Shown here piece by piece: positions 1-64,000 of a stretch of 64,000 bases of DNA. The DNA comes from Pogonophryne albipinna. Its lineage: Eukaryota; Chordata; Actinopteri; Perciformes; Artedidraconidae. Numbering within the stretch: the stretch's first letter is position 1; each line of letters begins with the position of its first letter. A program made the position numbers and the translations under genes. A model generated the notes under the pieces. The model saw nothing but the letters and a program-made list of their open reading frames with translations, was not told the DNA's origin and did not search any database. The DNA lies in NCBI GenBank assembly GCA_028583405.1, contig CM053244.1, forward strand, positions 4,345,425-4,409,424. Reading direction: 5' to 3'.

Positions 1-3000
1 GTGCAGAAAAATACACATTTTTTAAATATATTTTCCATTACAACTGCAACTTTATTTATTACAACCTCTCAAATCAGTCATTACAACTTGACGAATCTGC
101 TCTGTGGCAGTATAAATCGACGAATCTGCGGTCTTGACTTTTGCTACACTTCTTGCGATAAATGTGTCGCAAAAGTAATTTTCACCTGTAGATATGGGGG
201 GTTGGAGCGAAGGGGCGGAGCTATCAGAAGGACGAGGCTCGGGTGACTGGAGACTGCGGGCTAACGGTTCGTGTCGCTACCAGTCCGCTGACATGGCGCA
301 TCAATCAACGGTACATTTTGCCCATTACTTGCCCAGTATTACTTTGAATATTATTATTGTGATTGAGGATTAAATCCGCGTTGAAGACCACCGTTTTATA
401 TCGTGCAGTTTAGCGGCAAAATAACGTCAGTCAGCCAGCTAACGCTAGCTTTGTTGAGTTTATGCTAGCTAAACATGTAGTGGTTGTAGTCTACAGCAGT
501 AATTCATATATTATAGCCTACTGCTTTGGCACTAACGGTTGATAACCGTTTATGAAAATAAAACCAATTGAACTGTACTGAAATAATGACAAGTTTTATA
601 ATTGTCTTGGGCTCCTGCTGTGTTTTTAAAGCCTTTGTAAATTATCCATGCTATTTTCTATTTAGCTAACGTCGAAGTAGTGTATGTGAAATCAGCCTCA
701 CAATAAGATGTGTGTATATTACAATTATTAATGACATATTTCAAGATGATTACTTAGATATTACAATATGGTTGGTTGAGCTGGAGTTCATTATTGAGCT
801 TACACGTTAACGTCACAGTCATCTGAAAAACGAACCCAAACCTTGTTGTTTTTATTAATTGCATTACCAAATTGATATCAAATAAACAGTAAGCATTGGT
901 AACACAATTTCCAAAGTTACAGTAAAATAAAAAGGACCCTGACTCGGACAATACACAATCCAACATGTTCAACAGAAGAGAATCAGTTATATTGTTTGTA
1001 CACATGGTACTTTACATATATATCTGTTTGTTTAAGGTGTCCAGGTGATGCAGACAGGCTGGACCAGAGAGTGAGAGACAGAACTGGACTCCTCACAGCA
1101 GTGAACTTCAGCTCAGGTACAAAGACTCTATTTTTCATACTGTACAAAGAATCAAGAAAGATATTGGTTTAAATAAATGAAGTATTGACTTTAATACACT
1201 GATATACATTCCATTAAACAATACTAAATACTAGATCACCTACACATCAATTAAGTTGAGGGTTTTTTACATGCAAAAGGTTACTACATTTTAGATGTTA
1301 ACAAGCAATATGACTTTGTCAGCTTTCTAATTTAATGTATTGAAGGCAAAAATATGTAACACATAGTGAGAACTGCTACTATTTATCTCTCAATATTGTC
1401 TGTAAAAAACGTGGTAAAAGTTATTCTTTCAGTGAGACAACAGCAAGCTTCTACAGTTGCACTACGTTTTGATAACAGTTAAATATTATTTTGAAAATAA
1501 CATATATTTCAATGTTGATGAATTTCATACTGTTTATTCATAATCTGATTACAATTAAAAAATAATTATATCAACAGCCCCATAACACACAAACACACCT
1601 CTTTCATAAATAACACACTTGTTCTGCAATAATGTTTTATGTTTCCTGTCATTTTTGTTAGGAAAGGACATGCCTGAAAGACACGACATCTTCTCCTTCT
1701 CTGAGGGTCAAGAAGAACATCCAAGAGGAACATTAAAAGCTGATGTTATGAGATTTTAAGACCAGTACAGGACATTCACTAAGAAACTACTTTTATTGTG
1801 AAAACAAAGATCTGCACACCGAATATTTTTGTAGTCTATCAGGACCATCATTTGTTTGTGACGCTGCCTGCACCTCAGAGAAGGGGTGGTTATAGTCAGG
1901 CTTATAAAGTGTGGCGAAAAACATAGTCAGCTGATCGAATGCAGCTATTTCCACATCTACACTCCATCAGCTGATTATTTCTATTTGCCTCACTTTATGA
2001 GCTTCACATCACCTGTGCCTTGTACCGCAGAGTTTGCAACGTCACAAATCAAATGTTTTAAATAAAAAGCACATATGGACAGAAGGTGTAAACCTATTAA
2101 ATGTATAAGTAAACACATTTAGTCAAATAAAGTGACAGACTAGGCCTGTGCAGTTGGTATCAGCTTTGCCCAGCATGGGCTCCTCCATCAGGCCTGGTCC
2201 TCCTCGCAGAGGAAAGACCCTCAGTCCTCTCCAAACCAACAGACAGGACGTCCATCACACGGAGGTTTCTCCCTGAAGTCTCTGCAGCTCTGGACGCCAG
2301 GCTGTCTCAATCCGTCCACACTGAATATGAGAGGGGAAAAATGAAAATAATAAATGCTTTGGACAATAAGAAATATAAAGTTGACTGTTGAGTTGCTCAG
2401 TTTTTTTAGATTGTCAATACTATTACTGTATAACTAATATCTCAGGTTAAGAGGCACCTTCAAATAAAGATTGGTCTTTAAATACATGTTGTCTTTTGAA
2501 TTGTTTGTCTAAAGTCAAGGATCTAGAACTGGTACTTAGTTTTAATGATACAGTCTGGTTATTATGCTGTTTGGAGGAGGCATCACAGGTAAGAGTACTA
2601 ACTAGCTACCATCACATATACCTTAGCTTGACTTAAATGTATTAAACGTATAGTTCAGTGATGGCAAAATATAAATAACTAATGTCATGCAAACATATTA
2701 ATATTTGCTTGATTCCAGAGTTGAATTTAGCACAATTGCATACAAACGTTAAGGGATTTTAAGATTCTGAAGTCTTCGTTCTAAATAGAAAATAGCATGG
2801 ATAATTTACAAAGGCTTTAAAAACACAGCAGGAGCCCAAGACAATTATAAAACTTGTCATTATTTCAGTACAGTTCAATTGGTTTTATTTTCATAAACGG
2901 TTATCAACAGTTAGTGCCAAAGCAGTAGGCTATAATATATTAATTACTGCTGTAGACTACAACCACTACTTGTTTAGCTAGCATAAACTCAACAAAGCTA

Positions 3001-3445
3001 GCGTTAGCTGGCTGACTGACGTTATTTTGCCGCTAAACTGCACGATATAAAACGGTGGTCTTCAAAGCGGATTTAATCCTCAATCACAATAATAATATTC
3101 AAAGTAATACTGGGCAAGTAATGGGCAAAATGTACCGTTGATTAATGCGCCATGTCAGCGGACTGGTAGCGACACAAACCGTTAGCCCGCAGTCTCCAGT
3201 CACCCGAGCCTCGTCCTTCTGATAGCTCCGCCCCTTCGCTCCAACCCCCCATATCTACAGGTGAAAATTACTTTTGCGACACATTTATCGCAAGAAGTGT
3301 AGCAAAAGTCAAGACCGCAGATTCGTCGATTTATACTGCCACAGAGCAGATTCGTCAAGTTGTAATGACTGATTTGAGAGGTTGTAATAAATAAAGTTGC
3401 AGTTGTAATGGAAAATATATTTAAAAAATATGTATTTTTCTACAA
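1..3445. mobile_element. Long terminal-inverted-repeat DNA element, left end outside window
   Basis: Bases 1-665 reappear as the reverse complement at about 2781-3445, so the unit is a giant inverted repeat with a 2.1-kb centre. Stretches I compared by eye are nearly identical: the inner 120 bp of the arms match perfectly, and about 2 of 57 bases differ near 265-320. The arms are therefore young or kept alike by conversion. The match still holds at base 1, so the true left end lies before the window. No long ORF is present in the arms or centre. Exon-like stretches with splice-like borders occur near 1040-1115 and 1660-1760, and a GC-richer block lies at 2150-2320, but I recognise no protein in them. 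The family is unassigned; a non-autonomous DNA transposon is the simplest reading. Confidence 0.75.
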
Positions 3446-3640
3446 GTGAACATTTCATCACTAAGTTCATTTTTTTTCTACAAGCTACAAAACTTTTTTT
3501 TTTCTTCTGTGACTTCAAATTTGGTTCACAGTTACGTGGATATTTTATACAAGTGTACATTTGGTTCACAGTTACGTGGATATTGTATACAAGTGTAAAT
3601 GTATGCACACAAGCTCAGATTTTTTTTCTGCAAGTGCTCA
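3441..3640. repeat. Subterminal motifs and 40-bp tandem duplication outside the right arm
   Basis: A 40-bp unit beginning TTTGGTTCACAG occurs twice in tandem, at 3520 and 3560. A motif of the form TTTTTCTRCAAG recurs at about 3435, 3474 and 3627, and the window's first bases are its reverse complement. Repeated subterminal motifs are typical transposase-binding sites, so the element's real right end may lie near 3640 rather than 3445. That last point is inference. Confidence 0.5.
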
Positions 3641-3701
3641 CATCAGGTTTTACACGCTCTCGCATTTTGCACCATATCTACCTTCATACTTGACTCACCA
3701 G

Positions 3702-4882
3702 TAGTGATGTGTCGGTCGCGAACGAGCCGGCTGAACGACGGGAGCCGGCTCGCGCCCGCGAACGAGCCGTTTTTTGTTTTTTTTGCGGAGGGATCTAGAT
3801 CGGCTTGAAGGCACATTATGCAATGTGCAATGTGCACATTATCCCGCGTATTACATGGCCACATTCTCAACAAAGTAACGACATGACTCCCAATATTAAT
3901 TGAAATGCTTTTATGGATTTAGAGAATGATTTTATTGATTTAAAAAATAGTTTTACGTATTGATTTAAATTGACATGCATCCGCTAAAAAAAAGTAGTCC
4001 GTTGTTACTGTTTGAACTAACGTAGCAACGGCAGGAACTGCTTCGATAGTGTTTTTGAGGAGCCTTTTGATTACAGATTTGAAAACATCGTTGCTTGCTT
4101 TAAAAGTAGCACAATTCATTATGTCAAACCTTGGAAAGTATCTAGATATCCCTGCCCTAATGCCAAAGGAACTGCACACTGAATATGTGTCGCCGTTTGA
4201 TGTCTATGTCTGGACCGCTGCGTAAAAAGGAGGGTTTCTGCCCCATTACTTCTCTTCTTACTTCTATAAGAATAAAACACGGAGGACGGAGATCTCTTTT
4301 CCTCCCCCTCTTCTGACAGCCCAGCAGCTGATCTCAAAGCACGCTCCCCTCTCCTGCAGGGGGGCGTGGTCAGCTACAGGGGGGCGTGGTCAGCTGCAGC
4401 TCACACAATCAGCGAAATGAGGCATGGCTAAAATGCAGGATCTTTTTGGTATTTTGAAAAAAAAACTATATTTATATACTTTATATAGGTCGATACAGTA
4501 GCCCCTTTTTGTAAAAATAGTTTTTATAGGTGTTGCTATCTGTTTTGTGTAGCGTGGTTCTACAAGCAAGTCAATGCATTCATTGGGTGGTATCAGAGAG
4601 TTACACGGGTCTGTGTATGAAAACAATTGGCCACAGCAAATCATTTATATTAAACATGTAATTTTTACTTTTGAATACTTCAGTACAAAGGTTGTATTGA
4701 ATAATTTAAGTGATATATGTGTACACATATAATTAGTCAAAACAGGGCTACATTTGATTTAATTAAAAGGTATAATATGTGGTAAACTGAAGAGCCGTTT
4801 GGGAGCCGAAAGAGCCGGCTCTTCTTGGTGAGCCGAGCCAAATGATCCGGCTCACCAAGAAGAGCCGGAATTCCCATCACTA
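3702..4882. mobile_element. hAT-like non-autonomous element with TAGTGATG ends
   Basis: The segment starts TAGTGATG and ends CATCACTA. Both ends are rich in the palindrome GAGCCGGCTC: near 3724-3770 on the left, and as repeated GAGCCG blocks at 4793-4868 on the right. This matches a common fish hAT-type architecture. The 8-bp flanks (CTCACCAG and CTACAGAG) agree at only four positions, so I cannot confirm a target duplication. A 21-bp unit with GGGGGGCGTGGTCAGCT is tandemly duplicated at 4356-4398. No transposase reading frame is visible in 1.2 kb, so it would need a transposase from elsewhere. Confidence 0.65.
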
Positions 4883-6009
4883 CTACAGAGCAGTCAGTGC
4901 TGCCACACAGGCGTTACAGCAACTATGCTAACGTGCTAAAGCTATCCATGCAGTGCAGCAGTTACTCTCCCTGAGTTTTCTGCCATTTCTAACCCCGCGA
5001 TTGTTGGTTTTTTTGGGGGGGGGGGGTTTCCGTGTGTGCTGCAAGGGTCTAAATATGGCAGTGGCAAAATATGTTGAAATTGGGCTACATAAAAATACAA
5101 CTTCATTGATTAATTTAAAATGTTATTGTTTAAAAAAAATCAAAGAATACATTCAAATAATCAGAGCACTAAAACATGTTACACTTATCACAGGTTTTCG
5201 GTCAAAAGCAGGAAAGGGGGAAGCATATAGAAACAGCTATTATCATCATGCAGCTCTCTCCCTTTATGTCCATCCCTGCTTTCTCCTTCAGCTCAACGGA
5301 CAGTGTCAGCACACAACAAACAGCCCTGACCATTGGTCTGAAACTAAAGCTTAGTTACATGTATCTTGGCCAATCATTTCGTTTTTTGTTTGTTTCTATT
5401 TTCTATACACAAAGCTTAAACCAAGGGGGATAAATTAGCAAGAGACTAAACAATTATTCAATCATCAGTCGAAGAAGGCCAGACTTGACCACTTAGATAT
5501 GTTTATTACTCTTTGTCTTGAATACCCATGCTGTGATGGAGGGTTTACGGTAGTTTAGAACATATTTGTACTCTTTGTCTTTAACTTTCTTTGCATCATG
5601 TTGAGGGATCTGGGACGTCTAAGACACGATCTGACTTTCATTACATTTGACTGGAGTGTTTCTTCAACTTAATGTGTTGCTTAAAATAATACTTCTGCAT
5701 ACAGTATGTGACACTGTGAGTGTTGCACGGCCAGATACGGCTCAGCTGACTCAGATAAGGAGATATATGATACATTATGATGTGATATGCCGCGGACTGT
5801 ACGTAATGTTACTCTGATCCGGTTACTTATGTTGTGGCAGATATTTAAGTAAGCTTTCTTAACGCTAATGTTATAATAGTCAGATTGCTCTGAAGATGGA
5901 GGTGATATTCTATTCATGTTCACGTTCACACAGTCGGTGATTTTTGCCGGCCGTCTTTCCTGCAACGGCAGCTTTTCTGTATTTACTTTCTCCTGTAATA
6001 TGACTTGAT
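4883..6009. other. Non-coding stretch, no gene seen
   Basis: Contains a G13 run at about 5015, AT-rich sequence and short chance ORFs with no recognisable protein features. I see no RNA gene or complete mobile element here. Confidence 0.5.
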
Positions 6010-6236
6010 CGCTTTAAACTCCGCACACTGAGCTCTGATTGGTCAGCAGGCGGTGCTTTCACTGAGTTGATCTCTTAGCCTGCAACCTAACCTGGTCCGG
6101 GGCAGGTTAGCCGCTCAGCATAAGTTACCATGGAGATCTACCCCGCTAAGAAGAGAACCAGCGTCGTAGGACCGGAAACCTAGAGTTTACCCTGAAGTTA
6201 GCCGCTAAGAGAACATCCGGCTTTGTGGTACAGGCT
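6010..6236 (+). mobile_element. Harbinger-like MITE, 3-prime remnant
   Basis: The segment ends in TTTGTGGTACAGGC and has an internal CAGCGTCGTAGGACCG. This resembles the MITE at 58827-59106, which carries CAGCTTCGTAGGACCG internally and ends CTTCGTCGTACAGG. Both also share a TGATTGGTCA box. No matching left end is found upstream, so the copy is truncated or decayed. The Harbinger assignment rests on family resemblance only. Confidence 0.45.
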
Positions 6237-6421
6237 TCTGTAATGACCTCTTTGAGAAAGAAAAATCTGCTTGTTTTGTTGCTCACTTCATGAACTGATT
6301 ACTTTTGAAGACACTCGGCTTCGATCCAGTGCCCCTACTTTGGTTTCTTTCAGACTTCAGAACCAGAAGTCCCGGATTAAATTCCTCATCTTTGGAAAGT
6401 TGCCTTAGGAGATGCACTTTA

Positions 6422-6491
6422 CAGCTTTAGTGAGAAGCAGGCACAAACAAGAGGGCTGCTAATCTGGCCCGCCTACTTCTCACTGAAGCTG
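6422..6491. other. 70-nt imperfect hairpin
   Basis: Bases 6422-6442 (starting CAGCTTTAGTGAGAAGC) pair with 6471-6491 (ending CTTCTCACTGAAGCTG) over about 21 bp, with roughly two mismatches and a 28-nt loop. Size and shape are within the range of a microRNA precursor. I do not recognise the sequence, and a decayed inverted repeat would look the same. Confidence 0.3.
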
Positions 6492-6601
6492 AGCGGCATT
6501 TCTCTGGTGGCTGCCTTATTTGTTTCATCATCAAAACTCTCTTTGGAAGGATTTGCTCAGTTTGGCTTGAGTCTGCAGGGACGAAAAGTAGAAGAAAGGC
6601 G

Positions 6602-7550
6602 GAAGAGAAAGAGGAGGAGAGGGATGGTCAAGCTTTAGAAGAAGGGGAGAAAGAGGAGGAGAAGGATGAGCTTTAGAAGAATGGGAGAAAGAGGAGGAGA
6701 GGGATGAGCTTTAGAAGAAGGGGAGAAAGAGGAGGAGAGGGATGGTCAAGCTTTAGAAGAAGGGGAGAAAGAGAGGGATGGTCAAGCTTTAGAAGAAGGG
6801 GAGAAAGAGGAGGAGAGGGATGAGCTTTAGAAGAAGGGGAGAAAGAGGAGGAGAGGGATGAGCTTTAGAAGAAGGGGAGAAAGAGGAGGAGAGGGATGGT
6901 CAAGCTTTAGAAGAAGGGGAGAAAGAGAGGGATGGTCAAGCTTTAGAAGAAGGGGAGAAAGAGGAGGAGAGGGATGAGCTTTAGAAGAAGGGGAGAAAGA
7001 GGAGGAGAGGGATGGTCAAGCTTTAGAAGAAGGGGAGAAAGAGGAGGAGAAGGATGAGCTTTAGAAGAATGGGAGAAAGAGGAGGAGAGGGATGAGCTTT
7101 AGAAGAAGGGGAGAAAGAGGAGGAGAGGGATGGTCAAGCTTTAGAAGAAGGGGAGAAAGAGAGGGATGGTCAAGCTTTAGAAGAAGGGGAGAAAGAGGAG
7201 GAGAGGGATGAGCTTTAGAAGAAGGGGAGAAAGAGGAGGAGAGGGATGAGCTTTAGAAGAAGGGGAGAAAGAGGAGGAGAGGGATGGTCAAGCTTTAGAA
7301 GAAGGGGAGAAAGAGGAGGAGAGGGATGAGCTTTAGAAGAAGGGGAGAAAGAGGAGGAGAGGGATGAGCTTTAGAAGAAGGGGAGAAAGAGGAGGAGAGG
7401 GATGGTCAAGCTTTAGAAGAAGGGGAGAAAGAGGAGGAGAGGGATGAGCTTTAGAAGAAGGGGAGAAAGAGGAGGAGAGGGATGAGCTTTAGAAGAAGGG
7501 GAGAAAGAGGAGGAGAGGGATGAGCTTTAGAAGAAAGAGAAAGAGGAGGA
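6602..7550. repeat. Purine-only minisatellite, about 32-41-bp units
   Basis: About 25 units of the form GAGAAAGAGGAGGAGAGGG, then ATGAGC or ATGGTCAAGC, then TTTAGAAGAAGG. Three length variants alternate, differing by a GGTCA insertion and a GGAGGA deletion. The variant order starting at 6661 is repeated starting at 7049, giving a 388-bp higher-order period. The plus strand is almost free of pyrimidines apart from the TGAGCTTT core. No protein is encoded: every frame is interrupted or is repeat translation. Confidence 0.95.
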
Positions 7551-8340
7551 ACAGATTGGGAATAGATGTGCATGCTTCCTTTCTTTAATGAGCTGCATTG
7601 AAAAGATGCCAAGGAAAGAAGGAAGATGAGGATGGGAAGAGTGGCCAGACCTTTATCGAAAAGAGAAGAGTTCTTGGCAATTGGACCGACATTAAAGGTC
7701 AAGGAAGACAGTTTTCTGCGGCAAAAAAAGAGATTCAAGATGAAAATGTTACCTATTATACGACCTTTAACGCATTCCTATTGAAATGATGTATTCCTCA
7801 CATGATTTAGTTTTTCAACAGAGTTTGGCAAAAAGCCCTTAGCTAAGCATGATGTATCGCCACTTATAAACACTTCTTCCATTTTATGTAACAGCCATTA
7901 GCCTCTGAGGGAAGCTGGCATGTTCTTCCCCGTACTGTCAGAATTTACGAACAAAGAGCTGCAGTCTTCGTTGAGTAAATGTGCCGCATCACACAACATT
8001 TAGTGCATGATAGGTGAGGGGAGAGATGATGAATGTGTTTAGCCTTTACTGGACGTGAAGGGCGTCCTTAAACCAACTTAGTTTACAACCTGATGATTAT
8101 CCGACTGGTCCTGTTTCTTGTTTATGCCTTGTTTGCAAGGTTGCAGCAATCCAATGACTTTTTTGAATACATTGTCATTACTGATAGAACCAATGGCAAG
8201 TATACATACATACATGAAACCAGTTTAAGTCCTGTAGTTTGTTATATAGGTTTTTGAGCATGTCAATTGTCTGCAAAAGCTACAATCCCTGTGTTCCCCC
8301 CAGAGGGACTTTCTCTCCCACACACTCGCCCCCCCTGCCT
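7551..8340. other. Non-coding stretch, no gene seen
   Basis: Unique-looking sequence with only short chance ORFs. Nothing recognisable as a gene or element. Confidence 0.5.
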
Positions 8341-8351
8341 GAAACGGGGGG

Positions 8352-8690
8352 TTACGTATTGTAACCCTAGTTATATAAGCACAGGCGGAGCCCTCTACTG
8401 GACTCTATGGGTACTACCTCTCAACCATACTATGCAAGCATTCACCTACTGAGATATCTATAAACGTAGCCGGCCCCGGGGCGGGCCTACCTGAATGCGC
8501 GCGCAAGCCCACCGTATATAAGGCGGCCTCGCCTCCTAACTGTCATCCTACACCCTCTTCAGCGAGCGGCATAGGACAGACAGGGCCCCAATTAGAGGGC
8601 TCCGCCTGTGCTTATATAACAAGGGTTACAATAAGTAATATCTCACACAGGCTCCGCCCTCTACCGGACTCTATGGGTACAGTGGGTGGA
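8352..8690. mobile_element. Miniature DIRS-like element: promoter end between inverted repeats
   Basis: Bases 8352-8396 and 8594-8638 are inverted copies of each other over about 45 bp, with about four differences, and enclose 197 bp. The enclosed part (near 8470-8575) carries GTAGCCGG, GCGGGCCTACCTGAATG and a TATA-like GTATATAAGG. It aligns with 14564-14655, which leads into a DIRS-like gag. A further partial copy of the GGACTCTATGGGTAC motif starts at about 8640. Inverted termini around a short internal part fit a deletion derivative of a DIRS-type retroelement, but no coding part remains. Confidence 0.5.
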
Positions 8691-9785
8691 GCCCTGATGC
8701 ATAAACGCCCTGTCGTCCAACAACATCGAACCATCACACTGACCGGCTTTTGGTTAACAGCCACTGCACCGCAACTTCTTCTCCTCCGGCTGTGACCGTG
8801 GAGGAGTCGGGGCCGCAGCTTACTTGGCTGGTAGAGCACACTCAGACACGCTTACCTCGTGAAGAGTGTGCATGGAAAATAGTGAGGGAGAGTCTTCCAG
8901 CCCTGCATGGGGCTTCCTGCTCACCATGTTCCCCCGGGTCCCTAAGGAGCATGGGAACTCATAAGTGCATTATGTCCAGGGGGGGTCAGATACCTACTGA
9001 TCTTTTTTTAATATCTGGTGCACTTTGAGAGCAACATGAAGAGACCTATGGATCCATCTCTCAACACCCAGATGAAACACAACTGTACTGTAGATGTACT
9101 TTTTCTTATATTTTACAAATCACTCCCCTTTTAAACTGTATTCTTGTTTTGTCATATAGTATTTCATAACTGTTTTTCATGTATTCTCTCTGGCTGTCCA
9201 TCTCATAATGTTCACATAGAAACTAGCTGTCAATAGGAATATCATTCAGAAGAATTATAATTTCATGCAAAAATCTGTCTCAAAAAGAGGTTGCACATTT
9301 AAATTCAGGTGTTGTTATGGCAACGTCAGTGGCCAAACAGCCACATTTACTGCTTACGTTTAAACATGCTGTCGACACTAAAGCAGTGGCAACTATGCCA
9401 CCATTTCAGCTGACTTTTTCTCAGAAATACTGTCACATAATATCCATATATTTCAGTGCTAGGTTGATGCTAAGCTAAGCTAACTATGAAACACTTTAAC
9501 TGACAGGACTCCGGATCAACTGTGTACTGTAGCTTTTAGCTTCAAGTCGAACACTGACAGTAAGTCAACATTTCCCCGAGAGCTTTCTTTGAAATCACCA
9601 GGTAACGCTAAAAAACACAACATTTAGATTGTATGACAAAGTGTTTATTTAATATATCTGGCTAGCTATAGCTACTTGCTAACGGTTTAGCTTACCCGCG
9701 CGATTCAAAGTAACATCAACGTAGCTGTAATTTATGCTTTGCTTACATGTTGACATAACTTGGAAGTTTACTGACATTTACATAC
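8691..9785. other. Non-coding stretch, no gene seen
   Basis: Short open frames such as 8750-9028 have no recognisable domain. It may belong to the element whose lone exon lies at 9786-9882, but no end sequence was found. Confidence 0.4.
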
Positions 9786-9882
9786 CTTGTTCACCTGGCT
9801 CAGGTGGTGGCTCTGGGGTTGTTGTGTGAGCCACAGCTTGAGAATCTTCGTCTTTTTTAAGAAAAATGTTTCTTATGTCCAT
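9786..9882 (-). pseudogene. Lone first exon resembling the start of a hAT/ZMYM-type transposon protein
   Basis: On the minus strand an ATG at 9882 opens a 32-codon frame beginning MDIRNIFLKKDED, ending PEPPPEPGEQ, and followed exactly at 9785 by a good splice donor, GTATGTAA. Proteins of TTF/MYM-type hAT transposons often start MDI(R)xFF followed by a basic stretch, so this looks like exon 1 of such a protein. No downstream exon with a zinc finger or RNase-H-like domain is visible before 9000, so the gene is a remnant or its remaining exons are lost. The short length makes chance resemblance possible. Confidence 0.4.
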
Positions 9883-10776
9883 CTTCAAAAACTCTGAGTC
9901 CGACTGACATTTTATTTTAAACATTGTCACAGCTCACAGGATAGGTACCTGTCAATAAGACAGATGTTTATTTCCATTCAACTCTCTGGTTGGTCTGGTG
10001 TCTTGCCTCTGTTGCATTCACTGAACACGAGAAATGACAGTCCTGCCGTCCTCTCTAGTGTCATGATGAGGTCCCGGGGCTACAGAAAAAACATTCGGGG
10101 CTAAAGCCTTTGAAATGATTACTGATAATCCATCTTCATATTTATGTCAATAACAAAGATTTCATATTAGCTGCTACGAGAGTGTATGACAGCTTGGGCA
10201 TTCTGGCTTCGCATCACTCATTCACCAATGGCCGCCACTGCCAATGGGTAATGTTTAGATGGATTTTAGGAACTTCGCCTCGATTCCATTGGCTCTGACG
10301 GTTAGAAAGAGATGTCAATCATCAAAATCGACTAATGGGTTCCAGAGATATGGAAAATCCACCCAAATGGCCCCAGAAGTGTTTTTTTCTTTCTAAATCT
10401 CTCTAAAAAGGTCAAATGTCACTTGTTTTGCATCAATCTTGATACAGGGTACTTATTATATGTTATACTTTGGATTCCTAAAGCTTTTAGTCTACCTTCC
10501 CATCATCCAAGGGTAGTTTTCACTATAAGTAATGGTTTTGTTTTTGGACGGACACTATAATAATTCTTTTTTTACAATGTTCAATCTGAGTTTAATTTAA
10601 AATAAAAACATCTATATTGATTCTGACTCTTCTACATCCAACTCACAGGTTTATCATTACTTTGAGAAAAAAGATTATTCATTTACCCCTTTTAGAAGAT
10701 ATGGTCATTTGTTCTGGGAATGTCATTTTCGAGCCTGAGGCCTGAAAAACAGGCTCGGGGCTCAACAGGAATGGAC
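9883..10776. other. Non-coding stretch, probably part of an old element
   Basis: Lies upstream, on the minus strand, of the lone exon at 9786-9882. It contains AT-rich blocks and short direct similarities (GGGGCT boxes near 10075-10105 and 10755-10765). No further coding signal was found. Confidence 0.4.
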
Positions 10777-10779
10777 TCA

Positions 10780-11090
10780 CAGCCCGTCCACACTACAGCT
10801 TCGACAGCTTCAAAAACGGTTTCCAACGCGTCTGCCCATTCACTTTGAATGGGGTGACGTCACTCTGCCTCGCTTTTCGCCGAACTGAATTGTGGATAGC
10901 ATAGCGGTCCGTCTCCGGCGTCTCCGGCGTAGCCAGCGCCAGCCAATCAAATCATATGCCAGTACAAGCTCTAGCCAATCAAACCGCAGCTTGTGTGTCA
11001 GGGGCGGGAGATTCATGTGATTGGTTGTTGGTCGAGCTTCAGACGCGCCCAGCTCCAAGCTTTTTTTGAAGCTGTAGTGTGGACGGGCCG
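10780..11090. mobile_element. MITE with 21-bp inverted ends and TCA flanks (Harbinger type)
   Basis: The left end carries GCCCGTCCACACTACAGCTT (10782 on) and the right end its exact inverse, ending at 11088. The element runs CAGCCCG to CGGGCCG and is flanked by TCA on both sides (10777-10779 and 11091-11093). Three-base duplications with ends like these fit the PIF/Harbinger superfamily. The 311-bp body has several GCCAATCAAA boxes and CG-rich sequence but no ORF of note. Confidence 0.75.
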
Positions 11091-11093
11091 TCA

Positions 11094-11909
11094 GCGATAC
11101 ATTCTGACAATGCTCCCTCCTTCTGTATGTCACTTCAGAAAGAAGGGGCAGCGGATTGAACATCTGTGTTGCCTGGTTCTGTTGTAACCTTGGGAAACTA
11201 GAATACTTTGGGAATCAAGTCTTATGCAAGTTCTTTCTACACCAATACGAAGCAACCAGCCCCAGGACAGATGTATTTATATACTTATATCAAACCCAAT
11301 CAATATGAAGGTTTCTGAATATACAGAGATTGTCATTTAGTAGCAGCAAACAAAGAGCAGTGGTGTACTCGATGTTCACAAGAATCTAGATTGTTTAGTT
11401 ACTTATTCCATATACTTATAGCGAAATTGCTCTCTATTCTCTTTGTGTAATTGTTGATGACTCGTGTTGAACCAAGGGAAATGTACGTAATGCATCGAAT
11501 AACATGTGAGCAACTCTTGAACACCCTCATTATCTTGTCAGTCGTCACTAGCAGAACTTCTTAAAGAATCCTTTTATGTGTTCAACTTTTGTGAGAAAAC
11601 AAATGTGTAAATTTGACCCAATATTTGGTTAATATCGAAACCTTCTGATGGAGTTACACTATCCAATTTATTTCTGTCAACTGGAAGGATTCTTGGCCGG
11701 TAATGTGTTAGCGGTTAGCTCACCAGCTAGCTTAAAGTTCAACTTTGCTTGCACTGACTTATTTGGTCGTTTTGGTGAACTTCATTGTCCCATTTTATTT
11801 GTTTAGCTTTTTTGTAAGTTGTTGATGGTTTATTCCGCTCCAGTAACGTCTTGGTAAATAATGCATGCATGTAGGAACTTGCTTTGACTAGAATACATTT
11901 TACAATAGA
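11094..11909. other. Non-coding stretch, no gene seen
   Basis: AT-rich sequence with no recognisable gene or element ends. It borders the hAT element that starts at 11918. Confidence 0.5.
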
Positions 11910-11917
11910 GTAATTAC

Positions 11918-13886
11918 CAGAGGTGGGGGACTCGAGTCACATGACTTGACTCGAGTCGCATATTTTTGGACTTGAGATTTGCTTGACTAACATTGATAAA
12001 AGACTTGACTTTGACTTGGTATTCATGACTTGAGACTTGACTTGACTTGAGACAGATGACTCGAAAGGACTTCACTTTTTAAAATTAAATATTTGCATTT
12101 GTTTTTGTATTGTACGGAGCCCCTAAAGGGCAATGAAAAAAAAAAAGATACTGTATCTCTGTATGTAGTTACCGGAGCGCCAAGGAGGAAGTGGAGCACA
12201 AAGGAGACAACCGTTTCATCGCAGACTGTAATGTTTGGAAATGGCAGTGCATACATTATTTGAGATATATTTCGAACTCGGACTCTCCTTCACTTCATGA
12301 AATCGCTGCAGCATCAGGAGGCAGCGGGACGTGTAACTCCGCCTCTGAGAAGTGCAGCACCAGCGCGCATGAGCTGTGCCTTTTATGCAACGCCTTCACT
12401 GTGTTTACCTTCATTAGAACAGCTAAAGAGCGACCGCAGGCTGCTACGCTTTAACCACACACACCTCTACACACACACACACACACATCGAACTGCCCGA
12501 TTAATCCCCCTATTACTCGTTTTATGAAAGAGATTTCCCGGACATCTCCTTCATAAAACGAGTAATTGTCATCATGTTAGAAATTAAAATCAATGTTGAT
12601 ATGGCGTAATTTGAATTAAATACACTGTATTTAATTTAAATCTGTTTTATTCTAAAAACCGAATTTTCACACTACTTTGGTTTTCCGCTAGTGAATTTTC
12701 GTCATTTCCGGTTAGCATTAGCATGTGGCGAAATGCTACAGTTTCAAACCGTGAATTGAAGGTGAAATGGTGTGATGTTGTACACTGAGCACACTGGGAT
12801 TAACACTCATTTATCGCCGCTGAAATCACGTTTATTAGGGAATGTTTAAATAACCACAGACACCAGAATGATCTAATTTAGCAACAGAGAAAGGCAGGAA
12901 TTGCATTGGACCCGCCCCCGACGACGCCGGCCAATAGGAGAAGACCTCAGATGACAACAGGAAGAGCGAGCCAAGAATCAACCTCTTTGCCCTGACCTGG
13001 GCTGACCAACGCATGGGGAGAGAGCCTCCACTCGCACATTCCATTTGTACACCACCGCATCTTTTGTGTAATGAAATGCTGTTAACTTTTATAAGCTTCC
13101 CTTGACTCTTTTCAGTCTCTCCTGCTCTCAGGGTTCAATAATTACTAACACTGGTCACTAAGGCGCATGATGTGTGTGTCTTTGTGCTCTGCTCAGCTCT
13201 GCTCTGTGGTTGTGTGTCCGGCAACGGCATTTGTTTTCAAATGACCATGAACAGTAATTTACACACATCTGGCCAACTCCATATGTATATGTGGGTGTTC
13301 CCAAATACATTTGTTTAATCTTAATGTCGCACTGTCTGCACACAAACACACACACACATATCATGCGCCCTGGTACATACACTATTTTGTGGTATTGGCT
13401 TTGATGCAATATTTCTTTGTGCACAGACACAGTTAGGAACACAATGAGACAGAGTCATATGGGAGCACCTTAGACAGGAGACATGCTGTGACCCTGCTGA
13501 AGGGGAGCCAGGGCAGGAGGCTTCACATGTTGATGTAACATGTGTGTTGTACTCCTGTTTTTGCTTTAGAGCCCTTTTTGAAGTTATAGGGTTATCATTT
13601 CAGAGCCCCACTCTCCATTGCTGTTTACGTTGAAAATAAAACTAAACTATTCATAACCACAATATTGTAACTGATTTAAATGCGGAAACTGGGGTTATTC
13701 ATCAGAATTTCGTATGACTTGTGACTTGCTTGACTCTCACCACAGTGACTTGGGGCTTGCTTGACCTGAGCAATGACTTGACTTGCTTGACTCTCACCAC
13801 AGTGACTTGGGGCTTGCTTGAGACGTGTAAGTTAAGACTTGAGACTTGCTCATGACTTGCACATGTAGGACTTACTCCCACCTCTG
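11918..13886. mobile_element. hAT element with CAGAGGTGG ends and perfect 8-bp target duplication
   Basis: Begins CAGAGGTGGG and ends CCCACCTCTG. The flanking 8 bp are identical, GTAATTAC at 11910-11917 and 13887-13894, which defines the insertion precisely. Both ends contain arrays of GACTTG in the same strand orientation (11940-12055 and 13715-13870). The right array has a 57-bp tandem duplication with starts at 13728 and 13785. Such subterminal hexamers are typical transposase-binding sites in hAT elements. The 1969-bp body encodes no transposase. Its middle is occupied by a dispersed segment also found at 18.6-19.4 kb and 58.8-59.5 kb. Confidence 0.9.
12168..13324 (+). repeat. Dispersed segment, copy A (interrupted)
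   Basis: Shares blocks with 18630-19376 (inverted) and 58790-59495: a GTTACCGG-proximal start (shared with copy B only), a CTTCACTTCATGAA box, a CCACACACACCTCTACAC stretch, and a later block with GGCATTTGTTTT and TTTAATCTTAAT. Relative to the other two copies it has about 630 extra bases between about 12530 and 13158. A hairpin at 12512-12566 (ATTACTCGTTTTATGAA against its inverse) sits at the left border of that extra piece. No product is evident. Confidence 0.7.
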
Positions 13887-13894
13887 GTAATTAC

Positions 13895-14477
13895 TGCCAT
13901 TACAGAGCGTCCTTACTATGGAGATGTATACGTCTTCCTCGGGCTGTCATATCAATGTCAAAATGTTTGCAATGCATCAGTGGCAGCACTACCACATTGC
14001 CATGCCAATAAACCCATTACACCCACAGCCAGAGTTGTGAGGATGTAGGGAGATTTACAACGACAAGTGTCTGCCTTTTTTCTGCTCGAGCAGCACTAAA
14101 AAGATGGACGGGTCTTGGGAGAGGGAGCAGAGGAGAAATGATGAGAGGACGTGACAGAAAGAGGGAGGAGGAGGGAGTCACCATTCCCTTTAATGGAGCA
14201 AGCTCGTGCAATGCATTTCCCCCTGATTACACTAATGACCAATTTGAAGCAGTTTAAGAGATTCTGACTCTCGCTCACTTTCTTCTTCCCCTCCATCCCT
14301 TCCTCATTCCTCCTTCCTTATATCTTTCTTTTTCTTTTATCCTCTTTATTCTTCCTCTATATTTATATTAGTAGTTATGTGTCTGTGTGTGTCCTCCAGC
14401 AAGCTGCCCATTTGTATTAAATATACGAAGTGCATTAGAATCAGAATGCTTTATTAACCACAGGTCGAAACTTGGTT
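13895..14477. other. Non-coding stretch, no gene seen
   Basis: Unique-looking sequence with a pyrimidine-rich part at 14270-14360. No gene signal. Confidence 0.5.
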
Positions 14478-15446
14478 ATATCTCTCACAGGCTCCGCCCT
14501 CTACTGGACTCTATGGGTACTACCTTATCCTGCGAGCATTCTCCTACTGAGACTTCTATAGACGTAGCCGGCCCTGGGCGGGCCTACCTGAATGTGTGCG
14601 CATCTCACCGTATAAAAGGAGGCCTCCTGACTATCATCCCTTTCTCTTCAGCGGCGGAAGTGAAATCCACTGAGCATTGAGACGAGAAAGAGAGAGTATG
14701 GAGTCAATCCTCGAACACAGGACCTGCCCGAAGTGCCCGAACCTGATCGCGGGGGCTGATCCGCACCCATTCTGCTTCCTCTGCATGGGACCGGTCCACG
14801 CCGTGAGCGGCATGGACCCGTCACCGGCCTGCACAGCGTGCCAGGTGATCCCGCGGCTGACACGTCAGCACCGTGGGGATCATTTCCTGAGCCAGAGGAT
14901 CAGGACCTCGACGTCGTCGAGATGGGCGAGCCGGGAGATGAGGAAGTGCCATTCCGGTTCTCCCTTCCGTGGGGTCAGATGGCCCCGGTCCCGGAGGAGG
15001 AGGACGACGAGGGCGCCTCTTTGTCTGGAGGTCCAACTCTCAGGTCTGCACGGCTGGACTTTCCAGCGGTGATGACCCTGGCGGCGGAGCGCGTAGGCCT
15101 ACCGGTCCCCCCACCGCTGCCACAGAGGCCTGTAAGCCGCCTGAGACAGGGGTTTTACGGCCCGGTGCATCCGGTAGCCGCAATGACAGGCATCATCAAG
15201 GTGGTGGGCCGCTCGGACACGGCGTGTCCCGGTGTGCCCCCCCTCGATGAGAGCCTGGCGGCCCATCTGCTTCCGCGGGTGGCCGGTTGGGCCCATCCGC
15301 TGCCCCGGGACCGAGACACCTTGGAATATGTTGTGTGTGTGCTCAGGCTGAGTTCCGCGGTGTCTCGCCGACCCCACACCAGTGAGCCAGCTCACAGTGT
15401 CCCGCTCCTCACAGCAGCGAGCCTCGTAACGTCCCGCTGTGTGTGA
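14478..15446 (+). mobile_element. DIRS-like retroelement, 5-prime part only
   Basis: The left part (14478-14697) matches the terminal and promoter motifs at 8384-8681, including GGACTCTATGGGTAC and a TATA-like GTATAAAAGG at about 14611. It leads into a gag-like frame. Reverse transcriptase, RNase H, methyltransferase-like and tyrosine recombinase parts of a full DIRS element are missing; after 15446 the sequence changes to an unrelated MITE. The copy is a truncated remnant. Confidence 0.6.
14698..15446 (+). pseudogene. DIRS-type gag-like fragment, frameshifted
   Basis: From the ATG at 14698 the frame encodes a cysteine-rich start (CPKCPNLIAGADPHPFCFLC, then CTACQ about 25 residues on). This resembles the paired-cysteine N-terminus of fish DIRS gag proteins. 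At about 14850 the sensible reading moves to another frame (the one open from 14838 to 15446), so one indel has broken the gene. The second part is acidic near its start (PEPEDQDLDVVEMGEPGDEE) and later has LPQRPVSRLRQGF and PPLDESLAAHLLP, which are DIRS-gag-like. Gag proteins of this type are thought to form the particle in which the element is copied. The stop at 15444-15446 truncates it. Confidence 0.55.
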
Positions 15447-15693
15447 GGAAGTCCGGATTGGTCCAAACGTAACGGCTCCGCGGACGTAACTCCGCGGACG
15501 TAACTATACCCGAAATACGTCACTGTACCCAAGAAGTAAACAATGGAAAAAGAGAAATGTCCAACGAGGCGTTCTGGGGCAGCACAGACAGGTCTTCTCT
15601 GTGTTAGAGTGTTACTCCCTACAGGGTGCACTTTGAGGGTTTGTGACTCTGCAGACCGTTCACATGCAGAAAAGCATGTCATGGGACCTTTAA
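15447..15693. mobile_element. TTAA-type MITE, one end only
   Basis: Ends CATGTCATGGGACC at 15688, then TTAA at 15690-15693. This is a very common fish MITE terminus of the TTAA-inserting kind (piggyBac or Kolobok-like). The body includes TTACTCCCTACAGGG and CCGCGGACGTAACT duplicated at 15477-15505. The opposite end (TTAA followed by AGGTCCC) is not found upstream, so its left border is uncertain. Confidence 0.5.
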
Positions 15694-16264
15694 GGTTCTC
15701 GCTGCTCTCCTGGGCTCTCCTCTGCCTCCCTCTGCAGCTTCATGTCCTCTCTGGTCTGGTCCATCAGCTCATCTTTTCTTTTCGGCCGTGATGGCCCTGC
15801 CTCCTCCTGATCCTCCTCCTGATCCTCCTGCTGCTGCTCCTCCTCCTGATCCTCCTCCTGCTGCTCCTCCTCCTGATCCTCGTCGTCCTCCTCCTCCTCG
15901 TCCTCCTCCTGCTGCTCCTCCTCTTGGTCCCCCACTGCTGAACTTGGCGAGGCGTGTCCTCTGGAATAGAAGATATTAGGACAGGCGGGCAGATGGAGGG
16001 CCTTTGTCCTAATATCTCATCCGTTAGGACAACCAAGGCCAAGTTGCAGCAGGGTTTCCCACTCACTCCCCCGCCTGACCCTGGGCCTTTGCAACCCTGA
16101 GTAAAACCATCATGGCAATAAAAAAAACATCAGCAGATAAACAAATGTCAGCGGGTGTATTAACTTGCAAAACTCACATACTTTATATCTTTTTTTCCGA
16201 TTGTCCCACTTCTTCTTGCTGGCGAGTTACACTTCCCTGCAGGCCCATGTCTTCCAAAACCGTC
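15690..16264 (-). pseudogene. Broken Myb/SANT-like (Harbinger partner) protein fragment
   Basis: On the minus strand, 16264-16182 encodes GLQGSVTRQQ and, after a one-base slip, KKWDNRKKRYK. This is the conserved end of Myb/SANT-like (MADF-type) domains that accompany Harbinger transposases. It is followed at once by a donor, GTATGTGAG (16181 down). A possible acceptor at 15961 opens a second exon: a long Glu/Gln/Asp run (15735-15935), then PSRPKRKDELMDQTREDMKL, which resembles the usual C-terminal helix of these proteins. The stop codon falls on the TTAA at 15690-15693, where a MITE end begins, so the original C-terminus was probably cut off by that insertion. Slip and truncation make it a pseudogene. 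Confidence 0.45.
15795..15935. repeat. TCC/CTG-rich trinucleotide low-complexity tract
   Basis: Alternating TCCTCC, TGATCC and TGCTGC triplets. Read on the minus strand they give the Glu/Gln/Asp run of the broken Myb-like fragment. Triplet slippage explains the length. Confidence 0.85.
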
Positions 16265-16708
16265 CTAATCACAGAGAGAATAGTACAAAATGAAGTATTA
16301 TGAATTAAACAGGAACAATTTCAAAAGGATTAGGAAAACTAAGAAAAGGCTACACCGAAGGAAAGACAATAAAATCATTGATAAACTTGTTTTGGTGACG
16401 TCGCTGAGACATCCTGTTCAAAAAATACAACAAAGAAAATAAGGTATTACCCCATAAACTAGTTGTCTAATTCAGGGGTTCCCAACCTTTATTGTGCCAA
16501 GGACCGGCAGATACATTCAAAAAAATCGCGGACCGGTTGTGAATTTTAACTGATTTTAATATTTACTCACCAGCAGTAATAGGTGGCAATAGAGGCTAAG
16601 TGTATTTAACAGCCTGAACAAATACCAATATGCATCCAAAACATATTAACAACGTTTAAAACCAGGATACAATTAAAACAAATTAGGACCACTGATATAA
16701 CTGAAGTG

Positions 16709-18458
16709 TCAGTGAGACCCCTGGGCTTGTTTGCCAGCCATAATAACGTCATACCGGGGCGTGATGGTTGACAATGAAATGCGCAGGGTATTCCTCACGT
16801 CCTGTCTGCTTCTAAGTCTGGTCTTAGTGGCCGTCATGGCAGAAAAACCTGCACAGATATGACGTTGGGAATGAGCAGTGTCTTCAGAGCAAGCGTGCCG
16901 ATCTCTTTGTATTCTCCCGACGCTTTGATCCAGAAGGATTGGAGTGTTTTCAGTCCTCCGTCATTCATTAGCTCGATCAGTCTTGTAGTGATGGGAGCTG
17001 GTCTCGACCATCGTCATTTAGAAATGGATCACGCATCCATCCTTTGGCATTCCTCGGGTCCTTTGCAGATGGAAGATAGCGTTCAAACGCATCAGACAGG
17101 GATAGCTGGTGGCTGTGTATCAACTCGCCAAGTCCCTCGGCTTCTTCCGAAAAACTGGATAAGTTGCTGAACATGTCAAAAACACCCCGGTTGACGCGAT
17201 CCGGCGACTTTGTCTGCGAGCCTGAATGTGTCAGCCGTCCTCCCCTGCATTGTCAGATTTAATTGGTTCAAAGCCCTAAAAATGTCACTCAAGTAGGCTA
17301 GTTTTGCGAGCCAGCTCTTGTCACTAAAGTGCGTGGCTAAAGGTGACTGCTTGTCAGAGAGGAATTTCTGTAATTGCTCTCTTAACTCGAACACTCTCGT
17401 CAGGGCTTTCCCATTCGACAGCCACCTCACCTCTGTAGAAGAAGAAGGCGTCTGTAATCAGCATCCATGTCCTCGCACAATAATTCAAACACCCTCGAAT
17501 TCAGGGCATGGGCTTTGATGTGGTTAATGACCCTTATTGCATCATTCAGGACCGTGTGCAGTTCAGGGGACATGTTCTTGCTTGCCAGCATCTCGCGGTG
17601 TATCATGCAGTGAGTTGCCTCGCATTCCGGAGCCACTTCTTTCACCCTGGCAGTAAACCCCGACAACCGGCCGGTCATCGCAGCAGCCCCATCAGTGCAG
17701 ACCCCGACACAAAACGCCCAATCCAGTCTGCCTGCAATGTATTCATTCACCACTTTGAATATTTCGGAGGCGTGGTTGAGCTTGGAAGTGAAAGACAACA
17801 GAGCAAATCTTCCTGCACCTCGTCTTGATGCACATAGCGACACACAACTGCCTTATTTTCCACATCAGTGGATTCGTCCACTTGAACTGCGTACCATTGA
17901 GATGCTTTTATTCGGTCCAACAATTGCCCTTCAATATCCTCGGCAATATCATCGATCCTCCTGGCAACAGTATTGTCCGAGAGTGGAACATGTCCTACCA
18001 TGCCAGCTGCTTCTTCTCCAGATGTCTTTGGCAGCGGGCAGTATCAGCTCCTCTCCTATTGCAAAGGGCTTTTTAGCTTTGGCTCTTCGGCGAGCAACCA
18101 GATATGAAGCCCTTGTTGCAGCGACGCTCGTTGACATTGTGGACTTTACACTTGCTTCTGCCCGTCCAACTCGCGTTTTTCCTTTCAAAAAACTCAACTG
18201 GTTTGTCAATCAGAAAAGGAAGTTTGGTTGACAAGTGCCGTTGGCTTCATTGCTTCATGACAAAGCATTTCGGCACACACAACACACAATGGTTTTGGCG
18301 CCAACGAATCACCCGTTGCAACAAATCCATATTTCATATACGAGGAATCGTATTTGCGATTTCTTTTTGGTAGCTTTTTCGGGTTGTGCCTCACCATCTC
18401 TTTTATTGGAATAGCCCGCAAAGAAGCGGTTCATGGCAGTTTGCTGAGGTCCACTCAT
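16709..18458 (-). pseudogene. hAT transposase, ZBED5/Charlie-like, several frameshifts
   Basis: Cut-and-paste transposase of the hAT superfamily. Reading the minus strand from the ATG at 18458: a MSGPQQTAMNRFF start; a BED-finger remnant with RKYDSSYMKYGF and PLCVVCAEMLC, whose histidine half is lost near a frameshift at about 18215; the catalytic-core segment VDESTDVENKA (about 17880), containing the expected first aspartate; CVGVCTDGAAAMTG (about 17695) with the second; THCMIHREMLASK; RWLSNGKALTRVFELREQL; and finally TATKTRLRSRQDVRNTLRIS (about 16800), the hAT C-terminal dimerisation region, before a stop at 16709. At least four frame changes (near 18360, 18215, 17990-17840 and 17430) separate these blocks. 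About 580 codons remain, near the usual family length. It cannot make a working protein and is not a domesticated gene. Confidence 0.92.
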
Positions 18459-18791
18459 CTCTGCACCTGCGCTCACCTCTACACTCACTGACATCAGCAC
18501 CCTGACACTGGCAGCGCTGTCCAGTCCGGTCGGGTGCTGGTGTCCGGAATAGTTCGCTTGACGGATCATTAGTTCCGGCGGTGTCAAGCGATCACAGAGC
18601 TGCCGCTGCTCTCTGACAGCATTTAGCACATCGAGATTAAGATTACACTAACTTCTTTTGGGAACACCCACATATAGATGGAGTTGGCCAGATGTGTGTC
18701 AATTACTGTTCATGGTCATTTGAAAACAAATGCCGTTGTTGAACACACACAAACACACCGAACATACACACACACAGCGGAGCTGAGCAGA

Positions 18792-18796
<5 letters not shown>

Positions 18797-18878
<82 letters not shown>
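18797..18878. repeat. (CA)n microsatellite
   Basis: About 40 CA units with one TA interruption near 18834. On the other strand it corresponds to the short TG run of copies A and C. Confidence 0.97.
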
Positions 18879-18879
<1 letters not shown>

Positions 18880-18950
18880 CATGCACCTTTGTGACCGTAT
18901 TGACCGTATTTCCTTCATACAACAAGTAATAGAAGGAATAATCGGGCCGT

Positions 18951-19075
<125 letters not shown>

Positions 19076-19830
19076 GTGTGTGTGGTTGAAACGTAGCAGC
19101 CTGCAGTGGGGAACACAGTGAAGGCGGTGTGTATGTGCTGCACTACTCAGAGGCTGCCTCCTGATGCTGCAGCCAGTTCATGAAGTGAAGGACGTTTTAC
19201 AAATAAACAAACATCTCTACGCCCCTGGCCGACATGTCCTTAAAATGAAGTCAGAGTTTGAAATATATGTCAAATAATGTCTGCACTGCCATTTCCCCAC
19301 ATAAACACAACAGTCTGCGATGAAACGGTTGTCTCCTGTGTGCTCCTCTTCCTATTGGCGCACCGGTAACTTTCTCTGAGACCTTATGCTAACCAATTTT
19401 GATCTATTTTGCATGTTTTGGATGAAATAATATGACTGGTATAGGTGCGAACATTTAAAAAATATATAATCTTTTTTTTTATAAACATTTTTTTTCATAT
19501 ATTTATAATTCTGCAAAAAATTACGATAAGCTCACAGCTATTTCGCAGACCGGCAGTAACACACGGACCGGGGGTTGGGAACCCCTGGTCTAATTAATAT
19601 GGACTGTATGAAATGAGGGATAATTAATAAAATAAGAATGATATAAACTGGATATTGTGCCTTACATTCAAGCAATGTTCGAGGTCCTTCGGGGGGCAGG
19701 GGGCACTCCTTCAGAGCTTCTTTGACTCTGTGGTGGCATCAGCCATCTTCTATGGTGTGGCCTGCTGGGGCAGCAGCATCTCGGCTGCTGACAGGAAGAG
19801 ACTGAACAGACTGGGAAGGAAGCTCTGTCC

Positions 19831-21457
19831 TGGGGAGGAGGTGGGAGACAGGAGTCCTCACTGTGGAGGAGGTGGGAGACAGGAGTCCTCTGGACACTGT
19901 GGAGGAGGTGGGAGACAGGAGTCCTCTGGACACTGTGGAGGAGGTGGGAGACAGGAGTCCTCACTGTGGAGGAGGTGGGAGACAGGAGTCCTCTGGACAC
20001 TGTGGAGGAGGTGGGAGACAGGAGTCCTCTGGACACTGTGGAGGAGGTGGGAGACAGGAGTCCTCTGGACACTGTGGAGGAGGTGGGAGACAGGAGTCCT
20101 CACTGTGGAGGAGGTGGGAGACAGGAGTCCTCTGGACACTGTAGAGGAGGTGGGAGACAGGAGTCCTCTGGACACTGTGGAGGAGGTGGGAGACAGGAGT
20201 CCTCTGGACACTGTGGAGGAGGTGGGAGACAGGAGTCCTCACTGTGGAGGAGGTGGGAGACAGGAGTCCTCTGGACACTGTGGAGGAGGTGGGAGACAGG
20301 AGTCCTCTGGACACTGTGGAGGAGGTGGGAGACAGGAGTCCTCAGGCACTGTGGAGGAGGTGGGAGACAGGAGTCCTCACTGTGGAGGAGGTGGGAGACA
20401 GGAGTCCTCTGGACACTGTGGAGGAGGTGGGAGACAGGAGTCCTCTGGACACTGTCGAGGAGGTGAGAGACAGGAGTCCTCTGGACACTGTGGAGGAGGT
20501 GGGAGACGGGAGTCCTCACTGTGGAGGAGGTGGGAGACAGGAGTCCTCTGGACACTGTGGAGGAGGTGGGAGACAGGAGTCCTCACTGTGGAGGAAGTGG
20601 GAGACAGGAGTCCTCACTGTGGAGGAGGTGAGAGACAGGAGTCCTCTGGACACTGTGGAGGAGGTGGGAGACAGGAGTCCTCTGGACACTGTGGAGGTGG
20701 TGGGAGACAGGAGTCCTCTGGACACTGTGGAGGTGGTGGGAGACAGGAGTCCTCTGGACACTGTGGAGGAGGTGGGACACAGGAGTCCTCTGGACACTGT
20801 GGAGGAGGTGAGAGACAGGAGTCCTCTGGACACTGTGGAGGAGGTGGGAGACAGGAGTCCTCACTGTGGAGGAGGTGAGAGACAGGAGTCCTCTGGACAC
20901 TGTGGAGGAGGTGGGCGACAGGAGTCCTCTGGACACTGTGGAGGTGGTGGGAGACAGGAGTCCTCTGGACACTGTGGAGGAGGTGGGAGACAGGAGTCCT
21001 CTGGACACTGTGGAGGAGGTGAGAGACAGGAGTCCTCTGGACACTGTGGAGGAGGTGGGAGTCCTCTGGACACTGTGGAGGTGGTGGGAGACAGGAGTCC
21101 TCTGGACACTGTGGAGGAGGTGGGAGACAGGAGTCCTCTGGACACTGTGGAGGAGGTGGGAGACAGGAGTCCTCTGGACACTGTGGAGGAGGTGAGAGAC
21201 AGGAGTCCTCTGGACACTGTGGAGGTGGTGGGAGACAGGAGTCCTCACTGTGGAGGAGGTGGGAGACAGGAGTCCTCTGGACACTGTGGAGGAGGTGGGA
21301 GACAGGAGTCCTCTGGACACTGTGGAGGTGGTGGGAGACAGGAGTCCTCACTGTGGAGGAGGTGGGAGACAGGAGTCCTCTGGACACTGTGGAGGAGGTG
21401 GGAGACAGGTGGGAGACAGGAGTCCTCTGGACACTGTGGAGGAGGTGGGAGACAGGA
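19831..21457. repeat. 36/31-bp minisatellite inside a LINE
   Basis: About 47 copies of a unit CTGTGGAGGAGGTGGGAGAC plus AGGAGTCCTCTGGACA (36 bp), mixed with a 31-bp form lacking TGGAC. The 36-bp unit is 12 codons (LDTVEEVGDRSP), so runs of it stay in frame and give long spurious ORFs on both strands. The 31-bp form shifts frame. Common variants are GAGGTGGTGGGAG and GGTGAGAG. Confidence 0.97.
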
Positions 21458-21480
21458 GAATGGCAGCCAAGCTGTCCTCC

Positions 21481-21590
21481 CTCCAGGACACCCTGTCCTC
21501 CCTGCTGGACAATGTGTCCCACCCCCTCCAGGACACCCTGTCCTCCCTGCTGGACAATGTGTCCCACCCCCTCCAGGACACCCTGTCCTC
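21481..21590. repeat. 45-bp tandem duplication in the LINE tail
   Basis: A 45-bp unit beginning CTCCAGGACACCCTGTCC starts at 21481, 21526 and, partially, 21571. Forty-five bases is 15 codons, so the LINE frame is kept. Confidence 0.95.
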
Positions 21591-21669
21591 ACTGTGCAGC
21601 TCCTTCAGCGACAGGCTGCTGCCCCCCCGCTGTCTCACGGAGAGATACGGCAGTGATGCATTCACTTAA

Positions 21670-23860
21670 TAAATGATGACGCATCGCTCTCCCCTACTCG
21701 AAAGTAGATAAGCTGCTTTTCTAAGTAAAACGTGTCGGCAGAACTGGCCCTGTTTTAACTTGGTATCGGATCGATATTGGACGTGCTGTCCCTGTGATAC
21801 AATTCACTCCCATCCTATGGTGACGTGTGTCCAGTCCCTCCCACCTGAAGAGTTGAGGGTCCTGATTGGTGCGCTAATTGGCCCAACCCTACAATCCCAG
21901 CATGCACCTGCAGACTGAGCCTATCCATACTGCATGGATCTGGGCCTTGGGGGCGCTGACATTGATTCAGACGCCACACACCTCCCGTGTTGTATTTTCA
22001 TTGGTAACTAGGTGACCTCGTTAATGAAGTCATTGGGGTGAGATTGTGTTTTATTTGTTATTATCATACCTTTTACTGCACAGTTAGTAACCGTAGGTGC
22101 AAGGGTGCTGTTTTTAATGTATTTTTTTTTTAATGGGATTTGTATTGTTTGTTTTTGTATTTCTTTTTTTGGTAATAAATCGTACCTTAGCGTAGCGCTG
22201 TTTTTGTTCTATTCCGATCGTTGTTTTAAGATCACCACCAGGCCCTTCTTCTCTTACAAGAGCACTACCTTTTGTATCCTTTTAGTTCGAGTTTTTCAAT
22301 AAATCACTTTATTTTACCAAGAACATCTGGTTTGTGTTGCTCTCCTTCCTTTCAAAAGGCTTGGTCGTTTCAAAGCTAAGAGCTGACAGCAGTAGAAACC
22401 TAGCAGGAGCAACTGCAACAGGCTCCATGTACGCATGGAGAAGACTCTGCGGAGGGAGAGCTCTAACGAATCCAACACAGTCGGCAGATTGAGTTTACTA
22501 AAGCAAATATTTCTTTGACGCTTGTCTGGATGAAGAAATAATGTAATTGGTTTAGCAAGTCCTCAAGGGGCAGAAAGACACAGTGTTTGTGTCCAATTAG
22601 AAAAGCTATCAATCAAGTTCAAATGTATTTTCATGGAACCTCAGCAAGCCGAGGTCCCTTAAATTGCATTTAAAAAGACAGAAGCCTTAATTCAACTCAA
22701 CTGCGAGAGACCCAGTCTTTTATTCAATACAGGCAACTTCTCTAGTTGTTTGTTAAAACAACCAATATCTTCCATCAAGCACAGTTTGAGTAATTTATTT
22801 CTTAATCATCTCTCAACTGCCTTTAAGAAAGACTTACAAATGGCTCTCGAAATGGGAAGTAAAATAGGCTTTTTAATTAGACTTGATTTTGTGTCCTAAA
22901 ACAAGTTTCAAGTTCACCAGCGAGGGATATTGAGCTGGAGGCCAACGGTTAAGTTGTAGTGTACACATTACTCGTGCTGTTTGCTCTGCTGACATTACAA
23001 AATGAGATTATGATATGTCCTCCTATAACCTTTGCTTCAGCAGAATAATTACTTTAGTTGTACCCTGGAAAATGACATGTCAGAGTTTGCAAACGACAAC
23101 GACCTGCCGGAAGGGACAGAGTTTGAACTGCTCCAAAAGTTGCCTAGTAGAGGAGAACTAGGAGAGAGGGAAAAACAAGGCTATACAGAGAAGGAGCTGG
23201 GTGACAGAGCTAGGTAGTCTGAGGCTGCGGCATCAAACAATCTTGAGGCAAACACACACAGGAGGAAGGAGTTCAGTTTGTTACAGCTAATACCAATTTA
23301 TATGAAACAATTATCAGCAATTATGTCAGCATGTGAGGGACTGGGACAAAGTCAGAGCCAATATGAATTTACTTTCTTGAAGTTCACACAAATTGTCAGA
23401 ATAATTTCAGAAATGTGTTTATGCATTGGAAAACGATGTCTAACTTCCCCAGGTTTTCCAATTGAAATTGTGTAAGTACATGTTAATGATGCCATGCCTT
23501 TATTTTGGGGGTCCCCTTGTTTCAGCGGCACATTATTATCCAGAATGACATCGGACCTGCTGGGCTGTAATACTTCTTATTCTTCAATGGCCTTGGAATG
23601 ACCTGCCTCTGATAGGCTTTCCCTACACCTGTTATTCCTAACCCACCCATCCAACAAAGGAAACAAGTACTAGCCATTCAAAGACAGAGTAGGGAGGGTC
23701 ATGCAGATCCGACGTCATTCTACAAAAAATGGATCCCCATGCTTCCATTAGTCGAAGGAGATTGTGTATTGTAGACATGTATAAAGAGAACTGGCGTTGG
23801 AGGCGGGGCACTGTTCAGGAAAGTTGCTCAGTGGCTAATGACTCTCCGTTCGTACTGGGA
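21670..23860. other. Non-coding stretch, no gene seen
   Basis: Two AATAAA signals (about 22174 and 22300) lie in a T-rich stretch at 22080-22340 that could be the end of a retroelement or LTR, but no paired repeat or primer site was found. The rest (22340-23860) is unique-looking with short chance ORFs. Confidence 0.4.
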
Positions 23861-24015
23861 AGTTGATGTTGTATAAAACTACAATATTTATATACGCTGA
23901 TTTACAGAGGTCTCTTCCCCAATGTTATCCAATGGGAACAAGTGATTTTGGGCCAAATGACATCACAAACTCACACCAAAGTTGTAGTATCGCTGTTTGA
24001 CCACTACGAAAATTA
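23861..24015 (+). repeat. Dispersed fish repeat fragment (shared with 50 kb)
   Basis: Contains CGCTGATTTACAGAGGTCTC, then CCAAATGACATCACA and GTAGTATCGCTGTTTGACCA. The same order of blocks occurs inverted at 49975-50190. An interspersed repeat of unassigned class. Confidence 0.6.
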
Positions 24016-24064
24016 GCTTCAACACATGGCACACTTCCTGGGGGTTTGTATTTAGGCAACACAG

Positions 24065-24748
24065 TCCCTGATAGTCCAATAGCGACGCTTGGTCAGGGTT
24101 CTTTGGCCATCAGTTATGGATATGGGGACACACGTTCGAGTCCAGTTTTCGATAGTGTGCCGTCGATGGGTTTCATTCCATTTCAAAGTGCTGTTTGACG
24201 CTCGGCGTAAACTTTGCACACTGCCACTCCAACATCCAATCACAGAGCTTGAGGACTGATCACGGGGTTTGTCAAGCAAAGCACATGGTGTAGTCTCAAA
24301 CAATAGCTGAGGATTCTGGGTAGTGTAGTGTCTGCTGCCATCTGAAACTCAGAAAAAATATTTGTTTCTCCGAATCGAAGGGGAAAAACACAAAAGCATT
24401 GCACACAATATAAACCAATCAATGTTGTGTTATCAACAAGGATAATCTGGTGTGTTTGAGTTGATGAGTAGTGCAGATATCACTGTCAAATCAATCGACA
24501 GTAAGGGGAATACTAACTTCCGGGTGTACAATCCTCCGTTATCCAATGGGAATGGACGCTCACATTGCCTTTAACTGCCGCCGACATGGACCGATGCGGT
24601 GCTTCCCTGAGCGTCACATTGCCGATGGGAATACATTGCAATCAGTTGAAAGCTCTTTGCGTCCGTTTATGAAGCTGAAGGAGCCTCGGAGCGTCACAAC
24701 TGGACGCCACGGGACCCTGACCAAGCGTCGCTCCTGGACCATCAGGGA
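24065..24748. mobile_element. Non-autonomous element with TCCCTGAT inverted ends
   Basis: Begins TCCCTGATAGTCCA, followed by AGCGACGCTTGGTCAGGGT, and ends with the inverse, ACCCTGACCAAGCGTCGCT then ATCAGGGA. The inverted ends span about 35 bp with a few mismatches. No clear target duplication was seen. The body holds only short ORFs. Family unassigned. Confidence 0.55.
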
Positions 24749-25460
24749 GTGAGAGTGTGTTGGTTTAGGAGCAAGAAGGCTAAAATGCAGTTGGAAAAAT
24801 GCGTTTTCCCGATTAAGAAAATTCCAAAATTAAATAATTCCAAAAAGATGATTGCATCATCGCTGCTATTTATATTTTATTTAGATTGAAAAACTGTTTT
24901 CTAATATTAATGAAAAGGTTGCACGCCACATAACAATCCAGGATACTATATGGTCCGAGATGTGTGGGTTAAAAACTGGGCCATCATGGGTGCATCGTTG
25001 TGTCATCTCAATTTGCACTTCTTTCATTTGGATTCATATTTCTCACAACCAGCGCTAACGCACACCAACTGAGTGCAGTGTGACACTTCCCTTAAGCTCT
25101 GTGCCAGATATGTCAGCCACAGAGTAATTGCATATTCAAGGCACGTGGTAATGTCACAAGCTAGGTGAGCTCCTTCTATCGGATCAGAAGGAAAAGCTTC
25201 CAGTGTGCTCTGCAGTGCCAGCTCTCACGCTGTCATTCTGGCAGTCTTCCCTTTCTCACCAGCCTGTTCTGTGTCCTTCTTCTACTTACTTTTACATTCT
25301 TACAAAACAGTTTATCAGCAGCTCTAGCCTGTACCACTATAATGGTTACTGGAGAAGACGTATTGCACAAGTATTCTTTAGTGTCACAAGTCAGTTGGTA
25401 ATGGCCAACTCACTCTTTCATTTAGTAAGCAATATGTAAGAGTAAGCAGCTGAGCCGTAT
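24749..25460. other. Non-coding stretch, no gene seen
   Basis: Unique-looking AT-rich sequence. Nothing recognised. Confidence 0.5.
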
Positions 25461-25560
25461 CAATCAATCAATGTTTATTTATAGAGCCCAATATCACAAA
25501 TGTTACATTTGTCTCAGTGGACTTCACAGTTTGTACAGAATATCAGTATGACGATATGTA
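25461..25560 (-). mobile_element. LINE (L2-like) 3-prime tail
   Basis: Read on the minus strand the piece ends ATTGGGCTCTATAAATAAAC followed by ATTGATTGATTG. This is the usual 3-prime tail of fish L2-type LINEs, with a terminal tetranucleotide run. Only about 100 bp remain. Confidence 0.7.
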
Positions 25561-28312
25561 GAATGCGGTGCATTCAGGGGCCATCTGGGAGTTTGGGGAA
25601 TCACAGAATGGCTGCTAACTCAAGGCGGCCGGCATGCATGAATATATAATAATGTGTTTCCCTTTAAACATGAATTGAGTTGCAACAATGACAGTTGACA
25701 GCGCTAAGCGAGCGTTTGGCTCTTACTGGCCACATAAAGATATCTTCCATAATACTATGAGCTAAGATTAAGACATTGTGACACCACTACTGAGGGCTCC
25801 TGCATTTCCATGAAGAAAGAGACATTTGAAAACACTGAATCCCTTTCCTGCCAAAGGATTGAAGCACATCTCAAATAAATTACTAATACGTTTATAAACA
25901 AGGCAATATGATAGTCATAATGGAACAGCAACAGCATGGCCGCAGTTAACTGAGCAGTTGAAGGAATGTTCCTTTCTCTGAGTGCAGTGGGCTACAGATT
26001 CACTGTCGCCTGCAACCACCAAGCCCACGGGTTTCAATTTGCACACATCGGCACAACAGCTGTGCCAAGAGTGAAAAGTCACTAGATGCGATTCTGGCTA
26101 AAGAACGAAGTGTTCATTGACGGTGGTTACATTACATTTGAAACCAGCCAAAATCAAACGCTTCTTGTTGTTCAGTTTATCCATTGCTGTCTGTCCCTGG
26201 GTTACAACACAACCATTTAGTCAAGCTGACAATGTTTCCAATTTTAAGATTTGATTATGCTTTGATTATCCTCTCAGGATGAGTTTGCATGATAGGTGAG
26301 AGAAAACAAACTGAGGCTCAATGAAAAGTCTTTGAAACAGCAATCAGATCAAGTCCAAGAGAAAACATAGTACCATTCAATCAATTGAAATGTTGTACTA
26401 TTTGTCTCGTGTCCTCTCAAATCATCAAATCACCTGCAGACTTCCACCCATAACATGAACCAGGGTCTTCAATTCATTTAGTCAAGCCTTCACATTTTGA
26501 AACATTTATCCCTCAGGTCTTACCAACTGTCCCTCCGTTGCCTAACTTCACCGTCTCAGATCTCTTTCCATGTGTCCTTAGCTCATTTCTCTCTCTTATT
26601 TTGTAGTTCTTCGTACCTCTCTTTTCCAGTATAATAATGAGTGAGAGGTGCAGTGGGACCCCCGGCTCTTTCCCTCCTCCACCCTCACCCTCTCTCCTTC
26701 CTGTTGCTGCCTCATTCATCTCTCTTTGTCTTTCTGTCTTAAAGCCTGAGTACAGGGGGGGCAATTATACAGATGGTATTCATGTAGCCAGTTCCCATGG
26801 TGACTGCACTGTTGCGACGCAGGGTACAGCGAAAAGGCTGACAGTCGCATGCCAAGGAATCAACTAATGTTTTTGAGGGCCAGTATCAACATATCGACAG
26901 GGTTGGAACTTGACCAGCAGGTCGACAGTGGTGCTGTTCTTTTGGTGTCTCTCGACCATTCGTGTTAAAGGGCCAGTACCTGTTGTCTATTTATCAATGT
27001 AGATTGTTTTGGTGAGCGTTGGAGGTATTGACCGTAGAAATTCCTCACGTTTCTCCAATGTAATGCCCTGTGTCCAAATGAGCTCATGTTTGAAGTCACC
27101 AGGTGAAACACAAAACAAGATTGTTAAATAGGATAACAGACTGCTCTTTTTGGCATCATTTATTAACTATACAACATGTAATACATGTTCCCTTCATTAT
27201 GTAATAACAACTCCTTTTGTAATAATGTGCCCACTATGTAGTAAACAAGTTCAATGCAGATAATAATACATGGAGCCACATTTTGAAATATATTATTACA
27301 TATTGCAGTGGTTATTACAAAATGAGTTGCAAACAATAATATTACAACTGTTATTTATTCAACCATGAATCATCCTTACTCAATTAATTTAAAAATATTT
27401 CAGTAGAATATCTTTCATTGGCCAAAACTAGATCAAGTGTTTATCCATTAGCCAACATGAATATCAACATCAACGTTGGGATGTATTTACAGTTTGGTTA
27501 CATAATGAATATTACAGTTGTTTAAAAGGGCAACTCACACATTTTGTAATAACCATTGCAACATTTAATAATTGATTACAAAATGCAGGGAAATGTATGT
27601 TATATTGCGTTCAGGCTGTTGATTACAGAATGCAGCAGATTATTACAAAATGTGGGTTTTATTACATAATTACGTGAACATTGTCTTGAGTCATTACATG
27701 TGTTGTTTATAGGCTTTTATTCTTTCCTTGTCCTTCTTTTAATGAGTATTTTGATAACTGTTACACATTGATAGAAACATGCATTTCTCCTCATTGTGAA
27801 CATATATTGCAGTGTTCAGAATATATGGTACGTACATGGTCTTTTATAAATCTGAATATATAGTGCATACATGTCCCCATATAAATGTGAATATATAGTA
27901 AATGTATGTTCACATATATACACAACCAATATATTATATATATTTACATATATTACTCAATATATGGAAAGCAGCAATTACTGATGTATTATCCCATATA
28001 TTGCAATATATTAACACAATATATTATTCTATACATCTTCAATATATTTTGTAGATATGAATAAATATGTTTTTCATGTTGATTATTAATCAGTATCAGT
28101 TGGTGTAGCCAACAGCAAGATTTACTTTATTCAATCTTTTCAATGAACCAGTAAATCAGAAAACTAAATAATGCAATATATTGACAGTTAATATATGGGG
28201 AAATATATTTTCGTTGCGTACATTTCTACAATGACGTGTGGCGCTTTTCCGTAAAGTTAACCAACACGCTCTGGGGGGGGGCATAAAAAAGGCTGATTGG
28301 AAGAAGGAAATA
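25561..28312. other. Non-coding, AT-rich stretch
   Basis: No gene recognised. From about 27130 to 28200 the sequence is strongly AT-rich, with many ATTACAAAATG/ATTACATAATG variants (27310-27670) and then a block of short ATATATTG/CAATATAT palindromes (27830-28060). These may be remnants of a simple-sequence-rich element. Confidence 0.5.
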
Positions 28313-28750
28313 TTATTCAAAGAATTCCTGTTGAGTGGCAGTGTGAGATGTAGACAACAAACATGTCCTCCACAACTGAGATGCAATGTTAGGTAGTGCA
28401 GGTATTCTCAGGCGAGCCTCTTGTCCGTGAGTAGATGCATACTTCATGTGTATTGATACAGTTCGCAGCGATGCATTTATGTAGAAAGAAATAGTTCCTA
28501 CATGCTTACACCTAGGTCTTTTCATTATCTTGAAATACCAGTTCTTGATTCCTGGAATGACATTGCTGAAGAGTTTTTTAGTCCCTTTGAGCACTTCAAG
28601 CCCAGAGCCATCTAGTTCTATTGCATTCGAGAGAAGGCAGATATCTCCATGGCCAATATCTCCAACACTTGGCAAATCACATCTAACTGCCTGGCCAATA
28701 GACGGGGTCATATATTGTTTTACACCTGTTGCTTCCCTGATGGCTTCCAC
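28313..28750 (-). other. Unassigned open reading frame, about 145 codons
   Basis: The minus strand is open from a TGA just upstream of 28750 to a TAA at 28313. The frame has no ATG at its start; the first in-frame ATG is about 14 codons in (VKQYMTPSIGQ), so if real this is an internal exon or a broken gene. The translation has mixed composition unlike the repeat-derived frames, with GDICLLSNAIELDGSGLEVL and IPGIKNWYFKIMKRPRCKH. I do not recognise a family. An inverted LINE tail follows on the opposite strand, so capture within a mobile element is possible. Chance openness over 145 codons cannot be excluded. Confidence 0.3.
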
Positions 28751-28869
28751 AGGATTGTAGCTGACATCCTCGTGGATTCATCTTCTTATTACAGACACAT
28801 GCATTTCCTAACATTCGGTCTATATGCTGTGAAATGTATTCTCTTGGATTTACACACAGCATCTATTGC

Positions 28870-29330
28870 ACGTCTGTCCGTCCTGGGAGAGGGATCCCTC
28901 CTCTGTTGCTCTCCCTGAGGTTTCTCCCATGTTCCCTTAAACTGTGGGTTTTCTCTGGAAGTGTTTCCTTGTACGATGTGAGGGTCTAAGGACAGAGGGT
29001 CTAAGGTCAGAGGGTCTGAGGACAGAGGGTCTGAGGACAGAGGGTCTAAGGACAGAGGGTCTAAGGACAGAGGGTCAGAGGACAGAGGGCCTGAGGACAG
29101 AGGGACTAAGGACAGAGGGTCTAAGGACAGAGGGTCTAAGGACAGAGGGTCTAAGGACAGAGGGTGTCGTTTTTCTCATACTGATATTCTGAACAATCTG
29201 TGCTGTTGTATTTGCTGTAAAGTGTCTGTAGGCTATTTTTATTATATGTTCAGCACTTTGGCTCGACCAAACATCGTTTATAAATGTGCTGTATAAATAA
29301 AACTTGATTTGATTTGATTACACACTATAC
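28870..29330 (+). mobile_element. LINE (L2-like) 3-prime tail with internal minisatellite
   Basis: Starts with CCTGGGAGAGGGATCCCTCC and CTCCCTGAGGTTTCTCCCAT, the hallmark 3-prime region of fish L2-type LINEs and of SINEs that share it. It ends ATAAATAAAACTTGATTTGA with a short TTGAT run. Between them the normally single GAGGGTCTAAGGACAGAGGG motif has been multiplied. Confidence 0.8.
28980..29164. repeat. 15-bp minisatellite in a LINE tail
   Basis: About 12 copies of AGGGTCTAAGGACAG with few changes (TCTGAGG, TCAGAGG). The unit equals the reverse complement of the array at 57757-58295. Confidence 0.95.
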
Positions 29331-31327
29331 TTATGGCCTCATTATCAAATCATTACTGATGTTGGCATTGGTTTGGGTTTGTTGACCCTAATTATATCCG
29401 AAAAATCACTAGACATATCTTAAATTAAAAAAGGGCATTTAATAATTACTATTTATAACATTTTTCTTCAATATGTATTATTTCCAGTTGAACTATACGA
29501 ATTCAGCCAACGTGAAACAACAAAAGATTTGTGTTTGTGTTTGGAGAGACCATCAAAATGTAAATCCAAAGTCATTCCTGAGGGAAATATCTGTCTCTTA
29601 AATGCTCTACTATATTAACCAGCGTGTCACTAAAGGCATTTTGTACTGTCCTATTTGTCTGTGAGCTCATCACTAAGATGAACGCCTTTCACATCCTAGA
29701 CAATTGTTAATCAATCTTTTGCATGGAGCTTTAAATCTTGAACTGACTGTGGGGCATATGACATAACAAATACACATGGGCTTAAACTCATTGAAACCCT
29801 TTGGAGAAGACTTCTACAAACAGAAATATTAAAAGCCAGGTATTATTCATGATATTTTAATAGCTGTATTTTAACATTCCCCTTAATTTAAAACACTTAT
29901 CTTACAATTCCAATCACCTCCACTCTAATTCCAGACACTTTACTGCCACTGTAAATAAATGGTAGGTAACGGCCACCGTAAATACATATCTAATTATCCC
30001 TGGTCCATCCCTCAGCGCACAATGGCTCCGGTGTAATAACATCATAAACTCTCGGGAAACGTATGTGCACCGTGTTATACGAGCCTGAGGGGATTGGTCA
30101 AATACGGTTGTACCATGTGTTGCAAATCCTTTGACGGAGGGTCCTCACTGTTGCTGTGGCAACTGATTGATTACCGGGACACTGGAGTAATGAGAAAAGG
30201 CATTACGGGTAAAAAGACGAGGGCCATGGCATAGCATTAGGACATACAACCACATTTCTCTGTGTTCATAATGAAGATACAAGTTTTATCATTTCAACTT
30301 TATTGTACGAGACAGAGCCATACAACACAAAGAAATTGCTCAAACACATAAAAAGCTAAAACAAATCGACCGAATAAAGGGTGGGGTGGGGGGGATGAGT
30401 GTACATTTGAATGCATGTGTTTTCATTCCCATGTTTAATACGTAGTGCAACACACTGCATTATGTGGTTTTGGTCTTGCATCAGTACTTTATTTACTCAA
30501 ATGCATAGGTACTGTGTACTTTTATATATTATTAATTGTATTTATTAATTGTTATTTTAATACTTTTTTACTCCTGATGTATTTTCTAAATAACATTCCC
30601 AATCTTCATCCCTGGCGTCAACACAATGGGTCCAAAAACGGTATCTGTTTTTACAATAATTGTTTTGTTCACTTGATCTCTGGGCATTTCGTTTGAATTA
30701 GTCCACCCAAAATAATAACAAAGCTTATTACTTGTGACTTTAATCAGGGGATTGTGTTTGTTTCTCGTTATTTGGTTGAACGCTGCGTGCACACACGGAT
30801 AAGCATCTGAAATCGAGGGCTTGTTGGTATTCATTTCCACTGTCTCAAACCAACCCCTGCTTGGACTGTCACTGGTGGAATCCTAACAGAGCTACAGGCC
30901 CATTAGTCCGGTGAAGTATGAAGGCGCGTGCCATGAGGTCAGTGTCTCCGCCAGACAGCTTGCAGTTGGCTAATCACCCAAAACGCTTGGCTCCTTAACA
31001 GAAATGTGATCATCACACAAGGGACGGGCACGAGAGCAGTGCTCATATATAATGAAGCCCTAAGTGGCCCGGCTGGCTGACCCTAGATCCATCTGGGTCT
31101 CAGTCATTCTTGAAATACCCTAGAGCTCAGGGCTTATTTGATGCAAAGCAGATTGAGTGCATGAGGGAAAGGTCCATGTATGGAGGAAAGGCCCATTAAG
31201 GGTCTGGCCATCACCTACACTGTCATATAGAATTACATTTGAATATAATAGGACTCAGTTGAACAGGACGCTAAACATACATTTGACTGAGTGCTGAATT
31301 AGATAAGAGAGTCTTGGTCAGATTGAA

Positions 31328-31430
31328 GGCAAGGCAAGTTTAAAGCACATTGCAACAACAAGGCCATTTAAAGGGCTTTAAAAAGACATGGAGCAAAAGA
31401 AACACATTATAAAATGAGATTTAAAAACAG
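31328..31430 (-). mobile_element. Decayed LINE 3-prime tail
   Basis: AAGGCAAGGCAAGTTTAAAG followed by GCAACAACAAGGC and AAAGGGCTTTAAAAAGACAT resembles, on this strand, the start of the inverted tail common to fish LINEs. The copy is short and diverged. Confidence 0.45.
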
Positions 31431-34400
31431 CCATTAACAAGAGAAGAGAATGCAAGTGAAAGCAAGGGTGAATAGACTAGCCCATGTATACAGTCCAAGA
31501 ATAAAAGAGTGACGTGTAAGATATGAATAGTTATTTAAATAAGTGTTCTACTTTGGACCTGCAGTTTATCTCGGTTATAATGAGCAGAGAAACGGACTCC
31601 ATCTTTACTGTTGAAGTACATGTTATGCATTTGGCCTCTTGTTGGGAGTACTGCCCAGTCGTTTCTTCAAGTGCTGTTGAGAACAACTTGTTATAATATC
31701 GGTGACTTCAATTGCCCTCAGAAAGTGGAAGACTGAGAGAGGTGAGTCTAAAGAAGGTGGAGCATCAAACTTAAAACATTAGACACCATTCAATATCTTT
31801 TTTAATTGGATGTACTTCTGCAGTGAAGCCCAAATGTGCATTATATTAGATGTCAGTAGTTGATGTTAAATGCCATGAGAACATCCAGTGCTATTACTTG
31901 TTGAGCTTGATGGTGTTGTTTCTCAGTTGTGTGAATGTTGAGGATGAATTAGCATCTAGTCTTCTGGAACTGAAGTCAAAACTAGAATGTACTCGTTTTG
32001 GCAGAGGTGTAATACATCATGTTGTTGTGCCCACTAACTAATAACACAACACATGATGCTATCTTTCATATGTGTTGCGTTAGTTATTGCTCTTTAGGGA
32101 CCTTTACATATTTTGGGTTGCCATTTATTTGTGACAATGTTGTTTCTGTTTTCTTTGTAAGCAATCCCACTTATTGTCCTGTTTTTACATATTGTGTGAT
32201 CTTAAATAGAGGTGTTGTTTGTCTGTGGGCCTCAGCCAGCCACTTTGTAAAAGCAAATTGGGATCTAAATATAGAATAACAAATATGAAATGACAGAGTC
32301 AGCGAGTGCTACTGACACCAAAACAACTTCAACCACTAATGTATTTTCAATCACAGCCAACAAATAATGATGATAATGGGTATAAAGTTTATCTAACATC
32401 CCCTTTGTTGAACATACACTTTCATCATTTAGAAAAAAGGTAATTCAAAGAGCGATAAATCACTCTTTCCATTGGGAATGTAGTGGTGCATTCAGAGCGA
32501 ACAGAAAGCTAATGCTTCCCTCTCAAGTCGATGCACACACACGAATAGAGGCATGTTCTGGACATTCGCTCTCCCAACATATCAGAATTCCACGACATGT
32601 ACTAAAAAGCAATAAAGTTTGTTCAGCCATAGTTGAAACATTGTTGGTATCTACCATGGATGTATTAACATTACAATAGCCTGTCGAATCAGTCCAATTC
32701 ATGGAGAGGTCAATAAACTCTAAATTTAAACAAGGGCTAATTGAGTCTGAGTTGATTTCGCTTGAATAAAAAGATTTACGGACGTCTCTTTTCCAAGGTC
32801 ATTTTTGTTGCCCAATGATGTCACAAACAGGCGCCCTTCCACGGTGCTTGGTATCTGCATAAAGCCCCAATTCAACGTGCCCACATTAGCAAGTTGAATT
32901 ATCACTAAGCGTCTGGTGTGAACATCATAATACTTGTTTCTCAGGTCTTCACAGTCTTTCACTTAGCTTTAACCTCTTAAGCACCGCCCCCCCGATACCG
33001 GGTCATCTGAGGAAACAGCGTCTGAGTGCATCTTAATATTCAATGAACTCTGAATGTTTTATATCCTTGTGAGCATACTCTAATGTCTTTTGATTATTGA
33101 AATATATACAGTTCTGTTTCATATGAGTGTTGAGAGCTGTATCCATACATCTCTTCATGTTGCCCTCAAAGTGCACCAGATTGATGCATGCCCCCGGACC
33201 CCCCTAGAGGATGTGAGGTCATCACAAATAAAACAGGTTCACATGGAGAGGATACTAGATAAGTGTGCACACTCATTATACACACTACACATTTGTCTTG
33301 GATTAGTTAACACCATAGTCCCTAATATATTTGTAGAAAGGCAGGAAATGGAATTAAATTGAGAAAATCTTTCATTGCGGAGGACCCCCTGTTTTGTGTC
33401 CCCCCCACTTCTCAAACCAAAATTACACGTGTGTGCGTGTGTGTGTGTGTGTGTGTGTGGTTATACAGTACGGTACAGACTTCCAAGAGATGTGTGTAAG
33501 AGAAAAAAGAAATGGACTTCTCTGTGAGCATGTATAAAGGAGTGTGAGGCAGGTGTCAGAAGGGTGCGCTCCGTGAGTATGGCAGTGTGTACATGCCATA
33601 CGCTGCACTTCAGTGAAGAGCCATCTAGCTTCCATTTAGCATGCGGCAATTACGTCCTCCTGAGCCGCAGCGAGCCCGAGTGCTGCTAAGTGTTGCCAGC
33701 AGCAACCTTTGTTTGGAACAAGGACAGTGGTACTATGTAGGGTCTGAAGGGGTGAGCATAATTCAAGAGGCACGGAGTAAATATGCATTCCATTTCCAAT
33801 CTGAAATGCAACAAGCACAAACATGGACCCCTGGATTGACTTCAAGGTGGCCTGTTGGAAAGTGACCCTACGTTCCAAACCACGACTCTGTAGGCAACCC
33901 TCTGTGCCGGGTTCTTGGTGTCCTAAGCAACTAGAGAGGGAGAATGTCTTTTTATTGCTAGAGTTTGAGAATTTCTGACCAATATCCTCAATAATCTGAA
34001 TTTGTTGTGTAATTGCAAAACAATGAAATCATGACACCCTATTGATGCTTGTTTGATCTGTTAGTGACATATTACAAATGTATTCATCTAGCCATGCTAA
34101 CACCATGGCATTGTGCTAGCAATATCAGTGAGTTAGTGGATCTGCTACCTCAAACCAATTTGATAGAAATAGATTTTGGAAAGACATTCATGGAGAATCC
34201 TGATGACACCAATGATCCTCCTGGACATCTTTGTCGGATCAAAATTCCAAATGTGTACCTAATTCCACATTACCCTGTTTTAGCACTTATAGCTGAAAGT
34301 CCTGCCTTTCTGTGCTGTTTTTCCATTGGCTTGTTCTTTATGTTTTGATTACCCTTGTTATTGAACATATCAAAGCATCACCTTAGCCTCACGGCTTTTG

Positions 34401-34539
34401 AAAGTACTTATTAAGTAAAAACCTCGTGAGCAAACCAAGACAAGAGGAAGGCGTTGTTCTTATTTCAATATGGGAACATTTAAAGAGGATATCATTTGGT
34501 CATGTTCAGGTTCATAGTTCTTTGTTGAGCCTGTACTGT

Positions 34540-34790
34540 GGCTTTGATGTTCAAAAAGCTCTTTGTTTTCTCATACTGCCTGTGCCTCTTTTCCCCCTCT
34601 GTCTGAAACCAGGGTCCGGTCTGCTCTGATCTGGCTTTGTTGTGATTGGTCAACAACTTTGTATCTGACATATACTGCCCCTTAGTCTATCAAGGACAAG
34701 GCATTGGAGTGCCAGCCAACACAAGCACCCAAAACCCATATCACTTCTACAGGAAAGAGAAACCCCAGAAAGCACTGTAGCCTCTTTAAG
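34540..34790 (+). mobile_element. MITE fragment related to 60938-61166
   Basis: Shares CATACTGCCTGTGC, GTCTGAAACCAG, GTCTGCTCTGAT and TTGTTGTGATTGGTC with the MITE at 60.9 kb. It ends GTAGCCTCTTTAAGA, close to that element's right end. The left end is absent or too decayed to see. Confidence 0.55.
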
Positions 34791-35602
34791 ACGCACACTG
34801 CTAGTGTCACTATAAAACAAGAAACGTGCTGTGAAAGCTTCTGGTTTGCATTTCTTTCATGGCTTTCATTGGCTCGTTAGACATGATGGACAAAGATTGC
34901 AAAATGGAACTGCACGCTTGAGAAAAGTCCAAATGACACGACTCTTCCAATCTCATTCCTCTGTTCTCTCGTGTTCCATGTTTAACACAGAGCACTGGCT
35001 TCTTTTGTCCATCTTCTCTGTGACACCTGGCTTCTGTGCGACCTACGCTTTACGATCACTTCCCAATGTCCCACAGACGGAAACATCTGCAGCTATGCTA
35101 CATTTCCATTTTGGGAGATAATGTTCGGAAATCAATTAAGGAATGATGGGGGAACTAATGGCAGCCGCAGACGGTGTGGGAATTGAGAAATCAAGCCTTT
35201 AACCAAAGCTCTCAAAAATGGTCTTCCCATGTGACTTGGTTTCTATGTCAAGCTATGAAACCTAATGAATCCTGTGCAGTAAAAATCCCCATACTACTTT
35301 CCGTTATCTTTAATTTGATGCGTGACTTTCTTGGCGACCGCTGTTGTACAATCACACTGTAATTTCCCCCCAAAGCAACGTTTGCCCAGTCTCATGGCAC
35401 ATAGGCACCAATGATTAACTGTGAGCAATTACTATTCGAGTAAAGGGCCTTCCAGGTCTTCTCCATGTGGTAAAAGGCAGATTAGCTATCAATACGGAAA
35501 TACAACATCGGCTTTGTGTGACCTGTCACTTTTACCGTATTCCTCTATCCTTTCAGCAAGGGAACACTTTCTCATACACCTAAGCAGACACACTCAGTAA
35601 GT

Positions 35603-35603
<1 letters not shown>

Positions 35604-35657
<54 letters not shown>
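35604..35657. repeat. (CA)n microsatellite
   Basis: About 27 uninterrupted CA units. Confidence 0.97.
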
Positions 35658-35658
<1 letters not shown>

Positions 35659-36199
35659 TCCTGACAGTTAAAGAGAAACGAAAGGATTGATTGTCTAGCA
35701 GAACACAGCTCATCAAACAAGAACATTCACAAGTGGCAGCTCCGTCTGATAAATGCTACGGCTTCTCACTTTAACGCTGGCATTTGTCTTCATCTTGTGA
35801 AGTTCCTTGTTTCTTTTTAAAAAGGCACAGAGGATGATTTCAAGTACAAGTTCATCACTCGTCACAGTCATAATGAATGCCGTCGTTGTCGTTTAAAATT
35901 CCAGCCAATTAGTGGGAAGCTGTTGTCCACAAAAAGAAATGAAAAAAGGAAGACAGATTTAAATATGGTGCTGTATAAAAATAGTTCTGGAGCCAAACAA
36001 AGTCATTGAGATTAAAAGAGACACAATTCGTTTATAGATCATCAGAAGGTATGATCACTGTTTGCTTTTGGGTTGAATCTTTCATTAATCTTTACATTAA
36101 GGCCAATACAACATTTTCTAGAGAAAATAAAAGTATAGTTACAAAAAAGGAGATAGCTAACGAAAAAACTAATTTTTGTTAGTGAAATATTTGTATTTT

Positions 36200-36500
36200 A
36201 TCCGCACCTCAAAATCTAAGGCCGTGGTTCTCCGCAGAGAACCGATGGACTGTGCGTTCCAAGTAAGGAACGACTTCCTACCCCAAGTAGAGCAGTTCCA
36301 GTATCTCAGGGTTCTTGAGAGAGGGTCTACTGCTGTCGCTTCACATCACCATTGTGTAGAAAGGAAGCTGAGCAAGAAGGCAAAGCTCTCCATCTACCGT
36401 CCATCTTCATTCCTACCCTCACCTGTGGTCCTGAAGGGGGGGTCATGACCGAAAGAACAAGGTTGTGGATAAAATCGACCAACTTTTCTCTCGTTAATGA
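36200..36500 (+). pseudogene. LINE reverse-transcriptase C-terminal fragment
   Basis: Encodes SKAVVLRREPMDCAFQV, then FLPQVEQFQYLRVL, then in another frame KLSKKAKLSIY, and in a third IFIPTLTCG and VMTERTRLWI. In that order these are the blocks of a non-LTR retrotransposon protein common in fish: a short region after the polymerase palm and thumb with KAKLSIYRS-type and MTERTRSRI-type motifs. At least two frameshifts break it and both ends are missing. It is a dead 0.3-kb fragment. Confidence 0.75.
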
Positions 36501-36694
36501 TTGGCTTCTGCTCAAAAATGTTTTTACCCACAATGTCTCATTATTTTTCTTCTACTCATCTAACAGTGTCCCTTTTACAGTTTGGAGGATTTCCGCCTCC
36601 ATTTTCTCCACTTTCCTGTTGTTCTGTTTCACCACCCCATGCATGGCTATACCAGTACATCAATCAAGGCAGCATTCATTAAATCAGGAGTATT

Positions 36695-37715
36695 TCAGGC
36701 AGGAACATAGAACCATAACACCTCTATCAGCTGATCCAACAGGCAGGAACATAGAACCATAACACCTCTATCAGCTGATCCAACAGGCAGGAGCATAGAA
36801 CCATAACACCTCTAGCAGCTGATCCAACAGGCAGGAACATAGAACCATAACACCTCTATCAGCTGATCCAACAGGCAGGAACATAGAACCATAACACCTC
36901 TATCAGCTGATCCAACAGGCAGGAGCATAGAACCATAACACCTCCATCAGATGATCCAACAGGCAGGAGCATAGAACCATAACACCTCTATCAGCTGATC
37001 CAACAGGCAGGAACATAGAACCATAACACCTCTATCAGCTGATCCAACAGGCAGGAACATAGAACCGTAACACCTCTATCAGCTGATCCAACAGGCAGGA
37101 ACATAGAACCATAACACCTCTATCAGCTGATCCAACAGGCAGGAGCATAGAACCATAACACCTCCATCAGCTGATCCAACAGGCAGGAGCATAGAACCGT
37201 AACACCTCTATCAGCTGATCCAACAGGCAGGAACATAGAACCGTAACACCTCTATCAGCTGATCCAACAGGCAGGAACATAGAACCGTAACACCTCTATC
37301 AGCTGATCCAACAGGCAGGAGCATATAACCATAACACCTCTATCAGCTGATCCAACAGGCAGGTGCATATAATCATAACACCTCTATCAGCTGATCCAAC
37401 AGGCAGGAACATAGAACCATAACACCTCTATCAGCTGATCCAACAGGCAGGAGCATAGAACCATAACACCTCTATCAGCTGATCCAACAGGCAGGAACAT
37501 AGAACCATAACACCTCTATCAGCTGATCCAACAGGCAGGAACATAGAACCGTAACCCCTCTATCAGCTGATCCAACAGGCAGGAGCATAGAACCATAACA
37601 CCTCTATCAGCTGATCCAACAGGCAGGAACATAGAACCGTAACACCTCTATCAGCTGATCCAACAGGCAGGAACATAGAACCATAACACCTCTATCAGCT
37701 GATCCAACAGGCAGG
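36695..37715. repeat. 44-bp minisatellite, about 23 copies
   Basis: The unit starts AACATAGAACCATAACACCT and ends TCAGCTGATCCAACAGGCAGG. Copies are very alike; the commonest changes are GAACAT/GAGCAT and CCATAA/CCGTAA. I see no obvious source element in the flanks. Confidence 0.97.
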
Positions 37716-38574
37716 AGCAGGGAGACAGAGCACTGAGAGCACAGCACCAAGGTTACAGGTGCGTGTGCTCAGCCAGGACAGCATGAACTGATACACCGGG
37801 TCAAAGCTATGGGCCTTGGGAGATATGTCCCTAACAGTTAGCATTCCCAAGGCTCCCTTGACAAAAACAATGGGATTTTTCATCAAGCAGTGTTCAAAGT
37901 CAAACATTAACCTCCCGTAATGGATGTTCAGAGCTATGGTTTTTCATTATGTCTGGGCCGACACACGTTGATGAGTTTCGACGCTTGGCCTTGGACCTAG
38001 ATTAATAAAGAAAACTCTAATTCATGTCAAAACCCCAACTCCAAAACCACAAATGTAATTCTCAGATTATCTTTTCAAATGACCAGCGATTAACATTTGT
38101 TTAACAAAAAACAACTGTTACTGGCAACAGCAATGGGCAACTGGCCAACACCAAGGACTCATTTGCATTTAATCACCATTCAAACACAGAGCATTTACAT
38201 ACAACAATGAAGACTTTGTTCATTTGTTCTGTAAAGGATTTGCATCTGCTTTATGATCTACATATTATATTGCAGCAAAATTCATGATATTATACGCAGT
38301 GTTTGATTTGCATTGAATGTGCACAGTAACAGTGTGTCATGTTTTGGAAGCATACTCATTACCTTTCATATGGAATGACATGATCATTATGAGGATGACG
38401 TGCACACTGTCAAATGAGTTGTTACTATTTGTTTAAAGAGCCTTTAAGTCTTGATCATGTTTTATTCATGATCTAATTATTCATCATGTAAAAGTACCAA
38501 TGGGACTTTAAGTTCAATGACAGTTACCACAGATATACCTTTCAAGCATTCATTGTATGTTCATTTTCTCATGC
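37716..38574. other. Non-coding stretch, no gene seen
   Basis: AT-rich, unique-looking, with CATGAT-rich parts near 38340-38500. No gene signal. Confidence 0.5.
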
Positions 38575-39395
38575 ATCAGTATGTAGTGTCTCTACTTTAA
38601 AGAGTCCTCTCCTGCTGATGTTCAGGTGTATATCAGTATGTAGTGTCTCTACTTTAAAGAGTCCTCTCCTGCTGATGTTCAGGTGTATATCAGTATGTAG
38701 TGTCTCTACTTTAAAGAGTCCTCTCCTGCTGATGTTCAGGTGTATATCAGTATGTAGTGTCTCTACTTTAAAGAGTCCTCTCCTGCTGATGTTCAGGTGT
38801 ATATCAGTATGTAGTGTCTCTACTTTAAAGAGTCCTCTCCTGCTGATGTTCAGGTGTATATCAGTATGTAGTGTCTCTACTTTAAAGAGTCCTCTCTGCT
38901 GATGTTCAGGTGTATATCAGTATGTAGTGTCTCTACTTTAAAGAGTCCTCTCCTGCTGATGTTCAGGTGTATATCAGTATGTAGTGTCTCTACTTTAAAG
39001 AGTCCTCTCCTGCTGATGTTCAGGTGTATATCAGTATGTAGTGTCTCTACTTTAAAGAGTCCTCTCCTGCTGATGTTCAGGTGTATATCAGTATGTAGTG
39101 TCTCTACTTTAAAGAGTCCTCTCCTGCTGATGTTCAGGTGTATATCAGTATGTAGTGTCTCTACTTTAAAGAGTCCTCTCCTGCTGATGTTCAGGTGTAT
39201 ATCAGTGTGTAGTGTCTCTACTTTAAAGAGTCCTCTCCTGCTGATGTTCAGGTGTATATCAGTATGTAGTGCCTCTACTTTAAAGAGTCCTCTCCTGCTG
39301 ATGTTCAGGTGTATATCAGTATGTAGTGTCTCTACTTTAAAGAGTCCTCTCCTGCTGATGTTCAGGTGTATATCAGTGTGTAGTGTCTCTACTGG
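38575..39395. repeat. 57-bp minisatellite, about 14 copies, within a MITE-related sequence
   Basis: The unit begins TGTAGTGTCTCTACTTTAAA and ends GTGTATATCAGTA. It is 19 codons long, so the array gives spurious ORFs (38618-38902 and 38902-39498) separated by a one-base deletion at about 38895. The sequence just after the array (GGGACATGTCTCCATG, TACTGCCTGTGCTTC) matches the MITE family at 60938-61166, and the unit resembles the part of that MITE just before its GGGACATGTCTCC. Confidence 0.95.
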
Positions 39396-39988
39396 GACAT
39401 GTCTCCATGTGTTAATGTTCAGAAAGCTCTTTATTCTTCTCGTACTGCCTGTGCTTCAGCAGGGGGGGGGGGGCTACTTGGCTCCCCCCCCCCCTTAAAA
39501 CATATATTTCATTGTGATGGGGTGTGATTGTCAAAGACTAATACATTTCAATGGTTGTATTCATGGTAATTAATACCATATTGATTGCCAAAACGAAGTG
39601 TCTCCTGATTGAAATGGCACGAGCCTCCCCAGGCCCTGTGGCCTTCGGAGGCTCAGTGTCTCCTATCAAAGCTTGAGGTGGTCTGTCTTCCATTTCAGTA
39701 ATTGTAAAATGTTAACTGAATTTGGAGAAAATCAACTGTACATGGTTAAAGAACGTTTGTTTCTGTTGACTGCAGTCCTGTGATTATAATCAGCTGTGCG
39801 TTGAGGTAAGGACTCAGTCGTGCCAGTTGTCCCGTCACAAACTCATGTAAAAAGATGATTAACAGAGATTCAATATTCAAGCTTCCATTGTTGAGAAACA
39901 ATCAGCTACGTGCAGAGGGAAGAGTGCACCATGGTGTTGGTCTTTTCGGCAAAGCAGAGGATGGAAGAGTGTTGATATATGGGGTCAT
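39396..39988. other. MITE remnant then non-coding sequence
   Basis: 39396-39460 is MITE-like (see the 57-bp array), followed by G10 and C12 runs at about 39463-39495. The remainder is unique-looking up to the hAT target site at 39981-39988. Confidence 0.5.
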
Positions 39989-40060
39989 CAGCGACGTGCG
40001 GTCAGGGGAGGCAGGTGAGGCAGAGCCTCACTTGTCATTTTCCAATGTAACGGAAAAAAA

Positions 40061-40092
40061 GAATAATAATACAAATAATAATAATAATAAAA
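40061..40092. repeat. (AAT)n microsatellite
   Basis: About ten AAT units, with one ACAA interruption. Confidence 0.85.
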
Positions 40093-40796
40093 TGTGTCCA
40101 CTGATCTGTGTTGTAAATGTGATTTCTGTATGATTCCAATCGCTTTTTATAGTAAAAATCGGCTAATTTGCCGAGCTCCGTTACAACTACGGGGAGCGAT
40201 GAGATTGAGAAGTGAGGCAGGGACGAGCTCTGCCTCACAGAAGCCCACAGTAACTTGCTGGAGCACGGGCACTAATTTAACGGGGGCACTTATTTTGTGA
40301 GCGCGCTCAAGCCAGTTGCTGTGTGGTGAGGTGAGGCACAGATGAGCTCTGCCTCACCTCAGAATGCGTCACCCCACAGAAACTGGCTGGAAAGCGGTCC
40401 CTAAGCGCATGCCTGCACCATCTCACTGTATGTCACCAATGTAATGTTTGTAGATCCCTTTATTACATTTATCCTCGCCATCCATAGTCTCTAAATAACT
40501 TATTTCACGTATATATGATATTTAAGCTCGCTGGTCTCATCATACAACGGCAATGAAAAAAGCACCAGGGGAGGCAGCCACAACCTCTGCCGCACTGAAG
40601 GGGGCGCAAGTGAGCCCACAGGTTCTTGTTGCTACTGTTATTCTACGCAGAGACGGTAGACCATAGACCAGGGATCACCAACTACATTTGTCCAAGGGCC
40701 AAAATGTATCCAATAGACACTATCGCGGGCCGGGGGGGTACAGGTACTGCATAAAGCTTAGCAGACTCTTCACGCTAATGAAGGATCACTTCTAGG

Positions 40797-41711
40797 CAGG
40801 GTTGGGATGGTTACTTTGTAAATGTAATCAGTTACTGATTACTGAATACATGCTCTGAAAGTAATCAGAATACAGTTACAGTTTTGTGTCTTATAAAAGT
40901 AACGTGTTCAGGTTACTTTTGGAATACTTTCTTTTTCCATAACAGATGGGTATGTTTTGGTGAGCAGGAGACACTTGTTTTACTGTTTTAATGGCGTATC
41001 AAGAACTCAAACACAACATCTTGGTGTCATTCTGGACAGCTCCCTCTCATCTGCACCCCACATAAAAAACATCACACGGACTGCATTCTCCTACTGTAAA
41101 CCTTTCCTTAGAATATGTTATGAATTGTAAGGTGTCCTTGGGTGCTTTGAAAGGCGCCCCTAAATAGAATGAATTATCATTATTATTATTATTATTATCT
41201 GAAACGATGTAATAACTTTTAAAACTTGTTCCAGTCACTTGCCCCATGCATTCAGCAGCAGCAGGCCATTCACTTTGATTTGATCCCGTTATAAATGTCA
41301 TCATTTCGACAATAAAGAAATGCTACATCAACGTTATCGTGCACATTTTATCTAACCATCTCCGTTTCTAACTTTCAATATATTTTAAAAGAGATCTCTC
41401 TCTCTCATCTGCGTGCGGGGGCGGGGCCTCACAGACACGCTGCATCTCTCTCTCGCTCACAGACATGCTGCAGCGCTGTGTAGTGTGCACACAGTTCTGC
41501 CGGTAATGAATATTACATTTTGTGAGGAAACTTTTCCACCAATAATTCCAATAAGTATTCCAAAATGTATTCACTTCAGGTTTACGAAAGTAACTGTAAT
41601 CAGATTACTCGTTTTTCAAATGTAACGCCAGCTGAATACAGTTAGCCTACTTGATTTTTGTATTCTGATTACGTAACGCCGTTACATATATTCCGTTACA
41701 ACCCAACCCTG
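40797..41711. mobile_element. Inner hAT element of the nest
   Basis: Begins CAGGGTTGGGATGGTTAC and ends GTTACAACCCAACCCTG. The flanks are identical 8-mers, CTTCTAGG at 40789-40796 and 41712-41719. Fragments of the same family lie at 46035-46190 and 54966-55110. The body has GTAATCAG/CTGATTAC repeats near both ends and holds a LINE fragment. No transposase. Confidence 0.92.
41020..41199 (+). mobile_element. LINE (L2-like) fragment with ATT tail inside the inner hAT
   Basis: Encodes LGVILDSSLSSAPHIKNITR, a recognisable LINE ORF2 motif. It continues into GAATTGTAAGGTGTCCTTGG, GAAAGGCGCCCCTAAATAGA and a final (ATT)n at 41174-41199, the standard 3-prime end of this LINE type. The copy is truncated and was carried, or has inserted, within the hAT element. 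Confidence 0.75.
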
Positions 41712-42339
41712 CTTCTAGGCTACTGTCCCGCAGCTCCTGCCTCTCTGTTGGACTCTGTCGCAGCGGGGCTGCTGCTGTGGTGCGAGCGCACAAAGCAGAC
41801 TCTTCACAACGAAGGATCACTTCTTCTTCTTCAAGGAAGGGAAGGTTTCGCAGTACGCAGTCTACTGTCCCGCAGCTGCTGCCTCTCTGTTGGACTCCGG
41901 TACTGCACCTTACTCTCGAGACGTTGTAAAAAAAAAATGGGTGGGGGGCGAACGCAGTAACCACTCCGCCAACGCCACAGTCACCCCCGTCGTGCGGGCC
42001 GGATGAGAATGTCTGGCGGGCCGGATGTGGCCCGCGGGCCGCCAGTTGGTGGTCACTGCCATAGACTGTATATATAAACAACAAGCTAGGCTTTTGAAAC
42101 TAGAGGAAGATAAGGAGGACTTTTACAAAAAAGTAATAAAGATTGTTGTCCAGAAGGATAGCATGGACTTCATCTTCAAGTCAAGGTAAGACCACATTTG
42201 TAATGAAAATTGGATCTTACTAAGAGAGAACAATCCAATATTTAGATTTTGGGTAGGCTATCCTTTTGTTGAACGGTCTGTTTAAAATGAATCGAAGCAT
42301 CAGACTAAAAAAGCTTTTGAAAATAACAGAATATTTCGA

Positions 42340-42690
42340 TTAAAGGTGGGGTAGGTAAGTTTGAGAAACCGGCACGATATACACTTTTTGTTATATTCCA
42401 TGGAATGCTCTTAACATCCCGATAGCAATGAATATCTTAAGTGTTTTGACAAAAAATACATAAAAACATTTCATCTGTGGAAGCCGTAGTACTGTAAAAA
42501 GCACGACCACTCATTTTAGCCGGCCCGGCTAAAATAACCTGCCTGTCAGCCTTCCATCTGTGCACAAACTTATCTCGTGCCCTCATTGGTCATGTGCGCG
42601 TTCGTGTGTGTTGGAGGAGGGGCTGTGTATTTTCAAATTCTAGCGCACTCGAGCTGGTTTCTCTACAATTACCTACCCCGCCACCTTTAA
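42340..42690. mobile_element. TTAA-flanked MITE inside the outer hAT
   Basis: TTAA at 42340 is followed by AGGTGGGGTAGGTAA. The other end is TTACCTACCCCGCCACCT followed by TTAA (42687-42690). The TTAA duplication and about 15-bp inverted ends fit piggyBac/Kolobok-type MITEs. The 0.35-kb body is non-coding. Confidence 0.85.
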
Positions 42691-42779
42691 GGTCAAAATA
42701 TATAATATTTGTAAATCTGACTCTGAAAGAGTCAGTGCCTCACCAGCCATGAACCTCACCGCACGTCACTGGGGGTCAT

Positions 42780-43932
42780 TCTCTCAGAATCAATGTCACC
42801 CTCAGTTATGGCTGGAGAGAAAGAAACAACGCAGAAGGAGGAGAAGAAGGAGGAGGAGAATACAGCAGCCCAGGGATTGGGAGTCCCTGGGTGACTGGGT
42901 CTAATTGAAATACATTCTGACTAAAGCAATGACTTTAATGACATTTTGAATCCAGGACTGGAGTAATGACATGGGAAGGCCCCAGAGGGAGCACTTTAAA
43001 AAGCCAGAGCCAGGGGGAGGAGGGGAGAACATGGAGACAAAAGGAAAGAGGAGAGGGTTGAGAGGTTACATTTGGAGCCAGGATATTCAGTAACAGCCGG
43101 GAGGGATGTGCGGAGAAAGACGGACGGACAGAGACAGAACAGTTCGAGGAGACTTTAAAGAGACATCCAGGGAGAGAAGAGGTGCTCTTTCTCCTTTTAG
43201 CTCGTGTCCCTGACTGCACTGTTGATAGGTCAACGGGATGAAGCCACCTGAGGTCCCCCCACCGTCGCAATATGGTAACACTCCATCCTGTCATTAAATA
43301 TGAATCACTTGATGGCATATTCATGAGCCAAGCATCTCATATTGCTTTGCTTTGAAGGGGCCTACACTGGGTATGACCTCATTGTTGGGCGGTGGAACAT
43401 CAAAGTTATTTGTATTTACAAATCTTTAAAAGTCTCCTATTATACTGTTCTTCATCAATATATCCCAGCTCTCAGATATATACAGAGCCTGTCTCTGATT
43501 GGCTGAAACACCAAACAGATTATTGCAGCATTACCCATAATCCCCTCTGTTTCAGCCCTGTTTCCAAAGTGCTGATTCTCTGTCTGTTACTTCAGATGAA
43601 AATAAGGAGCCCCTCCCCACGCCCCTCTGAGAGAGATTTGATTACAAAGAACTCAATGGTGCTCTTGAGGAGGTTCAGGTGATAAAGGGGGGGGGGGGGG
43701 GCTAATGTTACAAAAATTGCTATGACATCATAAAGTGGCCAAAATCTGATCAGCTCATTTTCAGACAGGTTTTCATAGAAATGGATCGCCACTAAATTCT
43801 TAAAATCCAGTCAATTGATATCATTTGCCAATATCTTCCAATTCTGTCTCTGGATTGAAGTCAGATGTCTCAACTTATCCTGTCTTTCAGCATTTATGAA
43901 TAGTTTGAAGACTGAAAAAAGGGCGGTTTTCA
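42780..43932. other. Non-coding stretch, no gene seen
   Basis: Purine-rich at 42820-43200, and a G16 run at about 43687. The last 150 bp are a diverged duplicate of the sequence upstream of the tRNA-Leu pseudogene at 44493. Confidence 0.5.
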
Positions 43933-44013
43933 GGTAGTGTGGCCGAGTGGTCGAAGGCGCTGGATTTAGGCTCCAGTCTCTCAGGAGGCGTGGGTTCAAT
44001 TCCCACCACTGCC
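43933..44013 (+). tRNA. tRNA-Leu (TAG), body intact, unusual 3-prime base
   Basis: Folds as a class II tRNA: acceptor GGTAGTG with CACTGCC, D arm GCCGAGTGGTCGAAGGC, anticodon stem-loop CTGGA-TTTAGGC-TCCAG (anticodon TAG), a long variable arm, and T arm GTGGGTTCAATTCCCAC. The internal promoter boxes are good (A box TGGCCGAGTGG, B box GGTTCAATTCC). Two features argue against full function. The base after the acceptor (discriminator, 44014) is G, whereas tRNA-Leu normally has A, an identity element for the leucyl-tRNA synthetase. Also, no run of four T follows within about 30 bp for polymerase III termination. Decayed copies follow at 44258 and 44493. Confidence 0.85.
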
Positions 44014-44257
44014 GTTCTTTCTGCAGTCTAGATTCTTGGAAGGAAGTCGTCCCTTACCCAGCACTTGCTCGCAGAGTGCTGCAGTAATGCACATGGAATT
44101 GACTTTCGGTTACCCATCCGGCAGTCAAGGTGTTTGTGGTTTGATTCCTGTAATGAAGTCTATGGTGAACACAAGCTTACAAGCTTTTCAAGTTGTGTTG
44201 TACGACTTCAAATGTAGGCTCCCCAGTGATATGCAAGCCTTGCACCTTGAACCCATG

Positions 44258-44322
44258 AGCAAAGTGGTGCAGTGGAAGCGGGCCTGGCCCCATGGTCGAT
44301 GGATCAAAACCATCCTCTGCTA
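44258..44322 (+). pseudogene. Initiator tRNA-Met pseudogene with anticodon-stem deletion
   Basis: AGCAAAGTGGTGCAGTGGAA at the start and GGTCGATGGATCAAAACC at the T arm, then CTCTGCTA, match vertebrate initiator tRNA-Met apart from several C-to-T or G-to-A changes. About seven bases covering the 3-prime side of the anticodon loop and stem are missing after CCCCAT, giving 65 nt instead of 72. It cannot fold as a tRNA. Confidence 0.75.
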
Positions 44323-44492
44323 AAACAGGATATCCAGCAAGGCTGTCTTCATACTCTCACTGTGCAATAAGGCCGATCTGTAGAAGGCTACCACATTCTT
44401 TCAAACCCAGTCAGCTGATATCATTGAGTCCAAAGCCTTCCATCTTTCACTCTAAATCCAACATCTGTCTGTTTGCTTCAACAGGTTTCACA

Positions 44493-44563
44493 GGTAGCGT
44501 GGCCCAGTGTCTGAGGCGGTGGATTAAAGCTCCAGTCTCGAAGGAGACGTTGGTTCCATTCAA
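44493..44563 (+). pseudogene. tRNA-Leu (TAA-like) pseudogene, 3-prime end lost
   Basis: Begins GGTAGCGTGGCCCAGTG and has GTGGATTAAAGCTCCAG at the anticodon position (TAA). The T arm is decayed (TTGGTTCCATTCAAAAG) and the acceptor partner strand is absent. About 120 bp upstream of it resemble the sequence upstream of the tRNA-Leu at 43933, pointing to a duplicated unit. Confidence 0.7.
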
Positions 44564-45017
44564 AAGTAATAGTTATTTAAAGTAAATGCTTCTTTCACAT
44601 TTCCTAAGGCTCACCTGTGAATCTATCTTCACATCTTAAAAAGGGGAGAGCATTGTTGCAGCATTTGTTATTCCCACAAAGCACCACCTTCTCAGGATCA
44701 GCCCCAGGGCGCCCTCCCAGGGACTGATCCTGCTACTCTGTGTGTGGGGGGGGGGGTCCAGGCTTAATATGAAACAGTTGTATTAATCTTTGAAAAGCAG
44801 TAAAAACAAGATGAACGGTTTCACACAACTGGCTCCACCATTTTAATTGAATCGCTTTTCGACTTACTTTAGAAAAAAACTTGAATCCATGGAATAAAAG
44901 TAATAAAACATAATGAACACACAATATTTGTTTTGTTCCACAGCGGTGATCTTTTGATTAGAATCATTTCTTTGGAACTATGTGGGCGTGCAGAGCTTTA
45001 ATTGTGCTCCTCAGTGG

Positions 45018-45083
<66 letters not shown>

Positions 45084-46034
45084 TGCGTGCGTGTGTGTGT
45101 GAGCTTCTGCTTTGTCTTGATATCAGCACTCATCTCCCATGAGTGGTTTCTGTTGCCAGGCTGCGGTGCAGGAGAGACGAGAGAGAGGCAGAATAAAGGC
45201 ATGGAGGAAGAGAATAGGAAGCAGTGACAGTGGAGAAGGAAGAAGGGTTGAAGGATGAGATGAGAGGAGGAGAGAAAGAGGAGAGATGGTAAAGATAGTG
45301 GCAGAGAACAGCAGGTGGAAAGAGAGACGCAGGAAGAGATAGACGTGTAGAAAAGGTTACGGACGAAGACGCTTCCTTCCCTTTCTCCTCCGTGAGCAAT
45401 CTCCTCTCCTCTTTTTTGATCATCCTCTCTGCATTCTTCTTGTCTTGATCCCTCGTATCCTCGGTCGTTATTTCAGATCGACCTCTGATGCAACAACATG
45501 GCTGTCGAAAGTATGTAAACACCAAACATCCAGCTATGTTATGATAAGAGACGTTATGCATTCCAATAAGTCATGTCTGAAAATGTAACTTTGGAAAATG
45601 AAAAGAAAGATGGCTTTAATGAAATAAAAAGGAAGGAACCGAAACTCAAAATGCACATTTACAATATTTAAATGATTAACATGTTTCACATTTCAAACAC
45701 CACAGAAATATTTGACATTACGAAAGTGACTTCACAAATTGGAGTCTTTCTTTTTCGATCTGCTTCTCCTTAACGTCAGGGAAAACACATCATAGGCTCG
45801 AGGACACATGATTAGAATAAAACGGTTAGGAAAGACAGAGGACCTGAGTCTGTTACAAACGCAGCCTGTGTTTAAAGGATTCCAAGGTAAACTGTGGTGT
45901 TACTGATGACCCGGACACAGAGGACATGTAACAGTCAGGATACGTCAGGATACAAACAGAGCCTGTAACTTGTTTCCCTTACGTTTACGCTTAAGAAAGG
46001 ACATTAACAGATTACTGGTACATTTAAAAAAATG
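44564..46034. other. Non-coding stretch, no gene seen
   Basis: Includes a G10 run at about 44747, the TG run listed separately, and purine-rich sequence at 45160-45350. The minus-strand open frame at 45130-45561 is serine- and leucine-rich translation of that tract and is not convincing as a gene. Confidence 0.5.
45021..45101. repeat. (TG)n/(TGCG)n compound microsatellite
   Basis: About 22 TG units, then about six GTGC units, then a few TG units. Confidence 0.95.
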
Positions 46035-46190
46035 GGCATTTACAATGTTTTTTGAGGTTTTCTTTCCATTGCATTTGATATCAAGGTAATCCAAAGGTAT
46101 GATGCAAGTCGTTATATATTGTAATACTTACATCAGGTTACTGATTACATTTTCTCCAGAAGACATTGTAAAGGTAACCCTCCTAACCCT
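46035..46190 (-). mobile_element. hAT fragment, family of 40797-41711
   Basis: On the minus strand it starts CAGGGTTAGGAGGGTTACC and continues with AAAATGTAATCAGTAACC, matching the left end of the inner nested hAT. The opposite end is missing. Confidence 0.6.
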
Positions 46191-49100
46191 GTTCATCAAA
46201 GCAAGAGTACAAGAACTTCCCTGGACTACCGAACGCTTGACATGAATCAAGTGTGCTTTGGCACATCTGTATTTTATACTACCTTTTCTACAGCTTTATG
46301 CCTATAAGATATACAGAATGAGCAAAGTATGACAGCTGAGGTCTGCTGAATGAGGCTCAGCAGATCGAAGACGCTTCATTTGGCAGTTCCACAGGAGGTC
46401 TGGCCAAGAAAGAGACAGAATGGGGGGGGGGGGGCTGTGAACATCGTGCCACCTCGAATAAGAGCTGTGGCTGAGATGAAACAGTTTGACCTGAAAGAAA
46501 CGCCAGAAAAAGAATGCGGCAATGCAGCAGACAAAGAGTTGAAGCCCAGACATGAAGAGATAAGAACATACCTGCCATCATTAATGAGCCACCCCCCACA
46601 CTGGACCGAGAGACTGAGCTAATTGCACAGATCGTAACCATAGCAGAACGTATAACCAACAGAGCTAATTCAATTAGAATGAACGGTGCCAGAAGCTCAG
46701 GTTATCATCGATGCAGAATGATTAAGAGTGAATGTCATTAGCACATCCTCGGGATTCAACATGACTCCACAAACTGGGCCGCGAGGAACCACGTGAGGTC
46801 AGTGGAATGAAAGTCAAATCATTCCCTTGTTCCCGAACAAAAATAAAACATGTTTCACATAGAACGTATCTAAAATGTTGGATTACTCTGTATCTAAAGA
46901 CATTCCCACATATCCCAATGTGCTGTGGGATATTACATTCCAGCACAGACCTGACACCAACAATCCTGTGGGTCACATCTGTAGTTCAGCTCGCTTGGGG
47001 ATACTTTGTTTTCAGTTTTCTTTATGGTCTGTGATGAGACTTGTGGAGCCATGGAGTCGAAACACAGTTAGACATTGAGAGCTGGAACTTGATGGCAAAC
47101 ACTGATGGTTTATTATGAAGTTATGAACTGACAAGACATGTGCTGCCGCCACGAGGTGACACAGAGGTTGCCAACCCAATTCTGAAGATCTCTTCTGTAG
47201 TCAAAGGTTTTAACTAGTTCAGAGTGTATAACAACATTCTGCACAAGACTAAACAAACAGGGCACTAAATGGGACTAAAACTGTAGTGCATGGGCAAAGG
47301 ATGTACGCCAGTGGGACCTACGCACCCGAGAAGAAGGACAAACAATAAACGATCTCAGGTCAGCTTTGCTCTGTCATGAACAACAAGGATCCAGAGCTGC
47401 CCCTCCTTAAGAGAGATAGCAGCAATGCCCCAAGGCCGTAGAAGGAGAGAGTGAGAGGAGAAAGTGATGGACTGGCTTAAAGGTTAGATAGCTAAGCTAA
47501 ATGTTCCCCAGCAGTCTAGTTCCTGTTTCTGCTGACTAAAGTAAAAAACAGTTGGTTCATTTGTTTAAAAACCCTACTGCGTCTAGATTTGATCTGGGAT
47601 GGCCATCAGAAGCTGCCAGATGAAGGTGGGCTTAGTGGCACTAACCTGAAACACACTGCCAGATGGTGGCACTCGCCTTCACTCACCATCCCTGAAGCGT
47701 TATCAGTCATCCAGCCGGACATTGGGCTAATATTACCCTTTTGGGGGTTTGCCTTAACCAATGCGAATAAGTGATCTGATTATCAGTCAAGCAAAGCAAT
47801 TGCTGGGAACAACATGGCAGCTGTGTCACCACCTTTGAAGCCATTTTTTTGTAATGCTATCCTTCATGAATGCTGCTTGCTTTTACCTATGAAGAAATGC
47901 TCCTCAACATACTTGCATGGCACCACCCAGTTGAATTATTGCCAAGAACGTTCAAACTAACAGCCTCTTAGTTGGAAATGTGAACACTATAATCTTTACA
48001 AAGCCTGAAATGGTGGACCATTACTTTTTACAGCTCCAGCAGCACTTACAGTATTTTATTACCACTGCACAATCGTAACAGGAACGTCATGTCAGTCCAA
48101 CTTTTTACGCACCTCATTGTGAAAGCTCATTGTTGCACTTTAAAGATTTGACTCATATGACTCTTCATTAACGATGTAATAGCTTTGCTTCACAAGCAGA
48201 CTGGAAGTTAATAGGAGGATTAGGCAAGGTACTGTGCATACATTCAACACAAAGCGTTCATCTGGCCACCTGAGATAATACAGAACAGGAGATAAGGGAT
48301 GTAGTGTATTAATTGAGGTATTTCATGTTTGGGTGAGCGAGGTGTTTGTGCTGTTGTATGGGGATAATGAGAAATGCTGAACACAATGTGTGTTCGTCTC
48401 AAATACATTTGGGAAACATCAAGTCACTAAAGTCATGTACTGATTAAAAGATGAAATAAGATGGAACAAGTCATATGTTCTTATTATTGCTGATGTAATG
48501 AGTGAAGACATATTCCCATTGTTCCACATTGAACATGAAGTAACACCTACTACGGTGCATCTCTGTAGGGACTTTTTAATTGTGTTACACAAAATGTTTC
48601 TTCTATTTTTAAGCCACAAATGGCTGACTTACGCAACGTAATGATTGTGCGGTGAATGCTGTGATTATTCTGGCTGTTAGTGATATTATCTGAAGTGCTT
48701 TACAATGTGTCTGCCATTCATTCAAACCCATAACGGAGCTGTCCTCCTCACTGATGGGAACAATTTAAGTGATCTTGAGCAGAGACACTAATACAATAGT
48801 TATGGCATATTGCAATACAAACTGTATTTCAATATAATATATATATATAATTTGCTTCTAATAATATACAACATAGAGCCAAAGCAAAGGTAACCCACAG
48901 TTTAAACACATCACCAGGGATACATGGGTGTGACGGGAGGTGATCTGGACGAATGAAAATTCGCCTAGGCAACTGCTAGCAAACAATCGAATTGTAATAA
49001 AAAGATTACTGTACTTTTCACTTGATTTAATGCCTCAATAAACATGTTTCCTATGTGTTACAAGTCTGAAGCGGTAGTTTTAAGTCTTTATCAAAAGAGA

Positions 49101-49974
49101 GTCAAAGGGACGATTAACCAGGGGCTGCGCTACTACGGTGTTGTCTGCAATTTCGTCTTAAAACTTTAAACATTTCACTGGTCTTTTAATTTAATTCTTT
49201 AAACCCATACGAAAATGGTTTATTGACGTTATACATCAAGTGAGAAGTAAGGTCATTTCTCCATAGACTTTTATACAAATACCAAGAAGGCCACTCAAGG
49301 CTTCCAGTAACCATATGGGCTACGTCCACTGTTTGAGATAACAGCAAGCTTTAATTACAGAAATTAATTATTGTTTAAGAAGTCTGATCCTTTCAGTAGA
49401 TCTGGTGTCTTTAAAGATAGGCTAACTCTCTTGCACTATAAGAGTTTTCTACCTCAAAGGACAACATGCTTTACAATCTGCCGTTTATTCACCCACACGC
49501 GGGCTGTAGGACGCTGGCAGGAGGATCGAACCCCCATCCTGTGACTGGAGTGAGTATTTCCTGGCAACAGTGAAACGAGAAGCATCATAGCTGATCTAAT
49601 GGGAAACGATAACTTTAATATAGAGACAAACCAGTGGGACACTTTTTAATCTTAGTTATCTTCTCTTTGGCCACTCTCTTAATTCTCTCTATGCCTCTCG
49701 CTCTCTCTTATCAAGAGTTTGCAGAGTTTTAATCTTGTTGGATGTATCCTGAGAAGCCAAGGCTTTACTCTCTGTGTTTAAGTATATGATGTACACGAGA
49801 GCGTTATTTCAGGGACTGAGCTACATTGACCATTAGCCAGGCTGAATATGCTGGTTTCCCATGTCATGTATGAGAGCTGGTTGTCATCTGTGTCGCAGAT
49901 GTAATGTAAACGGCCGCACACAGCATCCTGCTGGGGAACATGGCACAGTGGCTGGGACTCAAATGCAATCCCCC
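46191..49974. other. Non-coding stretch, no gene seen
   Basis: A G12 run occurs at about 46421. Sequence at 46610-46740 is rich in CTAATT/ATTAG motifs. Short ORFs only, and no mobile-element ends recognised. Confidence 0.5.
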
Positions 49975-50190
49975 AACGAAGTGTGAAGCAAATGTTTTAG
50001 TGGCCAAACAGTGATACTACAATTCCTGTGTCAGTCTGTGATGTCATTTGGCCTAAATGTTCTCCATTGACTTACAATGGGAAAGAGATGTACAGAAGAG
50101 GATTAGGGCCAACATTTTTTTCATGTGGCCCTAACCGTCTTCCGTAGCGACGTCTGTAAATCAGCGGATACATAAACTACCCAGTATGAA
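49975..50190 (-). repeat. Dispersed fish repeat fragment (shared with 23.9 kb)
   Basis: The reverse complement contains CCGCTGATTTACAGACGTCG, CCAAATGACATCACAGA and GTAGTATCACTGTTTGGCCA in the same order as 23861-24015. Unassigned interspersed repeat. Confidence 0.6.
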
Positions 50191-53051
<2,861 letters not shown>

Positions 53052-53310
53052 CAGATGTAGCAGCTTCTGGTTTCAAAACAAAAGCTTTGACTTAGCAACT
53101 TGATGCTAGCTGTCCAGTGCCATGCCACAGACAGAGTTGCTATCTAGCTAGTCATAAGGTTAATTGTTACTTTTACTGTCTACACTCTCTTCAGCCCTGT
53201 TTTCAGATGTAGCAGCTTCTGGTTTCAGAACAAAAGCTTTTATGTACCCACTATGTGCTAGCTATCAAGTGCTATACCACAGACAGAATTACTAGCTAGC
53301 TAGCTAGTAA
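53052..53310. repeat. Diverged 152-bp tandem duplication
   Basis: CAGATGTAGCAGCTTCTGG starts at 53052 and again at 53204. Both are followed by ACAAAAGCTTT, then GTGC(C)ATGCCACAGACAGA or TGCTATACCACAGACAGA, then a run of CTAG units (longer in the second copy, GCTAGCTAGCTAG). Both copies are non-coding. Confidence 0.85.
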
Positions 53311-54965
53311 ACGGTTGAACGTAGCAGCTGATTCTGAGCGGTTGTTAATGAAGACAAAGAAGAAAGTCAGTACTCATCTCATGGTGACCATGATCATGAC
53401 TCCAAATTAACTCTTACATTGCTGTATGGGCAAATGTCTACTACTGGGTTAGCCAACTTAGCAAGAGGCTAAGGGCCGTCTGTTTGGTCAATTTGGAGTT
53501 TATTAATATAGTTTTTAAATATAAGAGAAAAAAGCTAAACTAATGTACTCAATGAATATCCTAAAGGTTTTGAAGACACATTGTATGCACTTTGCATATT
53601 TTAGGAAATGTGTTTTGGTTAGCTTAAATATTTCTTTGATTCCTTGGCCTTCACTTCCTTATAACACTTAGAACCAGGGGGGACATTTAGAACAGGACCA
53701 TTTACCTAGTGCTTCATTATTTAATGGGCCTTATTGTGACACAATATGGTTGCTAATAATTCCTCCAAGTTGGTGAACTGGGTAACTTTCCGTTTGTGTA
53801 AAAGCTATTGGGTACTTCATTGTTTTACTCAGAAGTGGCAAGCAGTGAACTTGAAGTAAGAAACTTTCGAGCTGAGAAATCCTAATGAGGGTCTCCTTTG
53901 ATTTCTCAGCATGATGACAAAACATGGAGTTACTGCACTGACACATTTTGACTCACTAGTGGAAGGTTTCTCTTTAATCGCTTTATTTAAAATTCTTCAA
54001 AATACGCTGATGCTTTATGCGTCTCTTTTTAATCATCTTGATATTTCCGCCTATCATCAGCCATCAGGAAATGTGGGAGTGAGTGAAAGAGGAGAACGTG
54101 TTTGAAACTGTGCTTTACTCTTAATTCACATTTAGGTTGAATCTTTTCATTTAAAGAGCAGTAAGAGTCTGACTTATGAAGGACATGAATATGCAGCTGA
54201 GAATGTGTTATTGAGGAGCCCTTAGCACACACACGCACCCGCCTGTAATGGGAGCGCAAGAGCCACAATTAGAAAGTCGGGCAATTCCACATTTTCAATT
54301 AAAACTTGAAAGACCAAAACCATTTGACATTAATAACTGAGCCACATACGGTCTCAACTCTGTCAAAGCTTCCTTAATTAATTGTAACTATGTGAGTTTA
54401 AAGGGTCAAAAATGTCCTCCAGTTAGAAGGGCATAATCATCGTCATGAAGAGATGCTAATTAAACCCCCTTGCTTTGCTATCCATGCATTAGTGTTTATA
54501 CCGAGATCAAATGAGAGCTCTCTCAGCTTAAAGACTTTAAAGTCTTTTCTGGTTCGTATGTCCCAATGTGTTTGAATTATTTAGCACTGTCTATTCTTTT
54601 TAAATGACTTAATACAGTGACTTCATTGACATGGTTGCACACAGTATGAGAAACGGGCATTGATGACTAAGTTTACACACATGCTGGTATCCATGAATAG
54701 GACTGGGTTAGCGCTCCTCCAGATGGAACAGCTTGACTCAGACTGGAACAATCCATTCAGCCTTCAGCTGTGTTCGAATGTCAGCATTAAGGGATCATTT
54801 TGTGTGAATGGATGATCTCATCCAACGGCTGAAGGCTGGATAAAAGAAAGAAGCGTGCTGTATGGAAGAAATCTACTTACAAAGCAGTGTGCTCAACCCA
54901 CCTCTGTGGTTTCAAATCCTTATAGTCACCACCATTATAGTAATGCATGCCATCGTAATCTACAG
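53311..54965. other. Non-coding stretch, no gene seen
   Basis: Unique-looking. 54255-54560 is AT-rich with several TTAATTAA-like and GCTAATTAA motifs. No gene signal. Confidence 0.5.
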
Positions 54966-55110
54966 GCTTGGGAGGGTTACTTTAAAAATGTATTCCGTTG
55001 TCGTAGTTACCTGTAGAAAATGTAATCAGTAAGCTAATGTGAGTATCAAAATATAAAGGTAATGTAACCTGATCACTTTCCGTTGGATAACCTCAACATC
55101 AAATTCAATG
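54966..55110 (+). mobile_element. hAT fragment, family of 40797-41711
   Basis: Begins CAGGCTTGGGAGGGTTAC, followed by AAAATGTATTCCGTTG and AAAATGTAATCAGTAAGC. This is the left end of the family; no right end was found. Confidence 0.6.
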
Positions 55111-55830
55111 CGAACAAAGACTAGAGAAAAGAAACAGAAAATGCTCCGTGTTAGTGTAATACACACAGTTCAGCTCACACACACTATTTAATGAACACAT
55201 AGGTTCACCTACCGAAAAAAAAGAAGCAAAGAAAGTGGACACCATGAAGCAGATCCAGGCAGTAGGCATGTAGACTCACTCTGAAAGTGTTATCCTACAG
55301 AACAGCTGACAGAGAAGAGAGAACATCTGATCCTTTACATCAAACCCTAGATGCTCTGTTTTTGCTTTTTTACTACCATTTTAATCCTGCTAGTAATTCC
55401 CAGTATGCCGAAGTGACACATGTGGGCACACATTGTATTTCCACCCTCGCATATTGCTCAGTAGAGCTTGGAGTTCACTGTCTATCCATTTATAGTCTGT
55501 TTTGTTCCAATTGTTGTTGTTTTCAGTTGTTTACAGCTCCAAAAGGTTTTCAAGGACTGCTGGTGACGAAGCTGCACCGGTTCATGAGTACATGTATACT
55601 CAAATGGAAGAATAATAAAGTGTCTTTGAGATATTCGTCGCTATGACGATTAGCCGGACATCACGCCTACACTGAGGAGGATATTATCCGCGGTAAATGA
55701 TCTAAATAGAGGACCTGGTACCAAAAAAGTGACCGTCCGAAACATGCAGTGAACATTAGGCATGCGTGTACATTTGATTCAAAGATTGATACCGCCAGAC
55801 ATGGCATCAAACTTCTCTGTTCTACTTGTC

Positions 55831-55898
<68 letters not shown>

Positions 55899-57756
55899 AA
55901 GAGAGAGAAAGAGTTAGCCCCCGCTGCAAGGCTTTCACCTCTGCTCGAAGAAACCTCATTTTCCCCCTGTGATGTCCGCCTCCATCCATCACTCTCCTCC
56001 TCCTCCCCTCCTCCCCTTCTCTTCCTCTGCTCCTTGTGTCTCCTCCCTGGCTGATCAATGAGCAGCGCTCCGGATGAACCTATTAACAATGTGTAATACC
56101 GCTCAGCCTGCAAATAGCCGCACACTGTCCAGACCTCCTTTATGCTTCTCAAGGTAGTGCTGGCTCTCTTCACCGTGCCGTGTTGTTTCTGCCCTTTTGC
56201 ACCCCATCGTGTCTTTCCTCCTCTCCCGTTGTCTTCCTCTCATCTCTCTTGTGTCAGGTATTACTCTCCCTCTTCTCCTGATATCCTTGGCCCTATTAGG
56301 GTGGTAAAGTTCGGAGATTAATAGGCCTGAGAACCACATCCGTCAACGTAGAGGTGGCCCTCTCAACCTAGTGTATAGGTTGTACTTATTCTTAACTGGC
56401 ATGCACACACTACCTACCTTATGTACTCCATATATCATTAGTTAGTAGTTATTAGGGTATACCCAAGCCCAGACGTCATGGAAGTCACGACCATGTAAGT
56501 ATACATACTATTACTGTCAGCTTTGTTTAACACTTTGATCATTTCTTCTGTAACGTTCACGATAAACAAAGTCATTCAATGGAATAAACGAGAAATGCAA
56601 ATGTATTTCCAGTAAACAGTAAGAAAGGATTTATTTTCTTCACCCGGCTGTAATGACTTCATGAGAGATGTGGAATTACCTCGTGTGACTGAATACAAAA
56701 CTAAACAAGGACATGTCTGCAGTACAGGGGATCCGTAGAGCGATACATAAAGCACATATGTTCTTCCATACGTTATGTGTGGTATAATTCACACAACGCT
56801 ATTACCCACAAGTCTCTAGCTGTGTTCACATTATGCCGTGTAGGAACACTGACCATATGGCGAAGTCCAAGCAGGCTTTTTGTGAATGCAATGCAGTCAA
56901 GAGCTTAAGCCCGGCGTTTCTCCCAGCCAGGAGAAACCGCTGTTTAATGCTTCATTCCCCATCAGCCCTCCGGACGTGTGTGGAACGACTGCACGAGCTC
57001 CACAGGAGGCGGAGAGACAAAGGCAATGGAACACAAAGCTCATAAAGGGGATCTTTTGAATAGTAGAGACAATGATTGAGACAGATAAATAAAAGACTGA
57101 GAGAAATGAACAGCGGGGTGCCGCAGTGGTGATCTCACTGCGGAAAGGGTTCGATTTGTGAACATGGAGCCGTGGAAAATGCTAAAACGTGAGTAGTCGG
57201 GTAGCGGCCTCCTCTTCTCCTCTGTGGATCAAAGGGGAAGAGCTGCTGTATGAAGTAGCAGCTCCACGAAAGGCCTGGCACACAGAGACAGACTGCGAAT
57301 AACAGCTGAAGTCGAGGGAAATTGGCCAAAACAACTGTCGAGTTCAATTCTTCTGCGACTTTGTCCCGTTTCTCTCGGCTCACTTGTGAAAGTAACGAAG
57401 GCCTGAGTAGAATTGGGTTGCAGCGCCATAACACGGAGGCTTCACATCCTAGACGTCTTACAATAATACCCATACATGATATCATCTATTCCCCTTTGTA
57501 TCTTGGAGACGATCCCAAGTTAACATTAAGAGACATGTTTTGTGTATATATAAATGTTTTATTCAATGTTGACAATACAAAAAAACTGGTTCAACTTATT
57601 TTTTGTATATACATTATGGAGTCCACCATAAAGAGAACAAAATGACATAACATACAAGCACCACCGGAATGAAAATGTGCAAAGAGGGAAATACAAAAAT
57701 ACAATGTCACTTGAACATTATACAGTTGTACCATGCAGTAGAAATGTGGCATAAGT
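55111..57756. other. Non-coding stretch, no gene seen
   Basis: Includes the GA run listed separately and a pyrimidine-rich block at 55990-56270. A short tRNA-like patch at 57115-57160 (GGTGCCGCAGTGG, GGTTCGATTTG) could be the head of a SINE but is too short to assign. Confidence 0.45.
55831..55913. repeat. (GA)n microsatellite with GAAA interruptions
   Basis: About 40 GA units broken by five GAAA steps. Confidence 0.97.
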
Positions 57757-58295
57757 CTCTGTCCTTAGACCCTCTGTCCTTAGACCCTCTGTCCTTAGAC
57801 CCTCTGTCCTCAGACCCTCTGTCCTTAGACCCTCTGACCTTAGATCCTCTGTCCTCAGACCCTCTGTCCTTAGACCCTCTGTCCTTAGACCCTCTGTTCT
57901 CAGACCCTCTGTCCTCAGACCCTCTGACCTTAGACCCTCTGTCCTTAGACCCTCTGTCCTTAGACCCTCTGACCTTAGACCCTCTGTCCTTAGACCCTCT
58001 GTCCTTAGACCCTCTGTCCTCAGACCCTCTGTCCTCAGACCCTCTGTCCTCAGACCCTCTGACCTTAGACCCTCTGTCCTTAGACCCTCTGTCCTTAGAC
58101 CCTCTGTCCTTAGACCCTCTGACCTTAGACCCTCTGTCCTCAGACCCTCTGTCCTCAGACCCTCTGTCCTTAGACCCTCTGTCCTTAGACCCTCTGTCCT
58201 TAGACCCTCTGTCCTCAGACCCTCTGTCCTTAGACCCTCTGTCCTTAGACCCTCTGACCTTAGACCCTCTGTCCTCAGACCCTCTGACCTCAGAT
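57757..58295. repeat. 15-bp minisatellite, about 36 copies
   Basis: The unit is ACCCTCTGTCCTTAG with T/C and GTCC/GACC variants, the reverse complement of the unit at 28980-29164. Being five codons (DPLSL), it creates a long spurious ORF (57669-58418). It is followed at 58294-58340 by a short GATCCAGGACT repeat. Confidence 0.97.
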
Positions 58296-58789
58296 CCAGG
58301 ACACAGGATCCAGGACTCCGGATCCAGGACTCAGGACCACAGCAACAGGATTAGCCTCGACTCAGGATCCCGGCGTAGATATGGACACAAAAAGAGATTT
58401 GGGGGGAAACTGGGTTAATCGGAACATGAGAGTACACAGGTACAGACAGACAGAAAGACGGAGTAAGGTGCCCCCCCCCCAACAGTCCAAGCCTATAGCA
58501 GCTAAACTAACGTGTCTACATACATGCACTCCCTTAGGATAGGTTGAGGGAAAAGGGTAGCAAGTAAGAAGTAGGAAACTACGGAGCCCTGGAGGGTTCA
58601 TTGAGAGAAAAATAAATAAAACGTGGCCACGTTTTACTTTCTCGTGCGCACGCTTTAGTAACTCGTGCGCACGCTTTGGTAACTCGTGCGCACGAGTTAC
58701 TAAAGCGTGGCCTCGTTTTATTTAAATTGAGGGATTCCTGTCCGTGACTCACAGTATCTGCTGCCCACAGCTGTTTTATAGAAGGAAAA

Positions 58790-59495
58790 CCTCCTTCACT
58801 TTATGAAATCTCTGCGGCACCAGTGGCCTGTACTACGAAGCAGGATTTGCTATTTACACTATTCATTCATGAAGTATGACGCTGCGCTGTCAGCACGCGT
58901 CTCCATGTTTGTGATTGGTCAAATGTTGGTAACCCCGTCCCTTTCACGTGAACGCGCTCTCAGCCGGACAGAGAAACCCTGGTTGATTTGCTGAGTTGAT
59001 AACCAGCTTCGTAGGACCGCTTAGCGACATCGCGTTTGTTAGGGTTAGTTAAGCCGGGTAAATCAAACATATCCAGGGTCTGTTGAACTGGCTTCGTCGT
59101 ACAGGGCACCGGAGGCAGTAACGTGTAACCCAGCAGAATCTGAGAAGAGCAGCACCAGCTGCAAAGAGCTGTGCCTTTTACTGTTTACTTCACTGCGTTT
59201 CCCTTCATTAGAACAGCTGATAGAGATCGAGGCTGCTACGTTTAACCACACACACCTCTACACACATCGAACTACCAGAGTATTCCCCCTCGTTTTATGA
59301 AGGAGATGTCCTGTCACCGGGGCGCATGATGTGTGTGCGTGTCCGGTGTGTTTGTGTGTGTCCGACACCACCGGCATTTGTTTTAAAATTACCAAGAACA
59401 GTAATTTACACAAATCTGGTTCTCCATAGTTATATGTGTATTCCCAAGTAAAAGAAATTCGTTTAATCTTAATCTTGATGTGCTATAGTCCTGCC
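58790..59495 (+). repeat. Dispersed segment, copy C (interrupted by a MITE)
   Basis: Shares CCTTCACTTTATGAAAT, AGGCAG, CCACACACACCTCTACAC, GCATGATGTGTGTG, GGCATTTGTTTT and TTTAATCTTAATC, in order, with copies A and B. The MITE at 58827-59106 interrupts the stretch that is continuous in copy A at about 12311-12324. Confidence 0.75.
58827..59106. mobile_element. Harbinger-like MITE within copy C
   Basis: Starts CCTGTACTACGAAGC and ends GCTTCGTCGTACAGG. It is flanked by CACCAG (58818-58823) and CACCGG (59107-59112), with a further TGG before the left end. In copy A the site reads GCATCAGGAGGCAG without an insert, so the 280-bp piece is a clean insertion. Non-coding. Confidence 0.7.
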
Positions 59496-59531
59496 GGAGT
59501 GCACCGGAACGAACGATACTATCATAAACAA

Positions 59532-59552
59532 ATGCCCATGCCCATGCCCATG

Positions 59553-59618
<66 letters not shown>
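59532..59618. repeat. (CCCATG)4 then (CA)n microsatellite
   Basis: Four hexamers CCCATG followed by about 32 CA units, next to the right foldback repeats. Confidence 0.95.
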
Positions 59619-59621
<3 letters not shown>

Positions 59622-59845
59622 CGAGGCCATGCTTTATTAACTCGTGCGCACGCTTTAGTAACTCGTGCGCACGCTTTAGTAACTCGTGCGCACGCTTTAA
59701 TAACTCGTGCGCACGCTTTAGTAACTCGTGCGCACGAGTTACCAAAGCGTGCGCACGAGTTACTAATGCGTGCGCACGAGAAAGTAAAACGTGGTCACGT
59801 TTTATTTATTTTTCTCTATGAACCCTCCAGGGCTCCGTAGGAAAC

Positions 59846-60937
59846 AGAGGTGGAGAGTGAATTCGAAAAGTGAAATGTCTCTATGTCAGAGTGGAACTCC
59901 TATTATGCAATGCTTCGTATTGAATCGATGTGCAGTAAAGCACAGCAGCTGTCAGTGATGAAGCTAATGATAACTTGGAAACATGTCTAAAAAAGATAGC
60001 TGCTCGCCAGAGAGCATTGATCACGCAGTGGATGGGGCTGTGAGGGAGTGATTCCAGACGCAGCTGTGGTTTGTTTACACGCTGGTTCCAGATGGCCATC
60101 GGAGGTCCTCGGAGAAGTCCTGATGGCCTGTCCGGCTGGTTGACCTCAGTGGCCTGAGAAGCAGCTCGCTCACATTTAGTCTGACTCCCTTTCCTTCAAG
60201 TACTTCCTTCCTGACGGCGAATGGCAAGCTGCCCTACTTTTCACCCTTGTGCTCCATCACAGTCCCTTCAATTATCACCTTAAATGCATTTGGCTCAGGA
60301 CCAATGCATGATATAAGAGTAAGACTTTTGCACTGAAACATGTTATACATGCTATATAATATATAGACAGGTTTTTAAAAGACGAAGCTCAGAGTCCGTC
60401 CATGCATACCAGCCGGTCTCAGAACTCATTATGCTGTTCAGGTTGGCGGAGAGCTGGAGCTTAGCCTCGCGTGGATAGGGTGGTGGGTGGGGGGGGGTAC
60501 ACTCAGGACAGCTCACCAGTCTATCACATAGCACACACTTCCAATTTCTTCAAAAATGAAATGTCAAGATGGAGCCGTCAACACCGATTCCTGCCAGCAA
60601 GCAAAGTGTAGGAGTCTTTATCTGGCAGGTTCTACGTCTTACATCAATGAAACCTGGGGTGTCTTTCATAACGCGTAATGTAATGCGTAATGTCTTATTG
60701 AATGGAAGACTGCTTTTGATGTTCGTTTCTTTTATCTATTGGTCTTGACAAGAACAAATGTTCCACTTGTAGATAAAAGCAACACTGTGATGTACTGTAA
60801 TACCTTTATTCAGTTATGAATATTTGAATGAGTTTGCAGATTGTTTGTCTTGCTTTGTAGTGTGTGTTGGATTAAGATGACCTAGTCCCATTCTTTGTAC
60901 TGTGACACAAAGTACATGTGTGTTGCTTGTCTTAAAG
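59846..60937. other. Non-coding stretch, no gene seen
   Basis: Unique-looking, with a G9 run at about 60489. No gene signal. Confidence 0.5.
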
Positions 60938-61166
60938 GGGCCACATTAAGCTCATTTCCAGGTTCATATGTGTATCCTGTGTCTCTGCTGGGACATGTCT
61001 CCACGCTTTAATGTTCACACTGCCTGTGCTCTGAAACCAGAGCCCAGTCTGCTCTGATTGGTTAGCTGGCCGGCTCTGTTGTGATTGGCCTTTACATGCA
61101 CGCAAACATATATAACACACTACAGGAAAGGGAAAACACTACCAAGCAGAAAAGGGCCTCTTTGAA
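60938..61166 (+). mobile_element. MITE with AAAGGGGCC/GGGCCTCTTT ends
   Basis: Begins AAAGGGGCCACATTAAGCTC and ends AAAAGGGCCTCTTT, imperfect inverted ends. Internal blocks (GGGACATGTCTCCACG, ACTGCCTGTGCTCTGAAACC, TTGTGATTGGCC) are shared with 34540-34790 and the flank of the 57-bp array near 39396. A target duplication is unclear. Confidence 0.6.
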
Positions 61167-62946
61167 AGTAACAATCCGATCCACAAATTAGGTTTGCTCC
61201 TCTCCATTGCCATTTGTTTGGCATGTCACCTTTTAGTTTGTTTTCTTTCCTTATTGCTTGAAACAGAGCAGATTCTGCTATATCTCCTATATCTATATCT
61301 TTGGTCGTAATGTTTACTGAGATCACACTGAGGGCAAATCTCTCAGAAGATGATTGCAATACTCCATATGTTTAAAAAAAAGAAAGCCAACAAAGAGAAG
61401 AGGTGTTCACAAGTCCAATATGTTGAACAAACATGGAACCATGCTTGGACCAGAATACTTTTAAGACATGATCTTAAAAGGACCCAAGAACAGCCAACAG
61501 TAAGAGAGAGTGGCAACATGCACCAGCGCTCGATGTTCCACCTGAAGCTCCCAGTTGTAGCACTCTCCGCCTTGCGTTAACAACACATGATTGGTCCTGT
61601 GATGAGCCTGACGCAGCACACGATTGTTACTGACAGCCAGTCAGCTCGGATCTATTTGGGTATCAGACATATGGAAGACTCCTCTCTCCTCTTGCTCAGC
61701 ATCACATTTCATTGATCATACACTTCAGTCCCTCTGGAAGAGTGTACCAGACACACATACACAGACTCACAGAAATAAAGTACTTACTTTGAGCCCAATG
61801 GACCTGCACGTCTTGTCATATTCAAGAAGCAATACCGAAACTTGAATCCATCCTTTGACATGAACATGCAAGTGACAGGAGGGCTGTCAGGAGCAACACA
61901 TGCACATACGCGTAGAGGTTTGTTTTTGACTTTGGACCGACCCAGGCCAGCAGTCTCCCTCTGTGGCCAGCTTTTATGCTGAGCTAATTGTCTTCTGGTT
62001 TTTCCTGAGTGGCCAGAAAATCCTATGCAGAATCGAATATCTCAAAACGTCAATCACTGATGTAAAAGATGCCTCAGTTGGTATTCAAACAGTTAATCAC
62101 ACGGCTCCCACTTGGTCCCTGAAGGGCCTAAAGGGAAGCGATGGATCCATTGTAATTGAGCTGCCAACATTGACAGAAAGACAAGATCATTTCAAGGGTG
62201 TCTTAAGACTTTATTACCCTTATCTCTAAACAGTACTTACACATGCTGGTGCATCAAATGAAGGACACTCCACAGTGCCAAGTAGTGCCATGAGTAACTT
62301 GTAAAGCGAGGTAAATGTATGCTTTCCCTTTCCATTTGCTTCTCATAACCCAGCAGCTGTTTGGAGGAAGGTCTCAGGAAGCTTCATTAATGTGGTGCCG
62401 TTTGCCTTCAGCTGGTCTTTGGAGTCTTTGGTTTTAATTCTATTTCCAGAAAAGTAAATGTTTTCCAAAGAGTCTCTTTGTGCCCTTCCCAGCCCGAGAG
62501 ACTGAACAAAGATTTGGAATATGCACAACATGTAGCGTATCTTACAAAAGGATCCTCACTATGCTTGCATAGCAGTGCTGTGTGCAAGAGCCAAGCCTCC
62601 CACACAGAGGCAAAAACCCATTTCAACTCCCACTAAAGAGTTTGTCTTCTACACTCAGTGAAAAATAATTAAGTTGCAATTACTTTATTGCAATAAGAAT
62701 TGATTTGATAGTCCAACACATATTCAGTGCATTGCCATGGTCAGTAATGCAATACAACAATAGGGCAAAAAGAGTCTGATAGGCTACTTAGCATCTAGGT
62801 TTGTAAGGGTTGTCTTATACTTGATGTCAGAGCTGGATGAAAGACATAAGAAGCTGCTTCACTCTCCATACCCGACTATTTAAGATATGGACAATGAACG
62901 AAGAGTTAAGGGAGTGTCCTAAATATCCTGATTCATCAGTTAGAGC

Positions 62947-63005
62947 AGTGGTCACCAACGTCTTAACCCTAACATCCCTGACTTTGTGAAAGGCAAGATC
63001 TAGCA
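62947..63005 (+). mobile_element. Isolated hAT terminal fragment
   Basis: CAGTGGTCACCAACGTCTTA followed by GGCAAGATCTAG resembles the left end of hAT families such as 40669-42058. No partner end was found. Confidence 0.35.
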
Positions 63006-63119
63006 TTGAGCATTGGGAGAAAAGACAAACCATGATGTACTGATAGCAGGTCATAGTAGTTATGGACAACATGGACTCAGGTGGATGTTCTGTTTCTATG
63101 CCAGCAGATTGAGAATTCT

Positions 63120-63250
<131 letters not shown>

Positions 63251-64000
63251 TCTCTCATGACGCAGTAGTGTGCTTGTTTGTGGAGGAAATCCACACCCTT
63301 CTGTTTCGCTTGACTCATTTCATTCTCACCTCTCTCCATTTCAGATGAACTGAGGCTGCGTGTCAGAAGTGCTTCACAATGTGAGACACTGCAGAACCAT
63401 CGGATCATAGCAACACAGAGAAGTCACTGTGGCTTTACTGTTAGCTCATTAACATGTATTGAAGACACGGGCACTGACTGCCAAATGGCATTCAAAGGTC
63501 TGCATAAGCACAGGGACGACCGTGTACAACGGCCATTATAGGTACGAGAATATACACATTCAGAAGCAGGAGGAGGGGTGAATGTTCTTTGGATCAATTT
63601 ACTACATTTCAGGGATATGAAAACAAGTAAATCAAATGCAAAGTGGTTACTTGAATAGTTTTTCACATTTGCTTTGTGTTCATAAAAGCAGTCATTAGGA
63701 AGTAAATGTGTTCACCGCCTGATGACTAACAGTGTTGTCTACAGTTAACTACTGCAGCATAACAAATGACACTGAACACAATGTGGGCTGAGCTCAGGAC
63801 CAGCCGGGTGGCAAAGTGGCAGTCTGCTTGTCTGACTGATCGCATGCTAACAGGACTGTTCTGTTGTTCATTCAGTGCCCAGCATGCAGTGGTATATCAC
63901 CATCAACCCAAAATGAAGCTTGGCAATAGATAAGCAGGAGGTAATGTTACACATCACCAGGGGCGTTTGTATCTGTACCAAAGTGGTGCTTTTTGAAAGG

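What the first reader, a model, noticed from the sequence alone, without database searches (positions are those of the whole stretch)
39981..42779. Three hAT elements nested like Russian dolls, each with a perfect 8-bp target duplication
Flanks GGGGTCAT, CCATAGAC and CTTCTAGG are duplicated exactly around 39989-42771, 40669-42058 and 40797-41711. The termini differ, so these are three separate hAT families that inserted one into another. A LINE tail lies in the innermost and a TTAA-flanked MITE (42340-42690) in the outermost, giving a time-ordered record of at least four insertions in 2.8 kb. Perfect duplications suggest all are fairly young. That hAT elements make 8-bp duplications is established; the order follows from nesting.
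Basis: partly seen in the sequence, partly recalled or inferred. Interest (0 to 1): 0.75.

Follow-up and report, generated by a model that had tools for sequence, protein, structure and literature searches.

The report
Pre-assembled hAT transposons, nested once
Three jumping-gene remnants sit one inside another in a fish-like genome, but the inner two were already fused into one mobile element before landing here, so the nesting does not mean that the innermost arrived last.

Summary
In detail: three hAT-like units are nested, each with an exact 8-bp duplication. The history read from it is not. In the window's own genome the middle and inner units (40669-42058, LINE piece included) form ONE 1.39-kb element, "c": 40 of 40 fetched long matches carry both units, 34 with their own exact 8-bp duplication, one at 7 of 8, five mismatched. 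The inner duplication CTTCTAGG/CTTCTAGG is intact in 34 of 41 copies. The outer element has its TTAA MITE at the same place in 13 of 13 fetched copies (one cut off inside it), and 13 of 13 lack c. So only two insertions need to have happened here: outer-with-MITE into host DNA, then c into outer. Inner-into-middle predates c-into-outer: nesting order is not arrival order. c's duplications carry a central TA in 36 of 36, the nnnTAnnn of Buster-group hATs. c is young: mean 0.65% divergence.

Side result: at two other loci two c copies bracket a 4.6-4.8-kb segment with a long open frame; the blocks are flanked by different 8-bp duplications (TCATACAG; CTCTAGGG), as a hAT macrotransposon would be, with a likely donor locus.

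The parts
39981..39988 (+). 5' target-site duplication of the outer element, GGGGTCAT
   Evidence: repeated exactly at 42772-42779
42772..42779 (+). 3' target-site duplication of the outer element, GGGGTCAT
39989..42771 (+). Outer non-autonomous hAT-like element; 1385 bp without the composite and one copy of its duplication; left arm 39989-40668, right arm 42067-42771
   Evidence: 39 other places listed for the left arm (best 40 of 1943 candidates scored); 12 of those fetched plus one met in L054: 13 of 13 without the composite, 11 of 13 with exact 8-bp duplications (one of these, L062, lies in a GT run)
42340..42690 (+). TTAA-bounded MITE inside the outer element (piggyBac-like by its TTAA edges; label recalled)
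   Evidence: at the same place in 13 of 13 other outer copies; L070 breaks off inside it and L072 lacks 3 bases; related MITE sequence elsewhere in other surroundings
40661..40668 (+). 5' target-site duplication of the composite, CCATAGAC
   Evidence: CCATAGACTGTATATATAAAC, once and uninterrupted, in 8 of 12 fetched outer copies
42059..42066 (+). 3' target-site duplication of the composite, CCATAGAC
40669..42058 (+).
   Evidence: 40 of 40 other fetched copies contain the whole unit; duplication centre TA in 36 of 36
40797..41711 (+). Inner hAT-like unit (915 bp), a fossil insertion carried by every fetched copy of c
   Evidence: not seen outside c among the fetched copies
40789..40796 (+). 5' copy of the inner unit's duplication, CTTCTAGG
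   Evidence: both copies intact in 34 of 41 rows, the other 7 with one change in one copy
41712..41719 (+). 3' copy of the inner unit's duplication, CTTCTAGG
41010..41200 (+). LINE-like fragment with (ATT)n tail inside the inner unit; edges approximate, label recalled
   Evidence: at least 94.8% of its columns filled in each of 41 rows
40749..40796 (+). First copy, left piece, of an internal tandem duplication of the middle unit; interrupted by the inner unit
   Evidence: with the inner unit and one duplication left out it aligns to the second copy, score 106.8 against at most 27.6 in 200 shuffles
41720..41755 (+). First copy, right piece, of the same internal tandem duplication
41788..41897 (+). 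Second copy of the internal tandem duplication; an internal uninterrupted control for the inner insertion

Best explanation
The locus is one non-autonomous hAT element (outer, already carrying a TTAA MITE) into which one copy of a second non-autonomous hAT with different ends (c) jumped. c is itself a fusion: earlier, in a founder, the inner hAT (with a LINE fragment) inserted into one arm of an internal duplication of the middle hAT. The middle element's ends then mobilised the whole 1.39-kb block, in trans, through a transposase of Buster-type target preference (nnnTAnnn). That burst was recent (0.65% mean divergence from the majority). Two insertions need to have happened here: outer into host, then c into outer at CCATAGAC. 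The inner insertion is older than c's arrival. Shown: the shared composite structure, separate 8-bp duplications, outer copies without c, TA-centred targets. Inferred: mobilisation in trans by a Buster-type transposase, a single founder for the fusion, and that outer and MITE were joined before the outer element spread.
For: A search of the window's own genome with 39700-43100 (best 40 of 4316 candidates scored) listed the window plus 40 places matching the whole middle+inner unit at 95-99%; the window alone matched the whole nest. All 40 were fetched: 40 of 40 hold both units and both ends; 34 exact 8-bp duplications, one 7 of 8, five mismatched. Taking the 35 and the window's (the five mismatched left out), 35 of 36 octamers are distinct and 36 of 36 have TA at positions 4-5; mean divergence by part 0.57-0.78%; inner duplication intact in 34 of 41. 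Inner unit: of 40 places listed 1 is the window, 10 were already in the c list, 14 of the other 29 were fetched and 14 of 14 lie between the same middle-element flanks. Middle right arm: 40 places listed, 20 fetched, 20 of 20 carry the inner unit's 3' end (18 by the script, two marked '?' by it because of a one-base change in the duplication and read by eye). Outer: 13 of 13 fetched copies without c and with the MITE; 8 of 12 show the exact uninterrupted site. Within the window itself the inner unit interrupts one of two tandem copies of a middle-element repeat. The Buster consensus nnnTAnnn is given in PMC3517528 (passages).
Against: Genome searches score only the best 40 candidates, so older middle copies without the inner unit, or lone inner units, could exist unseen; the pattern search meant to find them did not complete. 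Weak inner-like ends occur at 46191 and 54963 in the window (64-90% over 21-126 columns), so an inner-type family may exist apart from c. 5 of 40 c copies have mismatched flanks, so recombination or conversion also moves c sequence. Four of the 13 outer copies (L054, L062, L066, L070) have a shortened sequence at the c site, so their lack of c is less clean than the eight exact sites and L063, which differs there by one base within CCATAGAC and a short stretch after it. One middle-arm copy (L099) has other sequence about 30 bases into the inner unit. No transposase of the c family was looked for. No MITE-free outer copy was seen, so the MITE could be an original part of the outer element.
Confidence: 0.95

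Rival explanations
1. One reading: outer, middle and inner elements inserted one after another at this locus, innermost last.
For: The anatomy alone: three exact 8-bp duplications with different termini.
Against: 40 of 40 other fetched c copies carry the inner unit at the same base with the same duplication or a one-base variant of it; 34 further fetched inner or middle-arm copies agree.
Confidence: 0.01
2. All three units form one composite element that moves together.
For: None found: the window is the only place listed (best 40 candidates) that matches the whole nest.
Against: 13 of 13 fetched outer copies lack c; the 40 other c matches stop at or within about 20 bases of c's ends, without the outer element.
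Confidence: 0.01
3. c spread by recombination or segmental duplication rather than by transposition as a unit.
For: 5 of 40 copies have unmatched flanks; conversion-like patches are visible (the C17 left copy; the C4 copy); L016 and L017 are a duplicate pair, the duplicate ending at a 1000-N gap.
Against: 34 of 40 copies have exact 8-bp duplications, and with L022 and the window these are 35 different octamers in 36, all TA-centred. Recombination does not make these.
Confidence: 0.02
4. For the side result only: the C5 and C17 blocks arose by homologous recombination of a circle (c plus segment X) into resident c copies, not by transposition of c-X-c.
For: Gives the same arrangement of flanks; conversion between c copies is seen; the C15 locus has mixed flanks and no second c within 10.4 kb on that side.
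Against: Both c copies at C5 and the right copy at C17 carry five donor-type markers (40857A, 41426A, 41811T, 7-bp deletion 41904-41910, 41933C) found together in 1 of 37 other copies, L027; resident copies would be expected to bring common-type markers at the outer ends. The C17 left copy has the donor type at 40857 and 41933 but the common type from 41426 to 41910, which neither reading explains without conversion.
Confidence: 0.3

Closest known systems
Buster-group non-autonomous hAT families (e.g. Mar of Drosophila, PMC3517528; passages read)
   Same: CAG-type short inverted ends, 8-bp duplications with the nnnTAnnn consensus, non-autonomous, recent spread.
   Different: c contains a second hAT-like insertion with both its ends, and a LINE fragment, amplified with it; its transposase is not identified.
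Nested hATs in maize (a Ds-l4 inside Ds-l3-15, PMC3260210; passages read)
   Same: One hAT inside another.
   Different: There given as one example and called rarer than nesting of LTR elements; here the nested pair became a family with at least 40 near-identical copies.
Ac/Ds macrotransposons of maize (PMC9910405 and PMC3260210, passages read; Huang and Dooner 2008 and Wang et al. 2022 seen only as citations)
   Same: Two hAT copies bracketing a segment that moves with an 8-bp duplication outside.
   Different: Here in an animal genome, with non-autonomous copies at both ends and a likely donor locus still present. Inferred from sequence only, not seen to move.
Tandem duplications by reversed-ends transposition of maize Ac (PMC3744419, title and start of abstract in a listing)
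   Same: Makes tandem duplications next to hAT copies; a possible alternative first step for the c-X-c block.
   Different: Here a repeat-repeat exchange explains the C10 arrangement as well; the two were not told apart.

Membership tests
hAT superfamily (outer, middle/c, inner) | 8-bp target-site duplication | tested here: met
   window; c 34 of 40 exact plus one 7 of 8; outer 11 of 13 exact; inner duplication intact in 34 of 41, though that is a single event
hAT superfamily (outer, middle/c, inner) | short terminal inverted repeats, here CAG...CTG | tested here: met
   11/12, 10/12 and 11/12 inverted matches
hAT superfamily (outer, middle/c, inner) | hAT transposase encoded or supplying in trans | not tested
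   three open frames within the nest were run against Pfam without a match; no partner transposase was searched for
Buster group of hAT (c only) | target consensus nnnTAnnn | tested here: met
   TA at positions 4-5 in 36 of 36 duplications; consensus from PMC3517528
Buster group of hAT (c only) | Buster-type transposase sequence | not testable with these tools
   no transposase frame seen in c; partner unknown
piggyBac-like MITE (42340-42690) | TTAA at both edges, inverted ends | tested here: met
   TTAAAGGTGGGG...CCACCTTTAA in the window; both edges present in 12 of 13 other outer copies, one of them 3 bases short beside the edge and one with a changed base (L054)
piggyBac-like MITE (42340-42690) | insertion shown by an empty TTAA site | tested here: inconclusive
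   no outer copy without the MITE was seen; related MITE sequence at other places
hAT macrotransposon (C5 and C17 blocks) | two element copies in the same orientation around a segment, one 8-bp duplication outside the block, different at each locus | tested here: met
   TCATACAG at C5, CTCTAGGG at C17, GTGTAAAC at both inner edges; left outer flanks (about 2 kb each) without similarity
hAT macrotransposon (C5 and C17 blocks) | movement as one block | not testable with these tools
   needs empty sites in relatives or an excision test

The most novel reading that the evidence does not exclude
The c family has formed a natural hAT macrotransposon in a vertebrate. At C10, c inserted at GTGTAAAC between two direct copies of a ~1.05-kb repeat R (R1-a-[c]-b-R2). 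Exchange between R1 and R2 made a tandem duplication, giving [c]-b-R-a-[c]. That block, carrying an open frame of 584 or 671 codons that looks coiled-coil-rich by eye, then moved to two new sites with fresh 8-bp duplications.
Probability: 0.6. Interest if true: 0.6.

Novelty: new member of a known kind. Interest (0 to 1): 0.45.

Why it matters
Nesting is used to order transposon insertions (recalled; a tool for inferring transposon chronology, PMC5657132, was seen in a listing only). This locus is a clear, checkable case where the rule fails, because the nest was built elsewhere and then copied as a block; dating by interruption must first ask whether the inner pair is a family. c also shows that a hAT can take in a second hAT, ends and all, and still amplify. 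If the side result holds, the same ends can pick up and carry several kilobases of neighbouring DNA with a long open frame in an animal genome, with the intermediate locus still visible.

Tried and rejected
Rejected: three successive local insertions; one three-layer element; chance. Inner-like ends at 46191 and 54963 were examined as possible lone copies, but are only weak partial matches. Viral-collection scans with terminus patterns gave 2, 0, 0 and 0 stretches; the two (L001, L002) were not examined. A scan of prokaryote contigs with the empty-site pattern for c gave none. Pfam on seven window frames gave nothing above a cut-off; Pfam on two frames of X and NCBIfam on one gave nothing above a cut-off. 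The protein search with the 40147-40353 minus frame found no candidate. A 38-residue reading of the outer right arm against solved structures gave one hit at E 4.1, read as chance. The C15 locus was checked for a second c to complete a third macrotransposon: none within 10.4 kb on one side. L047's mismatched flanks are unexplained; one c copy only in the 30 kb fetched around it. Literature: 10 searches. 'macrotransposon' with 'hat' listed five papers; with 'vertebrate' it listed one, PMC10175614, where that word and 'macrotransposition' stand only in reference titles. I claim no more than that about absence from print; the library lacks most subscription journals. BuT2 paper PMC3942097: passages only, not used further.

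Full report
What is there. The three nested units and their exact 8-bp duplications are real and at the stated places. A blind screen of the window for exact 8-bp repeats with matching inverted ends finds the three, two other hAT-like elements and nine satellite rows, 14 rows in all; 30 block shuffles give 0 to 2 each. The window lies in a 1.07-Gb assembly of 861 contigs. Named matches of a transposase fragment in the window (17427-17852) include two fishes, Chaenocephalus aceratus and Scophthalmus maximus, among bats, spiders and other animals (best 120 of 204 listed). I read the host as a teleost from that and from the look of the repeats (the latter recalled), and no more closely.

The decisive test. 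One search with 39700-43100 (best 40 of 4316 candidates scored) listed the window itself and 40 further places matching the middle unit with the inner unit as one block of about 1.39 kb at 95-99% identity; only the window matched the whole nest. I fetched all 40. In 40 of 40 the block runs from one end of the middle element to the other (1374-1414 bp). In 34 of 40 it is flanked by an exact 8-bp duplication, one more (L022) differs by one base, and five do not match. Leaving those five out, the 36 duplications (35 and the window's) include 35 different octamers and all 36 have TA in the centre, the nnnTAnnn consensus reported for Buster-group hATs (PMC3517528, passages). So the middle ends mobilise the block; the inner unit is a passenger.

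The inner unit does not appear alone among what was looked at. Of 40 places listed for the inner unit (1502 candidates) one is the window, ten are in the list above, and 14 of the remaining 29 were fetched: 14 of 14 have the same middle-element flanks and the CTTCTAGG duplication, one with a single change. Of 40 places listed for the middle right arm (1333 candidates), 20 were fetched and 20 of 20 carry the inner unit's 3' end (two needed reading by eye, and one, L099, has other sequence about 30 bases further upstream). In the alignment of 41 copies, 34 have both CTTCTAGG copies intact and 7 have one change in one of them. The LINE-like stretch is at least 94.8% filled in each of the 41. Divergence from the majority is 0.65% on average, median 0.58%, range 0.36-1.75%.

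The inner insertion can also be seen from inside the window. The middle element holds an internal tandem duplication. With the inner unit and one duplication left out, the interrupted first copy aligns with the uninterrupted second copy (score 106.8; best of 200 shuffles 27.6). In that alignment the octamer CTTCTAGG spans the edge of a 34-base length difference between the two copies, so that difference was there before the inner unit arrived.

The outer element. Its left arm matches 39 other listed places at 98-99% (best 40 of 1943 candidates). I fetched 12 of those, all from the best 14, and met another by luck in L054. 13 of 13 lack c. 8 of 12 show the exact uninterrupted site CCATAGACTGTATATATAAAC; L063 differs slightly there, and L054, L062, L066 and L070 are shortened there. 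11 of 13 have exact 8-bp duplications (10 of 12, and L054); L064 has 6 of 8 and L070 breaks off inside the MITE. 13 of 13 have the MITE start at the same TTAA. The window's outer element differs from the majority by 0.51% and its c copy by 0.58%.

The corrected history. (i) Somewhere else, an inner hAT carrying a LINE fragment landed in a middle hAT (or the LINE landed in it before the spread). (ii) The fused 1.39-kb element amplified, recently. (iii) Separately, an outer hAT with a MITE amplified. (iv) A copy of the outer element landed here at GGGGTCAT. (v) A copy of c landed in it at CCATAGAC. Nesting orders (iv) before (v), and the founder's middle before its inner; it does not put the inner insertion after (iv) or (v), and the family shows that it came before (v). 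The exact inner duplication says nothing about youth at this locus.

Side result. Of the five c copies with unmatched flanks, L016, L017, L019 and L032 share flanks crosswise. From the C5 flanks and that of L019 I expected a partner copy on C17 with CTCTAGGG outside and GTGTAAAC inside; it is there, itself interrupted by a 1.1-kb insert. The blocks read TCATACAG-[c]-GTGTAAAC..X..GTGTAAAC-[c]-TCATACAG (C5) and CTCTAGGG-[c]-GTGTAAAC..X..GTGTAAAC-[c]-CTCTAGGG (C17). X is 4835 and 4567 bp, counting both GTGTAAAC edges, about 99% identical apart from a 267-bp repeat present in different number. It holds an open frame of 671 (C5) and 584 (C17) codons, stop to stop, without a Pfam match. A search with X finds C10, where c sits between the two ends of X with matching GTGTAAAC duplications and a dispersed repeat of about 1.05 kb lies on both sides; exchange between those repeats would give X between two c copies. 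The C10 copy carries the same five rare markers as both C5 copies and the right C17 copy; each of these three differs from it by one private change at the sites read (40792, 41728, 41065). Against: the C17 left copy has a patch of common-type markers; the C4 paralogue has a common-type c at the same GTGTAAAC site, so conversion between copies happens or the site was hit twice; C15 has mixed flanks without a partner found. L017 is probably an assembly duplicate of L016, since the duplicate (at least 10.9 kb, 99.8%) ends exactly at a 1000-N gap. I call macrotransposition likely, not shown.

Known ground. Macrotransposons and nested hATs are described for maize Ac/Ds (PMC9910405, PMC3260210, passages). 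A non-autonomous hAT with Buster-type targets is ordinary. A nested pair that became a family is a variant on that theme rather than a new kind.

Noticed in passing
G000:C5:30344232-30351859, G000:C17:8897562-8906034, G000:C10:32404300-32412100 (L053, L054, L056, L057, L087): Two c copies bracket a 4.6-4.8-kb segment with a long open frame at two loci, the blocks flanked by different 8-bp duplications; a likely donor locus on C10.
   Followed up: partly
window 11918-13886: Another hAT-like element with both ends, exact duplication GTAATTAC and CAGAGGTGGG ends.
   Followed up: no
window 16473-19587: Another hAT-like element, duplication GTCTAATT, holding a 141-codon piece of a transposase frame; several matched proteins that carry a name are called SCAN domain-containing protein 3. 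It shares internal segments with 11918-13886, and both share some with 59111-59507.
   Followed up: partly
L013 (G000:C228:159901-161616): Another c insertion, in other surroundings, at the same CCATAGACTGTATATATAAA motif that was hit in the window: a shared target motif or a shared repeat.
   Followed up: no
G000:C5:30330918-30331917 (L052): A 1000-N gap at which a duplicate of at least 10.9 kb, 99.8% identical, ends exactly; probably a false duplication in the assembly.
   Followed up: partly
G000:C17:8903793-8904894 (L056): A 1.1-kb insert inside the left c copy, with TAGAGATGG inverted ends and CAAAGCAG on both sides: another hAT-like insertion.
   Followed up: no
window 2-665 and 2781-3444: A 664-bp inverted pair, 98.8% identical.
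   Followed up: no
window 36696-37716, 38575-39393, 19830-21409, 28980-29165 with 57757-58294: Long, very even minisatellites (44-, 57-, 36- and 15-bp units); the 15-bp array occurs twice in opposite orientation.
   Followed up: no
window 43933-44014: A tRNA match above the Rfam cut-off just right of the nest.
   Followed up: no
protein P0121 (Notothenia coriiceps record): A predicted 'thyroid receptor-interacting protein 11-like' whose tail matches the translated middle arm (69% over 45% of the query): probably a transposon read as an exon in a gene model.
   Followed up: partly
G000:C1:309615-310230: A middle right arm with two further overlapping partial matches, as if the internal tandem unit were present in more copies.
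   Followed up: no
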